The notes under the pieces were generated by a model, which saw only the letters and a list, made by a program, of their open reading frames with translations, made no database searches and had not been told where the DNA came from. This document shows positions 1 through 64,000 of a DNA stretch of 64,000 bases, piece after piece; position 1 is the stretch's first letter, and each line of letters opens with the position of its first letter. The stretch lies in contig JAAAOM010000048.1 of assembly GCA_009908855.1 (NCBI GenBank), forward strand, positions 1 through 64,000. Reading direction: 5' to 3'. The DNA comes from Bacteroidota bacterium. Lineage in GTDB: Bacteria > Bacteroidota > Bacteroidia > Bacteroidales > JAAAOM01. The position numbers and the translations under genes were made by a program.

Positions 1-939
1 CAACGCGTTGATTACCTGGCCGTAGCATTTGCTGATGAAGGCGTTGAACTGCGAAAATCAGGCATTACCGCACCCATTTTGGTGATGAACCCTTCAGGAC
101 TGGACTTTCAGACCATTGTAGATCATCACCTGGAACCCGAAATTTATTCATTGCGCATGCTAAAAGAATGGATTGGTTTTTTGAAAAAAACAACTATACA
201 TCCCTGGCCGGTACATATCAAAATTGATACCGGTATGCACAGACTTGGCTTTGTGCCGGATGAAGCGGATGCGTTGATAGAAATACTGCAATCGACAAAG
301 GAAATCAACGTTAAATCGGTTTTCACCCATCTGGCCGCTACCGATATGCCCCAACATGATGATTTTACAGCACAGCAAGTATCACTTTTCCGGCATGTTA
401 ACAGTCGCCTTACCCGTGTACTGAAAGAAAAGCCATTATTACATGTATTGAATTCAGCGGGTATTGAACGCTTTCATAATTACCAGTTTGATATGGTGCG
501 TTTAGGCATCGGGTTGTATGGCGTTTCGGTAAGAGATGAGAATCTCATCCGGGATATTAGTCGGTTAAAAACACATATTTCACAAATAAAAAATGTAAAA
601 TCAACTGAAACTGTTGGTTATAGCCGAAATGGAAAAGTTAAGAAAGATTCGGTTATTGCCATACTGCCGATCGGGTATGCCGATGGTATCCATCGCCAAC
701 TGGGTAATGGCATCGGGCAATTTTGGCTCAACGGACACCGGGTAAAAACAGTCGGTAATATTTGCATGGATATGTGTATGATTGATATCACAGGCATTGA
801 AGCACAGGAAGGTGATGAAGTGGTAATCTTCGGCCCGGAAAATCCAATAACCCGATTGGCCGGACAGATGGACACCATTCCCTATGAAATTCTTACAAGT
901 ATTTCATCGCGCGTAAAAAAAGTATACTTTCACGAATAA
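1..939 (+). CDS. alr: Alanine racemase, C-terminal part (5' end outside window)
   Basis: PLP-dependent racemase that makes D-alanine for peptidoglycan. The reading frame is open from base 1, so the N-terminus, including the PLP-binding lysine, is missing. Visible family motifs are IKIDTGMHRLGF (the conserved barrel strand), ETVGYSRNGK followed by IAILPIGYADG (the catalytic tyrosine region), GNICMDMCMIDIT (the C-terminal domain signature) and the usual ending ILTSISSRVKKVY. In many Bacteroidota this domain is the second half of a MurF-Alr fusion. Whether that is so here cannot be seen because the upstream part is cut off. The next gene begins 10 nt downstream on the same strand, so co-transcription with the glycosyltransferases is likely. 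Confidence 0.93.
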   Translation, partial: QRVDYLAVAFADEGVELRKSGITAPILVMNPSGLDFQTIVDHHLEPEIYSLRMLKEWIGFLKKTTIHPWPVHIKIDTGMHRLGFVPDEADALIEILQSTKEINVKSVFTHLAATDMPQHDDFTAQQVSLFRHVNSRLTRVLKEKPLLHVLNSAGIERFHNYQFDMVRLGIGLYGVSVRDENLIRDISRLKTHISQIKNVKSTETVGYSRNGKVKKDSVIAILPIGYADGIHRQLGNGIGQFWLNGHRVKTVGNICMDMCMIDITGIEAQEGDEVVIFGPENPITRLAGQMDTIPYEILTSISSRVKKVYFHE

Positions 940-949
940 ATTTCAAACA

Positions 950-1714
950 ATGCAGTCGCTTTCAGTAGTAATCATAACCTATAATGAAGAAAAAAACATT
1001 GCCCGTTGCCTAAACTCAGTGAAAGATATTGCAGATGAGATTGTTATTGTGGATTCATTTTCCACTGATAACACAAAAGAGGTATGCAAAGAATACGGTG
1101 TACGGTTTATTGAGCACACATTTGAAGGTTATATCGAGCAAAAAAACCGGGCTCGTATGCAGGCCAAACATGATTATGTATTATCGCTCGATGCCGACGA
1201 AGCCTTGTCGGATGAACTGATTAAAAATATCAAATCGCTCCGAAAACAAGGATTTACTAAAGATGGATATACTTTTAACCGACTCACAAATTATTGCGGT
1301 AAATGGGTTCGTCATACAGGCTGGTATCCGGATGTTAAACTGCGTTTATGGCACAAAGAAAAAGGACAATGGGAGGGCATGAACCCACATGATAAATTTC
1401 AGATGAAACCTGGCAGCAGCGTATCCCATGTGAAAGGAGATATGCTACATTACTCCTATCACAGCATGAATCAGCACCTGACACAAATGGTGACATTCGC
1501 CCAAATTTCAGCAGAATCTAAATTTCGAAAAGGGAAAAAAACGAGCTTATTCCTTCTTTTAATCAGACCCTGGTTTATTTTTATAAAAAAATATTTTTTA
1601 AAAAAAGGTTTTCTGGATGGCTATTACGGATTTGTTATTAGTGTATTAACGGCCTACGGGACTTTCCAGAAAGATATTTTACTTCGCGAGATGCACAAGC
1701 AGGCAACAAAATGA
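950..1714 (+). CDS. Family 2 glycosyltransferase (LPS core type)
   Basis: A 254-residue GT-A fold glycosyltransferase. The N-terminus LSVVIITYNEEKNIARCL is the classical GT2 nucleotide-sugar binding start, and the DxD-like motif is LSLDADE around residues 80-86. It resembles the WaaE/KdtX-like enzymes that decorate the lipopolysaccharide inner core, including the central WYPDVKLRLW segment and a basic, hydrophobic C-terminal stretch (about residues 200-240) that may sit on the inner membrane. Its stop overlaps the start of the next glycosyltransferase by 4 nt (ATGA), which implies translational coupling. The sugar donor and acceptor cannot be determined from sequence. A role in LPS or other envelope glycans is inferred from the family and from the paired glycosyltransferase. 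Confidence 0.85.
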   Translation: MQSLSVVIITYNEEKNIARCLNSVKDIADEIVIVDSFSTDNTKEVCKEYGVRFIEHTFEGYIEQKNRARMQAKHDYVLSLDADEALSDELIKNIKSLRKQGFTKDGYTFNRLTNYCGKWVRHTGWYPDVKLRLWHKEKGQWEGMNPHDKFQMKPGSSVSHVKGDMLHYSYHSMNQHLTQMVTFAQISAESKFRKGKKTSLFLLLIRPWFIFIKKYFLKKGFLDGYYGFVISVLTAYGTFQKDILLREMHKQATK

Positions 1715-2784
1715 ACATAATATTATTTAATACCGAAAAAAACTGGGGTGGTGGTGAAAAATGGTATGCTGATGTATATCAGATGTTGGAACAAAACGGA
1801 CATAACACCAACGTTTTCACCCATACAAACAGCAAACTGGCCGAACAGTTGCAAAAGAAACGGGCACCGGTATGCAAGGTTAAAATTGGCAACCTGAGTT
1901 TTCTGAACCCAATTATTATCCATAAACTCAAACAGCAATTTAAATTATTGCGTGCCGATGCCATTATTTTAAATTTATCATCAGACCTTAAAACAGCCGG
2001 TAGAGCAGCCAGGAAAGCAGGGATTAAAAAAATCATCTATCGTCGCGGAAGCGCCAAACCCATTAAAAACAGCCTCTTCAACCGTTGGTTATTCAAGCAC
2101 ATCGTAACCCATATTATTGCTAATTCACAACAAACCAAAAAAACCATTCTGGCAGAAAATCCGCATTTATTTCCCAAAGATAAAATTAAAGTTATTTATA
2201 ATGGTATTGATGAAAAGCAAATACTACCCTACGCATCAAAAAGGCAAGGATCAAGCATCATTTTGGGCAATGCCGGCCGTTTATCACCCGAAAAAGGCCA
2301 TGAGCGATTGTTAAAAGTTGCCAGGGAACTTAAAAATATGGGGTTTCCTTTTCAGCTGCTCATAGCCGGCACAGGCCCGCTTGAAAAAGACCTGAAAGTA
2401 CTCAGGAACAGATATGGATTAAAAAACCATGTCCGGTTTGAAGGATTTACACATAATTTCACAGGGTTCCTTTCTTCCATCGATATTTTTGTGCTTACCT
2501 CGCTTTATGAAGGCTTTGGCTATGTAATTATCGAAGCTATGGCCGCTGGTATACCGGTGATAGCATTTGATATCGGTACAACAACTGAAATAATCGAACA
2601 CGATAAAACCGGGTATATTGTTGAGAATAACAACATTCAACAAATGAGCAACCTGCTTAAACACCTGATCGAAAATCCCCGGAAACGTTATGAAATGGGT
2701 GAAGCTGCCAAAATAAAAGTCCGTGAAAAATTTTCTTTAAATGAAATGTACAACCAGCTATTGACGGTTTTGAATATTGTCTAA
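1711..2784 (+). CDS. Family 4-type (GT-B) glycosyltransferase
   Basis: A 357-residue GT-B glycosyltransferase. The N-terminus has the acceptor-side loop NTEKNWGGGEKW. The C-terminal Rossmann domain starts near GNAGRLSPEKGHERLL (about residue 185) and includes LLIAGTGPLEKDL and the EX7E-type donor-binding motif EGFGYVIIEAMAAGIPVI (about residues 268-285). Such retaining enzymes transfer a nucleotide-activated sugar to lipid-linked or LPS acceptors at the cytoplasmic face of the inner membrane. It overlaps the preceding GT2 gene by 4 nt, so the two probably act on the same glycan. No signal peptide or membrane segment is evident. Substrate unknown. Confidence 0.85.
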   Translation: MNIILFNTEKNWGGGEKWYADVYQMLEQNGHNTNVFTHTNSKLAEQLQKKRAPVCKVKIGNLSFLNPIIIHKLKQQFKLLRADAIILNLSSDLKTAGRAARKAGIKKIIYRRGSAKPIKNSLFNRWLFKHIVTHIIANSQQTKKTILAENPHLFPKDKIKVIYNGIDEKQILPYASKRQGSSIILGNAGRLSPEKGHERLLKVARELKNMGFPFQLLIAGTGPLEKDLKVLRNRYGLKNHVRFEGFTHNFTGFLSSIDIFVLTSLYEGFGYVIIEAMAAGIPVIAFDIGTTTEIIEHDKTGYIVENNNIQQMSNLLKHLIENPRKRYEMGEAAKIKVREKFSLNEMYNQLLTVLNIV

Positions 2785-2795
2785 TTTTCAATCTC

Positions 2796-2826
2796 TTGAC
2801 AATAACAATTTTCTTTACTAACTTTC
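2796..2826 (+). promoter_or_regulatory. Candidate Bacteroidota promoter for the XylF-like gene
   Basis: TTG at 2796-2798 is followed after 20 nt by TAACTTTC at 2819-2826, close to the Bacteroidota pattern TTTG-N19-TAnnTTTG. It lies 30 nt before the likely ATG at 2856 and after the stop of the glycosyltransferase operon. The final G of the -7 element is replaced by C, so support is moderate. Confidence 0.35.
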
Positions 2827-2855
2827 AGTAAAATCCACTTTATCATTTGCCTTTT

Positions 2856-3851
2856 ATGCAATGCCGAAGATACATATATCTTTTTGTCGCTATTGCGTTA
2901 TGCATTGGGTGCACAAAATCAACCAAAATCGGAATATTATTTGACACCGATAACGGTGAACGATGGGTAAATGATAAAGAACGGCTAACCAAACAAATTC
3001 TGCAACATAATGCCCGACCATATTATTTCGATTCCGACGGAACCCATAAATCACAACTGGAACAATTAAAATATCTTATCGAAGAAGGAATCAGTCTGTT
3101 GATTATTGTTGCAGCGGATTTGAACAAAGCGTCTGAAATAGTGCAGCTTGCAAATAAACATGAAATAATGGTTATTGCCTACGACCGGCTAATTAAAAAC
3201 TGCATGCCCGATTTTTACATTTCATTCGACAATATTGAAGTGGGAAAAATGCAGGCCGGTTATCTTACAAAAGTTTCTCCTGATGGTAATTATGCGTTGA
3301 TTGGAGGGGCTACGTCCGACAATAATTCGTATTTATTAAGAATTGGTCAGTTGAATGTTTTACAGTCAGATAAACACAATGACCACATAAAAATTGTCTA
3401 TGACCAACTGGTAGACGAGTGGTCGGCACAAGAAGGGTATGAGCACATGATAGCATGTTTACAAAAAAACACAAATATTGACGCGGTACTTGCCGCCAAT
3501 GATGAATTGGCCGATGGCGCTATTCAGGCACTCAAAGAATCTGGTTTGGCCAAACCGGTTTATATAAGCGGACAGGATGCTACACTTCAGGGTTGCCGTA
3601 ATATATTACAAGGGTATCAAACCATGACGGTATACAAACCCATTGAAATAATTGTTGACTCCACTATTTCAGTGGCGTTCGATTTGCTGGAAGGCAATTT
3701 TAATAAAGACCGTTATAATACCATTTATAATGGCAAAAGCCTGATTCCGTCGTTGCTTATTGACCCGGTTTTGGTTCATAAAGATAACATCGATTCAACT
3801 GTACTTAAAAAGGGATATATTGATCCGACCGAATTATATAAGGGCTTGTGA
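2856..3851 (+). CDS. XylF-like sugar-binding lipoprotein, orphan
   Basis: A periplasmic binding protein of the ABC sugar-binding type 1 family, closest in motif to D-xylose-binding XylF: VIAYDRLIKN, then YISFDNIEVGKMQAGYL, then AANDELADGAIQALKESG and YISGQDATLQGCRNI. About 331 residues. The frame also opens at TTG 2847, but ATG 2856 gives a clean lipoprotein signal: basic MQCRR, a hydrophobic core and a lipobox-like LCIGC ending around residue 17. No ABC permease or ATPase gene is nearby, since neighbours are a glycosyltransferase upstream and an AGCS symporter downstream. It may therefore act as a sensor subunit, or with a transporter encoded elsewhere. The ligand is inferred only from family membership; C5 sugars are plausible but unproven. 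Confidence 0.75.
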   Translation: MQCRRYIYLFVAIALCIGCTKSTKIGILFDTDNGERWVNDKERLTKQILQHNARPYYFDSDGTHKSQLEQLKYLIEEGISLLIIVAADLNKASEIVQLANKHEIMVIAYDRLIKNCMPDFYISFDNIEVGKMQAGYLTKVSPDGNYALIGGATSDNNSYLLRIGQLNVLQSDKHNDHIKIVYDQLVDEWSAQEGYEHMIACLQKNTNIDAVLAANDELADGAIQALKESGLAKPVYISGQDATLQGCRNILQGYQTMTVYKPIEIIVDSTISVAFDLLEGNFNKDRYNTIYNGKSLIPSLLIDPVLVHKDNIDSTVLKKGYIDPTELYKGL

Positions 3852-3976
3852 TACATTTATGACCGCAAACACAATAACCCGATATTATTTTTTGAATTAA
3901 TTATTGTATACCTTGCAAACCTCAACCATGAATTTTAAATTAAAAACTTTATCTTTAGTGCCAAACAGCAAGCTCT

Positions 3977-5644
3977 ATGCAGAAATTCTATGAAGTTTTA
4001 GGTGTAATTGATAGTTATTTAGGGGGGCACGAATGGTTTATACTACTATTATTGGGAACCGGATTGTTTTTTACAATATATTTAAAATTCCCTCAGATAC
4101 GATATTTTAAACATGCCCTTCGGGTAGTGCGTGGTAAATATGACAACCCAAATGATGAAGGTGACACTTCCCATTTTCAGGCATTGTCCACTGCGCTTTC
4201 AGGCACGGTAGGTACAGGCAATATTGCCGGTGTAGCATTGGCGGTTCATGTTGGGGGACCTGCTGCAGTTTTCTGGATGTTAGTAACCGCCTTTTTAGGT
4301 ATGACAACCAAGTTTGTTGAAGTAACCTTATCACATAAATATCGTGAAAAAGCCAGCGACGGAACGATGGCAGGCGGACCGATGTACTACATGAAAAATC
4401 GCCTGAATATGAAATGGCTGGCAGTTATATTTGCGATAGCCACCATTTTTTCATCATTCGGAACGGGTAATCTGCCACAGGTCAACAATATTGCTGAATC
4501 GATCCATGCCAGCTTCGGCATAAACAACGCCCTCACCGGAGCCGTACTTGCTGTATTACTGGGCCTTGTAATTATTGGCGGTATACGGCGCATTGCCAAA
4601 GTTACCGAGCGATTGGTACCATTCATGGCTGTTGTTTACATCATTGGTGCATTTTCAGTACTTATTTATAACTATAATAACCTGCTTCCTGCCATTGCCT
4701 CCATTTTTACCGATGTATTTACAGGCAGTGCTGCAACAGGCGGTTTCCTGGGTGCAACGGTAGGTTGGGCGATAAACCGGGGTGTGAACCGGGGTTTATT
4801 TTCCAATGAAGCCGGGCAAGGATCGGCACCTATTGCCCATGCATCAGCACGCACAAAAGAGCCAGTGTCCGAAGGTATGGTTGCTATTCTTGAGCCTTTT
4901 ATTGACACAATTGTTATTTGCACCATTACTGCACTTGTACTTCTGTCTTCAGGGGTTTGGAAGGATAAATTGCACAATGAGTTTCATGATGCAGAGTTTG
5001 TGATACTGGAAGGTGTTTATTCAGAAGAAAACCCTGATGACCTGGAAAAATTGAATAAATACCTGGTTGGTGATACCACATTACAAACTTTTACCGGCGA
5101 AATTGAAATTTCACTTGCCACCGTTGTAAGTGATGTTACTATTATACATAGTCGCAGTATTGCTGAAGAGGTACAAATCTATAAAAAAGGCAAACGACTT
5201 ATTAAAGGGCATGTACCAATAAAAAACGGTAAACCTTCCAGTCTGCGAAACGAATATAAATTTGTTGGAAAAAGCTTAATTCACAGCTCCCCACTTACTA
5301 CCGAGGCGTTTAAAAGAAGTCATCTGGGTAACTGGGGACAATACATTGTTGCTATCGGGTTGCTGTTGTTTGCGTTCAGCACAGCCATTTCCTGGTCCTA
5401 CTACGGCGACCGTGCCGTTACCTTTCTGGTGGGTACAAAGTACCTGAATTTATATCGCCTGATTTATATCATTGGCTTTTTCCTGGCCTCATTTACCGAC
5501 ACCAAAATTGTTTGGGCCATTTCGTATGTAACCATTGCTTTAATGACTATTCCAAACCTGATTGGTATTCTTATATTGCACAAGGAAATGAGAAGTACAG
5601 TCCGCGATTACTGGAGTCGTTACAAGAATAATCGGTTAAAATAG
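3977..5644 (+). CDS. AGCS-family sodium:alanine symporter with extra soluble insertion
   Basis: An inner-membrane Na+/amino acid symporter (alanine or glycine type). Signature segments include [18 protein letters not shown] (about residues 73-90), [25 protein letters not shown] and [17 protein letters not shown], all typical of the family. The protein is 555 residues, about 100 longer than usual. The extra length is a hydrophilic block at about residues 330-448, between the segment ending LVLLSSGVW and the final helices that resume at [10 protein letters not shown]. The block is rich in charged residues and beta-type patterns and, by topology, probably forms a separate domain on one face of the membrane. 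The gene stands alone. The following gene is convergent, with a 20-nt gap. Transport of alanine is inferred from the family. Confidence 0.85.
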
Positions 5645-5664
5645 AAAAATTTGATCCATTCTGA

Positions 5665-6312
5665 TTAACCATTTGTAATAAATGGCATTTCTTTAATGTA
5701 TTTACCATGCAGGCAATCATCAAGCATGAACTGTGCCAGGTCGGCCCTGGTAAGTTTAATACCGTTTACCGTTCCGACATACCCGACCTCCCGGTGGCCA
5801 ATGGCAGGTTTATCCGTTAATACAGGAGCCCGCACAATGGTCCAATCCAGATTGGTTTGTCTTATAATATCAGCATGCCTTATGCCATCCAATAAAGCAT
5901 TTTTGGCACCCTTACCTGCTATATTTTTCATGATAAACACCACAAGATTATCCATAAACTTTGGTTTATCATGTTCCTGATCTCTGACACCCCCACCAGT
6001 TAATGAAATTAACCTTTTAATACCATGAATTTGCATGGATTTTACTATATAATCAGTTGCTTTTGACTGAAGGTCCTCCGGAGAACCTTTCACATGCCCT
6101 AAAAGGCTTACCACCACATCACATCCCAAAATGGTGTCGTTTACTTTCGCTTCATTCAGCACATCGCCCTCAATGATACTAAGATTTGTATGTGTATTTT
6201 CAATTTTGGCCGGATTCCGCACCAATGCTTTTATGTTCATGTCATTTTCAAGAGCTCGCTCAAGAAATATTTTTCCGGTTCTTCCTGAGGCACCAAACAA
6301 TGCTATTGTCAT
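5665..6312 (-). CDS. NAD(P)H-binding atypical SDR (NmrA-like) protein
   Basis: A 215-residue Rossmann-fold protein of the NAD(P)H-binding/NmrA-like atypical SDR group. The N-terminus MTIALFGASGRTGKIFLERAL carries the GxxGxxG dinucleotide motif (residues 7-13), followed by ALVRNPAKIE, which usually contacts the NADP phosphate through Arg. A second conserved region is DVVVSLLGHVKG (about residues 65-76). Relatives include flavin/biliverdin reductase-like and ubiquinone-type reductases, so no substrate is proposed. It is a single gene convergent with the AGCS symporter. The start is fixed by the dinucleotide motif at residue 7. The promoter described at 6316-6346 would place transcription initiation almost on the start codon. 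Confidence 0.8.
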   Translation of the reverse strand: MTIALFGASGRTGKIFLERALENDMNIKALVRNPAKIENTHTNLSIIEGDVLNEAKVNDTILGCDVVVSLLGHVKGSPEDLQSKATDYIVKSMQIHGIKRLISLTGGGVRDQEHDKPKFMDNLVVFIMKNIAGKGAKNALLDGIRHADIIRQTNLDWTIVRAPVLTDKPAIGHREVGYVGTVNGIKLTRADLAQFMLDDCLHGKYIKEMPFITNG

Positions 6313-6315
6313 TTA

Positions 6316-6346
6316 TAAATATATTTTAATTTGACTGAATAACAAA
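6316..6346 (-). promoter_or_regulatory. Bacteroidota-type promoter of the NAD(P)H-binding protein gene
   Basis: On the minus strand, TTTG (complement of 6343-6346) is followed by exactly 19 nt and then TATATTTA (complement of 6316-6323). This matches TTTG-N19-TAnnTTTG except for the last base. The -7 box ends only 3 nt before the ATG at 6312, so the transcript would be nearly or fully leaderless. The rest of the 180-nt gap up to recA holds no gene; it includes a run of nine C at 6474-6482. Confidence 0.5.
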
Positions 6347-6494
6347 TTGAATACAAGTCTGTTCAGTTATTAATATAATTTACTGACCCATGCTGTTTGG
6401 CGAAGCCTTTATGATATTATTAGGCACAGTTTGTTAAATATGAAAGGTGATGAGATTCCAAAACGAATAATTACCCCCCCCCGAAAAACAATTA

Positions 6495-7523
6495 CTACGC
6501 TTCAGCCACTGTACCATTAAGCGCTTCAATGATCTTACCTTCTAATTGGTCGGCCAGTTCAGGGTTATCTTCAATCAGCTTTTTAACTGCATCACGACCC
6601 TGTCCGAGTTTTGTCTCACCATAGCTGAACCACGACCCGGCTTTTTTAATGATATTATGATCCACACCTAAATCAATGATTTCTCCTGTTCTGGAAATAC
6701 CTTCACCGTACATAATATCAAACTCTGCTTTTTTGAATGGCGGTGCCAGCTTATTTTTCACAATTTTAACACGTGTTCGGCTACCCATAATATCTTCACC
6801 GTCTTTAATCTGACTGGTACGTCGGATGTCAACCCGTAATGAAGCATAAAATTTCAGGGCATTACCACCGGTTGTGGTTTCGGGGTTTCCAAACATCACC
6901 CCTATTTTTTCACGAAGTTGATTGATAAAAATACAGGTGGTATTGGTACGGTTAATATTGGCCGTTAATTTTCTCAATGCCTGAGACATCAACCGTGCCT
7001 GCAACCCCATCTTGGAATCACCCATTTCACCTTCAATTTCTGCCTTCGGGGTAAGAGCAGCAACTGAATCGATTACCACAATATCCAACGCACCTGAACG
7101 AATCAGGTGATCGGCTATTTCAAGGGCCTGTTCGCCGTTATCCGGTTGTGAAATTAAAAGGTTTTCAAGGTCTACACCCAGTTTGCCGGCATAAAACCGG
7201 TCAAAAGCATGCTCAGCATCGATAAACGCTGCTACACCGCCGTTTTTTTGCGCTTCGGCAATGGCATGTATGGCCAGGGTTGTTTTACCTGAGGATTCCG
7301 GTCCGTATATCTCCACTACCCTGCCTCGTGGATAACCACCTATACCCAGGGCATAATTTAAAGCAATGGAACCACTGGAAATGGCTGGCACATCCTCAAC
7401 CTGGGCGTCGCCCATACGCATGATGGTCCCTTTTCCATAGCTTTTTTCAATTTTATCAAGGGTTAATTGTAGCGCTTTAAGTTTTTCCTTGTTATTGGCT
7501 TCTTTGGTTTGTTCCTTTTCCAT
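6495..7523 (-). CDS. recA: Recombinase RecA
   Basis: DNA strand-exchange protein for homologous recombination and SOS co-protease activity in the cytoplasm. At 342 residues it has the normal length. Walker A is [11 protein letters not shown] (about residues 74-84), Walker B is [12 protein letters not shown], and the L2 region includes [20 protein letters not shown] with the family signature [14 protein letters not shown] nearby. The short N-terminal extension before the ATPase core is normal for Bacteroidota. It sits 12 nt behind bcp on the same strand, so the two are probably co-transcribed. No LexA-type operator was recognised upstream. The gene is intact and ordinary. Confidence 0.98.
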
Positions 7524-7535
7524 AGTTTATGAGGG

Positions 7536-8003
7536 TTAGTTTAGGCCCAGCTTTTTTAATATCTGGGCTGAATGATTTTTAGTATCTACACGTTTTATGA
7601 CCTGTTCAACCTTTCCTTCTTCATCAATAATGTATGTGGTGCGCTTCACACCTGTAACAATCTTGCCATACATATTTTTTTCTCCCCATGCCCCGTATTG
7701 GGTCATAATCTTTTTATCCGAATCGGGTAATAAGTGAAAAGGTAAATTGTACTTATCAGCAAATGATGCATGGGAACTATCATCATCCGGACTAATGCCG
7801 ATCACTTCAATTCCACGACTGGTTAAATCCTTGTAGTTATCCCTTAAGTTGCAGGCCTCGGCAGTGCAACCTGGTGTATCATCTTCGGGATAAAAATACA
7901 CAACCACTTTTTTGCCTTTTAACGCTTCCAACGAAACAGTTTCACCTTTTTGATTTTTACCACTGAATAACGGAGCCTTTGCACCTTTTTCTAAATATGC
8001 CAT
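7536..8003 (-). CDS. bcp: Thioredoxin-dependent thiol peroxidase, Bcp/PrxQ type
   Basis: A peroxiredoxin that reduces hydroperoxides using thioredoxin. At 155 residues it has the family's usual size. The active site PGCTAEACNLRD contains both the peroxidatic Cys and, five residues later, the second Cys of the two-cysteine PrxQ subclass. Other family segments are KGKKVVVYFYPEDDTPGC just before it and the conserved GVKRTTYIIDEEGKV near the C-terminus. It lies directly upstream of recA, with 12 nt between them, so peroxide defence and DNA repair appear to share a transcript. Cytosolic, with no signal peptide. Confidence 0.95.
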   Translation of the reverse strand: MAYLEKGAKAPLFSGKNQKGETVSLEALKGKKVVVYFYPEDDTPGCTAEACNLRDNYKDLTSRGIEVIGISPDDDSSHASFADKYNLPFHLLPDSDKKIMTQYGAWGEKNMYGKIVTGVKRTTYIIDEEGKVEQVIKRVDTKNHSAQILKKLGLN

Positions 8004-8118
8004 AATTTAATAATGAATTTGTAAAGTTAAACATTCAACCGCACCGTGTGAAACAAATGGGTTTATATCTTTCAATTGTTTATTAACAGCCATGACATAA
8101 GGTTGTTTAATGCCAGAA

Positions 8119-8784
8119 TTAATAAGGTTTTACGGCCCTGAGCATTTCTCTTTTGCCAGGCGGGCCAGGTAGCCTTTCAACCCGAAATCCAACATTTTCC
8201 ATCGTCCTTCTGACATTCCCTTTGGCACAATAGGTGGTAAGTAATCCGTTTGGCATCAAAAAATCATACATTCTTAAAAAAACTTCATGGGTCCATAATT
8301 CCGGTTGTTTTTCAGGTGCGAAAGCGTCAAAATAAATAACATGCACCCGAAAATCAGATTTCAAATCATTTATATCTGCATTGATTTTTGTAAGACTGAA
8401 ATATTTAGTAATTGCAACCGCTTTTTCCCAGGGCGTTGAATGAATTTGATTGAATAAATATGCTATGTTTGGCTGATGAATATGTTGTACATAATTGAGT
8501 TGCTCAATCAAACAACTTTCAACCGGGTATTTTTCCAGTGCTATATAGTTAACATGTTTCCTGTTCTTTTCGGCTTCCAAAATCGTTAACAAAGCATTTA
8601 AACCAGTGCCTAACCCCATTTCTAAAATGGTTATCGGGTCACCTTCAAAAGCATAATATCCCTGTTGGATAAAAACATGCATCGACTCGCTTATGGCACC
8701 GTGAGTAGAATGATAATGCTCATTAAGGTGAGGCACATAAAATGTAGCGGAACCGTCGCGTGTAATTTTAAGCTGTTTTTCCAT
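8119..8784 (-). CDS. mnmD: tRNA mnm5s2U34 methyltransferase MnmD
   Basis: A stand-alone SAM-dependent methyltransferase equivalent to the methyltransferase half of MnmC. It completes the 5-methylaminomethyl-2-thiouridine modification at the wobble position of certain tRNAs. SAM motif I is EMGLGTGLNALLT (about residues 55-67). The family hallmark YFDAFAPEKQPELW (about residues 150-163) and the C-terminal LTTYCAKGNVRRTM plus GPPGKREMLRA are all present. There is no FAD oxidase domain, as usual outside Proteobacteria. It is transcribed divergently from dinB with a very short shared gap (15 nt between the farthest possible starts). Confidence 0.9.
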   Translation of the reverse strand: MEKQLKITRDGSATFYVPHLNEHYHSTHGAISESMHVFIQQGYYAFEGDPITILEMGLGTGLNALLTILEAEKNRKHVNYIALEKYPVESCLIEQLNYVQHIHQPNIAYLFNQIHSTPWEKAVAITKYFSLTKINADINDLKSDFRVHVIYFDAFAPEKQPELWTHEVFLRMYDFLMPNGLLTTYCAKGNVRRTMENVGFRVERLPGPPGKREMLRAVKPY

Positions 8785-8799
8785 AATTTAGCCTGCTGA

Positions 8800-9894
8800 G
8801 TGTTGAGAATTTCAACCGTGGAACAAAACTACAGAAAAATAATACATGTGGACATGGACGCTTTTTATGCATCCATTGAGCAACGTGACAAACCTCAGTT
8901 AAAAGGGAAACCAATTGCTGTTGGGGGAAAAACACAACGTGGGGTGGTGGCAGCTGCCAGTTACGAAGCCCGCAAATTTGGGGTTCGCTCGGCCATGCCT
9001 ATGCAACTGGCCCTGAAAAGATGCCCGGCATTGGTAATTGTACCACCGCGATTTGATGTATACAAACAGGTATCTTTAGAGATTCGTGAAATTTTTCATT
9101 TTTACACCCCGTTGGTTGAACCATTATCATTGGATGAAGCCTTTTTAGATGTTACCGAAAACAGCCAAAAAATTACCTCAGCCACCGAGATTGCCAGACA
9201 AATTAAAGACCGTATAAAACAGCAAACAACACTGACTGCCTCGGCCGGTATTTCGAGTAATAAATTCCTCGCAAAAATTGCTTCTGACATGAATAAACCC
9301 GACGGAATATATGTGATACGCCCTGAATTTACCGAACAATTTGTGGAACAATTGCCCATTGAAAAGTTTTTTGGAATTGGTAAAGCTACGGCAGCCAAAA
9401 TGCATCAGTTAGGCATAGTAAAAGGGATTGACCTGAAAAAATTTCCGTCCGAAGAGCTCACCCGATTGTTCGGTAAAATGGGTATGTTTTACTATGATAT
9501 TGCACGTGGCACTGATAACCGACCTGTGAATCCTTCGCGCGAAAGAAAATCACTGGCCGTTGAAAGAACTTTTGAAGAGGATTTAAAAACCTTGAAAGAC
9601 ATGGTTTTTCGTATGCAACCCATTGAAAAAGAACTGAACAACCGATTGTTGCGAAACAATTTCCACGGGCGTACACTCACCCTAAAGGTTAAATACGCCA
9701 ATTTCAAACAACTCACCAAAAGTATAACGCTCGATCAAGGCTATTTTCATGAAGCCATTATTAAAAGCCATGTAAAATCGCTTTTATACAATGTTGAAAA
9801 TGTAAGTATTGGTATTCGCTTGCTGGGATTATCTGTTTCAAATTCGGTGGATGAAATGACCACTGGGCCGGTGCAGTTGAAATTGGATTTTTGA
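8800..9894 (+). CDS. dinB: DNA polymerase IV (Y-family)
   Basis: Error-prone translesion polymerase. Catalytic acidic residues lie in HVDMDAFYASIEQRD (about residues 16-30) and LSLDEAFLDVT (about residues 105-115). Little-finger and helix-hairpin-helix segments follow (FFGIGKATAAKMHQLGI). The C-terminus ends with QLKLDF, a good match to a beta-clamp binding peptide. The start is uncertain: GTG 8800, TTG 8803 and GTG 8818 are all in frame. GTG 8818 (protein starting MEQNYRKIIHVDMD) fits the usual family length best. The frame also contains the normal hydrophobic steric-gate neighbourhood. No LexA box was recognised upstream. Confidence 0.94.
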   Translation: MLRISTVEQNYRKIIHVDMDAFYASIEQRDKPQLKGKPIAVGGKTQRGVVAAASYEARKFGVRSAMPMQLALKRCPALVIVPPRFDVYKQVSLEIREIFHFYTPLVEPLSLDEAFLDVTENSQKITSATEIARQIKDRIKQQTTLTASAGISSNKFLAKIASDMNKPDGIYVIRPEFTEQFVEQLPIEKFFGIGKATAAKMHQLGIVKGIDLKKFPSEELTRLFGKMGMFYYDIARGTDNRPVNPSRERKSLAVERTFEEDLKTLKDMVFRMQPIEKELNNRLLRNNFHGRTLTLKVKYANFKQLTKSITLDQGYFHEAIIKSHVKSLLYNVENVSIGIRLLGLSVSNSVDEMTTGPVQLKLDF

Positions 9895-9978
9895 AGACGC
9901 CCAATCCTGTAATCACTGAGATGCTATATAATGGGATAGTAATAATAAAACAAATTGATTTATCATTATTACAAACAT

Positions 9979-10758
9979 TTACGGTTTATGAATTATTTTT
10001 CTCCGTAACTCCGAACAAACAATACCAGCTGTCACAGCCACATTTAAGGATTCACTGTGTGAATGAGACTGAGCAAAGGATGGAATATGTATTTTTTCAG
10101 AGATGTATGGATCCATTTCGGCTGAAATACCTTTTGATTCATTTCCAAGCACCATTATACAAGGTGCTTTCAGGGTTTGTTTATAGATGTTTTCACCTTC
10201 CAGAAAGGTACCATACACGGGCAATTGCAATGACTTTATGTAGGGCAATATCTCATCTTCAAATGAAATATTCCATACATTTACCCGAAATACAGATCCC
10301 ATTGAAGCCTGAAGAACTTTAGGGTTATATAATTCAGCGCAATCTTCACTACAAAAAATATGGTTTATCCCAAACCAATCGGCTGTGCGCATAATGGTTC
10401 CCATATTTCCCGGATCCTGGATACGATCGAGGTATAACACCACATCTCTAAAAACCGATGAATCCAATTCTGGCCGCACCGGCTGTTTCAGAACCATGAG
10501 TGCTTTATTGGGTGTTTTCAATGAACTAATCTGTTCTAATTCATTTATTGTTATTTCGGATATATTAATATCACTTGGGAATTCTATCCCCGCCACATCA
10601 TTTTTGGAAGTTATGAAAATTTCTTCAATCCGGTAATTTTCCTGTGATAATGCTTCTTTGAGCATTTTCTCGCCTTCCACAATAAAACAATTATATTTAT
10701 TGCGGTACTTTTTTTGTTGCAATTGCCGGAGGTACTTTATTTTGTTTCTGCTTAACAA
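9979..10758 (-). CDS. TrmH/SpoU family RNA 2'-O-methyltransferase
   Basis: A 259-residue SPOUT methyltransferase with an N-terminal substrate-binding domain (the NKYNCFIVEGEKMLKEAL region) followed by the SpoU catalytic domain. Its three motifs are visible: DRIQDPGNMGTIMRTA (motif 1), VLGNESKGI (motif 2) and IHIPSFAQSHSHSESLNV (motif 3, with the conserved SLNVAVTAGI after it). The trefoil-knot fold binds SAM. The domain order resembles 23S rRNA 2'-O-ribose methyltransferases, but tRNA targets cannot be excluded. It is convergent with dinB. A 143-codon open frame on the opposite strand at 9891-10322 is only its antisense shadow. Confidence 0.9.
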   Translation of the reverse strand: MLSRNKIKYLRQLQQKKYRNKYNCFIVEGEKMLKEALSQENYRIEEIFITSKNDVAGIEFPSDINISEITINELEQISSLKTPNKALMVLKQPVRPELDSSVFRDVVLYLDRIQDPGNMGTIMRTADWFGINHIFCSEDCAELYNPKVLQASMGSVFRVNVWNISFEDEILPYIKSLQLPVYGTFLEGENIYKQTLKAPCIMVLGNESKGISAEMDPYISEKIHIPSFAQSHSHSESLNVAVTAGIVCSELRRKIIHKP

Positions 10759-10873
10759 TAAAGTAAATGTATTGAATGTTTTACATACTGCCGCATATTA
10801 AAAAGATATAAAAATAATATGCAACATTGCTGATACTTAGCCCCTAATGTTATACTTACCCGCCAAGTTTCAG

Positions 10874-10881
10874 TATATTTG
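10874..10881 (+). promoter_or_regulatory. -7 promoter element of the TamL gene
   Basis: TATATTTG, an exact match to TAnnTTTG, sits inside the upstream extension of the tamL open frame. It shows that the ATG at 10847 is unlikely to be the translation start. Transcription would begin near 10887, about 30 nt before GTG 10919. A good -33 TTTG was not found. Confidence 0.5.
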
Positions 10882-10918
10882 CACGAAATTTAAGAAAATA
10901 ATTGATTGTAAGGATATA

Positions 10919-13243
10919 GTGAGGAATCGATCGATATTAAAATTTTGCAGAAACGTATTTTTCTGGGGGAGCATCATGACTGTTTTCATTGCGTGTAATC
11001 CGACGAAAAGGGTCGGTCAACATGAATATCTGCTCGATGATGTGAAAATATCATCGGACAATAAAAAAATTGATCGGGATGAATTATATCCCTATGTCAT
11101 GCAAAAACCCAATAAACGTGTTTTTGGCAGTCGATTTCATTTGGCTGTATATAATCTTGCCAGCCCCGGGAAAGAAAATAACTTCAATAACTGGCTTCGC
11201 AAAATTGGTGAGGAACCGGTTATATATGATCCACTGTTGCAAGACAGAACCAAAAAGCAGTTTCAGCTTTTTTTAAGAAATAAAGGATATTTTAATGCTT
11301 CCATTTCCGATACGGTTATAAAAAAACATCAACAAGCAACCATCCGGTACAATATAATCACAAACGAACCATACTATATCAAAAGCATAGATTACAATGT
11401 TCAGGATACAACTATCAGGGACAAGGTATTGTCTGATACGGTAAACTCGGTGATTAAACCGGGAAGCATTTTTGATTTGAACCTATTAAACCAGGAACGC
11501 ATACGCATTGAAACAAATCTTAACAACCAGGGCTATTACAATTTCATCAGGCAATATATATCATACGAAGCGGATACAAATAAAGGCGGTAACAAGGTTG
11601 ATTTGGATATATATATTGAAGATAGTAATACATCCGGCAACGAGATTATACCACACAGAAAATATTACCTGAATGATATCTACATCCATTCTGACTACGA
11701 TCGCCAGTTGTATTTTTCAAATAAAAACCAATATTTAGATAAATTGGATACTATTTTAATCGACACGGGAATATTTTATTTATACAATAATGAAATCAAG
11801 CTAAAACCGAATGCGGCATCCCGTTATAATTATCTGTTCCCTGGCAATGCTTACCGCAGGGATGATGTGGATAAGTCATATCGTTTTTATTCTTCCTTAC
11901 CGATTATCAAATCGGTTAATATAAAATTTAGTGAGAACCATACAGATACGACCGTAAAAAATATACTGGATGGTAATATATATCTCAGTCAGCAAAAAAA
12001 GCAATCATTCTCGGTAGATGGTGAAGTTACATTTTCAGAAGGAGATTTGGGAGGTGGAGGAAGTTTCAATTACAAAAACAAAAATTTGTTCAGAGGGGCA
12101 GAAACGTTTAATTTAAAATTACTGGGTAGAATAGAAAACTTCAGGAAAAGAGAGATTTATCCAACACAGGTGCTGTTGCAGGAATATGGAGTGGAATCGA
12201 ACATAGAATTTCCGGTATTTCTCTTACCTTTTCGTACGGAAAAATTTGAGCGGAAATTCAATCCCAAAACCCAAATATCCACCTCTTACAATTACCAGAA
12301 AGATGGGTATATGACCCGAAATATCAGCAATTTCTCTATCGGTTATAACTGGAAAGGTAATAATTACAACCGGCACATTGTTAAGCCATTTGACCTTTAC
12401 TATGTAAATCTGATTGATACCAGTGCAGGTTTTACAGCCGAGGTTGTATCCAATTATGCCGATCCAAGCAGTTACACAACACATTTGGTGAGTGCAACCA
12501 GCTATAGTTTCATTTACTCCAATCAACAGCTCAATACTTTAAAAGATTTTGTATACATAAGGTATAATGTCGAAACAGCCGGTAATCTGTTGAGCTTATA
12601 CTATAACACCTTCCGAAAAAATGATTCCATCGTACAAAGACAGTTTTTGAATAACATTTATGCCCAGTATATCAAATCAGATGTTGATTTCCGGTATTAT
12701 CAACAAATTGATGCAGAAAACACCATTGTATATCGACTATTCGCCGGATTTGGCGGGCCTTATGGAAATTCCCAGTCCTTGCCCATAGAAAAACAATATT
12801 TTGGTGGCGGAAGTACAAACCGGGGTTGGAGTCCCTATCGGCTCGCCCCTGACAGTTCAACCTTAGCCGGGAACGGGGGTAGATACCGTGGTGATATCAA
12901 ACTGGAAGCCAACATTGAGTACCGATTTGATCTGCCCTGGATTGTCGAAGGAGCCCTTTTCTCAGATGTGGGCAATGTTTGGAATTTCAGAAGCCTGACC
13001 GCTGAAAATAATGAATCATTGGCAGAGGCTACTTTTGCAGGAAATAAATTCTACAACCAGCTGGCTATATCTGGCGGGTTGGGATTACGAATCGACCTTA
13101 ACTTTTTTGTTTTCCGTATCGATTTTGCCCTGCGGCTCATCGACCCGCTCATCAATACCGGCAGCAAATGGGCTCCGGGCTATGGGGCATATAAATTTCG
13201 CGATATTACCAATTTTGATTTGGGTATCGGTTATCCGTTTTAG
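10919..13243 (+). CDS. tamL: TamL-type outer-membrane assembly lipoprotein (Omp85 family)
   Basis: An outer-membrane protein of the BamA/TamA family carrying a lipoprotein signal, as in the Bacteroidota TamL branch. Starting at GTG 10919 gives a basic start (MRNRSILKF), a hydrophobic core and the lipobox VFIAC followed by NPTKRVG. The frame is open back to ATG 10847, but a promoter-like element lies inside that extension. POTRA-like repeats occupy roughly the first 300 residues (for example FLRNKGYFNASISDT and LNNQGYYNFI). The C-terminal half is the 16-strand barrel with the surface antigen motif GGSTNRGWSPYRLAP and the terminal FDLGIGYPF. It probably works with an inner-membrane TamB partner, not encoded here, to insert outer-membrane proteins or lipids. 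A stand-alone gene. Confidence 0.85.
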   Translation: MRNRSILKFCRNVFFWGSIMTVFIACNPTKRVGQHEYLLDDVKISSDNKKIDRDELYPYVMQKPNKRVFGSRFHLAVYNLASPGKENNFNNWLRKIGEEPVIYDPLLQDRTKKQFQLFLRNKGYFNASISDTVIKKHQQATIRYNIITNEPYYIKSIDYNVQDTTIRDKVLSDTVNSVIKPGSIFDLNLLNQERIRIETNLNNQGYYNFIRQYISYEADTNKGGNKVDLDIYIEDSNTSGNEIIPHRKYYLNDIYIHSDYDRQLYFSNKNQYLDKLDTILIDTGIFYLYNNEIKLKPNAASRYNYLFPGNAYRRDDVDKSYRFYSSLPIIKSVNIKFSENHTDTTVKNILDGNIYLSQQKKQSFSVDGEVTFSEGDLGGGGSFNYKNKNLFRGAETFNLKLLGRIENFRKREIYPTQVLLQEYGVESNIEFPVFLLPFRTEKFERKFNPKTQISTSYNYQKDGYMTRNISNFSIGYNWKGNNYNRHIVKPFDLYYVNLIDTSAGFTAEVVSNYADPSSYTTHLVSATSYSFIYSNQQLNTLKDFVYIRYNVETAGNLLSLYYNTFRKNDSIVQRQFLNNIYAQYIKSDVDFRYYQQIDAENTIVYRLFAGFGGPYGNSQSLPIEKQYFGGGSTNRGWSPYRLAPDSSTLAGNGGRYRGDIKLEANIEYRFDLPWIVEGALFSDVGNVWNFRSLTAENNESLAEATFAGNKFYNQLAISGGLGLRIDLNFFVFRIDFALRLIDPLINTGSKWAPGYGAYKFRDITNFDLGIGYPF

Positions 13244-13312
13244 AATGTTTCTAAACATGTATACCTTAAAAATTATTTAACCTGTTCATAATACGTAATT
13301 TGCATATTTTTA

Positions 13313-13320
13313 TAACTTTG
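13313..13320 (+). promoter_or_regulatory. -7 promoter element of the aldolase gene
   Basis: TAACTTTG matches TAnnTTTG exactly and lies 48 nt upstream of the fbaA ATG at 13369. No TTTG is found at the normal 17-20 nt spacing, so only the -7 half is supported. Confidence 0.5.
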
Positions 13321-13368
13321 CGGCTTGTTTTAACAGATGTTGTTATTAATCATTAAAAATATTTTTTC

Positions 13369-14436
13369 ATGAAGATTTTAGATCATATTAAACCAGGGGT
13401 TGTTACCGGAAAGGATTTGCAAACCCTATTGGAAATTGCTAAAGAAAATCATTTTGCACTTCCGGCAGTAAATGTTGTAAGTACTAATTCAATAAACGCT
13501 ACCCTGGAAGCAGCAAAAGAAGCAAACGCACCTGTAATTGTTCAGTTCTCAAACGGCGGAGCTACATTTTACGCCGGTAAAGGTTGTCCTTCTCCTGATG
13601 CTGCAGTTTTAGGAGCCGTGTCCGGCGCAAAACATATTCATATGCTTGCAGAGGCTTATGGAGTACCGGTTGTTCTGCATACCGATCATGCAGCTCGTAA
13701 ATTACTTCCCTGGATCGATGGATTGCTTGAGCAGGGTAAAAAGCACTTTGAGCAATTTGGAAAACCATTATTCAGTTCACACATGTTAGATTTGTCAGAA
13801 GAAGACCTGAAAGAAAACATTGGTACCTGTAAAGAATACCTAAAGGTGTTACATGAGTTAGGCATGACACTTGAATTTGAGCTGGGGGTAACAGGTGGTG
13901 AAGAAGATGGTGTTGACAATACCGGAATTGACAACGCACTGTTATACACGCAACCAGAGGAAGTAGATTATTCTTACACCGAATTAATGAAAGTGAGCCC
14001 TAATTTTACCGTTGCTGCTGCATTTGGTAATGTGCATGGTGTTTACAAACCGGGTAATGTGCAATTAAGGCCTGATATATTGGATAATTCACAGAAATTT
14101 ATCAAAGAAAAACACAACACCCAGGATAAACCATTGAACTTTGTATTCCATGGCGGTTCAGGATCATCACGTGAAGAGATACGTGAGGCAATTAGCTATG
14201 GCGCCATTAAAATGAATATTGATACCGATACCCAATGGGCATTTTGGAAAGGTGTGAGAGATTATGAGGCAGCAAACCACGGTTATTTACAATCACAAAT
14301 TGGAAATCCCGAAGGGGAAGATAAACCAAATAAGAAGAAATATGACCCACGTGTTTGGTTACGCGAAGGTGAAAAAGCTATGGTAGCTCGTTTAAAACAA
14401 GCTTTTGAAGATTTAAATACACTAAATACACTTTAA
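13369..14436 (+). CDS. fbaA: Class II fructose-bisphosphate aldolase
   Basis: A zinc-dependent aldolase that cleaves or forms fructose-1,6-bisphosphate in glycolysis and gluconeogenesis. At 355 residues it belongs to the class IIA group (E. coli FbaA-like). Visible motifs are PVVLHTDHAARKL with metal- and substrate-binding His and Asp (about residues 103-115), ELGVTGGEEDGVDNTG with active-site acidic residues, AAFGNVHGVYKPGN and FHGGSGSS (the phosphate-binding glycines), and KMNIDTDTQWAFW. It is a single gene with its own -7 element upstream and a clear hairpin terminator downstream. It receives the glyceraldehyde-3-phosphate made by the uronate pathway encoded further along. Confidence 0.96.
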   Translation: MKILDHIKPGVVTGKDLQTLLEIAKENHFALPAVNVVSTNSINATLEAAKEANAPVIVQFSNGGATFYAGKGCPSPDAAVLGAVSGAKHIHMLAEAYGVPVVLHTDHAARKLLPWIDGLLEQGKKHFEQFGKPLFSSHMLDLSEEDLKENIGTCKEYLKVLHELGMTLEFELGVTGGEEDGVDNTGIDNALLYTQPEEVDYSYTELMKVSPNFTVAAAFGNVHGVYKPGNVQLRPDILDNSQKFIKEKHNTQDKPLNFVFHGGSGSSREEIREAISYGAIKMNIDTDTQWAFWKGVRDYEAANHGYLQSQIGNPEGEDKPNKKKYDPRVWLREGEKAMVARLKQAFEDLNTLNTL

Positions 14437-14466
14437 TATTGTATTTTTTGATTTATGATAAAAATG

Positions 14467-14498
14467 AAAGCCGGTTCGTATGGATCGGTTTTTTTTAT
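14467..14498 (+). terminator. Rho-independent terminator after fbaA
   Basis: CCGGTTC (14471-14477), loop GTAT, GGATCGG (14482-14488) form a 7-bp stem with two G-U pairs, preceded by AAAG and followed by eight T residues (14489-14496). It sits 34 nt after the aldolase stop. Confidence 0.8.
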
Positions 14499-14641
14499 TT
14501 TTCTAAACCTCACTTTGTAATAAATACCTTTATTTGGCAGCGCGTAAAACATTTATCTAAATTGACTCTAACCTGCTGTTTTATTTGTTGTTAAGATAAA
14601 ATTTCTATTATTTTAGCCGACAAATCCATTCATACAGCAAA

Positions 14642-16015
14642 ATGAGCAAAGGTAGAAAGGCAAGAGACGTTTTTGGCAGTAAATTCGGAATTATCGCAGC
14701 GGCGGCGGGCTCAGCGATCGGACTGGGTAATATATGGAAATTTCCTTACATCACCGGCGAATATGGCGGTGCAGCCTTTTTATTTGTATACCTGGGATTT
14801 ATTGCAGCAGTTGGGTTGCCTGTTATGCTGTCTGAATTCGTAATTGGACGTAAAGCACGTCGTAATGCGTATGGTTCGTTTAAAAAACTGGCTCCAAAAT
14901 CATTGTGGCAGAATGTTGGTTTCCTGGGTGTATTGGCTGCTTTTTTGATTTTGTCTTTTTACGGGGTCGTTGCCGGCTGGAGCCTTAAATACGTGTTTTT
15001 TTCCATCAATAATACACTTGCTGCCTCCTCGCCCAGCGAAATTGAAGCTACCTTTAACCGTTTTATCACATCGCCTGGTCCCCCTTTGCTTTACCAACTG
15101 ATATTTATGGTTTTAACCGGACTAATAGTGGTTATAGGCGTTAAAAAAGGAATTGAGCGCTATGCCAAAATTTTGATGCCTATTTTATTAGTAATAATCA
15201 TTATCCTTGATATCAGGGCCATTACATTACCCGGCTCCATGGAAGGCCTAAAATTCCTGTTTAAACCCGATTTCAGCAAATTATCGTGGGATGCCATTCT
15301 AAATGCCCTGGGGCATGCCTTCTTTTCGCTTAGTTTAGGAATGGGAACACTCATCACTTATGGTTCCTATATTGATAAGAAAAATAATTTAATGAACACT
15401 GCCCTGGAGGTTACCATAGCCGATACGGTAATCGCCCTTCTGGCAGGGATTGCAATAATCCCGGCAGTTTTCGCTTTTAATATCGAGCCAGGCACTGGTC
15501 CGGGATTGGTATTTATTACCCTGCCCAATGTATTCAACCAAATGCATGGCGGACAATTTTTTTCCATACTGTTTTTTCTTTTACTTTCAGTGGCTGCCTT
15601 AACATCATCCATTTCAATTTTGGAGGTGGTAGTTGCCTTTTTTACTGAAGAACTCAACTTAACCAGACCAATAGCAACGGTGCTTGCTACTATTTTAGCT
15701 GCCTTAATGGGAATCATTTGCTCACTTTCTATGGGTATTTACTCTGATTACACCTTTATGTGTTTCAACTTTTTTGACCTGCTCGACTTTATTTCCGCCA
15801 ACATATTGCTACCACTGGGAGGTTTGTTTATCGCCATTTTTATCGGTTGGAAATTTGGTAAATACAAAGTTTTTAAAGAAATGGCACATGGTGGCTCATT
15901 AAAAGGATATTTCTTATCCGCATTTATGATATTGGTTCGTTTTGTTGCTCCAATATCAATATTCATCGTTTTTTTATTTGGATTATATGAAAAATTGCAT
16001 GGGTGCTTGTTCTAA
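14642..16015 (+). CDS. NSS-family sodium-dependent transporter
   Basis: A LeuT-fold neurotransmitter:sodium symporter homologue of 457 residues with about 11-12 membrane segments. The N-terminal signature AAAGSAIGLGNIWKFPYI (about residues 20-37) contains the unwound TM1 region that binds substrate and Na+, followed by GGAAFLFVYLGFIAAVGLP. The TM6 equivalent is SLSLGMGTLITYGSYI. Bacterial members move amino acids such as tryptophan, leucine or tyrosine, or osmolytes; the substrate cannot be told here. The start ATG 14642 is preceded by an AT-rich gap of about 140 nt after the fbaA terminator. The HhH gene follows 50 nt later on the same strand. Confidence 0.92.
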   Translation: MSKGRKARDVFGSKFGIIAAAAGSAIGLGNIWKFPYITGEYGGAAFLFVYLGFIAAVGLPVMLSEFVIGRKARRNAYGSFKKLAPKSLWQNVGFLGVLAAFLILSFYGVVAGWSLKYVFFSINNTLAASSPSEIEATFNRFITSPGPPLLYQLIFMVLTGLIVVIGVKKGIERYAKILMPILLVIIIILDIRAITLPGSMEGLKFLFKPDFSKLSWDAILNALGHAFFSLSLGMGTLITYGSYIDKKNNLMNTALEVTIADTVIALLAGIAIIPAVFAFNIEPGTGPGLVFITLPNVFNQMHGGQFFSILFFLLLSVAALTSSISILEVVVAFFTEELNLTRPIATVLATILAALMGIICSLSMGIYSDYTFMCFNFFDLLDFISANILLPLGGLFIAIFIGWKFGKYKVFKEMAHGGSLKGYFLSAFMILVRFVAPISIFIVFLFGLYEKLHGCLF

Positions 16016-16065
16016 TATGCAACGGTTAAATAACATTAATTATAAGAAAATATTTCCAACTCCTT

Positions 16066-16968
16066 ATGATCAAGCGAATACTTGAATTCAATCGTACTGA
16101 AAAAAACGGTATTCTTGTGCTCATTTTTATGATAATATTGGTAATGGGTATAAATTTGTTTCTGCCTGCAATAATATCAAACACTTCCGAACCCATTGAG
16201 CATGAAGATGAATACCAACAATTTCTGTCACTCATTCAGGAAAAAGCTAATACCGTTGATTCATCAGCCTATAACCATGAAGCGTTGCTATTCGCCAAGG
16301 AAAAAATCCATCGTACATACTTTAACTTCGATCCCAATACTTCGACAAAAGATGATCTCAAAAAATTGGGATTTAATGATTTTCAAATAAACAACCTTCA
16401 AAAATATATTCATGCCGGCGGATATATAGCACAGAAAAGTGATTTGCTTAAAATTTACGGGATCAACAAGTCTCTTTACAAAAACATTGAGCCATATATT
16501 GCTATACCTGAACCACAAACGGATAAAATACAGGAAACTGATCATGCAGATAAAGAAACCTTTACCAACATAATCCCGATACACATTAATCGCGCAACAA
16601 CCAATGAATTGCAACAAGTTTATGGTGTTGGCCCAAAAAGAAGTTTAACCATTTTGAAATACAGGGATTTACTGGGTGGGTATCATCACCCGGAACAACT
16701 GAAGGAAGTTTATGGGTTACCTGACTCTACCATACATGAGTTAACAAAAATATTGATATTCGATACTGTATCGCTTCAACGTATTTCACTGAATCAATCG
16801 GAATTTAAAGATCTTGTTCGCCATCCGTATATTTCCGAATTCCATACTAAAAGTATATTGAAATACCGGGATATGAAAGAAAGAATTAATTCCACCCAAG
16901 AGCTATATACCAATAGGGTACTTGATTCGATCACCTGGAGCAAAGTCCGTTTTTACCTCAAACCTTAA
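16066..16968 (+). CDS. Membrane-anchored helix-hairpin-helix (ComEA-like) protein
   Basis: A 300-residue protein with one N-terminal membrane segment (NGILVLIFMIILVMGINLFL, about residues 14-33) and a soluble region with several helix-hairpin-helix repeats. One repeat region is around NPNTSTKDDLKKLGFND and another around HINRATTNELQQVYGVGPKR, followed by more degenerate copies towards the C-terminus. ComEA-type repeats bind DNA without sequence specificity, and ComEA helps pull in transforming DNA. Many Bacteroidota carry such proteins of unproven role. The location is probably periplasmic, anchored in the inner membrane. It follows the NSS transporter by 50 nt but is unlikely to be functionally linked to it. 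Confidence 0.75.
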   Translation: MIKRILEFNRTEKNGILVLIFMIILVMGINLFLPAIISNTSEPIEHEDEYQQFLSLIQEKANTVDSSAYNHEALLFAKEKIHRTYFNFDPNTSTKDDLKKLGFNDFQINNLQKYIHAGGYIAQKSDLLKIYGINKSLYKNIEPYIAIPEPQTDKIQETDHADKETFTNIIPIHINRATTNELQQVYGVGPKRSLTILKYRDLLGGYHHPEQLKEVYGLPDSTIHELTKILIFDTVSLQRISLNQSEFKDLVRHPYISEFHTKSILKYRDMKERINSTQELYTNRVLDSITWSKVRFYLKP

Positions 16969-17044
16969 TTGATACAAGAAAAAAGCAACCCAATTGAAAT
17001 GGCGTGCTCTTTTAATGTAATGCTGTTTAACAATTAACCAATTG

Positions 17045-17722
17045 TTAATCGGTCACTGAAACATGAACCGGGTTGTTTAACGATGCCAGCGTATTGTCCA
17101 AATAGGCTTTAAAAGCCAATTCGGTTTTTTACCGAAAATATCTACCGCATTTCTCCGGACAGGATAAAAAGGACTCCCAAATTTATCGGATTCCCAACCG
17201 GGCCCTTCATATCATTATAAAGAAAGAATGATCAGTATATTCTTCCGGAACAGCTAACTCATCAATATTCTCAAAAGTACCGCCTTTATATTCATATTGT
17301 TCCTTTCCATTGACTTTAGTTACCATTTTCCATTCGCCACCTTTTTTAATAGATATCTCGGCATAGGTCATTTTTTATAAAATCAGGAACTTCAACAGCC
17401 TGAGAAATTTCATAAGTTTTTTCCTCTTCCGGTCCAAAACTATCAGAAATTAATAGTTGGTCGCTTGAACCATCATTATCGTAATCAATCAACTGCCAGG
17501 GATTTGAGCCATATCATCATTAATACTAATTTTACCGTTAAAAATCGTGTCGATTGTTGCCAGTACTTTCCCATCTTTAACTAAGCAAACCATATGATCA
17601 ACAGCAACAGCGACTGTGCTAGATGCAGTAACTATTAAGGTGGTTCCTTTTTCTTTTGTAGGCGCACATGATGCCAACATGAACAACAGTGCTATTACAG
17701 GTATAAAACCAGTAATTTTTTT
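17045..17722 (-). pseudogene. Broken lipoprotein gene, DUF4861-like N-terminal part
   Basis: Remains of a secreted lipoprotein on the minus strand at the distal end of the uronate cluster. The signal peptide is still readable (KKITGFIPVIALLFMLASC, lipobox LASC) but has no in-frame ATG at its proper start. The body runs through at least four frame changes: VCLVKDGKVLATIDTIFN, then DNDGSSDQLLISDSFGPE, then MTYAEISIKKGGEWKMV, then GPGWESDKFGSPFYPV with NAVDIFGKK, then AYLDNTLASLNNPVHVSV before a stop at 17045. The WESDK and NAVDIFGK segments look like DUF4861, a family common in Bacteroidota polysaccharide and uronate loci. Only its first half remains. The family name is from memory of its motifs; the broken state is seen directly. 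Confidence 0.65.
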
Positions 17723-17796
17723 GTAAAGAGTGTTTTATATGGTTACTTTTTTTAGTGTTTATTAGGTTTAAAATTATCATTAACAGATAACCTAAC

Positions 17797-17827
17797 AGAT
17801 TTGGCTGATACATGACAAGCCAAATCT
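17797..17827 (-). terminator. Hairpin downstream of uxaE
   Basis: A perfect 10-bp inverted repeat, AGATTTGGCT (17797-17806) and AGCCAAATCT (17818-17827) with an 11-nt loop, lies 14 nt beyond the uxaE stop. No strong T run follows on the minus strand, so it may stabilise the 3' end of the operon mRNA rather than terminate efficiently. A weaker inverted repeat (TTAGG/CCTAA with TTATC/GATAA) lies next to it at 17762-17795. Confidence 0.45.
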
Positions 17828-17840
17828 TTATAAATTATAT

Positions 17841-19088
17841 CTAACCGAGAAACAATGTTTTCAGATGTTTCTCAAGGAGATTGAATTTTACATTCTTCTC
17901 AATCACATCACGATATTGATCCAAGGCTTTCATGTAGTCATCGCCTAATTCAACAGCAATTTTATACCCCACATGAATTAATTGCCTGAAAGCCGGATTG
18001 TAAAGATTATTTTTTTTATCGTGAGTTAATGCACCAACATATTGTTCGCTCGACCAGGAATTAACTTCATCCACCGATGGAAGATCTTCTTTTTTCAGGT
18101 CCAAAACAGTTGCATATGGAGCAGTCAATTCATCGTAGCGCTCAAATGAACGGGTATATATTTGTTTGGCCATATCCAAACCATCGCCGCCAGCCTGAGC
18201 CAAGCCAATCACTTCTTCCAGCCAGGTTGTTCCGGCTGTTTTTACATGAATACCGGCATCGAATTTTTGAATGGCTTTACGTATAGCCGGATAAATAGAA
18301 AATTTATCACTTCCGCTATGTACGCTTAATTTTAAATTTTTAGACATGCCCAAATTTTCAACAGCATACTTCACAACGGCCACATCTTGCTCAAACTCTT
18401 TTGCAAACTGGTCGAGATTACCAATATAGTCAATGCCTTTTGCAAAAAGACCTGTGAATTTCGGTGCAATAGTCTGTATTTTAACTTGCTGATGTTGTAA
18501 TTCGGCTAAGATAAAAAACAGTTCAATAGGCGTTTGAGCAGTTTCATATTCATCCATTGATACCTCAGGTATGAAATTATCCTCCCCCTTTTTACTACAG
18601 ATGTGATCATATATTTTTTTCACTTCCAAAACAGCCAGCAGAAAGTTATCAGCGATGTGTTCCAAAAACGCATTGGTCACTTCAAATTCTTCATCAATAC
18701 CAGGAATAGTCATTCTACCAATATATTTGCTATGTCGTTCAATAAACGCGGCTTTTTCTTTATCACCAGACTTTTGGCCAATGAAGTGAGCTACATCGAT
18801 GGTAAAGAAATTACTGTAATCAATAAATTCATCAACAATGGTAAGGCCTATATGGTCGGCATCAACGTAGTAGTTGCCTTCCCATTTGTTGGCAGCAACC
18901 GCTTCTTCGGCCTCTTTGGCAACGGAAGCATGGGTTGTTTTAACGATTTGATGTTCGCGGTATGATTTATTCCAAACCGGTACTACCGGTATCCCCAGTT
19001 TGTTGATTTCCTGAATGGCTGACAATTGAGCACTTCCTTCTTTACCGAACCGATCACCAGTTCCAAATGAGTATTTTTCTATTAACAT
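17841..19088 (-). CDS. uxaE: Tagaturonate epimerase UxaE
   Basis: A 415-residue protein of the tagaturonate/fructuronate epimerase family, described in Thermotoga, which interconverts D-tagaturonate and D-fructuronate. Family-like segments include the start KYSFGTGDRFGKEG, then YYVDADHIGLTIVDEFI and FTIDVAHFIG (probable metal- or substrate-binding His and Asp), LSVHSGSDKFSIYPAI (about residue 255) and VKTAGTTWLEEVIGLA. It lies 7 nt behind eda, in the same direction as the rest of the cluster. Together with UxaC it lets galacturonate enter the fructuronate-mannonate branch, so no altronate enzymes (UxaB/UxaA) are needed, and none are seen here. Cytoplasmic. The assignment rests on motif recall plus strong context. 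Confidence 0.8.
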   Translation of the reverse strand: MLIEKYSFGTGDRFGKEGSAQLSAIQEINKLGIPVVPVWNKSYREHQIVKTTHASVAKEAEEAVAANKWEGNYYVDADHIGLTIVDEFIDYSNFFTIDVAHFIGQKSGDKEKAAFIERHSKYIGRMTIPGIDEEFEVTNAFLEHIADNFLLAVLEVKKIYDHICSKKGEDNFIPEVSMDEYETAQTPIELFFILAELQHQQVKIQTIAPKFTGLFAKGIDYIGNLDQFAKEFEQDVAVVKYAVENLGMSKNLKLSVHSGSDKFSIYPAIRKAIQKFDAGIHVKTAGTTWLEEVIGLAQAGGDGLDMAKQIYTRSFERYDELTAPYATVLDLKKEDLPSVDEVNSWSSEQYVGALTHDKKNNLYNPAFRQLIHVGYKIAVELGDDYMKALDQYRDVIEKNVKFNLLEKHLKTLFLG

Positions 19089-19095
19089 GACTTAA

Positions 19096-19770
19096 TTATT
19101 TAGTTCTTATTTTTTTGATTTCGTTTATGGTATCTCTAACCGTTTTTTCAATGGCGGTAAAATCTTTTTTCTGAATACTTTCCTTGCTGAACAGCGCTGA
19201 GCCCATCCCAACACAACAAACACCTGCATCGAACCAGGCTTTTAGGCCTTCCGGATCAGGGCTTGTGCCGCCTGTTGGCATAATATTGGACCAGGGGCAT
19301 GGAGCTGTAACACCTTTTACAAAGGCAGGTCCACCGACTTGCTTTGCTGGAAATATTTTAACAATTTCTGCACCTAATTCTTCTGCCTGATTTATTTCCG
19401 ACAACGAACCGCAACCGGGCATCCAGCCAATCTTACGGCGATTACAAATTTTAGCCATCTCCGGGTTTAATACAGGAGATACAATGAAATTAGCCCCTAA
19501 CTGCATATATAAGGAACAGGTTCCTGGTTCAACAATGGAACCAACGCCCATAATCATTTCCGGGCAATTGATTTCAATCCATTTATTAAGTTCAGCAAAT
19601 ACTTCATGGGCAAAATCACCCCGATTGGTAAATTCAAATACCCTGGCACCTCCATCATAGCATGCTTTGACCACATTTTTCATAATTTCCAGGTTATTGT
19701 GGTAATACAATGGAACCAAGCCAGTTTCTATTACATTGTTATATACATCTAATCTTTTAAATCTTGCCAT
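19096..19770 (-). CDS. eda: KDPG/KHG aldolase
   Basis: A class I aldolase splitting 2-keto-3-deoxy-6-phosphogluconate into pyruvate and glyceraldehyde-3-phosphate, the last step of the uronate and Entner-Doudoroff pathways. It has 224 residues. Visible motifs are GARVFEFTNRGDFA (the catalytic Glu strand), IMGVGSIVEPGTC and FIVSPVLNPEMAKIC, and EIVKIFPAKQVGG, which carries the Schiff-base lysine. MPTGGTSPDPEGLKAWFDAG contributes the phosphate-binding loop. The gene lies between kdgK (27 nt) and uxaE (7 nt), on the same strand. It is intact. Confidence 0.95.
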   Translation of the reverse strand: MARFKRLDVYNNVIETGLVPLYYHNNLEIMKNVVKACYDGGARVFEFTNRGDFAHEVFAELNKWIEINCPEMIMGVGSIVEPGTCSLYMQLGANFIVSPVLNPEMAKICNRRKIGWMPGCGSLSEINQAEELGAEIVKIFPAKQVGGPAFVKGVTAPCPWSNIMPTGGTSPDPEGLKAWFDAGVCCVGMGSALFSKESIQKKDFTAIEKTVRDTINEIKKIRTK

Positions 19771-19797
19771 TTTTTTAAATTTTAATGAGGCTTATTA

Positions 19798-20832
19798 TTA
19801 GCGGCTTACACGTCCTGATGCGTCACCACCCATGAGTTTTTTTACTTCTTCCACTGTAACACGGTTATAATCACCATGGATAGTATGTTTCAAACAGGAA
19901 GCCGCTACGGCAAAATTCAATGCCGATTGCAGGTCATCTTTATAATTTATTAGACCATATATCAAACCACCCATAAATGAATCACCCCCTCCTACACGGT
20001 CAACAATATGAGTGATGTCATAAGTAGGTGCCTCATATAACTTTTTGCCGTCATAAAGCACACCCGACCACGTATTATGGTTCGCACTTTTCGAGCCGCG
20101 TAATGTGGTAATCACGTATTTACAACGTGGATAATCCTTCATGATCTGCTTGGAAATATCGAGGTATGATGCACCTGTAACTTCTCCTCCACTTACATTC
20201 ACGTTTTCTGGTTTGTAACCAAGGGACATTTCGGCATCTTCTTCATTACCCAGAAGCACATCGCATCCTTCCACAAGTTTGGTCATCACCTCTTGAGCAG
20301 ATTTTCCGTATTTCCATAATTTCTTGCGGTAATTTAAATCCGCCGATACGGTAATTCCTCTGTCATTGGCAGCTTTAATAGCTTCGGCACAAACATCAGC
20401 CGCTCCCTGAGATATAGCGGGTGTAATACCGGTCCAATGGAACCAGGAAGCACCTTCAAATACTTTGTCCCAATCGATCATTCCTTTCTCTATTTGAGAA
20501 ATGGCTGATCCGGCACGGTCATAAATCACCTTACTTGCCCGGCTTACAGCACCAGTTTCAAGGAAATAAACACCCATGCGTTCGCCACCATAAATAATTT
20601 GGTCAGTATCTACTCCAAATCCTCTTAATTCTCTTACACAGGCATGTGCAAGATCATTTTTAGGTAGCCGTGTTACAAAACTAACCGGCACTCCGTAATT
20701 GGCCAACGATACTGCAACATTTGATTCACCACCGCCAAAGATAGCATTCATGGTGTTTGATTGTCCTATTCGTTCGTACAATGGTGTAGCCAGCCGTAGC
20801 ATGACTTCTCCGAATGTTACTACTTTTTCCAT
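19798..20832 (-). CDS. kdgK: 2-keto-3-deoxygluconate kinase (PfkB family)
   Basis: A ribokinase-family enzyme that phosphorylates 2-keto-3-deoxygluconate to KDPG using ATP. At 344 residues it starts with VVTFGEVMLRLATP, typical of KDG kinases. IFGGGESNVAVSLANYG is PfkB signature 1. The C-terminal signature, normally DTxGAGD, reads DRVGGGDSFMGGLIYGL and keeps the catalytic Asp. It begins 5 nt after uxaC ends and precedes eda by 27 nt. The second PfkB gene at 29134-30216 shares the GGGD form but has different substrate-side motifs, so this copy, next to eda, is the more secure KDG kinase. Confidence 0.9.
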   Translation of the reverse strand: MEKVVTFGEVMLRLATPLYERIGQSNTMNAIFGGGESNVAVSLANYGVPVSFVTRLPKNDLAHACVRELRGFGVDTDQIIYGGERMGVYFLETGAVSRASKVIYDRAGSAISQIEKGMIDWDKVFEGASWFHWTGITPAISQGAADVCAEAIKAANDRGITVSADLNYRKKLWKYGKSAQEVMTKLVEGCDVLLGNEEDAEMSLGYKPENVNVSGGEVTGASYLDISKQIMKDYPRCKYVITTLRGSKSANHNTWSGVLYDGKKLYEAPTYDITHIVDRVGGGDSFMGGLIYGLINYKDDLQSALNFAVAASCLKHTIHGDYNRVTVEEVKKLMGGDASGRVSR

Positions 20833-20837
20833 GTCAA

Positions 20838-22238
20838 TTAAAAATTAAAAAAGTTTTTAGCATTATTATAGCAAATATCTTCAACCATATTTCCCAGCAT
20901 GGCCTTATCATCAGGCAGTTCTCCATTTTCCACATCATTGCCCAAAAGGTTGCAAAGGATGCGACGGAAATATTCATGACGAGGAAATGACAGAAAACTT
21001 CTTGAGTCGGTTAACATCCCCACGAAACGGCTCAATAACCCGAGGGTGGATAACACATTCATCTGATCTTCCATGCCATATTTTTGGTCAAGGAACCACC
21101 AGCCTGATCCCCATTGCATTTTACCTGGTACGGAACCATCCTGGAAATTACCGATCATGGTACCCATGATATGATTATCAGCCGGATTTAGATTATATAA
21201 AATGGTACTGGCCAATTTATTGTCCTTGTCAAGCTTATCAAAGAAACGAGACATAGGGGTTGCCAACTGATAATCACCAATTGAATCAAAACCTGTGTCA
21301 GGCCCAAGCGCATTGAATAAACGGGTATTGTTGTTGCGCATAGCACCCACATGATATTGTTGTACCCAACCTTTTTCATGATCCATCACGCCAAAATCAT
21401 AGAGCAATGCCGATTTAATTTTGTCAATCTCGTCAGCATTCAAGGCTTTGCCACTACGGGCTTTTTTGAAGATGGAATCAACCTCTTTTTGCGTATAAGG
21501 TGTGGCAAAGAAATTTTCGATACCATGATCGGATAACCGACAGCCCATGCTGTGAAAGAAGTCATGACGTATCTTCAAAGCTTCCAGCAAATCCTGGTAT
21601 GTTTTTATTTCCTTTTCGGCTACGGTAGCCAACGCATCCAGGTATTCATTGTATTTCTGCAGGTCATCAACAGCCATGGCTTTATCGGGTCTCCAGGCCG
21701 GATAAATTTTGAATTCTGCATCGCTGTTACTTAGTTGTTTATGATATTCAAGTGAATCAACCGGATCATCAGTGGTACAAATCACTTCAACATTCATTTT
21801 CTTAATCAACCCCTGTACCTGGTATTCATTTGTCTGTAACATCGATGATGCCTTGTCATATACTCGTTTTGCCGATTCTTTATTAAGCAAATCTTCAATG
21901 CCAAAATATCTTCTTAACTCCAGATGAGTCCAGTGATAAAGCGGGTTACGCAATGTATGCGGAACTGTTTCCGCCCACTTTTCAAATTTTTCCCAATCAG
22001 AGGCATCGCCGGTACAAAACCGTTCTTCTACCCCATTGGTGCGCATAGCACGCCATTTATAATGATCACCATACAGCCAGGGCTGCGTCACATTCTCATA
22101 CTGCTTATTTTCAGCCATTTGCTGAGGTATAAGGTGGCAATGATAGTCGATGATCGGCATTTTTTTGGCATGCTCGTGATATAAATATTCCGCTGTCTTG
22201 GTTTGCAGCAAGAAGTTATCATCTATAAAATTTTTCAT
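20838..22238 (-). CDS. uxaC: Uronate isomerase
   Basis: Converts D-glucuronate to D-fructuronate and D-galacturonate to D-tagaturonate, the entry step of hexuronate catabolism. At 466 residues it has the full family length and belongs to the amidohydrolase superfamily. The metal-binding HxH is in PIIDYHCHLIPQQMAEN (about residues 29-45). Other conserved segments are GDHYKWRAMRTNGV, GCRLSDHGIENFFATP and MLTDSRSFLSFPRHEYFRRI near the C-terminus. It is the first intact gene after the TRAP transporter and a decayed dehydrogenase, and is 5 nt from kdgK. Cytoplasmic. Confidence 0.97.
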   Translation of the reverse strand: MKNFIDDNFLLQTKTAEYLYHEHAKKMPIIDYHCHLIPQQMAENKQYENVTQPWLYGDHYKWRAMRTNGVEERFCTGDASDWEKFEKWAETVPHTLRNPLYHWTHLELRRYFGIEDLLNKESAKRVYDKASSMLQTNEYQVQGLIKKMNVEVICTTDDPVDSLEYHKQLSNSDAEFKIYPAWRPDKAMAVDDLQKYNEYLDALATVAEKEIKTYQDLLEALKIRHDFFHSMGCRLSDHGIENFFATPYTQKEVDSIFKKARSGKALNADEIDKIKSALLYDFGVMDHEKGWVQQYHVGAMRNNNTRLFNALGPDTGFDSIGDYQLATPMSRFFDKLDKDNKLASTILYNLNPADNHIMGTMIGNFQDGSVPGKMQWGSGWWFLDQKYGMEDQMNVLSTLGLLSRFVGMLTDSRSFLSFPRHEYFRRILCNLLGNDVENGELPDDKAMLGNMVEDICYNNAKNFFNF

Positions 22239-22272
22239 AGTAGTATTTTTTCAAATTATGATCAATTAAATA

Positions 22273-22535
22273 TTAAATATCGTTTTCGCCCTTTACATAA
22301 CCAAAGTTAGCCAGTATACCCCCATCAACAAATAATATCTGACCGTTTACAAAATTACTGGCTTTCGATGCCAGAAATACGGATGCACTTTCAATTTCTT
22401 CCGGTTCAACCCATCTGCCTGCAGGTGTGCGGGTCATAGCCTAGGTCGTTGAAAGGATGATTTCCTTCACGAATAGGCGCAGTTTGTTCGGCAGCAATGT
22501 ATCCCGTACCAATGCCATTCACCTGTATTTATCAT
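22273..22535 (-). pseudogene. C-terminal remnant of an SDR dehydrogenase
   Basis: A minus-strand fragment with two out-of-frame blocks of a short-chain dehydrogenase: VNGIGTGYIAAEQTAPIREG, then, after a frame change, [20 protein letters not shown] and [19 protein letters not shown], ending in a stop at 22273. The C-terminal pattern matches gluconate 5-dehydrogenase or KduD-type SDRs, enzymes of gluconate and keto-deoxygluconate metabolism. The catalytic Ser-Tyr-Lys part and the Rossmann motif are gone. It occupies most of the 333-nt gap between dctM and uxaC, so it was once a member of this operon. Confidence 0.8.
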
Positions 22536-22571
22536 TTTGATTAAACCATTGTATTTAAATAACTTACCACT

Positions 22572-23870
22572 CTAAAACCCAAGTATTTTTGGTATAAACA
22601 AGCTTAATTGAGGAATAAATGTAACCAGCATTAAGCTAATAATCATTACAATATACATTGGTATTAATGGCCTTACAATTGAATGAATACCGATGTTGGC
22701 CACACTGCAACCCACAAATAGAACTGTGCCGACCGGTGGCGTAATAAGTCCTACACATAGGTTCATGATCAGTACAATTCCAAAATGAATCGGATCCATA
22801 CCTAATTGCTGGGCCACAACAGGTAAAAATATTGGGGTAAAGATCAATACCGCAGGTGTCATATCCATAAAAACACCTACAACCAATAGAATAAAATTGA
22901 TGATTAGCAGCACAACAAACGGATTATCGCTGATAGTAAGCAATCCTTTACTTACATTCTGCGGAATATTTTCATACGACATAATCCATGACAAACCAAT
23001 GGAAGTAGCAACCAGTAATAGAACAATACAGGTTGTTGCCAGTGTTTTTAATATAATATCGGGTAAGTTTCGCCATCGAATTTCTTTGTAGATAAAGGAA
23101 AGGATGAGCGCATAAACAACGGCAATGGCTGATGCCTCGGTAGCAGTAAAATAACCCGCTATCATACCACCAATAACAATTACCAATAACAACAAACTGG
23201 GAATGGCATCCAGGGTTTTTCTGGCCGCTTCGCCCATTGTAACCTTACCTGCACGTGGGTATTTATTTGCATATGCATAAGTCGCGCCAACCGCCATAAG
23301 TAAAACTCCCATGATTATACCGGGTATATAACCTGCTACAAATAATGCAGAAATTGATACACCACCACTCGCCAATGAATAGATAATAAGAATATTGCTT
23401 GGTGGTATGATTAGCCCGGTAGTAGCGGAACTTGCATTTATTGCAGCACTGAAATTTTCATCATAGCCTTCTTCTTTCATACGTGGGTGCATAATGGTTC
23501 CGATAGCAGATGCTGATGCTGTCGCAGAGCCGGAAATGGCGCCGAATAACATATTTGATATAACATTCACAAAAGCCAGTCCGCCGGGTAAACGTCCCAC
23601 TATTACCTTCGCAAAATCAATCAATCTAATAGCTATCCCCCCGCGATTCATGATCTGGCCGGCAAATATAAAGAAAGGAATAGCCAAAAGCGTAAAACTA
23701 TCCAATCCTGTAGCCATTCGTTGTGCCATGGTGGTAACAGCAGGTAAAAAATCCATACTTACAAGCATGGTCAGAATACCGGATATTCCAATGGCATAAG
23801 CGATAGGGACACTTAATCCTAAAAATATTACAAATGATGTGACAAGCACAATTATTCCTAACCAATCCAT
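22572..23870 (-). CDS. dctM: TRAP transporter large permease (DctM)
   Basis: The main membrane subunit of a tripartite ATP-independent periplasmic transporter, moving a carboxylate substrate with Na+. It has 432 residues and about 12 membrane segments. Typical motifs are LSVPIAYAIGISGILTML, ATGLDSFTLLAIPFFIFAGQ and FGAISGSATASASAIGTIMH, then SATTGLIIPPSNILIIYSLA, and NLCVGLITPPVGTVLFVGCS near the C-terminus. It starts 2 nt after the dctQ stop. Since the neighbours are uronate enzymes, the substrate is probably a hexuronate or aldonate (inference). Confidence 0.95.
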   Translation of the reverse strand: MDWLGIIVLVTSFVIFLGLSVPIAYAIGISGILTMLVSMDFLPAVTTMAQRMATGLDSFTLLAIPFFIFAGQIMNRGGIAIRLIDFAKVIVGRLPGGLAFVNVISNMLFGAISGSATASASAIGTIMHPRMKEEGYDENFSAAINASSATTGLIIPPSNILIIYSLASGGVSISALFVAGYIPGIIMGVLLMAVGATYAYANKYPRAGKVTMGEAARKTLDAIPSLLLLVIVIGGMIAGYFTATEASAIAVVYALILSFIYKEIRWRNLPDIILKTLATTCIVLLLVATSIGLSWIMSYENIPQNVSKGLLTISDNPFVVLLIINFILLVVGVFMDMTPAVLIFTPIFLPVVAQQLGMDPIHFGIVLIMNLCVGLITPPVGTVLFVGCSVANIGIHSIVRPLIPMYIVMIISLMLVTFIPQLSLFIPKILGF

Positions 23871-23872
23871 AA

Positions 23873-24388
23873 TTATTCAGGTATTTGTTTTAGTAAATTC
23901 TTTTGATTCATAAAATCGTCAATGACATAGTAACTTATTAATATTCCTGAAAAAGGTAAGACAAGATACACATAGCCCAACGGTATTTGCATGGCGGCAG
24001 ATACCTGACCAAAAACTAAATTTTTGTAGCATAACCATGCACCACCAATGCACAAAACACCAACCGCAAAAAACAGAATAATTGCATTGATCAGTTGGTT
24101 CAGTTTTATTTTTCCTTTGTCACCAAGCTTGCTTTTTAAAAGATCAATAGCGAGGTGATGTTTTTTTCCTGTTCCGTATGCAGCGCCCATCAAGGCAACC
24201 CATATTAATAAGAACCCGGCCAGTTCATCGGTGAACGCATACAATGGTGTTGGTATTTGCGTATCGAACTGACTGGTTAATAATCTGTTCACATATCGGC
24301 TTAACACCTGCCAAACAACATCCAATACCAGAATGATCATCAGCACAACAATGACTACTTCTATGATTTTATCAATTTTTTTCTTCAT
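23873..24388 (-). CDS. dctQ: TRAP transporter small permease (DctQ)
   Basis: The small membrane subunit of the TRAP transporter, about 171 residues with four membrane segments: IIEVVIVVLMIILVLDVVWQ, the LAGFLLIWVALMGAAYG region with the conserved Trp, AIILFFAVGVLCIGGAWLC and VYLVLPFSGILISYYV. The frame is open up to 24436, but the start MKKKIDKIIEV at 24388 gives the normal DctQ N-terminus. It overlaps the end of dctP by 17 nt, so translational coupling is likely. The downstream dctM starts 2 nt later. Confidence 0.9.
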   Translation of the reverse strand: MKKKIDKIIEVVIVVLMIILVLDVVWQVLSRYVNRLLTSQFDTQIPTPLYAFTDELAGFLLIWVALMGAAYGTGKKHHLAIDLLKSKLGDKGKIKLNQLINAIILFFAVGVLCIGGAWLCYKNLVFGQVSAAMQIPLGYVYLVLPFSGILISYYVIDDFMNQKNLLKQIPE

Positions 24389-25400
24389 CGTCCTCAGTTT
24401 TAATGTCCGGAGCCATGGCCTGAATTTTTTCGACAAGCGGTCTTAGCACTTCATTCTCTTTGGCTTCCTCGTACAAGGGTTTAACTTTTTCTCTAAACTT
24501 AGATTTATCGGGATGATATACTTCCACACCGGCTTTTTGAACTTCGCGCAAGGCTTCTTCTTCTGATTCTGCCCATAATTTTTTTTGATATTCCACTGAT
24601 TCATCAACAGCTTCCTGCAACCACTGCTGTTCCTGTTCGGTAAGTTTATCCCATATAAGTTTACTAATGAGCATGACATCTGGTACAGAAGTGTGTTCAT
24701 CCAGCGAATAATATTTACAAACCTCATAATGCCGTGAAAGATAAAAACTTGGCGGGTTGTTCTCTGCACCATCCACTACACCGCTCTGTAATGCCGTATA
24801 AAGCTCACCCCATGAAATGGGTGTTGGTGTGCCGCCAAGAGCTTTCACCATGTTTACCGCTGAAATACTTTTCATCACCCGTATTTTCATCCCTTTCAGG
24901 TCATCCGGCTCTTTAATCGGTTTTTCCTTGGTATAAAAACTTCTTGATCCGGCGTCGTAAAAGCACAAACCACGTAGCCAGATATCCTCACCAGCCATTA
25001 ACATTTTTTGTCCTACTTCACCCTCTAACACATTGTAATAATGTTCTTCATTTACAAAAATGTAAGGCAAGCCAAGAACCTTGTATTCTTCAATAAAGCC
25101 TTCCAATACAGCTGATGATACTTTGGTAATCGCCAAACTACCTATCTGAAGTAATTCGAGGTTTTCTCTTTCTGATCCCAACTGTCCACTCGGATAAATA
25201 TCAATGGTTACCTGCCCGTCCGATTTTTCTTTTAATCGCTCAGCCATAAATTCCATGGCAATATGTACTGAATGCGATGGGTCCAGACTATGTGCCAATT
25301 TCAGCGTCTTTTGTTCTTTTGTGCCGCATGAAATGATGGTTATAATAATAAGCAGCACCCGGATAAATACCGGTATTCCAAAATTGTTTTTACGATTCAT
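24372..25400 (-). CDS. dctP: TRAP transporter substrate-binding lipoprotein (DctP)
   Basis: The periplasmic solute-binding subunit, 342 residues. The N-terminus is a lipoprotein signal (hydrophobic VLLIIITIISC, then GTKEQ), so it is probably tethered to the inner membrane. The DctP hallmark is LKGMKIRVMKSISAVNMVKA (about residues 165-185), where the Arg salt-bridges the substrate carboxylate. It is followed by GGTPTPISWGELYTALQSG and VVDGAENNPPSFY. Its position next to UxaC, UxuA and UxuB suggests galacturonate, glucuronate or a related sugar acid as ligand (inference). Upstream is a deleted gnd copy, 26 nt away. Confidence 0.93.
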   Translation of the reverse strand: MNRKNNFGIPVFIRVLLIIITIISCGTKEQKTLKLAHSLDPSHSVHIAMEFMAERLKEKSDGQVTIDIYPSGQLGSERENLELLQIGSLAITKVSSAVLEGFIEEYKVLGLPYIFVNEEHYYNVLEGEVGQKMLMAGEDIWLRGLCFYDAGSRSFYTKEKPIKEPDDLKGMKIRVMKSISAVNMVKALGGTPTPISWGELYTALQSGVVDGAENNPPSFYLSRHYEVCKYYSLDEHTSVPDVMLISKLIWDKLTEQEQQWLQEAVDESVEYQKKLWAESEEEALREVQKAGVEVYHPDKSKFREKVKPLYEEAKENEVLRPLVEKIQAMAPDIKTEDDEEKN

Positions 25401-25425
25401 TATTTTATTTCAGTATAATTTACCA

Positions 25426-26263
25426 TTATGCATTATAAGTAGAGGAAGCTGTATTTCCTCCCTGACCGGTCCAGTTTGTATGAAAGTACTCACCTGCGGG
25501 TTTATCCTTTCTTTCATAAGTATGAGCTCCAAAATAATCTCGTTGCGCCTGTATCATATTGGCCGGCAAGTCAGCAATTTTATATCCGTCGAAATAAGTT
25601 AATGCAGTTGCCAGTGCCGGAACAGGTATTTTATGTAAGAATGCTGTAGACACTACTCTTCTCAAGGAATCCTCTGATTTTTCCAATATCTTTCTGAAAT
25701 AAGGATCAAGCATCAAATTTAACAAACCGGGGTTGTTTTCAAAAGCCTCTTTGATTTTACCCAGGAAAATGGAACGAATAATGCATCCTCCCCGACACAT
25801 TAGTGCAATGCCACCATAATTCAAATGCCAGTTATATTCTTCGGCTGCCGTTTTCATAATAAGATACCCCTGTGCCTATAAAATAAAATCCTTTTTTCTC
25901 AAGATATTTCGTGCGGCGAATGGAATCGATAAAATGTGAATTTCCGCCATCAATTATTATATCTCCCATTTCCAGATAGGGTAATAATTGATCTATCTGT
26001 TGGTCAACTGCACTTCCGGCCTTAATCATCATCATTATTTTCCTGGGTCTTTCAATGCTATCGAAAAACTTTTTTAAATCGTTGGTACCAAAAACATTTC
26101 GACCTTTGGCCCGTTCTTCCAAAAAAGTATCAACAACCCTCTCTTCACCGGGTACTGAGCGATTGTAAACCGACACCTTAAATCCTTTACTTTCGATATT
26201 CAATGCCAGGTTCTCACCCATGACCGCTAATCCAATCATGCCAAAATCTGATAATTTATTCAT
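25426..26263 (-). pseudogene. Second 6-phosphogluconate dehydrogenase gene, internally deleted
   Basis: A close paralogue of the intact gnd gene just upstream. The N-terminal 130 or so residues are readable ([20 protein letters not shown], then [14 protein letters not shown], then YFIGTGVS). The frame then jumps directly to the C-terminal part ([20 protein letters not shown] through GNTASSTYNA). Compared with the intact copy about 206 residues (roughly 131-336) are missing, including the catalytic Lys region [12 protein letters not shown], and the join is out of frame. Both ends are otherwise well preserved, which suggests a fairly recent single deletion. No functional product is expected. 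Confidence 0.92.
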
Positions 26264-26320
26264 CCGGTTATTGTTTATTTGTGTTTTACAACAATCCTTA
26301 GTTATTCGACATCAACTGCA

Positions 26321-27772
26321 TTAAACATTGTAAGTTGAGGAAGCTGTTTCACCGCCGCGCCCGGTCCAGTTGGTATGAAAATATTCACCCCGTGGTTTAT
26401 CAAGTCGCTCATAAGTATGTGCGCCAAAATAATCGCGCTGCGCCTGTAACAGGTTGGCAGGGAGTCGTTCGGAACGATAACCATCAAAATAAGCCAGGGC
26501 AGTTGAAAATGCCGGTGTAGGAATACCATTGGCAACGGCCGTTCCTATCACTCTTCTCCAACCAGGTTGGGCTTCATCTACCTTGGCTTTGAAATATGGA
26601 TCGAGCAATAAATTTAACAAGTCAGGATTGTTATCAAAGGCTTCTTTTATTTTTCCCAAGAAAGCAGATCTAATAATACATCCACCGCGCCACATAAGTG
26701 CTATACCACCATAATTCAACTCCCAGCCATATTCGCTGGCCGCTTCTCTCATCAGCACATAGCCCTGCGCATAAGAAACAATTTTGGAAGCAAACAAGGC
26801 TTGTCGGATATCCTCAATAAATGCCTTTTTATCGCCCTGAAAAGCAGGCTTAGGGCCTGATAAAATTTTTGATGCTGCCACCCTTTCATCCTTTTGAGCT
26901 GACAAACATCTTGAAAATACCGCCTCACCTATAAGAGTTAGCGGAATACCCAAATCCAGGGCAGAGATACCGGTCCATTTTCCGGTTCCTTTTTGTCCGG
27001 CAGTATCGAGAATCTTATCAACCAATGGTTCGCCCTCTTCTTTAAAAGCAAGAATTTCACTGGTGATTTCAATCAAATAACTATCCAAATCTCCCTTATC
27101 CCATTCGGCAAATACTTCATGCATTTCACCGGGCGACATTCCCAACAAATCTTTCATAATCTGATATGCTTCACATATCAACTGCATATCTCCGTATTCG
27201 ATGCCATTGTGCACCATTTTCACAAAATGGCCGGCACCGTTTTCCCCCACCCAGTCGCAGCAGGGTACATTGTCTTCTACTTTGGCGGCTATTGACTGAA
27301 ATATTGGTTTCACATACTGCCACGCTTCTTTTGATCCGCCCGGCATAATTGAAGGGCCTTTCAGAGCTCCCTCTTCCCCGCCTGAAACCCCCGTTCCGAT
27401 GTAACGCAATCCTTTACTTTCAACATATTCTGTACGACGATTGGTGTCAGGGAAATGACTGTTACCGCCATCAATCAGGATATCACCCGGTTCGAGTAGC
27501 GGAATTAGTTGATCGATAATGGTATCCACCGGTTTTCCGGCTTTTACCATGATCATTACTTTGCGTGGTCGTTCAAGCGACTGAACCAACTCTTCTAATG
27601 ATTTGGTGCCTTTGATGTTCTTGCCTTTTGCACGGCCATCCACAAATTTTTCAACCTTTTCAATTGAGCGGTTATACACTGAAACAGTGAATCCTTTGCT
27701 CTCCATGTTTAATACAAGGTTTTCGCCCATAACAGCCAAACCTATTAAGCCAATATCTGATAATTCTTTCAT
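26321..27772 (-). CDS. gnd: 6-phosphogluconate dehydrogenase, decarboxylating
   Basis: Oxidises 6-phosphogluconate to ribulose-5-phosphate and CO2, producing NADPH. At 483 residues it has the full length of the dimeric long-chain form. The N-terminal Rossmann motif is [17 protein letters not shown], the substrate motif is [10 protein letters not shown] (about residues 101-110), then [20 protein letters not shown], the catalytic site [17 protein letters not shown] (Lys near 185), and the conserved C-terminus [19 protein letters not shown]. Its presence inside a uronate operon is unusual, because the classical uronate route does not need it. It directly follows the LarA-like gene (55-nt gap). 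Confidence 0.96.
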
Positions 27773-27827
27773 TATTTAATAAGTTTAAAATTTAATGTTC
27801 AGACTCAATGTAACATCGGTCATTGTA

Positions 27828-29099
27828 TTATATAAATCGTTCTTTATAGGCCCATAGACCTTGTGCCGGGTTCGATATATAATATATTTCTTCCCCGTCA
27901 GACAAGGTATTGAAACCGTCTTTCAGTTTTTCCGGGTTGTATCGCCGCATCATCTCTTTCAAATCGGCATATTGAAAATAAACCGATTCAATTTCTTCTT
28001 TCGATACATGTCCGGGACAATACGTGATTGAAAACCGTCCTTCCGAACTTCCATGAATTAGGTGAGCGGCTGCACTGAGGTTGTTTTGCAATTCTTCATT
28101 TTCCTCCACCGCTTTTAACGTAGCGTTAGTACCACAATAGCCGTATTTTCTGATCAACCGGTCAATTTCAGCATCTTCTCCAAATTCTTTTAACCCCGGG
28201 GCCAGCACAATCAATTCTCCTCCATCGTCCAGTGCCATCCGCGACCGGTAAATACTTTTGTTGCCCAGCCAGGTGCTTTTAAATTCAGTCGGATCCATGT
28301 AGGCCACTACCTTTTTTAAAGGATTGTCTAACAGCGTAAAGTTGGTTTTAAGTGATAAATCGGCAGCATCCGTAAAAACAGTCTCGTCATCGCCTATATA
28401 CAATCCTTTAACAGCCATTTCACCATTTTCATCCCTTCCGACAACCGTATGAACATAAACAACCGGAAGGTGCTTCATAAAATACTCAGCCGCGTAGTTT
28501 AACAACTTACGTACCGGATTTTGTGCACGTCCCATAAGTCGTTCCATGCCATAAGCAGCACCCACAAAATGGCTTTTGTTTATACCTTCTGAACCACCTG
28601 TTCCTACAAATAAGTTTTTGTTGTAATTGGCCATCCCAATTACTTCGTGGGGTAGTACCTGACCAACGGAAAGAATCAGGTCATGTCCTCCTTCCCAAAT
28701 AAGTTTATTAAGCTGGGCAGGCCATTCATAATCAATGGCATTGTCGGTAATTTCAGCCACGTATTCTCCGGGGACTTTACCGATGGTAACCACATCGGTT
28801 CTCCAATTATGAGGACGGAACAGCTCTTTCGGAACATTCCCGAACATTTCAGTGAGTTGCTCGTCCGTCATTGGTGTATGAGTGCCCAAAGCAGGTAAAA
28901 TATCCTTTACACTATCTTTGTAATACTCGTAAATGGAGGAGGTAATTGTTCCTGCCCGCGAATGAAAGCGGGTAAAATCAGGAGGTACCACCAACACTTT
29001 ATTTCTTTTTCCAAGCTTGTGCAAAGCTGTATAAAGTCCTTCTCTGAGATCATCAGAGGAAAGACTCATATTTTCTGATCCTTTACTGAAATAAATCAT
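27828..29099 (-). CDS. LarA-family (nickel-pincer type) racemase/epimerase, substrate unknown
   Basis: A 423-residue member of the lactate racemase LarA superfamily (DUF2088). The residues known from Lactobacillus LarA align with fixed spacing. D41 and R44 in PPDFTRFHS match D72 and R75. H151, K161 and H177 match H174, K184 and H200 with a constant offset of 23. H74 in ALGTHTPMT corresponds to H108. K184 carries the nickel-pincer nucleotide in LarA, so the cofactor is very likely used here. The protein lacks the typical GFSGGxK loop and reads GMANYNK instead, which points to a distinct substrate. It lies between a PfkB kinase (34-nt gap) and gnd (55-nt gap), so a sugar acid such as mannonate or gluconate is my preferred substrate. 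Cofactor synthesis genes (larB, larC, larE) are not in the window. Confidence 0.8.
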   Translation of the reverse strand: MIYFSKGSENMSLSSDDLREGLYTALHKLGKRNKVLVVPPDFTRFHSRAGTITSSIYEYYKDSVKDILPALGTHTPMTDEQLTEMFGNVPKELFRPHNWRTDVVTIGKVPGEYVAEITDNAIDYEWPAQLNKLIWEGGHDLILSVGQVLPHEVIGMANYNKNLFVGTGGSEGINKSHFVGAAYGMERLMGRAQNPVRKLLNYAAEYFMKHLPVVYVHTVVGRDENGEMAVKGLYIGDDETVFTDAADLSLKTNFTLLDNPLKKVVAYMDPTEFKSTWLGNKSIYRSRMALDDGGELIVLAPGLKEFGEDAEIDRLIRKYGYCGTNATLKAVEENEELQNNLSAAAHLIHGSSEGRFSITYCPGHVSKEEIESVYFQYADLKEMMRRYNPEKLKDGFNTLSDGEEIYYISNPAQGLWAYKERFI

Positions 29100-29133
29100 A
29101 AATAATGCTGTTTAAGATACACTGATTGCACGC

Positions 29134-30216
29134 TTATCTTTTCACACGGGCATTTCCTTCCCAAATGCTCCAGACCATCTCCTCATCGGCAGGCTGGCCG
29201 TAATCGGTAAGAAAGGTTGTTGCCAGTGCACCTGTAGCCCATCCGAATTGCACCCATTTTTCGGCATCCCAGCCTTTAAGAATACCGTATAGCAAACCAC
29301 CAACAAAGCCATCCCCACCACCAATACGGTCTAAAACATTAATTCTGCGTGGCTCAATAACTTGCCAGTTATTATCACCTTCCAACATGATGGCACCCCA
29401 TAAATGCTCGTTGGTGCTCACTACCTGGCGTAGTGTTGTGGCATATACCGAAGCATTGGAGAACGATTTTTTAACACGTCCGATCATTTCTTTGAAGTTG
29501 TCGATTTTATCCTGAATCGCTTTTCCACCCGCTTCAGGGCCTTCAATGCCCAGGCATAACTGAAAATCTTCTTCGTTACCAACCAAAATATCAGAGATAG
29601 ATGCGATTTCAGTGAATATTTCCCGAAGCTCTTTTTCACGACCTTGCCAAAATGTAGCCCTGTAATTCAAATCAAAAGAGATGGCAGTACCATGTTTCCT
29701 GGCCGCCCGGGCAATTTCAAGGCAAAATTGACTTGTTTGTTCTGATAACGCTCCTATTAATCCTGAAAGATGCACAATTTGCACGCCTTCCTGCCCAAAT
29801 ATCCGATCAACATCAAAATCTTTTATGTTCAACGTTCTTCCCACCTCACCGGCACGGTCGTTTTGTACGCGCGGCCCCCTGGACCCGTAGCCACTATCGG
29901 CAATATTGAATTGATGACGATATCCCCACGGACCACCCTGATCTACTTCAGGTCCTTCATAATCCATGTGCCGACTTTTCAAATTGCTCTTAATAAAACC
30001 GGCAACCGGACTGTCTTTTACAAAGGTGGTTAACACCTTAACAGGTAAACCGAGAAAAGAGGGTACGCTGGCCACATTGGTCTCAGCGCTGGTGGCCTGC
30101 ATATAAAATGTATCACTGGAATGAACGGGTTGTCCATTAATGGGTGTTATTCTTGCACCCATGCTGGTTGGCACCAGCATGGAATATTTAGCATGGTTTT
30201 TTAAATTGATACTCAT
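29134..30216 (-). CDS. PfkB-family sugar acid kinase, second copy in cluster
   Basis: A 360-residue ribokinase-family kinase. Recognisable parts are the substrate-side region ATSAETNVASVPSFLGLPVK (PfkB signature 1), then GPWGYRHQFNIADSG, ISFDLNYRATFWQ and the catalytic signature DRIGGGDGFVGGLLYGI (about residues 310-327). The LNYR and GNEED motifs are shared with the KDG kinase at 19798-20832, but an insertion around residues 90-125 and the different N-terminus set it apart. Its place just before the LarA-like gene and gnd suggests a sugar acid substrate such as gluconate. A redundant KDG kinase is the alternative. A 163-nt gap upstream leaves room for a promoter, but none was recognised. Confidence 0.85.
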   Translation of the reverse strand: MSINLKNHAKYSMLVPTSMGARITPINGQPVHSSDTFYMQATSAETNVASVPSFLGLPVKVLTTFVKDSPVAGFIKSNLKSRHMDYEGPEVDQGGPWGYRHQFNIADSGYGSRGPRVQNDRAGEVGRTLNIKDFDVDRIFGQEGVQIVHLSGLIGALSEQTSQFCLEIARAARKHGTAISFDLNYRATFWQGREKELREIFTEIASISDILVGNEEDFQLCLGIEGPEAGGKAIQDKIDNFKEMIGRVKKSFSNASVYATTLRQVVSTNEHLWGAIMLEGDNNWQVIEPRRINVLDRIGGGDGFVGGLLYGILKGWDAEKWVQFGWATGALATTFLTDYGQPADEEMVWSIWEGNARVKR

Positions 30217-30379
30217 TGTTTTTTTTGTTTGTTTGACTACCGTGTTACATAATTAAAACTGTTTGATTGAATCCATCATCCATACTCTCTCGCCATAGGA
30301 AATCATGAATTTTCTCCGGTATTTTTTACTTTTGATAAGTTAATCCGACACTCATATCCAATTTTATAAAATATGTTAT

Positions 30380-31600
30380 CTAATTGTTATAAATAACGCC
30401 ACTGTTTAGAATCCCCATTTCTAGTCCACGTAATTCAGCCATACCTCTCAACAAACCAATTGCGGAATAACCCGGATTGGTCTTCTTTTTAAGATCGTCA
30501 AGAATAGTATGACCATGGTCTGCACGCATGGGTATTTGTTCATCCCGTCGGTTAGCAGCGTGTCGTCGCTTCTGTTCCTTCAATACCGCTACCATCACTT
30601 GATACATGGGTACATCGCCACGCAAATGACTTGCTTCGTGAAAACTACCCATTGGGTCTCTTTGTGTACTGCGCAGGTGTAGAAAATTGATCTTATCACC
30701 CAATCGTTCAACAATACCTGTCAAATCGTTGTCGGGTCTAACACCAAGTGAGCCGGTACAAATACACAGCCCATTGTAGACCGAATTATAAATATTTGTG
30801 ATGTACTGCAAATCTGCCTCCGTACTTACCACACGTGGCAGGCCAAATAAAGAAATTGGGGGATCATCGGGATGAATGGCCATTCTTACATCCGATTCTA
30901 TGGCCACTGGTATTATTTGTTCGAGAAAATATCTTAGATTTTGGCGGTATTTGGTATCGTCAATGGAGTCGTAATTAGCCAAACGTTCACGAAATTCATC
31001 AAGGGTATATCCCTCCTGTCCACCCGGCAAACCAGCTATAATGTTTTTTTGCAATACATATCGTTCTTCATCATTCATTGACTCAAATCGGGCTTTTGCC
31101 GCATCTTTAATTTCGTCAGAGTATTCTTTTTCCGCTCCCGGACGCTGTAACATATACAAATCAAAGGCAACATATTCAGGAAAATCAAAAGCCAAAGCTC
31201 TAGCGCCATCTTCCAGTTCCAGTGCAAGATTGGTCCGTGTCCAATCAACTACAGGCATCCAATTGTATGTTATTACCGGGATACCAACTTTACCTACATT
31301 GCGTATACTTTGTTTATATTTATCAATCCATTCATCGCGATTTGGCTTTCCTTGCTTAATATCCTCATGTACAGGAATACTTTCAATAACCGACCAGGTT
31401 AATCCGCGAGAGCGTAGAGGATTCTTGTCATCCCGTTCGATTAGTTTTTTTCTTTCCAATAAGGCTTCTTCAGTCCACACTTCTCCAATGGGAATTTCGT
31501 GCAATGCGGTAACAATACCTGTTGCTCCAGCCTGCCTTATATCGGCCAAAGTTACCGGATCACTGGGGCCATACCAACGCCACGTCTGTTCCATTTCCAT
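30380..31600 (-). CDS. uxuA: Mannonate dehydratase
   Basis: Dehydrates D-mannonate to 2-keto-3-deoxy-D-gluconate, using Fe2+ or Mn2+. At 406 residues it has the family's length. The N-terminus EQTWRWYGPSDPVTLADIRQ is nearly diagnostic, as are IAGLPGGQEGYTLDEF, MAIHPDDPPISLFGLPRVVS (metal-binding His), GSLGVRPDNDL, FLHLRSTQRDPMGSFHEA and RADHGHTILDDL near the C-terminus. It follows uxuB by 49 nt. With UxuB, KdgK and Eda it completes the fructuronate branch. Confidence 0.97.
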   Translation of the reverse strand: MEMEQTWRWYGPSDPVTLADIRQAGATGIVTALHEIPIGEVWTEEALLERKKLIERDDKNPLRSRGLTWSVIESIPVHEDIKQGKPNRDEWIDKYKQSIRNVGKVGIPVITYNWMPVVDWTRTNLALELEDGARALAFDFPEYVAFDLYMLQRPGAEKEYSDEIKDAAKARFESMNDEERYVLQKNIIAGLPGGQEGYTLDEFRERLANYDSIDDTKYRQNLRYFLEQIIPVAIESDVRMAIHPDDPPISLFGLPRVVSTEADLQYITNIYNSVYNGLCICTGSLGVRPDNDLTGIVERLGDKINFLHLRSTQRDPMGSFHEASHLRGDVPMYQVMVAVLKEQKRRHAANRRDEQIPMRADHGHTILDDLKKKTNPGYSAIGLLRGMAELRGLEMGILNSGVIYNN

Positions 31601-31649
31601 ATGTTAAAAAATTTATTAATTGAAATCATTTATTATTAAATTTCAGGTG

Positions 31650-32501
31650 CTAAACACCGCCAAAGGCACTATAACCACCATCTACAGGGATGCAAATCCC
31701 TGTCACGAATTTGGATATATCTGATAATAAATAGGCTACTGTACCCTGTAACTCTTCAACCTCACCATATCTTTCCATAGGTGTGTTGGCCAGAATTTTT
31801 TCACCCCTGACAGTTGGTTTACCGGTGTTTTCGTCTACAAGAAGGAATCGGTTCTGATTGGTAAGGAAAAATCCCGGTGCAATCGCATTGACCCGTATTC
31901 CCATTTTTGCCACATGCACTGATAACCATTCGGTAAAATTATTTACAGCGGCCTTAGCTGCTGAGTATGCCGGAATTTTTGTAAGCGGCTTATATGAATT
32001 CATGGATGATACATTCAACACCGCACCTTTTTTATGATCGAGCATATCACGTGTAAAAACCATAGTAGGTAACAATGTTCCTTTAAAATTCAGGTCAAAA
32101 ACCCATTGAAAGCCTTCCATTTCCAAGCCATAAAATGATTTTTCCAATTCTGACAGATTCGATTCATCCAGTTTTTCAATTTGTGTGGTTGCTTTTGGTG
32201 AATTCCCCCCGGCACCATTAATCAAATAATCAATGCTGCCCAATTCCGAATTGATTTTCGCTTTGGCCTCTTCCAACGATGTTTTATCTAACACATTAGC
32301 TTTAAAGCCCTTTACGGTTGTACCGCTTTGTTTTTCTACTTCCTGAGCCACTTTAACAGCCTGTTCTTCATTGATGTCCAAAATAGCTATTTTTAATCCA
32401 ATTGTAGCCAATCCTTTGGCGATGGATGAACCGATTACTCCGCCACCGCCTGTGATTACACAAACCTTGCCTTTTAAATCATTGAAACTTAATTCTGTCA
32501 T
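31650..32501 (-). CDS. uxuB: Fructuronate reductase / D-mannonate oxidoreductase, SDR type
   Basis: Reduces D-fructuronate to D-mannonate. It is a classical SDR of about 283 residues: GxxxGxG in VITGGGGVIGSSIAKGLA, the NAG motif as INGAGGNSPKAT, catalytic Ser in VLNVSSMNSY, and YSAAKAAVNNF with the YxxxK pair. The open frame extends to 32552, but the ATG at 32501 (MTELSFNDLKGKV) gives the normal N-terminus. It then overlaps the end of lacI by 23 nt, which suggests coupled translation with the regulator. The SDR type corresponds to Bacillus subtilis UxuB (YjmF) rather than the mannitol-dehydrogenase type of E. coli. Its position before uxuA fits. Confidence 0.88.
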   Translation of the reverse strand: MTELSFNDLKGKVCVITGGGGVIGSSIAKGLATIGLKIAILDINEEQAVKVAQEVEKQSGTTVKGFKANVLDKTSLEEAKAKINSELGSIDYLINGAGGNSPKATTQIEKLDESNLSELEKSFYGLEMEGFQWVFDLNFKGTLLPTMVFTRDMLDHKKGAVLNVSSMNSYKPLTKIPAYSAAKAAVNNFTEWLSVHVAKMGIRVNAIAPGFFLTNQNRFLLVDENTGKPTVRGEKILANTPMERYGEVEELQGTVAYLLSDISKFVTGICIPVDGGYSAFGGV

Positions 32502-33582
32502 TCCTTTTAGTGTTAATATAATATTTAAGATTTTCTTTAATAATAATGTCAATAGGGCTATGATTTTCTTCTGGTATTTCTTTATGAGAAATCAGGTGAC
32601 TAAACATGGCCATTACACTTTTAAACCCTTGTTCTTCAGGTTTTTGACCAATCAGAAAATCAATGGTGTCATTCTCCAGGTATTTTAAATTCTCATCAAT
32701 TAAATCGAAGCCAACCAGCAGCAGATCTTTATTGTTTAGATTTTCAAGAAATGAAGCCACCTTAAAAACCCGTGAATTCGGAACAAATACACCTTTAATA
32801 TTCCTATGTTGCTCAAAAATGTTTTGCAATGTTGAATCAGGTTCATCTGATTCAAGTAAATCTATTTCCGTTGAGATTATCTGATATTTATTAACGGGTT
32901 GTTTTTTAGAAATATAGTTGTTAAAGCCCTCTTCTCTCAAACGTAAATGACGTGTAATTACTTTATGGTTTGCCAATTTAACGATTAGTATACTACCTCC
33001 ATCAGGCAGGGCACGACAAATAATCTTCCCGGCTACATAACCACTTTGTTTTGCATCCTGTCCGAAATAGGATAAATTATGGCCATTTTCCAAATTGATA
33101 TCTATAAATATATAAGGTATCTGGTGCGCATCCAGCAATTCCATAAAATCCAGCGATGATTCCCTGAATACCGGATTGAATATTACACCATCAGGTTTTG
33201 CACTGATAACTTCATGGATGATTTTATTAAAGGAACGCTCGTTTGTGGCGTTAAAAGTGTAAGTTTCAATAATGGTGTTATAATCATTAATTTCACCGGC
33301 TGCTTGTTGAATACCTGACAGCGGCATATCCCAATATGGATTGTTATCACTGGCATCAGGAATTAAAACAGAAATTTTGTGTGTTTTTCGGGAAGCAAGA
33401 GATTTGGCCAATACATTTGGTGTATATCCAAATTTATTAACAATGTCCATTATCTTTTGCCGGGTTTCCTCTTTTACCTCTCCCCTGTTATGCAATACAC
33501 GATCAACCGTTCCGATTGATACATCGGCATGATTTGCAATATCCTTAATGGTAATTTTTTTATTTCCGGCGTTATATTCCAA
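32479..33582 (-). CDS. LacI-family regulator of the uronate cluster
   Basis: A 367-residue transcription factor. The N-terminal HTH reads TIKDIANHADVSIGTVDRVL with the hinge following (PNVLAKSLASRK, about residues 55-66). The C-terminal part is a periplasmic-binding-type sensor domain (ISVLIPDASDNNPYWDMPL, then FDLIDENLKYLENDTIDFLI). It is the first gene of the cluster, overlapping uxuB by 23 nt. Two near-identical 14-bp palindromes flank its promoter (see separate entries), so autoregulation and control of the operon are likely. The ligand is probably a pathway intermediate such as a uronate or KDG (inference). A repressor is the default expectation for the family. Confidence 0.93.
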   Translation of the reverse strand: MEYNAGNKKITIKDIANHADVSIGTVDRVLHNRGEVKEETRQKIMDIVNKFGYTPNVLAKSLASRKTHKISVLIPDASDNNPYWDMPLSGIQQAAGEINDYNTIIETYTFNATNERSFNKIIHEVISAKPDGVIFNPVFRESSLDFMELLDAHQIPYIFIDINLENGHNLSYFGQDAKQSGYVAGKIICRALPDGGSILIVKLANHKVITRHLRLREEGFNNYISKKQPVNKYQIISTEIDLLESDEPDSTLQNIFEQHRNIKGVFVPNSRVFKVASFLENLNNKDLLLVGFDLIDENLKYLENDTIDFLIGQKPEEQGFKSVMAMFSHLISHKEIPEENHSPIDIIIKENLKYYINTKRNDRIKFQ

Positions 33583-33607
33583 TTTATCAACAAGTTAGCT
33601 GTAAAAA

Positions 33608-33621
33608 CGTGTACGTCCACG
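33608..33621. promoter_or_regulatory. LacI-type operator 1
   Basis: CGTGTACGTCCACG is a 14-bp palindrome with a central CG and one mismatched pair. It lies immediately downstream of the -7 element on the minus strand, so it covers the expected transcription start of lacI. It matches operator 2 in 12 of 14 positions. Confidence 0.7.
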
Positions 33622-33622
33622 A

Positions 33623-33630
33623 CAAAGGTA
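33623..33630 (-). promoter_or_regulatory. -7 promoter element of the uronate operon
   Basis: On the minus strand the sequence reads TACCTTTG, an exact TAnnTTTG match, located between the two operators and about 40 nt before the lacI start codon at 33582. No TTTG is seen at -33; operator 2 occupies that region. Confidence 0.65.
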
Positions 33631-33650
33631 TAAAAATTTATTGTTTTTTC

Positions 33651-33664
33651 CGTGTGCGTGCACG
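33651..33664. promoter_or_regulatory. LacI-type operator 2
   Basis: CGTGTGCGTGCACG shares the frame CGTGTnCGTnCACG with operator 1. It is centred 43 bp from operator 1, about four helical turns, so a looped or cooperative complex across the promoter is possible. Confidence 0.65.
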
Positions 33665-33785
33665 AATATTTATGCATGACCACTCAACACATATATCCGT
33701 TCATAATACCGTAAACCCAACGGATGAAAATAATTGGACACATTAAATAGTTGGCCAATAATTGCTAAATAAACTGAAGCAAGGC

Positions 33786-34738
33786 CTATAATACATCCAA
33801 ATTAATCAATACATTTTCAGCGGCGTTTGAAATATTACCATTCCCTTCTCTTTTAAATATTATCAACTCTTCAATTATTGATGGCGGCAGATGATCAAGG
33901 TCTCCGGCAAAGTTTATGGCCATAAGCCGACCGTAAGTCGAACCATTTTTAAACACAACCCTTTTCTGTCGCGGTAACGGACCGCCATGGTCACTCCATA
34001 CAACAATGATAGTGCTGTCCATCAAGCCCTTCCGATCAAGTTCATCCAAAAAAACACTAATTTGATGGTCCACCAGAGAAATGTTTGAGTAACTTCGGGA
34101 AATATCCCGTCTCACCAATTTGTTATCGTCAGGAAAATAAGATGGTACATGTACTTTTTCCGGATCGGTTAACAATTGCTCCCATTCAAGTCCCCAAATA
34201 CGTGATTCATGCGTTGTTGTCAGATTAAATACAGCGAAAAACGGTTGCCCTTCCTTACGGTTTCTGTAATGTGCAAACCTACCTGACATCGCATCCCATG
34301 TACCTTCGGGTGTATCAAAGTTATAATCTTCTTTAGCATTGTTGGTGCAATAATATCCCGCTTTCTGCATGAATTCAGTAAAACAGACCATATTTAATGG
34401 CGGCTCAATACCACTGGTACGCATATTATGTGTACCCATCCGCGTAGGATACATACCGCTAATTATAGAAGAACGACTCGGTGCGCAAACACCTGATACC
34501 GTATAGGCATTATCAAAAACAACACCCTCTGATGCAAGTTTATTAATGGTTGCAGTTTGTATGGTTGAATCGCCATAACAAGCTAACTGGCAACCAATGT
34601 CCTCAATGCTAAACCAGATAATATTGGCTGAAAATCAAATGCTACCTTAGATAAATCGTCAATTTGTTGCTTATCATTTTCATTGGTGCAGGAAAGTAGT
34701 GCAATAAATATTGGCAGAAGCAGTAATAGTTTTTTCAC
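33786..34738 (-). pseudogene. Broken sulfatase gene (S1 family)
   Basis: A minus-strand arylsulfatase remnant. A GTG at 34738 begins a lipoprotein-like signal (KKLLLLLPIFIALLSC, then TNENDK). After about 30 more codons the frame shifts at about 34630-34640, where NIIWFSIEDIGCQLACYG resumes in another frame. The sulfatase signature VCAPSRSSIISG is intact, with the Cys that would become formylglycine. Later motifs VVWSDHGGPLPRQKR (metal-binding SDHGG) are present, but the usual C-terminal third is missing and the frame ends in unrelated-looking sequence. The 5' frameshift and C-terminal loss make it nonfunctional. It lies just upstream of lacI in the same direction, consistent with a former sulfated-polysaccharide function of this locus. 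Confidence 0.88.
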
Positions 34739-35028
34739 AACTCAAATTTTTAATAATTAGCCATGATAAGTATATGGATAAACGAAATATCAGTCAATAT
34801 AAAAAAGTCCTTTCAAATACCCACGGGATGCGCTAAAATAATTAAAATTTAACGAGCGGATTTCGGTTTTTAATCAGACTCAAAATAAATGTTAAATCCA
34901 CTTGATTTATGATTAAAATTATTATTTTTAATCATCTATTTTAGTAAAGTATATGACAGGGAAAAAAGATATTATTGAATCATTTAGCGAAATCAATCAA
35001 CTTTCTTTTAATTAAAAATATTATTTTC
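34739..35028. other. AT-rich intergenic region with an inverted repeat
   Basis: No gene was recognised here. It is very AT-rich and contains one perfect 10-bp inverted repeat, ATGATTAAAA (34909-34918) and TTTTAATCAT (34926-34935), with a 7-nt AT loop. It separates the decayed end of the uronate region from rpsU and probably holds control elements for either side. Confidence 0.6.
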
Positions 35029-35036
35029 TATATTTG
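35029..35036 (+). promoter_or_regulatory. -7 promoter element of rpsU
   Basis: TATATTTG matches TAnnTTTG exactly and lies 31 nt upstream of the rpsU ATG. No clear -33 TTTG is present. Confidence 0.6.
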
Positions 35037-35067
35037 CGCCTCAAAAAATCAAAAACAGGGTTATCAA

Positions 35068-35259
35068 ATGATTATCATACCAATAAAAGAAGGTGAAAAT
35101 ATAGAACGTGCCTTAAAAAAATTCAAAAGAAAGTTTGAAAAAACCGGTGTAATTAAGGAGTTAAGGGAAAGGCAACACCATGTAAAACCCTCTGAAGAGC
35201 GCCGTGAAACGATTAAAAGAGCGAAGTATAAACAACATCTTCAACAGGAAGAAGAGTAA
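35068..35259 (+). CDS. rpsU: 30S ribosomal protein bS21
   Basis: A small basic ribosomal protein of 63 residues: MIIIPIKEGENIERALKKF, then RKFEKTGVIKELRERQHHVK and a basic, Lys/Arg-rich end. The open frame extends upstream to 34975, but the -7 element at 35029-35036 and the conserved N-terminus fix the start at 35068. In Bacteroidota bS21 helps hide the anti-Shine-Dalgarno end of 16S rRNA (established for Flavobacterium), which explains why most genes here lack Shine-Dalgarno sequences. The upstream sequence of rpsU itself lacks a strong one. Followed by xerC 77 nt later. Confidence 0.95.
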   Translation: MIIIPIKEGENIERALKKFKRKFEKTGVIKELRERQHHVKPSEERRETIKRAKYKQHLQQEEE

Positions 35260-35336
35260 TGTGATCGCTTTAAAGCGCTGAATGCTTGCACAATATCTTA
35301 CTATCCGGTGAGTTTGGAGTATAAAAGCATTCATTT

Positions 35337-36224
35337 ATGAGTGAACTAACAGGGTTTTTGGATTATATAAAATACGAAAAAAGTTATTCTGCTCATACAT
35401 TCCGTTCATACGAAAATGATCTTCGCCAATTCATTGCCTTTCAGCGCGATATAACCCAAACTAAAAACCTGAAATGGCATGATATAACAGCATTTGATAT
35501 CCGCGCATTCATTATTTACCTTACCGATTCCGGACTTGAAACATCATCTGTTAACAGGAAACTTTCCACTTTAAAAACATTTTTTAAATATTTATGCAGG
35601 GAAGGATTCATCACCACCAGTCCGATGAGCAAGGTGTTAACCCCCAAATTAAAAAAACAACTACCATCGTTTATAGAACAATCCAGGATGGACTTTCTGT
35701 TTGACCACATTGAATTCCCTAATGATTTCAATGGCCGGCGCAGCAAAGCAGTTGTTGAAATATTATATGGAACAGGTATCCGCCTATCAGAGTTAATACA
35801 TTTAAAAATTACGGATATTGACCAGCAGAAAAAAACCATTAAAGTTCTGGGTAAAAGAAATAAGGAACGAATAATCCCCATGCATCCATCCCTGCAAATA
35901 ACCCTGAACAAATACCTGGAAAACAGAAAAAAAATTGACAACCCTGAACCCTGGTTCATTGTTACTCAAAAAGGGAAGCAGGCGTATCCCAAGTTAATCT
36001 ACAGGATCGTTCATGAATATATTGGGTATGTATCCACAATCGAGAAAAAAAGTCCGCATGTATTACGGCATACCTTCGCAACACATCTGTTAAATAGTGG
36101 TGCTGAACTGAATGCCATAAAAGAATTGCTGGGGCACGCTAATCTATCAGCAACCCAGATATATACGCACACATCCTTCAGGAAACTGAAGAATATTTAT
36201 AAACAAGCTCACCCAAGAGCATAA
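35337..36224 (+). CDS. xerC: Tyrosine recombinase XerC/XerD type
   Basis: A site-specific recombinase of 295 residues that resolves chromosome dimers at dif. The N-terminal SAM-like core-binding domain has SELTGFLDYIKYEKSYSAHT and NRKLSTLKTFFKYLCREG. The catalytic domain has the first Arg in EILYGTGIRLSELIHLKI, the Lys in KVLGKRNKERIIPM, the HxLRH motif HVLRHTFATHLLNSG, and LLGHANLSATQIYTHTS with the nucleophile Tyr. It lies between rpsU and hpf, a housekeeping setting, and no phage or integron genes are near. XerC versus XerD cannot be decided confidently from the sequence. Confidence 0.93.
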   Translation: MSELTGFLDYIKYEKSYSAHTFRSYENDLRQFIAFQRDITQTKNLKWHDITAFDIRAFIIYLTDSGLETSSVNRKLSTLKTFFKYLCREGFITTSPMSKVLTPKLKKQLPSFIEQSRMDFLFDHIEFPNDFNGRRSKAVVEILYGTGIRLSELIHLKITDIDQQKKTIKVLGKRNKERIIPMHPSLQITLNKYLENRKKIDNPEPWFIVTQKGKQAYPKLIYRIVHEYIGYVSTIEKKSPHVLRHTFATHLLNSGAELNAIKELLGHANLSATQIYTHTSFRKLKNIYKQAHPRA

Positions 36225-36229
36225 AGATT

Positions 36230-36235
36230 AGGAGG
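36230..36235 (+). promoter_or_regulatory. Canonical Shine-Dalgarno of hpf
   Basis: AGGAGG ends 7 nt before the hpf ATG at 36243. Almost no other gene in the window has such a sequence, so it is a notable exception for this phylum. Confidence 0.75.
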
Positions 36236-36242
36236 TTTAATT

Positions 36243-36542
36243 ATGGACGTTAAAATTAATTCAGTGAAATTTGCTGCAACTCCGCAGCTTGAAACTTTTA
36301 TAGACTCTAAAGTGAAGAAACTTATGCATTTTTACGATCAGATAATAGGTGCAGAAGTTTTTTTAAGAGTAGAAAACACAGAAGAAAAAGAAAACAAGAT
36401 TGCTGAAATTAAGTTGGAGATTAAAGGGAATGATCTATTTGCCAAGAAACAGACCAAAACCTTCGAAGAATCTACAGATTTAGCCGTTGAAGCACTCCGC
36501 AAACAGTTAACCAAATATAAGGGAAAAAGAAGGAGGGCATAG
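36243..36542 (+). CDS. hpf: Ribosome hibernation promoting factor (HPF/RaiA)
   Basis: A 99-residue short-form HPF. It has the beta-alpha fold of the S30AE family: VKINSVKFAATPQLETFID, then HFYDQIIGAEVFLRVEN, then EIKGNDLFAKKQTKTFEES and the C-terminal basic tail YKGKRRRA. It binds the 30S subunit and inactivates ribosomes in slow growth. It lacks the C-terminal dimerisation domain of long HPFs, so it would work with or without a separate partner. It follows xerC by 18 nt and carries a strong Shine-Dalgarno sequence. It is followed by a hairpin terminator that doubles as part of the tRNA promoter region. Confidence 0.94.
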   Translation: MDVKINSVKFAATPQLETFIDSKVKKLMHFYDQIIGAEVFLRVENTEEKENKIAEIKLEIKGNDLFAKKQTKTFEESTDLAVEALRKQLTKYKGKRRRA

Positions 36543-36578
36543 CTCATGGCCGCAAGGCAAAAAAATAGCTGAATTTAT

Positions 36579-36608
36579 TTTGTAGTAAACAAAATATTTA
36601 TACATTTG
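36579..36608 (+). promoter_or_regulatory. Promoter of the tRNA-tuf operon
   Basis: TTTG (36579-36582), 18 nt spacer, TACATTTG (36601-36608): nearly the full TTTG-N19-TAnnTTTG consensus, the best promoter in the window. Transcription would start near 36613 and read the four tRNAs and probably tuf. Confidence 0.75.
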
Positions 36609-36648
36609 CGAACCGATTTTGAGACTGATCAGATCGGTTCGTTTTTTT
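36609..36648 (+). terminator. Terminator of hpf, overlapping the tRNA promoter start site
   Basis: A 9-bp perfect stem, CGAACCGAT (36609-36617) and ATCGGTTCG (36633-36641), with a 15-nt loop and seven T residues (36642-36648). It lies only 67 nt downstream of hpf and directly after the -7 element of the tRNA promoter, so the predicted start (near 36613) falls inside its first arm. Confidence 0.75.
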
Positions 36649-36650
36649 AT

Positions 36651-36724
36651 GCCGATGTAGCTCAGTTGGTCAGAGCAGCTGATTTGTAATCAGCAGGCCG
36701 TGGGTTCGACTCCCTCCATCGGCT
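36651..36724 (+). tRNA. tRNA-Thr (TGT)
   Basis: A full cloverleaf: acceptor GCCGATG pairs with CATCGGC, D-arm GCTC...GAGC, anticodon stem GCTGA/TCAGC with loop TTTGTAA (anticodon TGT), T-arm GGGTTCGACTCCC. The CCA end is not encoded. First of four tRNAs upstream of tuf, the arrangement typical of Bacteroidota. Confidence 0.96.
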
Positions 36725-36750
36725 CAAGTTTGACGTTCTTTATATTATGA

Positions 36751-36833
36751 GGGGAGATACCAAAGCGGCCAACTGGGGCAGACTGTAAATCTGCTGGCTT
36801 ATGCCTTCGTAGGTTCGAATCCTGCTCTCCCCA
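36751..36833 (+). tRNA. tRNA-Tyr (GTA)
   Basis: An 83-nt class II tRNA: acceptor GGGGAGA/TCTCCCC, anticodon loop CTGTAAA (anticodon GTA), long variable arm (TGGCTTATGCCTTCG region), T-loop GGTTCGAAT. Discriminator A, no encoded CCA. Confidence 0.96.
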
Positions 36834-36993
36834 CAAAGGCCTTACATTGTGAATAGAGGGTTTGGATGCATTGTGACATAGAATAAATTGATCCTGAGCT
36901 ACAGTTCATTTTCACAAGCATCCGTGATTGATTTGGTTAGGCGCACGGAAAAGAATAGCCAATATGGTGAAACGTAATGTTTACAGGCATTAT

Positions 36994-37066
36994 GCGGGAG
37001 TAGCTCAGTTGGTAGAGCATAACCCTTCCAAGGTTAGGGCCGCGGGTTCGAATCCCGTCTCCCGCT
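36994..37066 (+). tRNA. tRNA-Gly (TCC)
   Basis: Acceptor GCGGGAG/CTCCCGC, D-loop AGTTGGTAGA, anticodon stem TAACC/GGTTA with loop CTTCCAA (anticodon TCC), T-arm CGGGTTCGAATCCCG. The 160 nt between tRNA-Tyr and this gene hold nothing recognised. Confidence 0.96.
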
Positions 37067-37075
37067 CATTTGTAA

Positions 37076-37147
37076 GCCGATGTAGCTCAGGGGTAGAGCG
37101 CTTCCTTGGTAAGGAAGAGGTCACGGGTTCAATTCCCGTCATTGGCT
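37076..37147 (+). tRNA. tRNA-Thr (GGT)
   Basis: Acceptor GCCGATG/CATTGGC with one G-T pair, anticodon stem CTTCC/GGAAG with loop TTGGTAA (anticodon GGT), T-arm CGGGTTCAATTCCCG. It lies 9 nt after tRNA-Gly and 58 nt before tuf. Its first 15 bases repeat those of the upstream tRNA-Thr almost exactly. Confidence 0.95.
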
Positions 37148-37205
37148 CTGGTAAATTTGTAACTAATAACAAAAGATAGTATAATTAATTAATTTTTTAG
37201 TAATT

Positions 37206-38393
37206 ATGGCTAAGGAAAAATTTGAAAGGTCCAAACCTCACGTTAATATTGGTACTATCGGTCATGTTGATCATGGTAAAACAACTCTTACGGCTGCTAT
37301 TACCACAGTACTTTCCTCTAAAGGATGGTCTGAAATACGATCATTTGATTCTATCGATAATGCGCCTGAGGAAAAAGAAAGAGGTATTACTATTAATACC
37401 GCCCATGTTGAGTATCAAACAGTAAAAAGACACTATGCACACGTGGACTGTCCGGGTCACGCCGACTATGTAAAAAACATGGTTACCGGTGCTGCCCAAA
37501 TGGATGGTGCCATTCTTGTAGTGGCAGGAACAGACGGTCCTATGCCACAAACAAGGGAGCATATTCTGCTTGCAAGACAGGTGAATGTACCCAGTGTTGT
37601 TGTATTTCTGAATAAAGTAGACATGGTTGATGACGAAGAGTTGCTTGAACTTGTAGAAATGGAAGTACGTGAACTGCTTTCCTTCTATGATTTTGATGGC
37701 GATAATGCTCCGGTTATTAAAGGTTCGGCTTTAGGCGCCTTAAATGGTGAAGAAAATTGGGTTGAAAAAATTGTTGAGTTAATGGATGCTGTTGATGATT
37801 ATATCCCATTACCAACACGTGATATCGATAAACCATTCCTGATGCCGGTTGAAGACGTATTCTCCATTACAGGCCGGGGAACAGTTGCTACAGGTAGAAT
37901 TGAATCCGGTGTGATAACTACCGGTGAAGAAATGGAAATGATCGGTCTGGGTGCAGAAGGTAAGAAAACCGTATGTACAGGGGTTGAAATGTTCCGAAAA
38001 ATTCTTGACCGCGGTGAAGCCGGCGACAACGTAGGACTGCTATTACGCGGTGTTGAAAAAGATGATATCAAACGTGGTATGGTATTGGCCAAGCCAAAAT
38101 CAATCACTCCGCATACTAAATTTAAAGCTGAGGTATATATCCTTAAAAAAGAAGAAGGGGGTCGTCATACGCCATTCCACAACAATTACCGTCCTCAGTT
38201 TTACTTAAGAACATTGGATGTAACAGGTGAGATTCAGTTACCACAAGGCACCGAAATGGTAATGCCAGGTGATAACCTAACAATTGAAGTTCATTTAATT
38301 ACACCGGTTGCCATTGATTTAGGACTACGCTTTGCCATTCGTGAAGGAGGCAGAACAGTTGGTGCAGGCCAGGTAACTGAAGTTGTTGAATAA
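37206..38393 (+). CDS. tuf: Elongation factor Tu
   Basis: The GTPase that brings aminoacyl-tRNA to the ribosome. At 395 residues it has the standard length. The P-loop is [14 protein letters not shown], switch motifs are [20 protein letters not shown] and [20 protein letters not shown] (G3), G4 is NKVDMVDD, and domains II-III end [15 protein letters not shown]. It follows tRNA-Thr by 58 nt and probably shares the tRNA operon transcript. A hairpin-like stretch follows at 38420-38457 before tRNA-Trp. Confidence 0.98.
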
Positions 38394-38419
38394 TTTATTA
38401 CTCCAATATAAAACGCATG

Positions 38420-38457
38420 TAAAGGAATGATTCGGGTTTACCGGGTCTTTCCTTATT
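38420..38457 (+). terminator. Possible terminator after tuf
   Basis: AAGGAA and TTCCTT arms enclose a second partial pairing (CGGGTTTACCGGG region), followed by a T-rich tail. The pairing is imperfect, so it could be a weak terminator or a processing site between tuf and tRNA-Trp. Confidence 0.4.
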
Positions 38458-38500
38458 TGTATTTTATATTGTGAATAAACTTAATAAAAAGGTGACATAC

Positions 38501-38573
38501 ACGGGTGTAGCTCAGTTGGCAGAGCACCGGTCTCCAAAACCGGGTGTCGGGAGTTCGAGTCTCTCCTCCCGTG
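38501..38573 (+). tRNA. tRNA-Trp (CCA)
   Basis: Anticodon stem CCGGT/ACCGG with loop CTCCAAA (anticodon CCA), T-arm region GGAGTTCGAGTCTCTCC, D-arm GCTC/GAGC. The acceptor ACGGGTG/CTCCCGT has one T-T mismatch at position 6. It sits directly before secE, as in other Bacteroidota. Confidence 0.94.
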
Positions 38574-38589
38574 CTAATGATTAAAAAAT

Positions 38590-38781
38590 ATGCGAGTAGT
38601 AGGATACGTAAAAGAAGCTTATAACGAACTGATGTACAAAGTAACATGGCCAACCTGGCCTGAACTGCAATCAAGCGCCATTATTGTAATGGTTGCCGCA
38701 TTAATTATTAGTTTGCTTATCCTGGTTATGGATCTGAGTTTCTCAAATATCATGGAATTCATTTATCAAATGTTCTATTAA
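38590..38781 (+). CDS. secE: Preprotein translocase subunit SecE
   Basis: A small inner-membrane subunit of the SecYEG channel, 63 residues with a single C-terminal membrane segment. The N-terminal amphipathic part [20 protein letters not shown] carries the conserved KVTWP(T)W motif, followed by the hydrophobic [20 protein letters not shown]. It lies 16 nt after tRNA-Trp and 16 nt before nusG, the universal order. Confidence 0.96.
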
Positions 38782-38787
38782 TCTCCC

Positions 38788-38793
38788 GGGAGG
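38788..38793 (+). promoter_or_regulatory. Canonical Shine-Dalgarno of nusG
   Basis: GGGAGG at 38788-38793 sits 4 nt before the nusG ATG (38798). Like the one before hpf it is exceptional in this window. Confidence 0.65.
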
Positions 38794-38797
38794 ATTT

Positions 38798-39346
38798 ATG
38801 TCAGAGATTGAGAAAAAATGGTATGTGCTTCGGGCTATCGGAGGAAAAGAGAAGAAAGTAAAGGAGTATATAGAAAATGAAATAGCCCGTTTAAACTTAC
38901 AGGATTATGTTTCACAGGTATTAATTCCTACTGAAAAAGTATACCAGATTCGCGCCGGAAAAAAAGTAAGCAAGGAAAGAAATTTTTTTCCTGGTTATGT
39001 TTTGATTGAAGCGTCATTGGTAGGTGAAATACCACACATTTTAAAAAACATAAATAATGTTATCGGTTTTCTGGGCACACAAAATGATGAAGAACCTACA
39101 CCCCTTCGTCAAAGCGAAGTAAACCGTATTCTCGGTAAAGTTGATGAGTTGGCCGAGAGCGATGAAGAGTTAAACGTACCATTTTATGTGGGCGAATCAG
39201 TGAAAGTAATTGACGGTCCGTTTAACAGTTTTAATGGAATTATTGAAGAGGTGAATGAAGAAAAGAAAAAGCTAAAGGTTATGGTTAAAATTTTTGGCCG
39301 TAAAACACCTCTTGAATTAAGCTTTATGCAGGTTGAAAAAGAATAA
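38798..39346 (+). CDS. nusG: Transcription antitermination/termination factor NusG
   Basis: Binds RNA polymerase and controls elongation and pausing. At 182 residues it has the NGN domain (start [20 protein letters not shown], then [15 protein letters not shown]) and the C-terminal KOW domain ([20 protein letters not shown]). It is preceded by a good Shine-Dalgarno and follows secE. It is the last gene before the ribosomal protein leader hairpin at 39351-39401. Confidence 0.97.
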
Positions 39347-39350
39347 AAAC

Positions 39351-39401
39351 ATTTTGGTGATTGCAACATCAATATAATGCTTCCTGAGCAATTACCAAAA
39401 T
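39351..39401 (+). promoter_or_regulatory. Leader hairpin upstream of rplK (candidate r-protein binding site)
   Basis: ATTTTGGTGATTG (39351-39363) pairs with CAATTACCAAAAT (39389-39401) over 13 bp with one G-U pair, enclosing a 25-nt loop. There is no T tract, so it is not a terminator. It lies 34 nt upstream of rplK, the place where bacteria often have an autoregulatory mRNA site for L1. Function is inferred from position. Confidence 0.5.
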
Positions 39402-39434
39402 ACGCTGATATATAATAAATAATAATCACATTTT

Positions 39435-39881
39435 ATGGCTAAAGAAGTTGAAGGCTTAGTTAAGTTGCAGATCAAAGGTGGAGCAGCCAATCCATCACCT
39501 CCGGTAGGCCCTGCATTAGGTGCCAAAGGAGTAAACATTATGGAGTTCTGCAAACAATTTAATGCCAGGACACAGGAGAAAGCGGGTAAAGTATTACCAG
39601 TTGTAATCACGGTTTATTCTGATAAGTCCTTTGATTTTATTGTTAAAACTCCACCGGTTGCTGTTCAACTTAAAGAAGCAACCAAATTAAAATCAGGCTC
39701 TGCAGAGCCCAACAGGGTAAAAGTTGCCTCAATCAGTTGGGATCAGGTGAAGGATATAGCAGCAGATAAAATGCCTGATTTGAACTGCTTTACAGTCGAA
39801 TCTGCAATGAAAATGGTTGCGGGAACAGCCCGCAGCATGGGAATTACTGTAAAAGGTAAATTTCCTGCAAGTACAAACTAA
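39435..39881 (+). CDS. rplK: 50S ribosomal protein uL11
   Basis: A ribosome stalk-base protein of 148 residues that binds the GTPase centre of 23S rRNA. Hallmarks are [37 protein letters not shown] and [17 protein letters not shown], followed by [10 protein letters not shown]. It follows the leader hairpin and precedes rplA by 15 nt. Confidence 0.98.
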
Positions 39882-39896
39882 TCAGGAATTGTTCAA

Positions 39897-40592
39897 ATGA
39901 CAAAACTTAGTAAAAACAGGAAGGCAGCTTTAGATAAGATCGAACCTGAGAAAAATTATTCGCTCAATGAAGCCGCATCTATATTAAAAGATGTTACAAA
40001 AACCAAATTTGATGCGTCCGTTGATCTGGATATTCGCTTAGGTGTTGATCCGCGTAAAGCTAACCAAATGGTACGTGGTGTAGTAACACTGCCTCATGGT
40101 ACCGGTAAGGAAAAGAAAGTTTTGGTACTTTGCACGCCGGATAAACAGGATGAAGCGCAGCAAGCCGGCGCCGACTATATAGGATTAGACGATTACATTG
40201 AGAAGATTGAAAAAGGATGGACCGATGTAGATGTAATCATCACCATGCCGTCGGTTATGGCTAAGGTAGGTAAATTGGGACGTGTATTAGGCCCTCGTGG
40301 ATTAATGCCAAACCCAAAAAGCGGAACGGTTACTATGGATATAGGAAAAGCCGTACAGGAAGTAAAATCAGGTAAAATTGATTTTAAAGTTGATAAATAC
40401 GGTATCGTGCATACCACTATTGGAAAAATATCCTTTGAAGCCCCACAAATCGTGGATAATGCCAAAGAGTTCATTCAAACCATTATCAAACTTAAACCTG
40501 CTTCAGCAAAAGGTACTTACATAAGAAGTATACATTTATCAAGTACCATGAGTCCGAGTGTAAAGATCGATTCCAAAGCAATGGATAATTAA
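39897..40592 (+). CDS. rplA: 50S ribosomal protein uL1
   Basis: Forms the L1 stalk and in many bacteria represses its own operon by binding the mRNA leader. It has 231 residues: [20 protein letters not shown], then [20 protein letters not shown] followed by [12 protein letters not shown] (the signature), and [16 protein letters not shown]. It follows rplK by 15 nt. Confidence 0.98.
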
Positions 40593-40612
40593 TTTAACTC
40601 CTTAACGAGATT

Positions 40613-41137
40613 ATGAAGACAAAAGAAGACAAAAGTCAGATAATTGAAACGATAGCCGAAAGGTTGAATAACAATCAGCACTTCTATCTCACTGATATTT
40701 CGGGATTAAATGCTGAGGATACGAGCAAATTAAGGAGAAAATGCTTTGAGAAAGACATCCAGTTAATGGTGGTTAAAAACACCCTGCTTAAAAAAGCATT
40801 TGAACAAACAGGCGGTGAATACGGAGATCTGATTGATATCCTTAAAAATTCCACTTCTGTTATGTTCACTAATACTGGTAACGCACCGGCAAGACTCATT
40901 AAAGAGTTTCGCAAAGGGTCGGAAAAACCTGTTCTCAAAGGAGCATTTGTTGAAGAATCAGTTTACATTGGCGACGATCAATTGGAAATGCTAACAGCTA
41001 TTAAATCTAAAAATGAGTTGTTGGGTGATCTTATTGGTCTGTTACAATCACCAATAAAAAATGTTGTATCACAATTGCAATCAGGCGGTGGGAAAATTCA
41101 TGGCCTGCTGGATGCAATAAAAGAGAAAAATAGTTAA
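40613..41137 (+). CDS. rplJ: 50S ribosomal protein uL10
   Basis: The stalk protein that anchors L7/L12 dimers. It has 174 residues; segments include NNQHFYLTDISGLNAEDTSK, LRRKCFEKDIQLMVVKNTLL and VMFTNTGNAPARLIKEFRKG. It precedes rplL by 35 nt. Confidence 0.97.
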   Translation: MKTKEDKSQIIETIAERLNNNQHFYLTDISGLNAEDTSKLRRKCFEKDIQLMVVKNTLLKKAFEQTGGEYGDLIDILKNSTSVMFTNTGNAPARLIKEFRKGSEKPVLKGAFVEESVYIGDDQLEMLTAIKSKNELLGDLIGLLQSPIKNVVSQLQSGGGKIHGLLDAIKEKNS

Positions 41138-41172
41138 AAATTTTGTAAATTACTTTTTAAAATCATAAAACG

Positions 41173-41553
41173 ATGGCAGATATTAAAACGCTTGCAGAAC
41201 AATTAGTGAATTTAACTGTTAAAGAGGTAAATGAGCTAGCAGATATATTAAAAGAGGAATACGGAATTGAACCTGCGGCTGCAGCTGTTGCTGTTGCAGG
41301 ACCAGCTGGTGGTGGTGACGAAGGAGCCGCTGAAGAAGAAAAATCATCATTCGATGTTATTCTTAAAGCACCGGGCGGAAATAAACTGGCAATTGTTAAA
41401 TTGGTGAAAGAATTAACCGGTTTAGGATTGAAAGAAGCAAAAGGTGTAGTAGACGCTACTCCTTCGCCAATTAAAGAAGGTATTCCGAAGGATGAAGCTG
41501 AAGCACTTGTTAAACAATTAGAAGAAGCAGGAGCGGAAGTTGAACTTAAATAA
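41173..41553 (+). CDS. rplL: 50S ribosomal protein bL12
   Basis: The L7/L12 stalk protein, 126 residues: N-terminal dimerisation domain ([20 protein letters not shown]), an Ala/Gly-rich hinge ([14 protein letters not shown]) and the C-terminal factor-binding domain ([20 protein letters not shown], then ATPSPIKEG). It is followed by the hairpin at 41583-41623 before rpoB. Confidence 0.98.
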
Positions 41554-41582
41554 CCCGGTAAGTAAAATATAAATTTTCTCGT

Positions 41583-41623
41583 AGGGAAAGATCTCATTTT
41601 TATATGAGGTCTTATCCCTTTTT
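41583..41623 (+). terminator. Attenuator/terminator between rplL and rpoB
   Basis: A nested stem: AGGGA (41583-41587) with TCCCT (41615-41619), inside it GATCTCAT (41590-41597) with ATGAGGTC (41604-41611), and a short T tail. It lies 30 nt after rplL, at the position of the partial terminator in the E. coli rplJL-rpoBC operon. rpoB probably receives readthrough transcription. Confidence 0.6.
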
Positions 41624-41664
41624 GTCATTTCCAGAATGCTAAGTTCAACTAATAATTTTTGCAC

Positions 41665-44600
41665 ATGTCAGCAGTAAGCAATTTAATTGAAAGAGTTAAT
41701 TTTTCATCTTCCAAAAATAAACTTGACTACCCTGATTTACTTGAAGTACAGGTGAAGTCGTTTTATGAATTCTTTAAACTGAATTCAACACCCGAAGAAC
41801 GAAAAAACAAAGGGCTCTATCAGGTTTTTCAGGAAAATTTTCCCATAACCGATACAAGGAATAATTTTGTGCTGGAATTCTTAGATTATTCCATTGACCC
41901 TCCCAGATATAGTATTGAAGAATGTGTTGAACGCGGATTAACTTATAGTGTACCGCTTAAAGCTAAACTTAAACTCTATTGTACCGACCCGGAGCATGAA
42001 GATTTTGACACCGTCATTCAGGATGTATATTTAGGTACAGTCCCTGTCATGACCGAACGTGGTGTATTTATCATTAACGGGGCTGAAAGAGTTGTGGTTT
42101 CGCAATTGCATCGTTCACCCGGTGTTTTCTTCGGACAAAGTTTGCATGCCAATGGTACTAAATTGTATTCAGCGCGAATCATTCCGTTTAAAGGATCGTG
42201 GATAGAATTTGCTACCGACATCAACAATGTGATGTACGCATACATTGATCGAAAAAAGAAATTACCGGTTACCACCTTACTTAGGGCCATTGGCTATGAA
42301 GGTGACAAAGACATTTTAGAAATTTTTGGCCTGGCAGACGAAATAAAAGTTTCCAAAACGGCTGTGAATAAAGTTGTTGGCCGTCGATTGGCAGCACGTG
42401 TTTTGAAATCATGGATTGAGGATTTTGTTGATGAAGATACTGGTGAAGTAGTATCCATTGAACGCAACGAAGTAATTATCGATCGGGAAACCGTAATTGA
42501 AAAAGAACATGTTGAGCAGATCGTTGATTCAGGGGCCAAAACTATTCTTTTACACAAAGAAAATCAGAATACTTCAGATTTTGAAATTATCTATAATACG
42601 CTTCAGAAAGACCCGTGTAACTCAGAGAAAGAAGCAGTGCTTCATATTTATCGTCAATTGCGTAACTCCGAGCCACCCGATGAAGCCACAGCGCGTGATG
42701 TAATCGATAAACTATTCTTCTCTGACAAGCGTTATGACCTGGGTGAGGTTGGGCGTTATCGTATCAACACCAAATTGCAGCTGAATATTGATAAGGACAC
42801 CAAGATCCTTACCAAGCAAGATATGATTGCCATCATACAACATCTTATTCAGCTTATCAACTCAAAAACCGATGTTGATGATATTGATCATTTAAGTAAT
42901 CGACGGGTAAGAACAGTAGGTGAACAACTATTCAATCAATTTGGCGTTGGGCTGGCGCGTATGGCGCGTACCATACGTGAACGCATGAACGTACGCGATA
43001 ATGAAGTGTTTACGCCGGTTGACCTTATCAACTCAAAAACACTTTCATCGGTTATCAATTCATTCTTCGGAACCAATCAGTTATCTCAGTTTATGGATCA
43101 AACCAATCCGTTGAGTGAGATGACCCATAAACGCCGTATGTCAGCCTTAGGACCCGGCGGTTTATCAAGGGAAAGAGCGGGATTTGAGGTGCGTGATGTG
43201 CACTATACCCATTATGGACGATTATGCCCTATTGAAACACCGGAAGGTCCAAATATCGGATTGATTACATCGCTTTGCGTATACGCAAAAATTAACGACC
43301 TTGGTTTTATTGAAACACCTTACAGAAAAGTTGAAAAAGCAAAGGCTGATCTGAAAAATGAAGGCATTGTATACATCAGTGCTGAGGAAGAAGAAAATAA
43401 AATTATTGCCCAGGCAAATGCCCCTCTTTTGGATGACGGGCAATTTAAGAACCAACGCGTTAAAGCACGTTATAATGGCGATTTCCCGCTTGAGGAAGGC
43501 GATAATGTACATTTGATGGACGTAGCACCCAACCAGATTGCTTCGGTTGCCGCATCATTAATACCCTTCCTGGAACATGACGATGCTAACCGTGCACTCA
43601 TGGGATCGAACATGATGCGCCAGGCAGTTCCGCTATTAAACCCTGAAGCCCCCGTAGTGGGTACCGGGCTGGAACGTACTGTAGCCCAGGATTCTCGCCA
43701 ACTTGTTATTGCAGAAGGTGATGGATTGATCGACTATGTGGATGCCAACGAAATTATTGTACGCTATGATAAAACAGATGAACAAAAATTTGTTTCGTTT
43801 GATATAGAAACAAAGCGCTACAAAATGCCAAAATATCGCAAAACAAACCAGAATACCTGTGTTAATTTGCGCCCTATTGTATATAAAGGACAAAGGGTTA
43901 AAAAAGGCGATATTTTATGTGAAGGGTATGCCACCGATCGTGGAGACCTGGCACTTGGAAGAAACCTGAAAGTCGCATTTATGCCCTGGAAAGGATACAA
44001 TTTCGAGGATGCCATTGTTATTTCGGACCGCGTTGTTCGTGAGGACTCTTTTACTTCCATACACATTGATGAATATTTGTTAGAAGTACGAGATACCAAA
44101 CGCGGACTTGAAGAATTAACTTCCGACATACCCAATGTAAGTGAGGATGCAACTAAAAACCTGGATGAAAATGGCTTAATCCGTATCGGAGCGCATGTGA
44201 GCCCCGGTGATATTCTTATTGGTAAAATAACCCCCAAAGGTGAATCCGACCCTTCACCCGAGGAAAAATTACTGCGGGCAATATTTGGTGACAAAGCAGG
44301 CGATGTAAAAGATGCCTCACTGAAAGCACCACCATCGCTGTCAGGTATCGTGATAGATAAAAAATTATTCTCCCGCACGGTAAAAGACCGTAAAATGAAA
44401 ACCGCCACCAAAATGATTCTTGATAAAGTTGAGGAAGAGTTTGAGCGGAATTCGGAAGACCTTCGCGGAAGATTGGTGGATAAGCTATTCGCTGTTATTA
44501 ATGGCAAAACCTCACAAGGTGTGAAGGATTATTTCGATAATGAAGTGATTGCCAAAGGTACCAAGTTCACACAAAAAATATTACAGGATATTAATTACGA

Positions 44601-45480
44601 AAATGTTGATCCGAAAGGATGGACAACTGACGATGATAAAAACCGTGTTGTAGAACAGATCATTCGTAATTATCTCACTAAATACAAAGAAATTGATAGT
44701 GTTTATAAGCGTAAGAAATACAATGTAACAATTGGCGACGAACTGCCCACAGGCATTGTACAATTAGCCAAAGTATACATAGCCAAAAAACGAAAAATTA
44801 CCGTTGGCGATAAAATGGCGGGACGACATGGAAACAAGGGTATTGTTGCCAAAATAGTACGCCAGGAAGACATGCCGTTTCTGGAAGATGGTTCACCGGT
44901 TGACATCGTATTGAATCCTTTGGGTGTACCTTCAAGGATGAACCTTGGCCAGATTTATGAAACTGTACTGGGATGGGCAGGTCAAAAACTGGGCATGCAT
45001 TTCTCCACTCCCATTTTCGATGGTGCATCGCTTGATGAAATTACAAAGTATACCGATGAAGCTGGTTTACCAAGCTATGGTAAAACCCATTTGTACGATG
45101 GCGGAACAGGTGAAAAATTTGACCAACCCGCAACAGTTGGTGTAATCTATATGCTGAAACTGGGACACATGGTTGAAGACAAGATGCATGCACGTTCCAT
45201 AGGGCCATATTCATTAATCACACAACAACCATTGGGTGGTAAAGCACAATTTGGTGGTCAGCGGTTTGGTGAAATGGAGGTATGGGCGCTCGAAGCTTTC
45301 GGTGCGGCTAATATCCTGCAGGAAATACTCACTGTTAAGTCCGATGATGTTATGGGCCGTGCAAAAGCCTACGAATCCATAGTTAAAGGAGAACCCATGC
45401 CGGAACCAGGCATACCGGAATCCTTCAATGTATTGTTGCATGAATTACGAGGCTTAGGCCTGAGTATAAACTTGCATTAG
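41665..45480 (+). CDS. rpoB: RNA polymerase beta subunit
   Basis: 1271 residues from ATG 41665 ([13 protein letters not shown]); the frame is also open from TTG 41659. The fork and rifampicin region is [20 protein letters not shown], then [20 protein letters not shown] and [20 protein letters not shown]. The C-terminal half contains [16 protein letters not shown] and ends GLGLSINLH. The length is normal for Bacteroidota. A 229-codon antisense open frame inside it is not a gene. It is followed by a 70-nt gap with a strong hairpin before rpoC. Confidence 0.98.
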
Positions 45481-45490
45481 AAAAGAAAAA

Positions 45491-45518
45491 AGTCGCTGCT
45501 GGTGTTACAGTGGCGACT
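45491..45518 (+). repeat. Hairpin between rpoB and rpoC
   Basis: AGTCGCTGCTG (45491-45501), loop GTGTTA, CAGTGGCGACT (45508-45518): an 11-bp stem with two G-U pairs, no T run. It sits 10 nt after the rpoB stop. It could be a ribonuclease processing site or a stability element. Confidence 0.55.
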
Positions 45519-45549
45519 CATTGTAGTTATTACCTTAATTTCTTGGTAT

Positions 45550-48500
45550 ATGTCATTTAGAAAAGAAAACAAAACAAAATCCAATTTTACCAGGATAACC
45601 ATTGGTTTATCCTCTCCTGAAGAAGTTCTGGAACGCTCAAGCGGTGAAGTACTTAAACCCGAGACCATTAATTACAGAACTTATAAACCAGAGAGAGACG
45701 GACTTTTTTGCGAACGCATTTTCGGTCCTGTTAAAGACTATGAATGTCATTGTGGTAAATACAAAAGAATTCGATATAAAGGCATCGTATGTGATCGATG
45801 TGGCGTTGAAGTAACCGAAAAGAAAGTTAGACGCGAACGAATGGGGCATATCTCACTGGTAGTCCCGGTAGCACATATTTGGTATTTCAAATCATTGCCC
45901 AATAAAATTGGTTACTTATTAGGATTACCCACCAAAAAGCTTGATTCCATTATTTATTACGAGCGATATGTGGTTATTAATCCAGGTGTAAAAGAAGCTG
46001 ACGGAACCAAATACCTGGATTTCCTGACCGAGGAGGAATACCTGGATATCATCGATAGTCTTCCCAAAGAAAATCAGTTTCTTGAAGATGATCATCCGGA
46101 TAAGTTTATTGCCGGAATGGGCGCTGAAGCGTTGTATCATTTATTGCAACGTATTGATCTGGATTCATTATCTTATGATTTGCGTCATAAAGCCAATAAT
46201 GAAACATCACAGCAGCGTAAAAACGAAGCATTGAAACGCTTACAGGTGGTGGAGGCATTCCGTGCCTCAAAAGGAATTAATCGTCCTGAATGGATGATTG
46301 TGAAGGTGGTTCCGGTTATACCACCAGAACTTCGTCCGCTGGTGCCATTAGATGGCGGCCGCTTTGCCACATCCGACCTGAACGACCTATACCGCCGGGT
46401 AATTATTCGAAACAACCGTCTTAAAAGACTGATAGAAATAAAAGCACCGGAAGTTATATTACGTAACGAAAAACGTATGTTACAGGAGGCTGTGGATAGC
46501 TTATTCGATAATTCACGGAAAGCCAATGCTGTAAAAACCGATGCCAACAGGCCATTAAAATCGCTTTCCGACAGTCTGAAAGGCAAGCAAGGCCGTTTCC
46601 GCCAGAACTTATTGGGTAAACGGGTGGATTATTCTGCACGTTCTGTGATTGTTGTGGGCCCCGAGATGGCATTACATGAATGTGGTCTGCCAAAAGACAT
46701 GGCTGCTGAACTTTACAAACCATTCATTATCCGTAAATTAATTGAACGGGGTATTGTAAAAACAGTAAAATCAGCAAAGAAAATTGTGGATCGCAAAGAC
46801 CCGGTTGTTTGGGACATACTTGAAAATGTACTGAAAGGCCATCCGGTAATGTTAAACCGGGCTCCTACACTACACCGTCTGGGTATTCAGGCGTTTCAAC
46901 CAAAACTTATTGAAGGGAAAGCTATACAGTTACATCCTTTGGTATGTACAGCATTCAACGCCGACTTTGATGGCGACCAAATGGCGGTACATGTGCCTTT
47001 GGGTAATGCGGCTATTTTGGAAGCACAGCTATTAATGCTTGCTTCACACAATATTCTCAACCCGGCTAATGGTGCACCAATTGCGGTACCATCGCAGGAT
47101 ATGGTTTTAGGGCTTTATTATATTTCAAAATCACGGAAAAGCACCGATGATGCCAAGGTGGCAGGCGAAGGAATGACCTTTTATTCACCTGAGGAAGTAA
47201 CCATTGCCCACAACGAAGGCAGTGTGGCCTTACATGCGGAAATTAAAGTTCGTACCAAAGACCTTGAAAATGGTAAGTTGGTTGAAAAAATGATCGAAAC
47301 CACAGTGGGTCGGGTTATTTTTAACCAGTATGTTCCGGAAGAAGCAGGCTATATCAATACCATTCTAACCAAAAAATCGTTACGTGAAATTATTAGTCGC
47401 GTGCTTAAAGAAACAGGTGTATCCAGAACCGCACAGTTCCTGGATGATATCAAAAATCTTGGATTCTATATGGCCTTTAGGGGCGGTCTGTCATTCAATC
47501 TGGACGCGGTTATCATTCCAAAAGAGAAAGAAGAATTGGTAAACGAGGGTTATCAGCAGGTTGAAGAGGTATTTCAAAATTATAATATGGGTTTCATTAC
47601 CAATAATGAAAGGTACAACCAGATTATCGACATCTGGACCCATACAAATGCCCGTTTGACACAAATATTAATGAATAAGCTGACAACCGATAATCAGGGC
47701 TTCAATGCAGTGTTCATGATGCTTGATTCAGGAGCGCGTGGATCGAAAGAACAGATTCGCCAGTTATCCGGTATGCGGGGGCTTATGGCCAAGCCGCAAA
47801 AATCAGGTTCTACTGGTTCCGAAATTATTGAGAACCCCATTCTGTCAAATTTTAAAGAAGGATTATCAGTACTTGAGTACTTTATATCTACCCACGGTGC
47901 ACGAAAAGGACTAGCCGATACGGCCCTAAAAACAGCGGATGCAGGTTATCTTACCCGTCGTCTGGTGGATGTTTCACAGGATGTTATTATTTCAGAGTAC
48001 GACTGTGGTACATTACGCGGACTAACGGCCACGGCCATTAAAAACAACGAAGAGATCGTTGAATCGCTTCATGAACGCATCCTGGGACGTACAGCTGTGC
48101 ATGATATTTATGATCCCTCATCAGGTAAGCTATTGGTTAGCTCTGGTGAAGAGATTAACGAGGATATTGCACAATCGATTGAAGAATCACCACTGGAACA
48201 AATTGAGATTCGTTCGGTACTGACCTGTGAAACCAAGAAAGGTGTTTGTGCAAAATGTTATGGTCGTAACCTGGCCAATGGCAGAGATGTACAAAATGGC
48301 GAATCAGTGGGCGTAATTGCCGCTCAATCCATTGGTGAACCAGGTACACAGCTTACACTTCGTACTTTCCACGTAGGGGGTACGGCATCAAACATTGCAG
48401 CAGAGTCAAGCATTATTAATAAATACGAAGGTCAAGCCTATATTGATGAATTGAGAACTGTTGAACGTGTTGAGGAAGACGGATCGAAAGTGGATATTGT

Positions 48501-49839
48501 AATCGGTCGTTTGGCTGAAATGCGAATTATTGATAAAAATACCGGTATTACGCTTACCACACACAATATACCTTACGGTTCAAAGCTCTTTATTAAAAAC
48601 GGTGCTGATGTAACCAAAGGACAAATTTTGTGTGAATGGGATCCGTATAATGCAATTATTGTTTCTGAAACCACCGGAAACATTAATTTTGATAACCTGA
48701 TTGAGGGGATAAACTATAAAGAAGAATCGGATGAAGCAACAGGTTTCCGTGAAAAAGTAATCATGGAAACCAAGGATAAGACCAAAAATCCAGGTGTTCG
48801 TGTGCTGGATGACAAAGGTGAATCGTTGAAAAATTATAACCTCCCTGTAGGAGCGCACATTATGGTTGAAGAGGGCCAGAAAGTAAAAACCGGTGAAATA
48901 CTCGTGAAGATACCACGGGCAGTTGGTAAATCAGGCGATATAACCGGTGGTCTGCCTCGTGTAACCGAATTATTCGAGGCCCGCAATCCATCTAATCCGG
49001 CTGTGGTTTCAGAGATTGATGGTGAGGTGTCATTCGGAAAAATAAAGCGTGGTAATCGCGAAATCGTTATTACTTCCAAAACCGATGAAGTGAAAAAGTA
49101 TCTTGTACCGCTATCTAAACAGATACTGGTACAGGAAAATGACTATGTGAAAGCAGGTACGCCATTATCCGATGGCGCTATCACACCTTCGGATATCCTG
49201 TCAATTAAAGGACCAACCAAAGTGCAGGAATATATTGTAAACGAGATACAGGAAGTATACCGTATGCAGGGTGTGAAAATTAATGATAAACACTTTGAGG
49301 TCATCGTGCGACAGATGATGCGTAAGGTAGAGATTGTCGATCCGGGTGATACTAAATTTCTTGAAAAACAAGTAGTTGATAAAAACGACTTTATGGAAGA
49401 AAACGACTGGATTTATGCGAAAAAAGTAGTAGAAAATCCGGGAGACTCACAAATAGTCAAAGCCGGACAGATAATAACAGCACGTAAGCTACGTGATGAA
49501 AATTCACAGCTTAAGCGTAAGGACCTTAAGCCGATTGAAGCCCGTGATGCCGTGCCGGCTACCTCGTCTCAAATCCTGCAGGGTATTACCAAAGCAGCTC
49601 TTCAAACACAAAGCTTCATCTCTGCTGCTTCATTCCAGGAAACAACTAAAGTATTGAATGAAGCCGCCATTTTAGGTAAAACCGATGAGCTGGAAGGACT
49701 GAAAGAAAATGTTATTGTTGGTCATTTAATACCTGCCGGAACTGGTAACAGGTTATTCGAGAAAACAATTGTAGGATCGAAAGAAGAATACGAAAAATTA
49801 GTCGGAACAACCAAAACACAAGAAGTCGTAAACGAGTAA
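45550..49839 (+). CDS. rpoC: RNA polymerase beta' subunit
   Basis: 1429 residues from ATG 45550 ([13 protein letters not shown]); the frame extends to 45502 but the extension runs into the intergenic hairpin. Zinc site 1 is CHCGKYK with VCDRCGVEV (about residues 65-86). The catalytic Mg motif is [16 protein letters not shown], and the bridge and trigger region contains [20 protein letters not shown]. Zinc site 2 is [38 protein letters not shown] follows. It precedes the DUF3467 gene by 12 nt. Confidence 0.98.
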
Positions 49840-49851
49840 AAGTCATTTTTT

Positions 49852-50175
49852 ATGAGTGATGAAAATAGCAATAATAAAAAACTCAATATTGAGTTAAAAG
49901 AAGAGGTAGCGCAAGGTATATATTCAAACCTTGCCATCATCACCCACTCCTCTTCGGAATTTGTGCTTGATTTTGTACGTGTCATGCCGGGACTATCGAA
50001 AGCCGATGTAAAATCAAGAGTTATTCTTACCCCTGAGCATGCAAAGCGATTATTGGCGGCGCTTAAAGACAACCTGGCTAAGTTTGAACAAACCCATGGC
50101 CCTATAAAAGACGTGGAAAGCCAGGGTAATCCTTCAATGCCAATGAATTTTGGAGGACCCACAGCACAAGCATAG
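49852..50175 (+). CDS. DUF3467 protein linked to rpoC
   Basis: A 107-residue protein of the DUF3467 family, a short soluble protein with the conserved core QGIYSNLAIITHSSSEFVLD, then FVRVMPGLSKADVKSRVILT and PEHAKRLLAALKDNL. In Bacteroidota it regularly sits behind rpoC. Its function is unknown. The phage- or archaeal-like fold has been suggested for relatives but not shown here. The C-terminus is disordered and Pro/Asn-rich. It is the last gene of the operon before a hairpin terminator. Confidence 0.85.
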   Translation: MSDENSNNKKLNIELKEEVAQGIYSNLAIITHSSSEFVLDFVRVMPGLSKADVKSRVILTPEHAKRLLAALKDNLAKFEQTHGPIKDVESQGNPSMPMNFGGPTAQA

Positions 50176-50204
50176 CAGTCATAAATGTTCATGATGATTA
50201 TAAT

Positions 50205-50236
50205 AAGCGGTATCCGGCATGGGTTCCGCTTTTTTC
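50205..50236 (+). terminator. Terminator of the rpoBC-DUF3467 operon
   Basis: AAGCGG (50205-50210) pairs with CCGCTT (50226-50231) with additional inner pairing (ATCC/GGGT), loop GGCAT, followed by six T residues. It overlaps the 3' end of the convergent rmuC by two bases. Confidence 0.75.
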
Positions 50237-51521
50237 ATTCTTCTTTTTCAGCACGTTCCAATAAGTTTGTTGGCAAGTCTTTCTTAGTTTTAACTCCCAA
50301 ATCTTTGATGTCCTGGGCACGTTTCACCAGGTTTCCGGTTCCTTCCGACAGTTTTTTCATGGCATTGGAATAACTATCGTTGGCAGATTTCATTTGGTTG
50401 CCCAATTTTAAGAGGTCCTCCACAAATCCAACAAATTTATCGTATAGATCACCGCTTTTTTGTGCAATTTCAACGGCATGCCTATTCTGATATTCCTGTC
50501 GCCATAAGCTCACAATCATCTTAAGCGCTGCAATTAAATTGGTAGGGCTAATTAACAAAATTCTTCTTTCGTAGGCGTAATTCCACAGTTCAGGATCGCT
50601 TTGAATAGCCAATAAATAGGCCGGTTCTACGGGCATGAATAGCATAACAAAATCGAGGCTGTTCAATTGATAAAGGTCCTGGTAGTTTTTATTGGATAAA
50701 CTTTGTATATGGTTCCGTATAGATATTAAATGCTCCTTTAAGGCTCTGTTTCTTTCTTCCTCTTCCTCAGATGCTACAAACTTTTCATAAGCCACCAGTG
50801 AAACTTTGGAATCAATAACCACATTCCGATCACCCGGATAAGTAACGATCACATCAGGCTGCAGCCTTTTGCCCTCATTGTCGGTGTAAGAAGGTTGAAT
50901 ATAATATTCTCGATCTTTTGCCAAGCCCGATTTTTCAAGTATACTTTCCAAAATAACCTCGCCCCAGTTACCCTGTGTTTTGGATTCTCCTTTCAGTGCT
51001 TTTGTTAAATTTTGGGTTTCCTTGCTTACCTGTACATTTAACTCGGCCAGCCTTTTTACTTCTTCCTTTAACGAAAATCGAATTTTCGATTCTTTGTCAT
51101 AGGTTTCTTCTACTTTTTTCTCAAAGCCTTCAATTTTTTCCCTTAATGGCTTTAAAATTTCACCAATATTTACCTTATTCTGTTCGGTAAACTTTTTTGA
51201 CTTTTCTTCAAGAATTTCATTGGCCAGGTTTTTAAACTGTACATTGAATTTTTCGTACAACTCGCTGATTTCCTTTTTTTGTTCCGCCAGTTTTTCCTGA
51301 TAGTGCCTTCTATCTGATTCCAATGAAGAAACGCTTGAATTAAGCTGAATAATTTCTTTTTCTTTTTCGTTGATGTTCTCTTTAAGGTATTTATTTTCTT
51401 GTTGGATATTCTCCAACATTGAATTGGCAACTGATTGACCGGATTTAAACTGGCTTTTAAGTATTATATAAATAAACCCAGCGCCAATTACCAGTCCGAT
51501 GATTAAAAAAAGTAAATCCAT
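50235..51521 (-). CDS. rmuC: DNA recombination protein RmuC
   Basis: A 428-residue RmuC-family protein: an N-terminal membrane anchor (LLFLIIGLVIGAGFIYIIL), a long coiled coil (about residues 28-110, with many Glu/Lys heptads), then the RmuC domain with GNWGEVILESILEKSGL, DVIVTYPGDRNVVIDSKVSL and MLFMPVEPAYLLAIQ. The domain is related to restriction-endonuclease-like folds, and the family limits inverted-repeat recombination in E. coli. It is convergent with the rpoC operon. Confidence 0.94.
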   Translation of the reverse strand: MDLLFLIIGLVIGAGFIYIILKSQFKSGQSVANSMLENIQQENKYLKENINEKEKEIIQLNSSVSSLESDRRHYQEKLAEQKKEISELYEKFNVQFKNLANEILEEKSKKFTEQNKVNIGEILKPLREKIEGFEKKVEETYDKESKIRFSLKEEVKRLAELNVQVSKETQNLTKALKGESKTQGNWGEVILESILEKSGLAKDREYYIQPSYTDNEGKRLQPDVIVTYPGDRNVVIDSKVSLVAYEKFVASEEEEERNRALKEHLISIRNHIQSLSNKNYQDLYQLNSLDFVMLFMPVEPAYLLAIQSDPELWNYAYERRILLISPTNLIAALKMIVSLWRQEYQNRHAVEIAQKSGDLYDKFVGFVEDLLKLGNQMKSANDSYSNAMKKLSEGTGNLVKRAQDIKDLGVKTKKDLPTNLLERAEKEE

Positions 51522-51550
51522 TGAATATTTGTTTAGCGAGAAAAGATAAA

Positions 51551-51585
51551 AAAAAATCCGTCAGAAAAACTGACGGATTTATATT
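51551..51585 (-). terminator. Bidirectional-looking terminator after ferredoxin
   Basis: AAATCCGTCAG (51554-51564), loop AAAAA, CTGACGGATTT (51570-51580): an 11-bp perfect stem. On the minus strand it is followed by a long T run (complement of the A tract at 51549-51556), so it terminates ferredoxin transcription before rmuC. Confidence 0.8.
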
Positions 51586-51601
51586 TTATTGTGATTTTGC
51601 C

Positions 51602-51784
<183 letters not shown>

Positions 51785-51813
51785 TTATTCGATTTTCAAC
51801 TATTATTTCCATA

Positions 51814-51821
51814 TCAAAAAT
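51814..51821 (-). promoter_or_regulatory. -7 promoter element of the ferredoxin gene
   Basis: On the minus strand TATTTTTG matches TAnnTTTG, about 45 nt before the ATG at 51769. No TTTG at the -33 position was found. Confidence 0.5.
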
Positions 51822-51886
51822 AGCGAAGAATTTGATATAATACACGTCAACAGGTTAATTTGAACAGATTATAAATAAAGACATGG

Positions 51887-53074
51887 TTATCCACCATTGA
51901 GCGATTGAACCGCAATCCATGCCATTGTTTCCATGGCTGTTTTAAGTGCCTTTTCGTCAATATTGAATGTAGATGAATGCAAGGGAGATTGCAACTGCTC
52001 ATTCTTCACTCCCAACCGATAAAAGGTGGCCGGATAATGTTGGGAAAAATAGGCAAAATCCTCAGCTGTCATACGTAAATCAAGTGCAATAACATTTTCA
52101 CCGCCCAGTAATTCACGGGCAGCATTTTGCGCAAGATCAGTAACCTGATCGTCATTTACCAAATACGGATATCCCTTTTTAATGTCGATCACAACCTCAC
52201 AATCCATTGCATTGGCGACGTTTTGGGCAATTTGCCTGATCTTTTCATGGGCTTTGTTTCTCCACTCCTCATCCATGGTTCGAAAGGTTCCTTCCACCTT
52301 CACTTCAGAGGGTATTATGTTGGTTGCACCGTTGGCAATTACTTTTCCGAATGACAATACCGATGGAGTTGCCGCTTCACCCCGCCGGCTTACAATTTGT
52401 TGCAACGCTGCTATTATATGTGAGGTAGTGAGCACTGTATCGCTTATTTGATGTGGCATAGCAGCATGGCCTCCAGTTCCTTTGATGGTCATGTAAATCT
52501 CATCTGTTGATGCCATATACATCCCTTTTTTAAATCCTACCTTACCAGCTTCAAGGGTGGGATATACATGCTGACCAATGATCAATTCCGGCTTAGGATT
52601 ATCCAGCGCACCCTCTTCCATCATTAATTTTGCGCCTCCGGGAAGTTTTTCTTCTGCCGGTTGAAAAATCAACAAAATGGTGCCTTCAAAATAATCCCGT
52701 ATTTCGTTAAGTATCCTTGCTGTACCGAGCAATGAAGCGGAATGGACATCGTGCCCGCAGGCGTGCATCACACCATTATTGACAGATTTATATTCCACCT
52801 CATTTTCTTCCTGTATAGGCAATGCATCCATATCGGCACGTAAGGCTATTATCTTTTTTTCCGGATTTTTTCCAACAATTCGACCGACAATGCCGGTTTT
52901 TACAAATCCATCTTTAAATGGAATGCCCAAAAGCTGAAGCTGCTTTTTAATATATTCAGAAGTTTCAAATTCCTGATATGATAATTCGGGATATTTATGA
53001 ATATGACGACGAATACCGACTGTATCATCGAAATATTGATTTGCCAATTCTTTTATTCGCGCTTTTAAATCCAT
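51887..53074 (-). CDS. M20-family amidohydrolase
   Basis: A metal-dependent amidohydrolase of 395 residues (hippurate or IAA-amino acid hydrolase type), removing acyl groups from amino acids or similar amides. Metal-binding motifs are MHACGHDVHSASLLGTARIL (about residues 102-121), then QPAEEKLPGGAKLMMEEGAL with the catalytic Glu, and IGQHVYPT. A dimerisation domain follows (TIKGTGGHAAMPHQ). It begins 1 nt after the stop codon of the upstream TSUP gene. No signal peptide. The substrate is unknown. Confidence 0.92.
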   Translation of the reverse strand: MDLKARIKELANQYFDDTVGIRRHIHKYPELSYQEFETSEYIKKQLQLLGIPFKDGFVKTGIVGRIVGKNPEKKIIALRADMDALPIQEENEVEYKSVNNGVMHACGHDVHSASLLGTARILNEIRDYFEGTILLIFQPAEEKLPGGAKLMMEEGALDNPKPELIIGQHVYPTLEAGKVGFKKGMYMASTDEIYMTIKGTGGHAAMPHQISDTVLTTSHIIAALQQIVSRRGEAATPSVLSFGKVIANGATNIIPSEVKVEGTFRTMDEEWRNKAHEKIRQIAQNVANAMDCEVVIDIKKGYPYLVNDDQVTDLAQNAARELLGGENVIALDLRMTAEDFAYFSQHYPATFYRLGVKNEQLQSPLHSSTFNIDEKALKTAMETMAWIAVQSLNGG

Positions 53075-53443
53075 TTATTTACCAAAAAACATTTTTATAC
53101 CCACCAAAATCATTAATATACCAAACATACGTTTTAACAATTGATTGGGCAAATTTACAGAAATTAAAGAACCAAAATAACCACCCAGCACAAATGCTGC
53201 CACCAGTATGAATACATACTTAAAATTTATGAACCCGGCCTTATGATAGTTCCATACAGCCATTGCGCCAATAGGAAACAGTAAAACCCCAAGTGATGTA
53301 CCCTGTGCCTGATGCTGTGTCATACCAAAAATAAACACCAGGGCGGGGATAATAACAATGCCACCGCCAACACCAAAAAATCCTGCCACTATACCCGCCA
53401 GTAAACCAGTTGCCAATAACAATATAAGTTGTTCTGTTGCCAT
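53075..53443 (-). CDS. Half-size TSUP (TauE/SafE) membrane protein
   Basis: A 122-residue protein with about four membrane segments. It has the TSUP signature GLLAGIVAGFFGVGGGIVIIP (about residues 14-34, with the GxxGGG motif) and a central GTSLGVLLFPIGAMAVWNYHK. Full TSUP transporters have two such repeats (about 250 residues). This is one repeat only, so it would have to work as a dimer. It is in a three-gene run with the upstream TolB-like protein (1 nt apart) and the downstream amidohydrolase. The substrate, an organosulfonate, sulfite or other anion, is unknown. Confidence 0.8.
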   Translation of the reverse strand: MATEQLILLLATGLLAGIVAGFFGVGGGIVIIPALVFIFGMTQHQAQGTSLGVLLFPIGAMAVWNYHKAGFINFKYVFILVAAFVLGGYFGSLISVNLPNQLLKRMFGILMILVGIKMFFGK

Positions 53444-53444
53444 A

Positions 53445-56400
53445 TTAGAAATCTAAATTAAATGAAAGATAAAAGAGCATGGGTTGAATCACGTTATTTT
53501 CAACGCCCCATGAAAAATCAAGCCTTACAAAATAACCCAATAATTGTGTTCGAACGCCAAACCCGTAACCATAAACAATGGGATCGCGATTGGTATCAAC
53601 AACCAACGTAACCGGATTTTGCTCAAGTGTTTGTGTGTCGTAAGCATTTTTGCCTGAGTAAGGTGTTAATCCGGTCCAGGCAGAACCCGCATCAAAAAAG
53701 CCAACCACCTGGAAATTATTCAGAAATCCTGAACTCAATGGCCTGTTAATGAGGTATCGGATGATGGGCCAACGCAATTCCTGGTTAAAAATCATGAAAT
53801 TATTTCCATTGCGTATGTTTTGCTGAAACCCGCGCATGTTAGTGGCTAAACTACGATAGGCATAATTTTTATCCTGATCGACAGGAATTTCTGACAGCGG
53901 AATAAATTGTTGAAAGCCGATATTACCACGAAAAAAATTATTGATTGGCAACCAGTTATCTACTCCGCCTAAAAAATACACAATCGGAGCGCTTCCAAAA
54001 GATGTGCTTCCTGCAAATCGCGTTGCCAAAATTAGATCGCGGTGTATTTTCAGGTAATTCCTAAAATCACCTCCCAGGGTAAATAAATTGTCATAAGCAG
54101 GATTTAATTGTTTATAAGCTTCACCGAATATTTTAAATCGCCATCCGTCGTGTAGGTTTGTTCCCAGCGACCGTGTATTGTCAAAAATATAGGACAGTTT
54201 TACACCACCCCAAAAACGTTGCTGATTGCTTTCGCGCAGGGTTAATTCATTGATGGGTAAATATATAATATTGCTATGGCGCAGTGACCAGGTACTTTCA
54301 AAGGCGGCTACCTGGCTAAACGGGTACCGTCGTACATAAAATCCATGATTACTGATTGTTTTGATGGGTGTATTCGCATTTTGGTTAACGATTGATTGGC
54401 GGTGATAAACCAGCTGGTGATCAATTCGGTGCTTTAAGTTTTCAATGCTTAACAGATATTCCAACCCATCAAAGCTGGGTGTGAATCCAAAACCCGCAAT
54501 CAGCTTATAATCCTCGAACAAATCGTTGGCGCCCACTTTTTGAAGCAGATTGAAGCTGGGATTGTAAAATGCATCTTCACCTGTAAAAACCTGGTATGAT
54601 TGATTAAGAAAACTAAAACTAATTTGATTTACCAAGTGATTCACATAAAAGGTAGGTTGGTAAATACGTATCTTTTTATCTTCCCGGGCGGTATCCAATA
54701 CAATATCCAGGTTCCACTTATTCAGTTTATTGCTGTAATAATTAATTTTTTCTTTTTCGAAGATATAATTGTTGATATCCACAATGCCATCATCAAGTAT
54801 TATGGTATCATTATCCGCTACAATGCGATTGTTTTCAATGGCAGTGATGGGGATTACCTGTTTCTTGACATTATTAATACTATCCTGTTGTTTGTATGCT
54901 TCTTGTTGCTGCCTGATATATCTGGTTTGAAAAGGAAGTTTATCTCCCTTTTTTTCCTTAAGCATTTCGCCCTTGTAGATATTATATTTTTTATCATAAT
55001 ATACAACCTCTACAAACTCGTTGGTTTGGGGGTTGTAGTCAAATTCACTGATGTTATAAGCATAATTGGTTAATGGGCTGGTTCGGGAAAAATAGCGGTA
55101 ATGAATGGTAGTATCAATAAAAGCAATGGTTGAGTCAAACTGACTGATATATCGATTACGAATACCATTGGCATCACTTAAAAAAAGATATTCATTTTTG
55201 TCATACTCAATAGGTTGCATTTCATTGGTAAACTCATAATTATCGAGCCTGAATAATTCATCAGAACCTTTGTTATACTCGTGAATGAATAAATCGAATG
55301 TAGGCGCTGTTTTTTCAGTACTTTCTTCGATATTACGAAACCGTGTAACCCGATTTGATGAGAATATTATATCATCACCACCATTGATAAATGCGGGATT
55401 AAAATCATCAGCAATGTCATTTGTGATTTGTTCATTGGTTGAAGAAGCCAGGGTATGCACATAAATATCTGTACGGCCATTGCGTACACCGCTTATAACC
55501 AGCTTCGAGCCATCGGGAGAGTACGAAAAATCCAATACCTTTTCAAAATACAATAAATTCCGTACATCGAGTTCGTCACTATAAACGGTGTAAAAATATA
55601 ATTTAATGCCCCCCTCCTCCTCGGTTATAAAGCTAAGTATCCGGCCTGAAGGATGCCAGGCCAATACCGGATAGCTATGATCAACAATTTGTTCGATTTT
55701 ATGTCCATCACGCAGGATCACTTTTTTTCGGTCTGTTGCCAGCTCATGCATCCAAACTTTATACCTTCCCAGGTAATTTGTTGTATATGCTACATATTTA
55801 CCCGTACTATTCATTGTAGCCTGTGCGTATAACCGTTGCTTTCGTGATCGCTTTAATACTTTTTGTCCTTTGGAGGGGTAGGTTAAATCATCGGGATAAT
55901 CTGAAAATTTTTCAAGGTAAAAATCATACCACTCCTCTGTTAGCTGTTTAATATCAATGCCACCTAATGCATATACAAAACCCATATTATATTTTTTATT
56001 CACGCGGGTCAGGTACAAAATATTGGGTATTACATCGTCTCCATAGGTTTTGGCAATATAACGCCACATTGAATGTCCGGCATACACAGCATCATCGCCG
56101 TAAAGCCGGTTAAATTTTTTATATTTCCCGTTTAGTATTCCGTCTTTCACGCGGTTTTCAACTTCCAGGTTCCAGCCTTCGGATAAATAGGAAATAAGCC
56201 CCTCTTCATACCATTCTGGCAGATTTAACAAGGTTGAATTGGCCAAATTATCTTTCAGTTCCGCGCCATATAACATTTCGTTGGATAAAACCTGACTAAT
56301 GGCCTTAGTTATTTGTTCTTTTAGTTGATTATGATCGCCGTTGAAATATATAAAAACCTTGTTTCTGGAAAGTTGGGTAACGCCACCAATGTTATATTCT

Positions 56401-56744
56401 TCTTTTCCGGTAACCAGTCCGATATTGCTTTGTCTGAATTCAGACAGGTTATTGAAAACTATAAATATCAAGCGATTATCAAGTGTATAATCGAAATAGC
56501 GTTCCATGCGGGTAATTTCTTTTTCAGCCGTAGAAGCCACATCTTCAGCCAATTCCTTTCCAAACTGATTAAAATAAATATCATAATTTTCATAGCGGTA
56601 AAACTGCCAGTAAAAGTCCTGGTATTGCACTCGGTTTTTACCAAACCGCATTTGATGCCCGTTATAAAACTGTGCCTGTGCAATTGCAGTATATAAAAAC
56701 AGGAAAAAAAGAGAAATTGCTATTTTTCGGTTCCGATGTTTCAC
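53445..56744 (-). CDS. TolB-like propeller fused to peptidase-MA-like and outer-membrane barrel domains
   Basis: A large secreted protein of 1099 residues. The N-terminus is a Sec signal peptide (basic MKHRNRK, hydrophobic core, ending AQAQF). Residues about 30-230 resemble the peptidase-MA fold (DIYFNQFGKELAEDVASTAE, then LPEWYEEGLISYLSEGW), but the usual HExxH is absent (KAISQVLSNEMLY occupies that region), so proteolysis is doubtful. PD40/TolB-like repeats follow at about 300-560 (HPSGRILSFITEEEGG, SPDGSKLVISGVRNGRTDIY). The last 400 residues form an Omp85-like surface-antigen barrel (FFDAGSAWTGLTPYSG, then FVRLDFSWG and the terminal LFYLSFNLDF). It probably sits in the outer membrane with the propeller in the periplasm. 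It begins a three-gene run. Confidence 0.8.
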   Translation of the reverse strand: MKHRNRKIAISLFFLFLYTAIAQAQFYNGHQMRFGKNRVQYQDFYWQFYRYENYDIYFNQFGKELAEDVASTAEKEITRMERYFDYTLDNRLIFIVFNNLSEFRQSNIGLVTGKEEYNIGGVTQLSRNKVFIYFNGDHNQLKEQITKAISQVLSNEMLYGAELKDNLANSTLLNLPEWYEEGLISYLSEGWNLEVENRVKDGILNGKYKKFNRLYGDDAVYAGHSMWRYIAKTYGDDVIPNILYLTRVNKKYNMGFVYALGGIDIKQLTEEWYDFYLEKFSDYPDDLTYPSKGQKVLKRSRKQRLYAQATMNSTGKYVAYTTNYLGRYKVWMHELATDRKKVILRDGHKIEQIVDHSYPVLAWHPSGRILSFITEEEGGIKLYFYTVYSDELDVRNLLYFEKVLDFSYSPDGSKLVISGVRNGRTDIYVHTLASSTNEQITNDIADDFNPAFINGGDDIIFSSNRVTRFRNIEESTEKTAPTFDLFIHEYNKGSDELFRLDNYEFTNEMQPIEYDKNEYLFLSDANGIRNRYISQFDSTIAFIDTTIHYRYFSRTSPLTNYAYNISEFDYNPQTNEFVEVVYYDKKYNIYKGEMLKEKKGDKLPFQTRYIRQQQEAYKQQDSINNVKKQVIPITAIENNRIVADNDTIILDDGIVDINNYIFEKEKINYYSNKLNKWNLDIVLDTAREDKKIRIYQPTFYVNHLVNQISFSFLNQSYQVFTGEDAFYNPSFNLLQKVGANDLFEDYKLIAGFGFTPSFDGLEYLLSIENLKHRIDHQLVYHRQSIVNQNANTPIKTISNHGFYVRRYPFSQVAAFESTWSLRHSNIIYLPINELTLRESNQQRFWGGVKLSYIFDNTRSLGTNLHDGWRFKIFGEAYKQLNPAYDNLFTLGGDFRNYLKIHRDLILATRFAGSTSFGSAPIVYFLGGVDNWLPINNFFRGNIGFQQFIPLSEIPVDQDKNYAYRSLATNMRGFQQNIRNGNNFMIFNQELRWPIIRYLINRPLSSGFLNNFQVVGFFDAGSAWTGLTPYSGKNAYDTQTLEQNPVTLVVDTNRDPIVYGYGFGVRTQLLGYFVRLDFSWGVENNVIQPMLFYLSFNLDF

Positions 56745-56911
56745 CCGATATTTTTATAGGTTAAAATTAATGATATTCGCCAACTTTTATTCATTTTTAT
56801 GGCATCAACGTAAATCATAATTATTGTTAAAAACATTCTTTTAGTAAAGCTGATTCATTAATTTTAAAACCCTTAAAACCTTACTTACGTAATAGTAAAC
56901 CAGTTAAATCA

Positions 56912-58024
56912 ATGATTATATCAAATAAAAAATCGATGAAAAAGAATTATTCTGTTATTTCTGCGATCATGCTTTTTGTATGTATTTCATTATCAGCACA
57001 GACAGTAGACCCGAATATTGATTTTCATAAGTTAGAACATGATTTTGGAACCATCGAAGAAACAGATGGTAAAGTAAATTACAAATTTGAATTTACCAAT
57101 ATTGGCAGTAAGCCGGTAATTGTAAGCAATGTGCATGCATCGTGCGGCTGTACTACCCCGGAATGGACCAAACAACCGGTGTTGCCCGGAACTTCGGGAT
57201 TTGTTGAAGTAAGCTATAACCCGGCCAATCGACCCGGACCATTCAGAAAAAGTATTACCATAACCTCCAATGCTGTGAATTCTCCCATAACCCTGTATAT
57301 TAAAGGCAATGTAAAGGGCGAAGAGAAAAGTATTATGCGAAATTATCGTTATAAAATTGGTGATCTAAGGTTAACATCAAACCACATCTCACTGGGAAAT
57401 ATTGCAAATGGCGAGACCGGAAGCACAACTGTTGATGTAATGAATAGCAGCAATCATAATTTAGCACTCAGTTTCAAAAATGTTCCTGATTATATAACCA
57501 TTGAAGCGCAGCCAAATACCCTTAAATCACAGGAAAGCGGCCAAATTAAAGTTACATTTAATGCAGCTCAAATCAACGACTGGGATTTCATCTTAAACCG
57601 AATTGAATTATTGTTAAACAATCAACAAGTACCCGATAACAGAATCTCAGTTTCAGCAGTTGTTGTTGAGGATTTTTCAGATCTGTCGGATCAGGAGCTG
57701 GCCGAGGCACCCAAGGTATATTATCCGGAGAAAACATTTGACTTTGGTTCCATAAATGCCGATGACAAACCAGTTAGCTATAATTTTATAGTGAAAAACA
57801 ATGGTAAAAGTGATTTGATCATACGTAAAGTGAAGGCTAGTTGTGGATGTACTGCTGTTAAACCTGAAAAAAATATCCTGGCTCCGGGTGAAAGCACCCA
57901 ATTAAAAGCAACCTTCAATCCTGCCGGAAGATCAGGCTCACAAAGAAAAAGCATTACCATTATAACCAACGACCCTGTAAACTATAAATCTATTTTATGG
58001 GTGAAAGGAAATGTTGAAAAATAG
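56912..58024 (+). CDS. Secreted protein with two DUF1573 domains
   Basis: A 370-residue exported protein: N-terminal signal (MKKNYSVISAIMLFV, then LSAQT), followed by two DUF1573 domains at about residues 35-135 and 255-355. Each contains the family's pattern of HDFGTIEETDGKVNYKFEFT-like strands and a conserved SCGCT (HASCGCTTPEW and KASCGCTAVKPE). The fold is an Ig-like ASH/PapD-type beta sandwich. ATG 56912 is the first start, but ATG 56936 gives a more typical signal. It is a single gene with a strong terminator behind it. Function unknown; common in Bacteroidota. Confidence 0.85.
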   Translation: MIISNKKSMKKNYSVISAIMLFVCISLSAQTVDPNIDFHKLEHDFGTIEETDGKVNYKFEFTNIGSKPVIVSNVHASCGCTTPEWTKQPVLPGTSGFVEVSYNPANRPGPFRKSITITSNAVNSPITLYIKGNVKGEEKSIMRNYRYKIGDLRLTSNHISLGNIANGETGSTTVDVMNSSNHNLALSFKNVPDYITIEAQPNTLKSQESGQIKVTFNAAQINDWDFILNRIELLLNNQQVPDNRISVSAVVVEDFSDLSDQELAEAPKVYYPEKTFDFGSINADDKPVSYNFIVKNNGKSDLIIRKVKASCGCTAVKPEKNILAPGESTQLKATFNPAGRSGSQRKSITIITNDPVNYKSILWVKGNVEK

Positions 58025-58048
58025 TGCTTACTAATTTTTTAAATTTAC

Positions 58049-58079
58049 ATCCCTTGTCGTTAATTGACAGGGGATTTTC
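58049..58079 (+). terminator. Terminator after the DUF1573 gene
   Basis: ATCCCTTGTC (58049-58058) and GACAGGGGAT (58066-58075) pair over 10 bp with a 7-nt loop, followed by a short T run. It lies 25 nt after the DUF1573 stop. Confidence 0.75.
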
Positions 58080-58153
58080 AATTCATACCACCGGCCTAAT
58101 TTTCTATTTTCGCAACACAATAAGGATGTTTCTTTGAATTATGAATTAAATGC

Positions 58154-59386
58154 ATGATTAAAACTGAATTCCTTCTTTCTGCTAAACACAGCCATGATTA
58201 TGAATGTACTAAATGGATAATTAATTTTCAGAAAGTGATTCTTATATTGCTGATAATGCATTGGTTCAACGAAATGTGTGCCCTTGCGTCAGATTCTTTA
58301 ATCTGTGATACCACCAATGAACATTACCAAACATCAGAAATTGATCCAAATAAACCAAACCGGGATGACGGGATTAACATCGCTACAAATAATATACAGG
58401 TTAGTTCACGGTTTCTGACAGGTTTTATTGGAGATCCTGAGTATAATTTTCAGCACATCATTCAGGGATATCCGGTCGGAATAAATATTGATCTCAGTAC
58501 CCATTTTACTCCGGGAGTTTACTCATCCGATAATACCGCATACGCTTTCCGAAAAGGATTGAATTTCTATCGTATTCATTTGGCCAACCCGGATGTATTG
58601 GGATCGGTGATGGCCGTAACACCCTTCCTGGAATGTGCGATATATATTAATGAATTATTTTCACCTTCCTTACGAATAGGAATGGGATTGGCCTATGCAG
58701 ATAAACCTCATCATAGGCTTGAGAATTATAAAAACACACTTATCGGATCACATTTTAATGTATCGCTATCATCCAAATTACTTCTCAATATTAGGGTTAG
58801 CCGGAATATTGATTTACAGGGCGGGTTATCCGTAATACATATATCGAATGGTAACACGGTAACACCTAACGACGGAATAAATCTGTTTAGTGTCGAAAGC
58901 GGTATTTCCTGTCATTTTTATACAAAAAATTCCCAAAAACCAACCAGGCACAAAACCAAAACCGGTCGGAACAATTATATGTGTCTCACAACAATGGCAT
59001 CCGTTACTAACTTCCAGCATGAGGTACAAACCGGATTCAATTATTATACACTGATGGCGGAATGGATACATTTATTAAATCCTTATTTAGGCCTTGGTCT
59101 GGGAATTGATTTTACACATAACAATGCCAGTGCAGAAAAGGTATCTTTTGACCCAATTTTACCGGCTGAAAATAATCAGTTAGGTATTAAGGGCATTGCC
59201 GAAGTGCCGCTAAATAATTTCAGTATCATGCTGCAAATAGGCATTATAAATAACAATACATACCGCATGTACAACTGGCTTGTATTCAGACACACGGTTT
59301 ACAAAAATTTGTACTTAAATTTATCCTACAGGGCTTACGGGTTTACAGAAGGCCATTTAGGCTGGGGAATTGGAATAAAATTATAG
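58154..59386 (+). CDS. PagL-like outer-membrane protein (lipid A deacylase family)
   Basis: A 410-residue protein with a hydrophobic N-terminal export segment (about residues 25-46) and an outer-membrane barrel. The PagL/acyloxyacyl-hydrolase signature appears as LSVIHISNGNTVTPNDGIN, with His and Ser placed as in HxSN of PagL, where they form the catalytic pair. SLRIGMGLAYADKPHHR, then NTLIGSHFNVSLSSKLL are also family-like, and the protein ends GHLGWGIGIKL. It is longer than classical PagL. Role in lipid A remodelling is inferred. The next gene starts 2 nt later, so the pair is an operon. Confidence 0.75.
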   Translation: MIKTEFLLSAKHSHDYECTKWIINFQKVILILLIMHWFNEMCALASDSLICDTTNEHYQTSEIDPNKPNRDDGINIATNNIQVSSRFLTGFIGDPEYNFQHIIQGYPVGINIDLSTHFTPGVYSSDNTAYAFRKGLNFYRIHLANPDVLGSVMAVTPFLECAIYINELFSPSLRIGMGLAYADKPHHRLENYKNTLIGSHFNVSLSSKLLLNIRVSRNIDLQGGLSVIHISNGNTVTPNDGINLFSVESGISCHFYTKNSQKPTRHKTKTGRNNYMCLTTMASVTNFQHEVQTGFNYYTLMAEWIHLLNPYLGLGLGIDFTHNNASAEKVSFDPILPAENNQLGIKGIAEVPLNNFSIMLQIGIINNNTYRMYNWLVFRHTVYKNLYLNLSYRAYGFTEGHLGWGIGIKL

Positions 59387-59388
59387 AC

Positions 59389-60132
59389 ATGAAAAACATA
59401 TTGTTCATTCTGCTTTTTATTATTTCATTCACAGGTTGCGAAAAGTGGATGCCCGAAGGTGAATTGGTAACGCGTCATCATTTCATAACAGCAGTTAATC
59501 ATTTATTCGTAAATGAAAATATACATGTAACCATTGTGCCTGCATGGGAAAACAGCATTGAAATAACCGCACCAAAGAAATTGATCGACGGTATAACCTA
59601 TCAGGTGGAAGCAGATTCATTGCGCTTACGAAACAGAAATAAGCATAATTGGCTCTATTATGATGATTCAGTTCATGTAACCATCTATTTTGGTAATCGG
59701 TTGGCATCCATCAACTCAAAAGGTACGGGTAATATTGTCTCAACCGGACAAATAAACACACATAATCTTTTATTATATGCCTGGGAAGGTTCGGGGAGGT
59801 ATGCGCTTGATGTAAATGTATCGCATCAGTTGCGAATTATTGCCCATTCAAAAACCACCACCGATTTTATAATCTCCGGCCAATCCACTATTTTATCAAC
59901 TGGAATAAATGGGCGAGGGGTAGTAAACACCACTGAAATGTATTGTAGCAATGCCGGTATTGTGCACAACGGCCCAAATGATCTTTATATATACACTGAT
60001 TTCAGCCTTCGTGCACAAATTGCCAGTTCGGGAAATGTTTATTTCGTGGGTAATCCCGAAAAAATTGTGGAAACAATTTCGCAAGGCAGCACCGGTAAAC
60101 TTATAGCCTTAGACAAAGCAACTACAGAATAA
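59389..60132 (+). CDS. GIN-domain (DUF2807) lipoprotein
   Basis: A 247-residue lipoprotein: signal MKNILFILLFIISFTGCEKW with the lipobox FTGC, then a right-handed beta-helix-like DUF2807/GIN head domain. Family-like parts are NENIHVTIVPAWENSIEITA, then LASINSKGTGNIVSTGQINT and SGNVYFVGNPEKIVETISQG near the end. The role is unknown; such proteins are very common in Bacteroidota envelopes. It is coupled with the PagL-like gene (2-nt gap). Confidence 0.85.
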   Translation: MKNILFILLFIISFTGCEKWMPEGELVTRHHFITAVNHLFVNENIHVTIVPAWENSIEITAPKKLIDGITYQVEADSLRLRNRNKHNWLYYDDSVHVTIYFGNRLASINSKGTGNIVSTGQINTHNLLLYAWEGSGRYALDVNVSHQLRIIAHSKTTTDFIISGQSTILSTGINGRGVVNTTEMYCSNAGIVHNGPNDLYIYTDFSLRAQIASSGNVYFVGNPEKIVETISQGSTGKLIALDKATTE

Positions 60133-60200
60133 CCATTGTACTTCTTTCCGGATATATTAAAAATTACCATGACAGGTAATTTTTCTACCGGATTAATGCA

Positions 60201-61277
60201 TTAACGAATATCGAAGTCCACCCTTAGCTCATCGGTAATTTCCTTAAGTTCTTTGGCTACAGCCGGCAAAATGGCTATTCCTTCTTTTTGGAGTTTTTCT
60301 TCCTGGGCTCTTTCAGGGTCACCGGGTATGACAACATTGGGTTTCCCTGGAGCACTTTTGGCATTGCGATGTGTTTCGATCCATTTGTCCATTTGCATTT
60401 TAAAATCACCGGCAGGTTGAAAAGCATCAATGCGCATGGCACCAAAAAAGTGGCCTGTACCCTCTCCTACCTGATCATCACGAACTGGTAAATAAGCCAC
60501 TGAGGGCGGAACAAAAGGGCCAAAGTTGGCGCCGGACAAAACAGCCGAAAATATATCAACGATTGATGCCATGCAATATCCTTTATGGCCACCTGATTCA
60601 AAATCGCCACCCAGTGTAAGCATTGAACCGCCCTCTTTTAAAATGGCCGGATCATTAGAGGGATTCCCATCTTTATCCTGCACATAACCAAATCTCACTT
60701 TTTCACCTTTTTTTTCGGATACCGCCAACTTACCGCGCGCAATTGGGGTGGTGGAAAAGTCAGCCACGAATGGCGGTTGTTTATCCGCAGGTATGGCCAC
60801 AGCCACCGGATTGGTTCCGAGTAGCCGACTTACCGAAAAAGTAGGAGCTACCAACGGATTGGCATTGGTCATACATATTCCGATCATATCATGTTCTAAT
60901 GCCATCATGGAATAATAGCCTGCAATGCCATAGTGATTGGAGCCTCGGGTTGATACCCATCCTGTTCCGACATTTTTTGCCTTTTCAATGGCCGTTTCCA
61001 TGGATTTGGTTGCGGCAATCATTCCTATGCCGCTATCTCCATCTACCACCGCTGTACCAGGTGTTTCATGAACAATACGGATATTGGGTTGAACATTAAT
61101 CCGATTGGCTTTCCACAACTGAAAATAGTCTTTGATACGGATCATCCCATGCGAAGGAAGACCACGTAATTCGGCCGCTACAAAAACTTTCGCTGCCCTA
61201 TTGGCATCTTCCGATGAACATCCCATTTTCTCGAATATGGTTGCTGTCAGCTTGTGTAAATAATCTGGTGAATACAT
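60201..61277 (-). CDS. Ldh-family (malate/lactate/ureidoglycolate type) NAD(P) oxidoreductase
   Basis: A 358-residue dehydrogenase of the type-2 malate/L-lactate/ureidoglycolate group, unrelated to Rossmann-fold LDH. Typical motifs are ELRGLPSHGMIRIKDYF (catalytic His, about residues 33-49), VDGDSGIGMIAATKSMETAI, WVSTRGSNHYGIAGYYSMMA (about residues 102-121), CMTNANPLVAP, FVADFSTTPIARGKLAV and GGHKGYCMASIVDIFSAVLS. Candidate substrates are 2-hydroxy acids such as malate, lactate or 2,3-diketogulonate; the exact one cannot be told. A single gene with a 214-nt upstream gap. Confidence 0.9.
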   Translation of the reverse strand: MYSPDYLHKLTATIFEKMGCSSEDANRAAKVFVAAELRGLPSHGMIRIKDYFQLWKANRINVQPNIRIVHETPGTAVVDGDSGIGMIAATKSMETAIEKAKNVGTGWVSTRGSNHYGIAGYYSMMALEHDMIGICMTNANPLVAPTFSVSRLLGTNPVAVAIPADKQPPFVADFSTTPIARGKLAVSEKKGEKVRFGYVQDKDGNPSNDPAILKEGGSMLTLGGDFESGGHKGYCMASIVDIFSAVLSGANFGPFVPPSVAYLPVRDDQVGEGTGHFFGAMRIDAFQPAGDFKMQMDKWIETHRNAKSAPGKPNVVIPGDPERAQEEKLQKEGIAILPAVAKELKEITDELRVDFDIR

Positions 61278-61364
61278 TTTTTAATAATTTGATAGATGGA
61301 TATTTTGGCGAGCCAAGATAAATAATTCTTTTTTACATTGATCTTGTAATTTCTCATAAAGTTA

Positions 61365-61472
61365 TTATTTCACCGGTAAGGTTTTGATAAATTCTACTTT
61401 AACATTCCGAAAATTATCCGAAATATCTCCAATAATCTTGCCTTCTGCTACCTGTTCTTTATTCTGCCATAA
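61365..61472 (-). pseudogene. Possible C-terminal remnant of an unidentified gene
   Basis: In the gap between the Ldh-type gene and ubiE one minus-strand frame reads about 35 codons without a start and ends cleanly (LWQNKEQVAEGKIIGDIS, then DNFRNVKVEFIKTLPVK, stop at 61365). A stop precedes it and no ATG is present. The text is protein-like (alternating charged and beta-forming residues), but no family is recognised and it may be chance. Confidence 0.3.
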
Positions 61473-61477
61473 TCAGT

Positions 61478-61485
61478 TATATTTG
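61478..61485 (+). promoter_or_regulatory. -7 promoter element of ubiE/porT
   Basis: TATATTTG matches TAnnTTTG exactly and ends 6 nt before the ubiE ATG (61492), so the transcript would be almost leaderless. No good TTTG was found at -33. Confidence 0.45.
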
Positions 61486-61491
61486 TAGGCT

Positions 61492-62226
61492 ATGAATAAA
61501 TCGACACACATAAAACCTTATCAATCAGAAAAAAGTAAGAAAGAGCAGATTGAGGCAATGTTCGATAATATCGCGCACAAATATGATTTTTTGAATCATT
61601 TTCTTTCACTGGGCATTGATAATGGATGGCGGAAAAAAGTAGTTAAGGAATTACAACCCTACAAACCACAACAAATTATTGATATAGCAACAGGTACCGG
61701 AGACCTGGCCATTGCCATCCACAAAAAAATACCTGACGCGCGTATTACTGGTATTGATATTTCGGAAAAAATGTTGGACTATGGCCGAAAGAAAATTTCC
61801 AGGCTACAATTAAAAAGAAATATTGATTTGCAAATCGGTGATGCCGAAAATATTGATTTCCCCGATCAGTATTTTGACGCTGCCACGGTAGCATTTGGCG
61901 TAAGAAATTTTGAGAACCTGCAGAAAGGCCTTGATGAGCTGTACAGAACCCTTAGATCACCCGGTGTATTGGTTATTCTGGAATTTTCGCAACCCGCTTC
62001 ATTCCCTTTTAAACAGTTGTATAATATCTATTTCAAACATATTTTGCCGGTTATGGGAAAGCTTTTCTCCAAAGACAACAGTGCATATACTTATTTGCCA
62101 GAGTCGGTTCAACATTTCCCGCATGGTAAAAAGCTGGCCGACCTGTTACACCACACCGGATTTAAAAAAGTGTCCATAAAAAGACTAACTTTAGGTGTAT
62201 CCTCGTTATATGTATGTGAAAAATAA
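61492..62226 (+). CDS. ubiE: Demethylmenaquinone methyltransferase
   Basis: Methylates demethylmenaquinone to menaquinone, the last step of quinone synthesis. It has 244 residues. The N-terminus SEKSKKEQIEAMFDNIAHKY, then DFLNHFLSLGIDNGWRKK is typical, SAM motif I is IIDIATGTGDLAIAIHKK, and the family signature is YFDAATVAFGVRNFENLQKG. The start is fixed by the conserved N-terminus. It is immediately followed by porT (the stop and the next ATG are adjacent). Confidence 0.95.
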   Translation: MNKSTHIKPYQSEKSKKEQIEAMFDNIAHKYDFLNHFLSLGIDNGWRKKVVKELQPYKPQQIIDIATGTGDLAIAIHKKIPDARITGIDISEKMLDYGRKKISRLQLKRNIDLQIGDAENIDFPDQYFDAATVAFGVRNFENLQKGLDELYRTLRSPGVLVILEFSQPASFPFKQLYNIYFKHILPVMGKLFSKDNSAYTYLPESVQHFPHGKKLADLLHHTGFKKVSIKRLTLGVSSLYVCEK

Positions 62227-63024
62227 ATGAGTACCCTTATTATGCATAGAAATCGTTTTTCCATATCAATAATTATATCCTTTTTGATTTGCACTACTCA
62301 TTTACAAGCGCAGAAACCCGTTGTTAAAAACGACCCGAACCACGATAAACAGGCCATTCACTTTGGGTATTCGTTGGGATTAAATTTTATGGACTCTTAT
62401 ATTTTTCCTTATGAAGCCGGAGAAATTGAAAATATCAGTCCGGGTTTTAATGTACAAATCGTATCCAACTTCAGGATAGCCAACAGTCTGGATTTTAGAA
62501 TATTACCGGGTTTGGCATTTGGTCAGCGTAAATTGGTATTGAATGAATTCAGCCTGCCCGATCGCACATTACCGGAAGAAGCCGAAATTGGGATTGTAAA
62601 TGAAGATACCACCAGTCTGATGTTGAATATGGAATCGGCCTATTTTGAGGTTCCTCTGTTGCTTAAATATAAAACCGATCGAATTAACAATTTCAGGCCC
62701 TACATCCTGGCCGGATTTAATCCGCGTGTTGATTTATCGGGCATTCAAAAAAATATTTTTGGGGGAAATAATGAAGAAGAATCCGAAGATGGTACAGTTG
62801 GCTCATCAAGTGGCACTTCTGACCTGATTAAGCGCGTTGCCCCTGCTTATGAAATTGGTTTTGGTATTGATTTTTACATGGTATACTTTAAACTGGGTGT
62901 AGAAATAAAATATTCCCGCAGTATATTTGATGATGTTAACCGAGGAGGAGAATACAGCGCCTTTTTCTCGGGAGTAGATAAACTGGAATCATCTGTTTTT
63001 TTTATCAGCTTCCATTTCGAATAA
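62227..63024 (+). CDS. porT: PorT-like outer-membrane beta-barrel protein
   Basis: An outer-membrane protein of 265 residues with a Sec signal (IIISFLICTTHLQAQ, cleavage after AQA or LQAQ) and PF13568-type barrel features. HFGYSLGLNFMDSYIFPYEA, then NSLDFRILPGLAFGQRKLVL and MESAYFEVPLLLKYKTDRIN are the PorT/SprT-like segments, and ILAGFNPRVDLSG follows. PorT is a component of the type IX secretion and gliding machinery, and in Flavobacterium it is also next to ubiE. The first ATG (62227) touches the ubiE stop; ATG 62242 would give the cleaner signal peptide. Function is by synteny and motif. Confidence 0.75.
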   Translation: MSTLIMHRNRFSISIIISFLICTTHLQAQKPVVKNDPNHDKQAIHFGYSLGLNFMDSYIFPYEAGEIENISPGFNVQIVSNFRIANSLDFRILPGLAFGQRKLVLNEFSLPDRTLPEEAEIGIVNEDTTSLMLNMESAYFEVPLLLKYKTDRINNFRPYILAGFNPRVDLSGIQKNIFGGNNEEESEDGTVGSSSGTSDLIKRVAPAYEIGFGIDFYMVYFKLGVEIKYSRSIFDDVNRGGEYSAFFSGVDKLESSVFFISFHFE

Positions 63025-63031
63025 ATTCAGG

Positions 63032-64000
63032 CTACTTTCTCCAGAAATGGGGAGAGAACAACAGAAGGACCGTAAAAATTTCCAACCTGCCAATTAGCAT
63101 CAGAAAAGCTAAAAACCATTTACCGAAAACCGGGATATGGGCAAAGTTTTCCATCGGTCCAACAGCCCCCAGACCCGGCCCGATATTACCCAGTGAAGCA
63201 GCAACCGCACCCATTGAGGTAACCAGATCGTAATTCATGGTAGACATTACAATGGAGCTAATCACAAATGTGAGCAAATAAAACGATGCAAAAGCCAGCA
63301 CATTGGTTATAATTTGCTGATTTACCGCGTTCCCGTCAAACCGAACGGGTACAATGGCATTGGGATGCATGAGACGTTTCAGTTCCAGAAAGCTGTTTTT
63401 TAAAAGCAACGCAATTCTTATTACTTTCATCCCTCCACCGGTTGATCCGGCAGATCCTCCAAAAAACATCAATATAAATATAAGGACAACCACAAACGGT
63501 CGCCAGGAAAGATAGTCTGCCGTTACAAACCCGGTTGTTGTAAGAATGGATACAACCTGGAACAGGGACTCCCTAAACGACTCCTCCAATGGCTTTTTCA
63601 TGTCAATGACCAGATTTAGGGTTATAAACAATGTAAAAACAAGAATAATGCCCAGGAAAAACCGAAATTCTTCATTTTTCCATACCTTGTTAAACCGAAA
63701 ATGCAGGGCAAAATATGAAAGTGCAAAGTTTACACCTGCGATAAACATAAAAAAGGTGATAACATACTGAATATAAGGAGAGTCGAAATAAGCAATACTA
63801 TCCTGTTTGGTTGAATACCCCCCGGTAGCCATGGTAGTAAATGAGTGACAAACAGCATCAAACAGGTTCATCCCGCCCATAACCAGCAATATCACTTCAA
63901 GAAATGTAAAAATCACATAAATTCCCCATAGTCGTTTAGCCGTTTCACGTACACGTGGATGAATTTTATCCGGCGTAGGCCCGGGAACTTCGGCAATGAA
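63032..64000 (-). CDS. trkH: Potassium uptake protein TrkH, C-terminal part (5' end outside window)
   Basis: A Trk/Ktr-type K+ transporter membrane subunit. The frame is open from the window edge at 64000 (PGPTPDKIHPRVRETAKRLW region, highly typical of TrkH) down to the stop at 63032. Visible selectivity or loop segments are FTTMATGGYSTKQDSIAYFD, then FGGSAGSTGGGMKVIRIALL and ASLGNIGPGLGAVGPMENFA, and the end is LEIFTVLLLFSPHFWRK. It normally works with the cytosolic TrkA. The first third is missing from the window, so the start cannot be given. It is convergent with porT (7-nt gap). Confidence 0.95.
   Translation of the reverse strand, partial: FIAEVPGPTPDKIHPRVRETAKRLWGIYVIFTFLEVILLVMGGMNLFDAVCHSFTTMATGGYSTKQDSIAYFDSPYIQYVITFFMFIAGVNFALSYFALHFRFNKVWKNEEFRFFLGIILVFTLFITLNLVIDMKKPLEESFRESLFQVVSILTTTGFVTADYLSWRPFVVVLIFILMFFGGSAGSTGGGMKVIRIALLLKNSFLELKRLMHPNAIVPVRFDGNAVNQQIITNVLAFASFYLLTFVISSIVMSTMNYDLVTSMGAVAASLGNIGPGLGAVGPMENFAHIPVFGKWFLAFLMLIGRLEIFTVLLLFSPHFWRK

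Follow-up and report, generated by a model that had tools for sequence, protein, structure and literature searches.

Two candidate LacI-family operators at the promoter of a uronate operon in a Bacteroidota bacterium

Introduction

Why does one promoter carry two copies of the same palindrome, and which protein would use them? Both copies lie between positions 33608 and 33664 of the window, i.e., the whole stretch of 64,000 nt analyzed here. A preliminary description had read them as LacI operators at the transcription start and the -33 region of an autoregulated uronate operon, joined in a looped repression complex.

Some expectations can be taken from the literature. For the primary promoter of Bacteroides, TAnnTTTG is given as the -7 element and TTTG as the one near -33 (PMC7366714). 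Within the LacI family, operators are reported as even palindromes for 1251 of 1303 regulators and with a central CG for 1173 of 1303 (PMC4052901). Among the Bacteroides proteins, UxuR (BT1434), UxaR (BT0824) and KdgR (BT0487) are LacI-family uronate regulators derived from comparative genomics (PMC3878776).

Given the observations below, we consider it highly probable (roughly 0.85) that the two sites serve as operators of the adjacent UxuR-like LacI regulator, which would repress its own operon.

Relatives and Site Scoring

Loci with related regulators were collected from several genome sets. Among 99 same-order genomes, 22 (own genome included) encode the regulator or a relative (E up to 1e-40), and a further search of the order gave 18 of 393 genomes (own included, E up to 1e-85). 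Closer relatives were added by four family searches (E up to 1e-80) with hits in 16/23, 5/16, 2/7 and 2/28 genomes. The scan of named genomes covers the best 80 of a larger number of loci, all of them Bacteroidota going by their titles. The nearest relative found (L133) is 54% identical. Redundancy filtering by upstream identity dropped 3 loci and left near-copies; a filter at 90% protein identity dropped 9, such that 130 loci were left, and the 75 best-scoring of these non-redundant regulators entered the tree.

The rule for accepting a site was drawn up with the relatives already in view, which biases the position frequencies in its favor. Labels of site places were assigned with three forms of the promoter word, and the distance plot used TAnnTTTG alone. 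The label "both" of locus L037 is due only to a second promoter-like word, i.e., the locus is counted as -33 only; the degenerate second copies of L126 and L152 were left out of "both".

Operators and Promoter

The elements of the control region are the following.

33608..33621, minus strand: operator over the expected transcription start, minus-strand reading CGTGGACGTACACG
33623..33630, minus strand: Bacteroidota -7 promoter element TACCTTTG between the operators, consensus TAnnTTTG (PMC7366714)
33651..33664, minus strand: operator over the -33 region, minus-strand reading CGTGCACGCACACG

A word search recovers the arrangement that had been described, i.e., two sites with a start-to-start distance of 43 bp (about 4.1 helical turns) and a TAnnTTTG between them. 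The word CGTGTNCGTNCACG has exactly two exact matches in the 64,000-nt window, at 33608-33621 and 33651-33664, compared to none in 100 shuffled windows (0/100), which agrees with the earlier remark that the window holds no other copy. With 3 mismatches, the word is not rarer than chance any more (22 found versus 18.4 expected). Counted from the first base of TACCTTTG, the start-point operator begins at +9 and the -33 operator at -34.

Both sites had also been called palindromic. They are even palindromes with a central CG, our sequence test for a LacI-family operator, but their palindromy is only moderate: extended by one flanking base per side, the start-point site pairs at 6/8 positions and the -33 site at 5/8, which is weak. 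Each of them shows a single departure from the family consensus, i.e., 11/12 consensus letters are kept.

Scans of 17000-36000 gave no additional operator with up to two mismatches, and sigma-70 promoters and terminators were found 59 and 12 times there versus 62.5 and 14.2 in shuffles. A terminator-like match at 33651-33664 was rejected, as it is the operator palindrome itself. Further upstream of the promoter, 33786-34740 on the minus strand holds a sulfatase remnant; its 222-aa ORF matches arylsulfatases weakly (E 4e-8) and is apparently interrupted.

Family Operator Word

The palindrome CGTGTnCGnACACG, often in the flanked form CCGTGTnCGnACACGG or with CGA at its end, is found upstream of LacI relatives across Bacteroidota. 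With tolerated variants allowed, it lies within 300 bp upstream of lacI in 86/136 loci (window included), 34 of which have at least two sites. Elsewhere in the same loci, the site rule matches 49 of 1,411,671 positions, i.e., 0.010 per 300 bp. The 50/136 loci without a site under this rule are mostly more distant; among the nearest 30, only 2 have none.

We also compared the family word with the search word of the preliminary description. The latter had found both window sites exactly, but the T that it fixes at position 9 is actually free, and position 10, which it leaves open, normally holds A. Counted across the full set of relatives and in either orientation, it matches 54/111 sites compared to 71/111 for the family word. 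In the nearest clade (26 relatives, 38 sites), where part of the members carry the half site CGTTA in place of CGTGT, this half-site variation weakens both words, such that the earlier word (14 sites) is no worse than the family word (12 sites).

Site Placement Among Relatives

To relate sites to promoters, we plotted 113 site starts of the 90%-non-redundant set against the first base of each nearby TAnnTTTG. Two peaks emerge, one at -34 to -30 (38 loci) and one at +7 to +13 (14 loci), with 0 and 0 loci in these ranges for a control word, the reverse complement of TAnnTTTG. Given the Bacteroides promoter, with its TAnnTTTG at -7 and a TTTG near -33, these two preferred places correspond to the -33 region and to the start point. 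The -33 operator of the window lies inside the former peak and the start-point operator at the modal place of its clade. The sequences themselves thus show that the sites exist, that they are conserved and that they occupy fixed places with respect to the promoter.

Of the nearest 30 regulators (counting the window's), 15 carry both sites. A start-point site is seen in 9, a -33 site in 2 and a site at some other place in 2; the last 2 lack a site. The other 100 divide by label into 33 with a -33 site, 8 with a start-point site, 10 with other places, 48 without any and the mislabelled "both" of L037. In the tree of 75 proteins, all 15 two-site rows fall within one clade of 27 rows (support 99/99). 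Across the whole tree, 7 changes are required to explain the two-site label, compared to a shuffled mean of 13.9, and therefore the two-site layout is typical of the clade, not fixed. Pair spacings within the clade are 33, 35, 41, 42, 43, 44, 45 and 46 bp, with none at 36-40 bp.

The Regulator

The first gene downstream of the promoter is, as described earlier, the regulator gene.

32479..33582, minus strand: lacI-family regulator (UxuR-like), Pfam match, aligned with relatives, TTG start likely

The reading frame holds no ATG ahead of the TTG. The protein matches PF00356 (LacI HTH) with 59.4 bits (cut-off 27) and PF13407 (sugar-binding core) with 141.8 bits (cut-off 35.1), and it is the only regulator of this type in its own genome (E up to 1e-40). 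In the alignment, its C-terminus ends about 10 residues past the conserved core, and its relatives end alike. Structure 1lbg matches query residues 8-176. Read from the sequence against relatives and 1lbg, and given the position of the tetramerization tail in E. coli LacI, no such C-terminal tail was found in the regulator.

Repression and Its Alternatives

Taken together, the phylogenetic footprint, i.e., conserved sites in relatives, argues for the earlier reading as LacI operators, for autoregulation and for the start-point and -33 placement. We infer that this protein binds the sites and represses instead of activating, that it responds to an inducer and that transcription reads through to distal genes. 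One dimer would sit over the -33 region and another over the start point, denying RNA polymerase access on either side of the -7 element; either dimer alone would block the polymerase, and two would do so more tightly. The regulator would hereby repress its own operon with lacI, an SDR gene, uxuA, pfkB, a LarA homologue and gnd. Via read-through, repression would probably extend to the transporter and uxa genes that follow, and an intermediate of the uronate pathway would presumably release the repressor.

If only one of the sites were functional, the other would be a decaying relic of an ancestral layout. A single place suffices in many relatives (of the 100 more distant loci, 33 are labelled -33 only and 8 start-point only), and both window sites deviate from the consensus. 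Against this, 11/12 consensus letters are present in both of them, and the closest relatives (L133, L121 and L151) have retained the pair, with two identical copies 42 bp apart in L133; we thus regard a relic as unlikely.

Less probable still is the looped complex, for which a tetramer or two touching dimers would join the operators and bend the 43 bp between them. The spacing of about 4.1 helical turns would suit it, and the peaks at 22 and 32 bp among LacI-family operator pairs have been read as cooperative binding (PMC4052901). For 11 clade members (near-copies collapsed; spacings of 33, 35 and 41-46 bp), a circular test against a uniform distribution over 33-46 bp gives p of about 0.026, with small n and a null that is poor because the promoter fixes the site places. 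The test value is also equal to three digits for three assumed helical periods, and helical phasing was discarded as a proof of looping. The gap at 36-40 bp hints at same-face binding, but this test is weak. The places are promoter-fixed even in loci with a single site, so the spacing needs no protein-protein contact. Spacings of 33-46 bp within the clade and the lack of a C-terminal extension past the core likewise speak against a loop. Furthermore, 43 bp is short for a DNA loop.

Finally, the sites might be used by another regulator or serve this LacI protein for activation. Activation is conceivable for a site upstream of the -7 element but does not suit start-point sites, and the sites co-occur with this lacI subfamily across many families, which makes either use very improbable.

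Genome-Wide Occurrence

We scanned the genome of the window (3,353,100 bases in 87 contigs, 90% complete), a check that the preliminary description had proposed. The word CGTGNNCGNNCACG matches at the two operators only. Allowing up to two mismatches to CGTGTNCGNACACG, the window pair (1 mismatch each) is accompanied by 11 other sites (2 each), i.e., the pair constitutes the only matches with at most one mismatch in 3.35 Mb. All 11 two-mismatch sites are overlapped by an ORF of at least 90 aa, and for this reason we propose no further target and no wider regulon. The least unlikely extra target among them (L118) sits some 90 bp ahead of an ORF start and falls within the first codons of an opposite-strand ORF.

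Operon and Predicted Uronate Route

The neighbors of lacI are uronate catabolic genes, all on the same strand, i.e., SDR, uxuA, uxaC, uxaE, a kdgK-like and a kdgA-like gene. The genes downstream of lacI are as follows.

31650..32552, minus strand: SDR D-mannonate oxidoreductase (uxuB-like), NF006132 382 bits (cut-off 281), overlaps the lacI end
30380..31600, minus strand: uxuA, mannonate dehydratase, profile match
29134..30216, minus strand: pfkB-family sugar-acid kinase, profile match
27828..29099, minus strand: LarA homologue, nickel-dependent putative hexonate epimerase (group 18), NF052594 670 bits (cut-off 500)
26321..27772, minus strand: gnd, 6-phosphogluconate dehydrogenase, TIGR00873 784 bits (cut-off 427)
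17841..25400, minus strand: TRAP transporter dctPQM, uxaC, kdgK, kdgA and uxaE, profile matches (kdgA named from its own sequence)

The SDR ORF opens at a TTG at 32552; the ATG at 32501 is the more likely start. The genes at 17841..25400 would be under the same control only if they are read through. The whole block had been suggested to be driven from the single control region, which is possible: the block holds no second operator, but two TAnnTTTG words precede uxaC and two gene remnants interrupt the block. Of 13 further gene starts, 12 (that of the gnd remnant included) lack a TAnnTTTG in the 250 bp before them, and uxaC has two.

One remnant is a second gnd at 25426-26263 on the minus strand, between the intact gnd and dctP; its N-terminal part (25832-26263) and C-terminal part (25426-25857) do not share a frame, and no middle part is left. 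The other, at 22239-22571 on the minus strand between dctM and uxaC, appears by eye to be an SDR-type dehydrogenase and contains both TAnnTTTG words before uxaC.

Among the best 80 related loci, SDR is found downstream of lacI in at least 34, SDR with LarA in at least 32, additionally with gnd in at least 23 and with pfkB in at least 19, and uxuA in at least 5; these counts are lower bounds, as several contigs end within the examined stretch. Within this stretch and set, and with the same contig ends, uxuA was not found downstream in 27/32 LarA-bearing loci. The PfkB kinase is 77-85% identical in 27 of the best 80 loci. The genome of the window also encodes the cofactor gene larC (216 bits, cut-off 90).

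According to published work, LarA groups 19 and 20 interconvert D-mannonate and D-gluconate (PMC7583248, PMC11770544), and for group 18 a hexonate substrate was hypothesized by the authors (PMC7583248). The gene set predicts a route from mannonate via gluconate and 6-phosphogluconate to ribulose 5-phosphate. More tentatively, with somewhat less than even odds, the doubly covered promoter may govern a little-described uronate branch, in which LarA would convert D-mannonate to D-gluconate, PfkB phosphorylate it and Gnd oxidize the product into the pentose phosphate pathway, such that the repressor sets the split versus the UxuA route. The operon thus gives a mannonate/gluconate substrate prediction for LarA group 18, and its predicted route from uronates to 6-phosphogluconate is the more interesting by-product of the analysis.

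Relation to Known Systems

The regulator is probably UxuR-like, as judged from its gene neighbors, and the system probably works like the published Bacteroides regulators UxuR, UxaR and KdgR (PMC3878776, PMC4052901), of which it is probably an ortholog of one. They share the LacI family, uronate genes and sequence-based regulons with the window (PMC3878776), and the gene order of the Bacteroides uxuRBA operon matches regulator-uxuB-uxuA (PMC3878776). In contrast to these systems, the window operon additionally has pfkB, the LarA homologue and gnd; the likeness is one of gene content.

Tandem operators of the LacI family agree with the window in the even palindrome, the central CG and autoregulation, and more than one site is reported for about 20% of operons; their distances peak at 13, 22 and 32 bp (PMC4052901), compared to 41-46 bp (and 33-35 bp) here, around a Bacteroidota promoter. 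With the E. coli lac operators and the tetrameric Lac repressor, the window shares an HTH-type repressor acting on an operon; it differs by the spacing of about 43 bp and by a protein without tetramerization tail, and looping is not supported. A literature search found no paper on the two-site layout, which is no proof that none exists.

The window element is ordinary in kind and well supported. It provides an operator word, backed by comparative genomics, for a large and mostly unnamed group of Bacteroidota uronate regulators. Operators are placed with reference to both elements of the Bacteroidota promoter, which can also help to locate promoters in the phylum from sequence.

Variant Layouts

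Nine loci (L037-L040, L044, L046, L048, L050 and L084) have two operators, at a distance of 89-90 bp, in the region that separates lacI from a divergent uxaE. In 9/9 of them, uxaE is on the other strand within 400 bp. Overall, a divergent uxaE occurs in 15 of the best 80 loci, i.e., 9 with an 89-90 bp pair, 5 with a single site and 1 (L061) with a 76 bp pair. The 89-90 bp pairs presumably provide one operator for each of the promoters of lacI and the divergent uxaE, a layout that differs from the window's.

In six further loci (L034, L127, L128, L147, L148 and L149), the -33 operator is CGTTAACGTTAACG and the start-point operator a hybrid of both half-site types, which possibly reflects co-evolution of operator and regulator.
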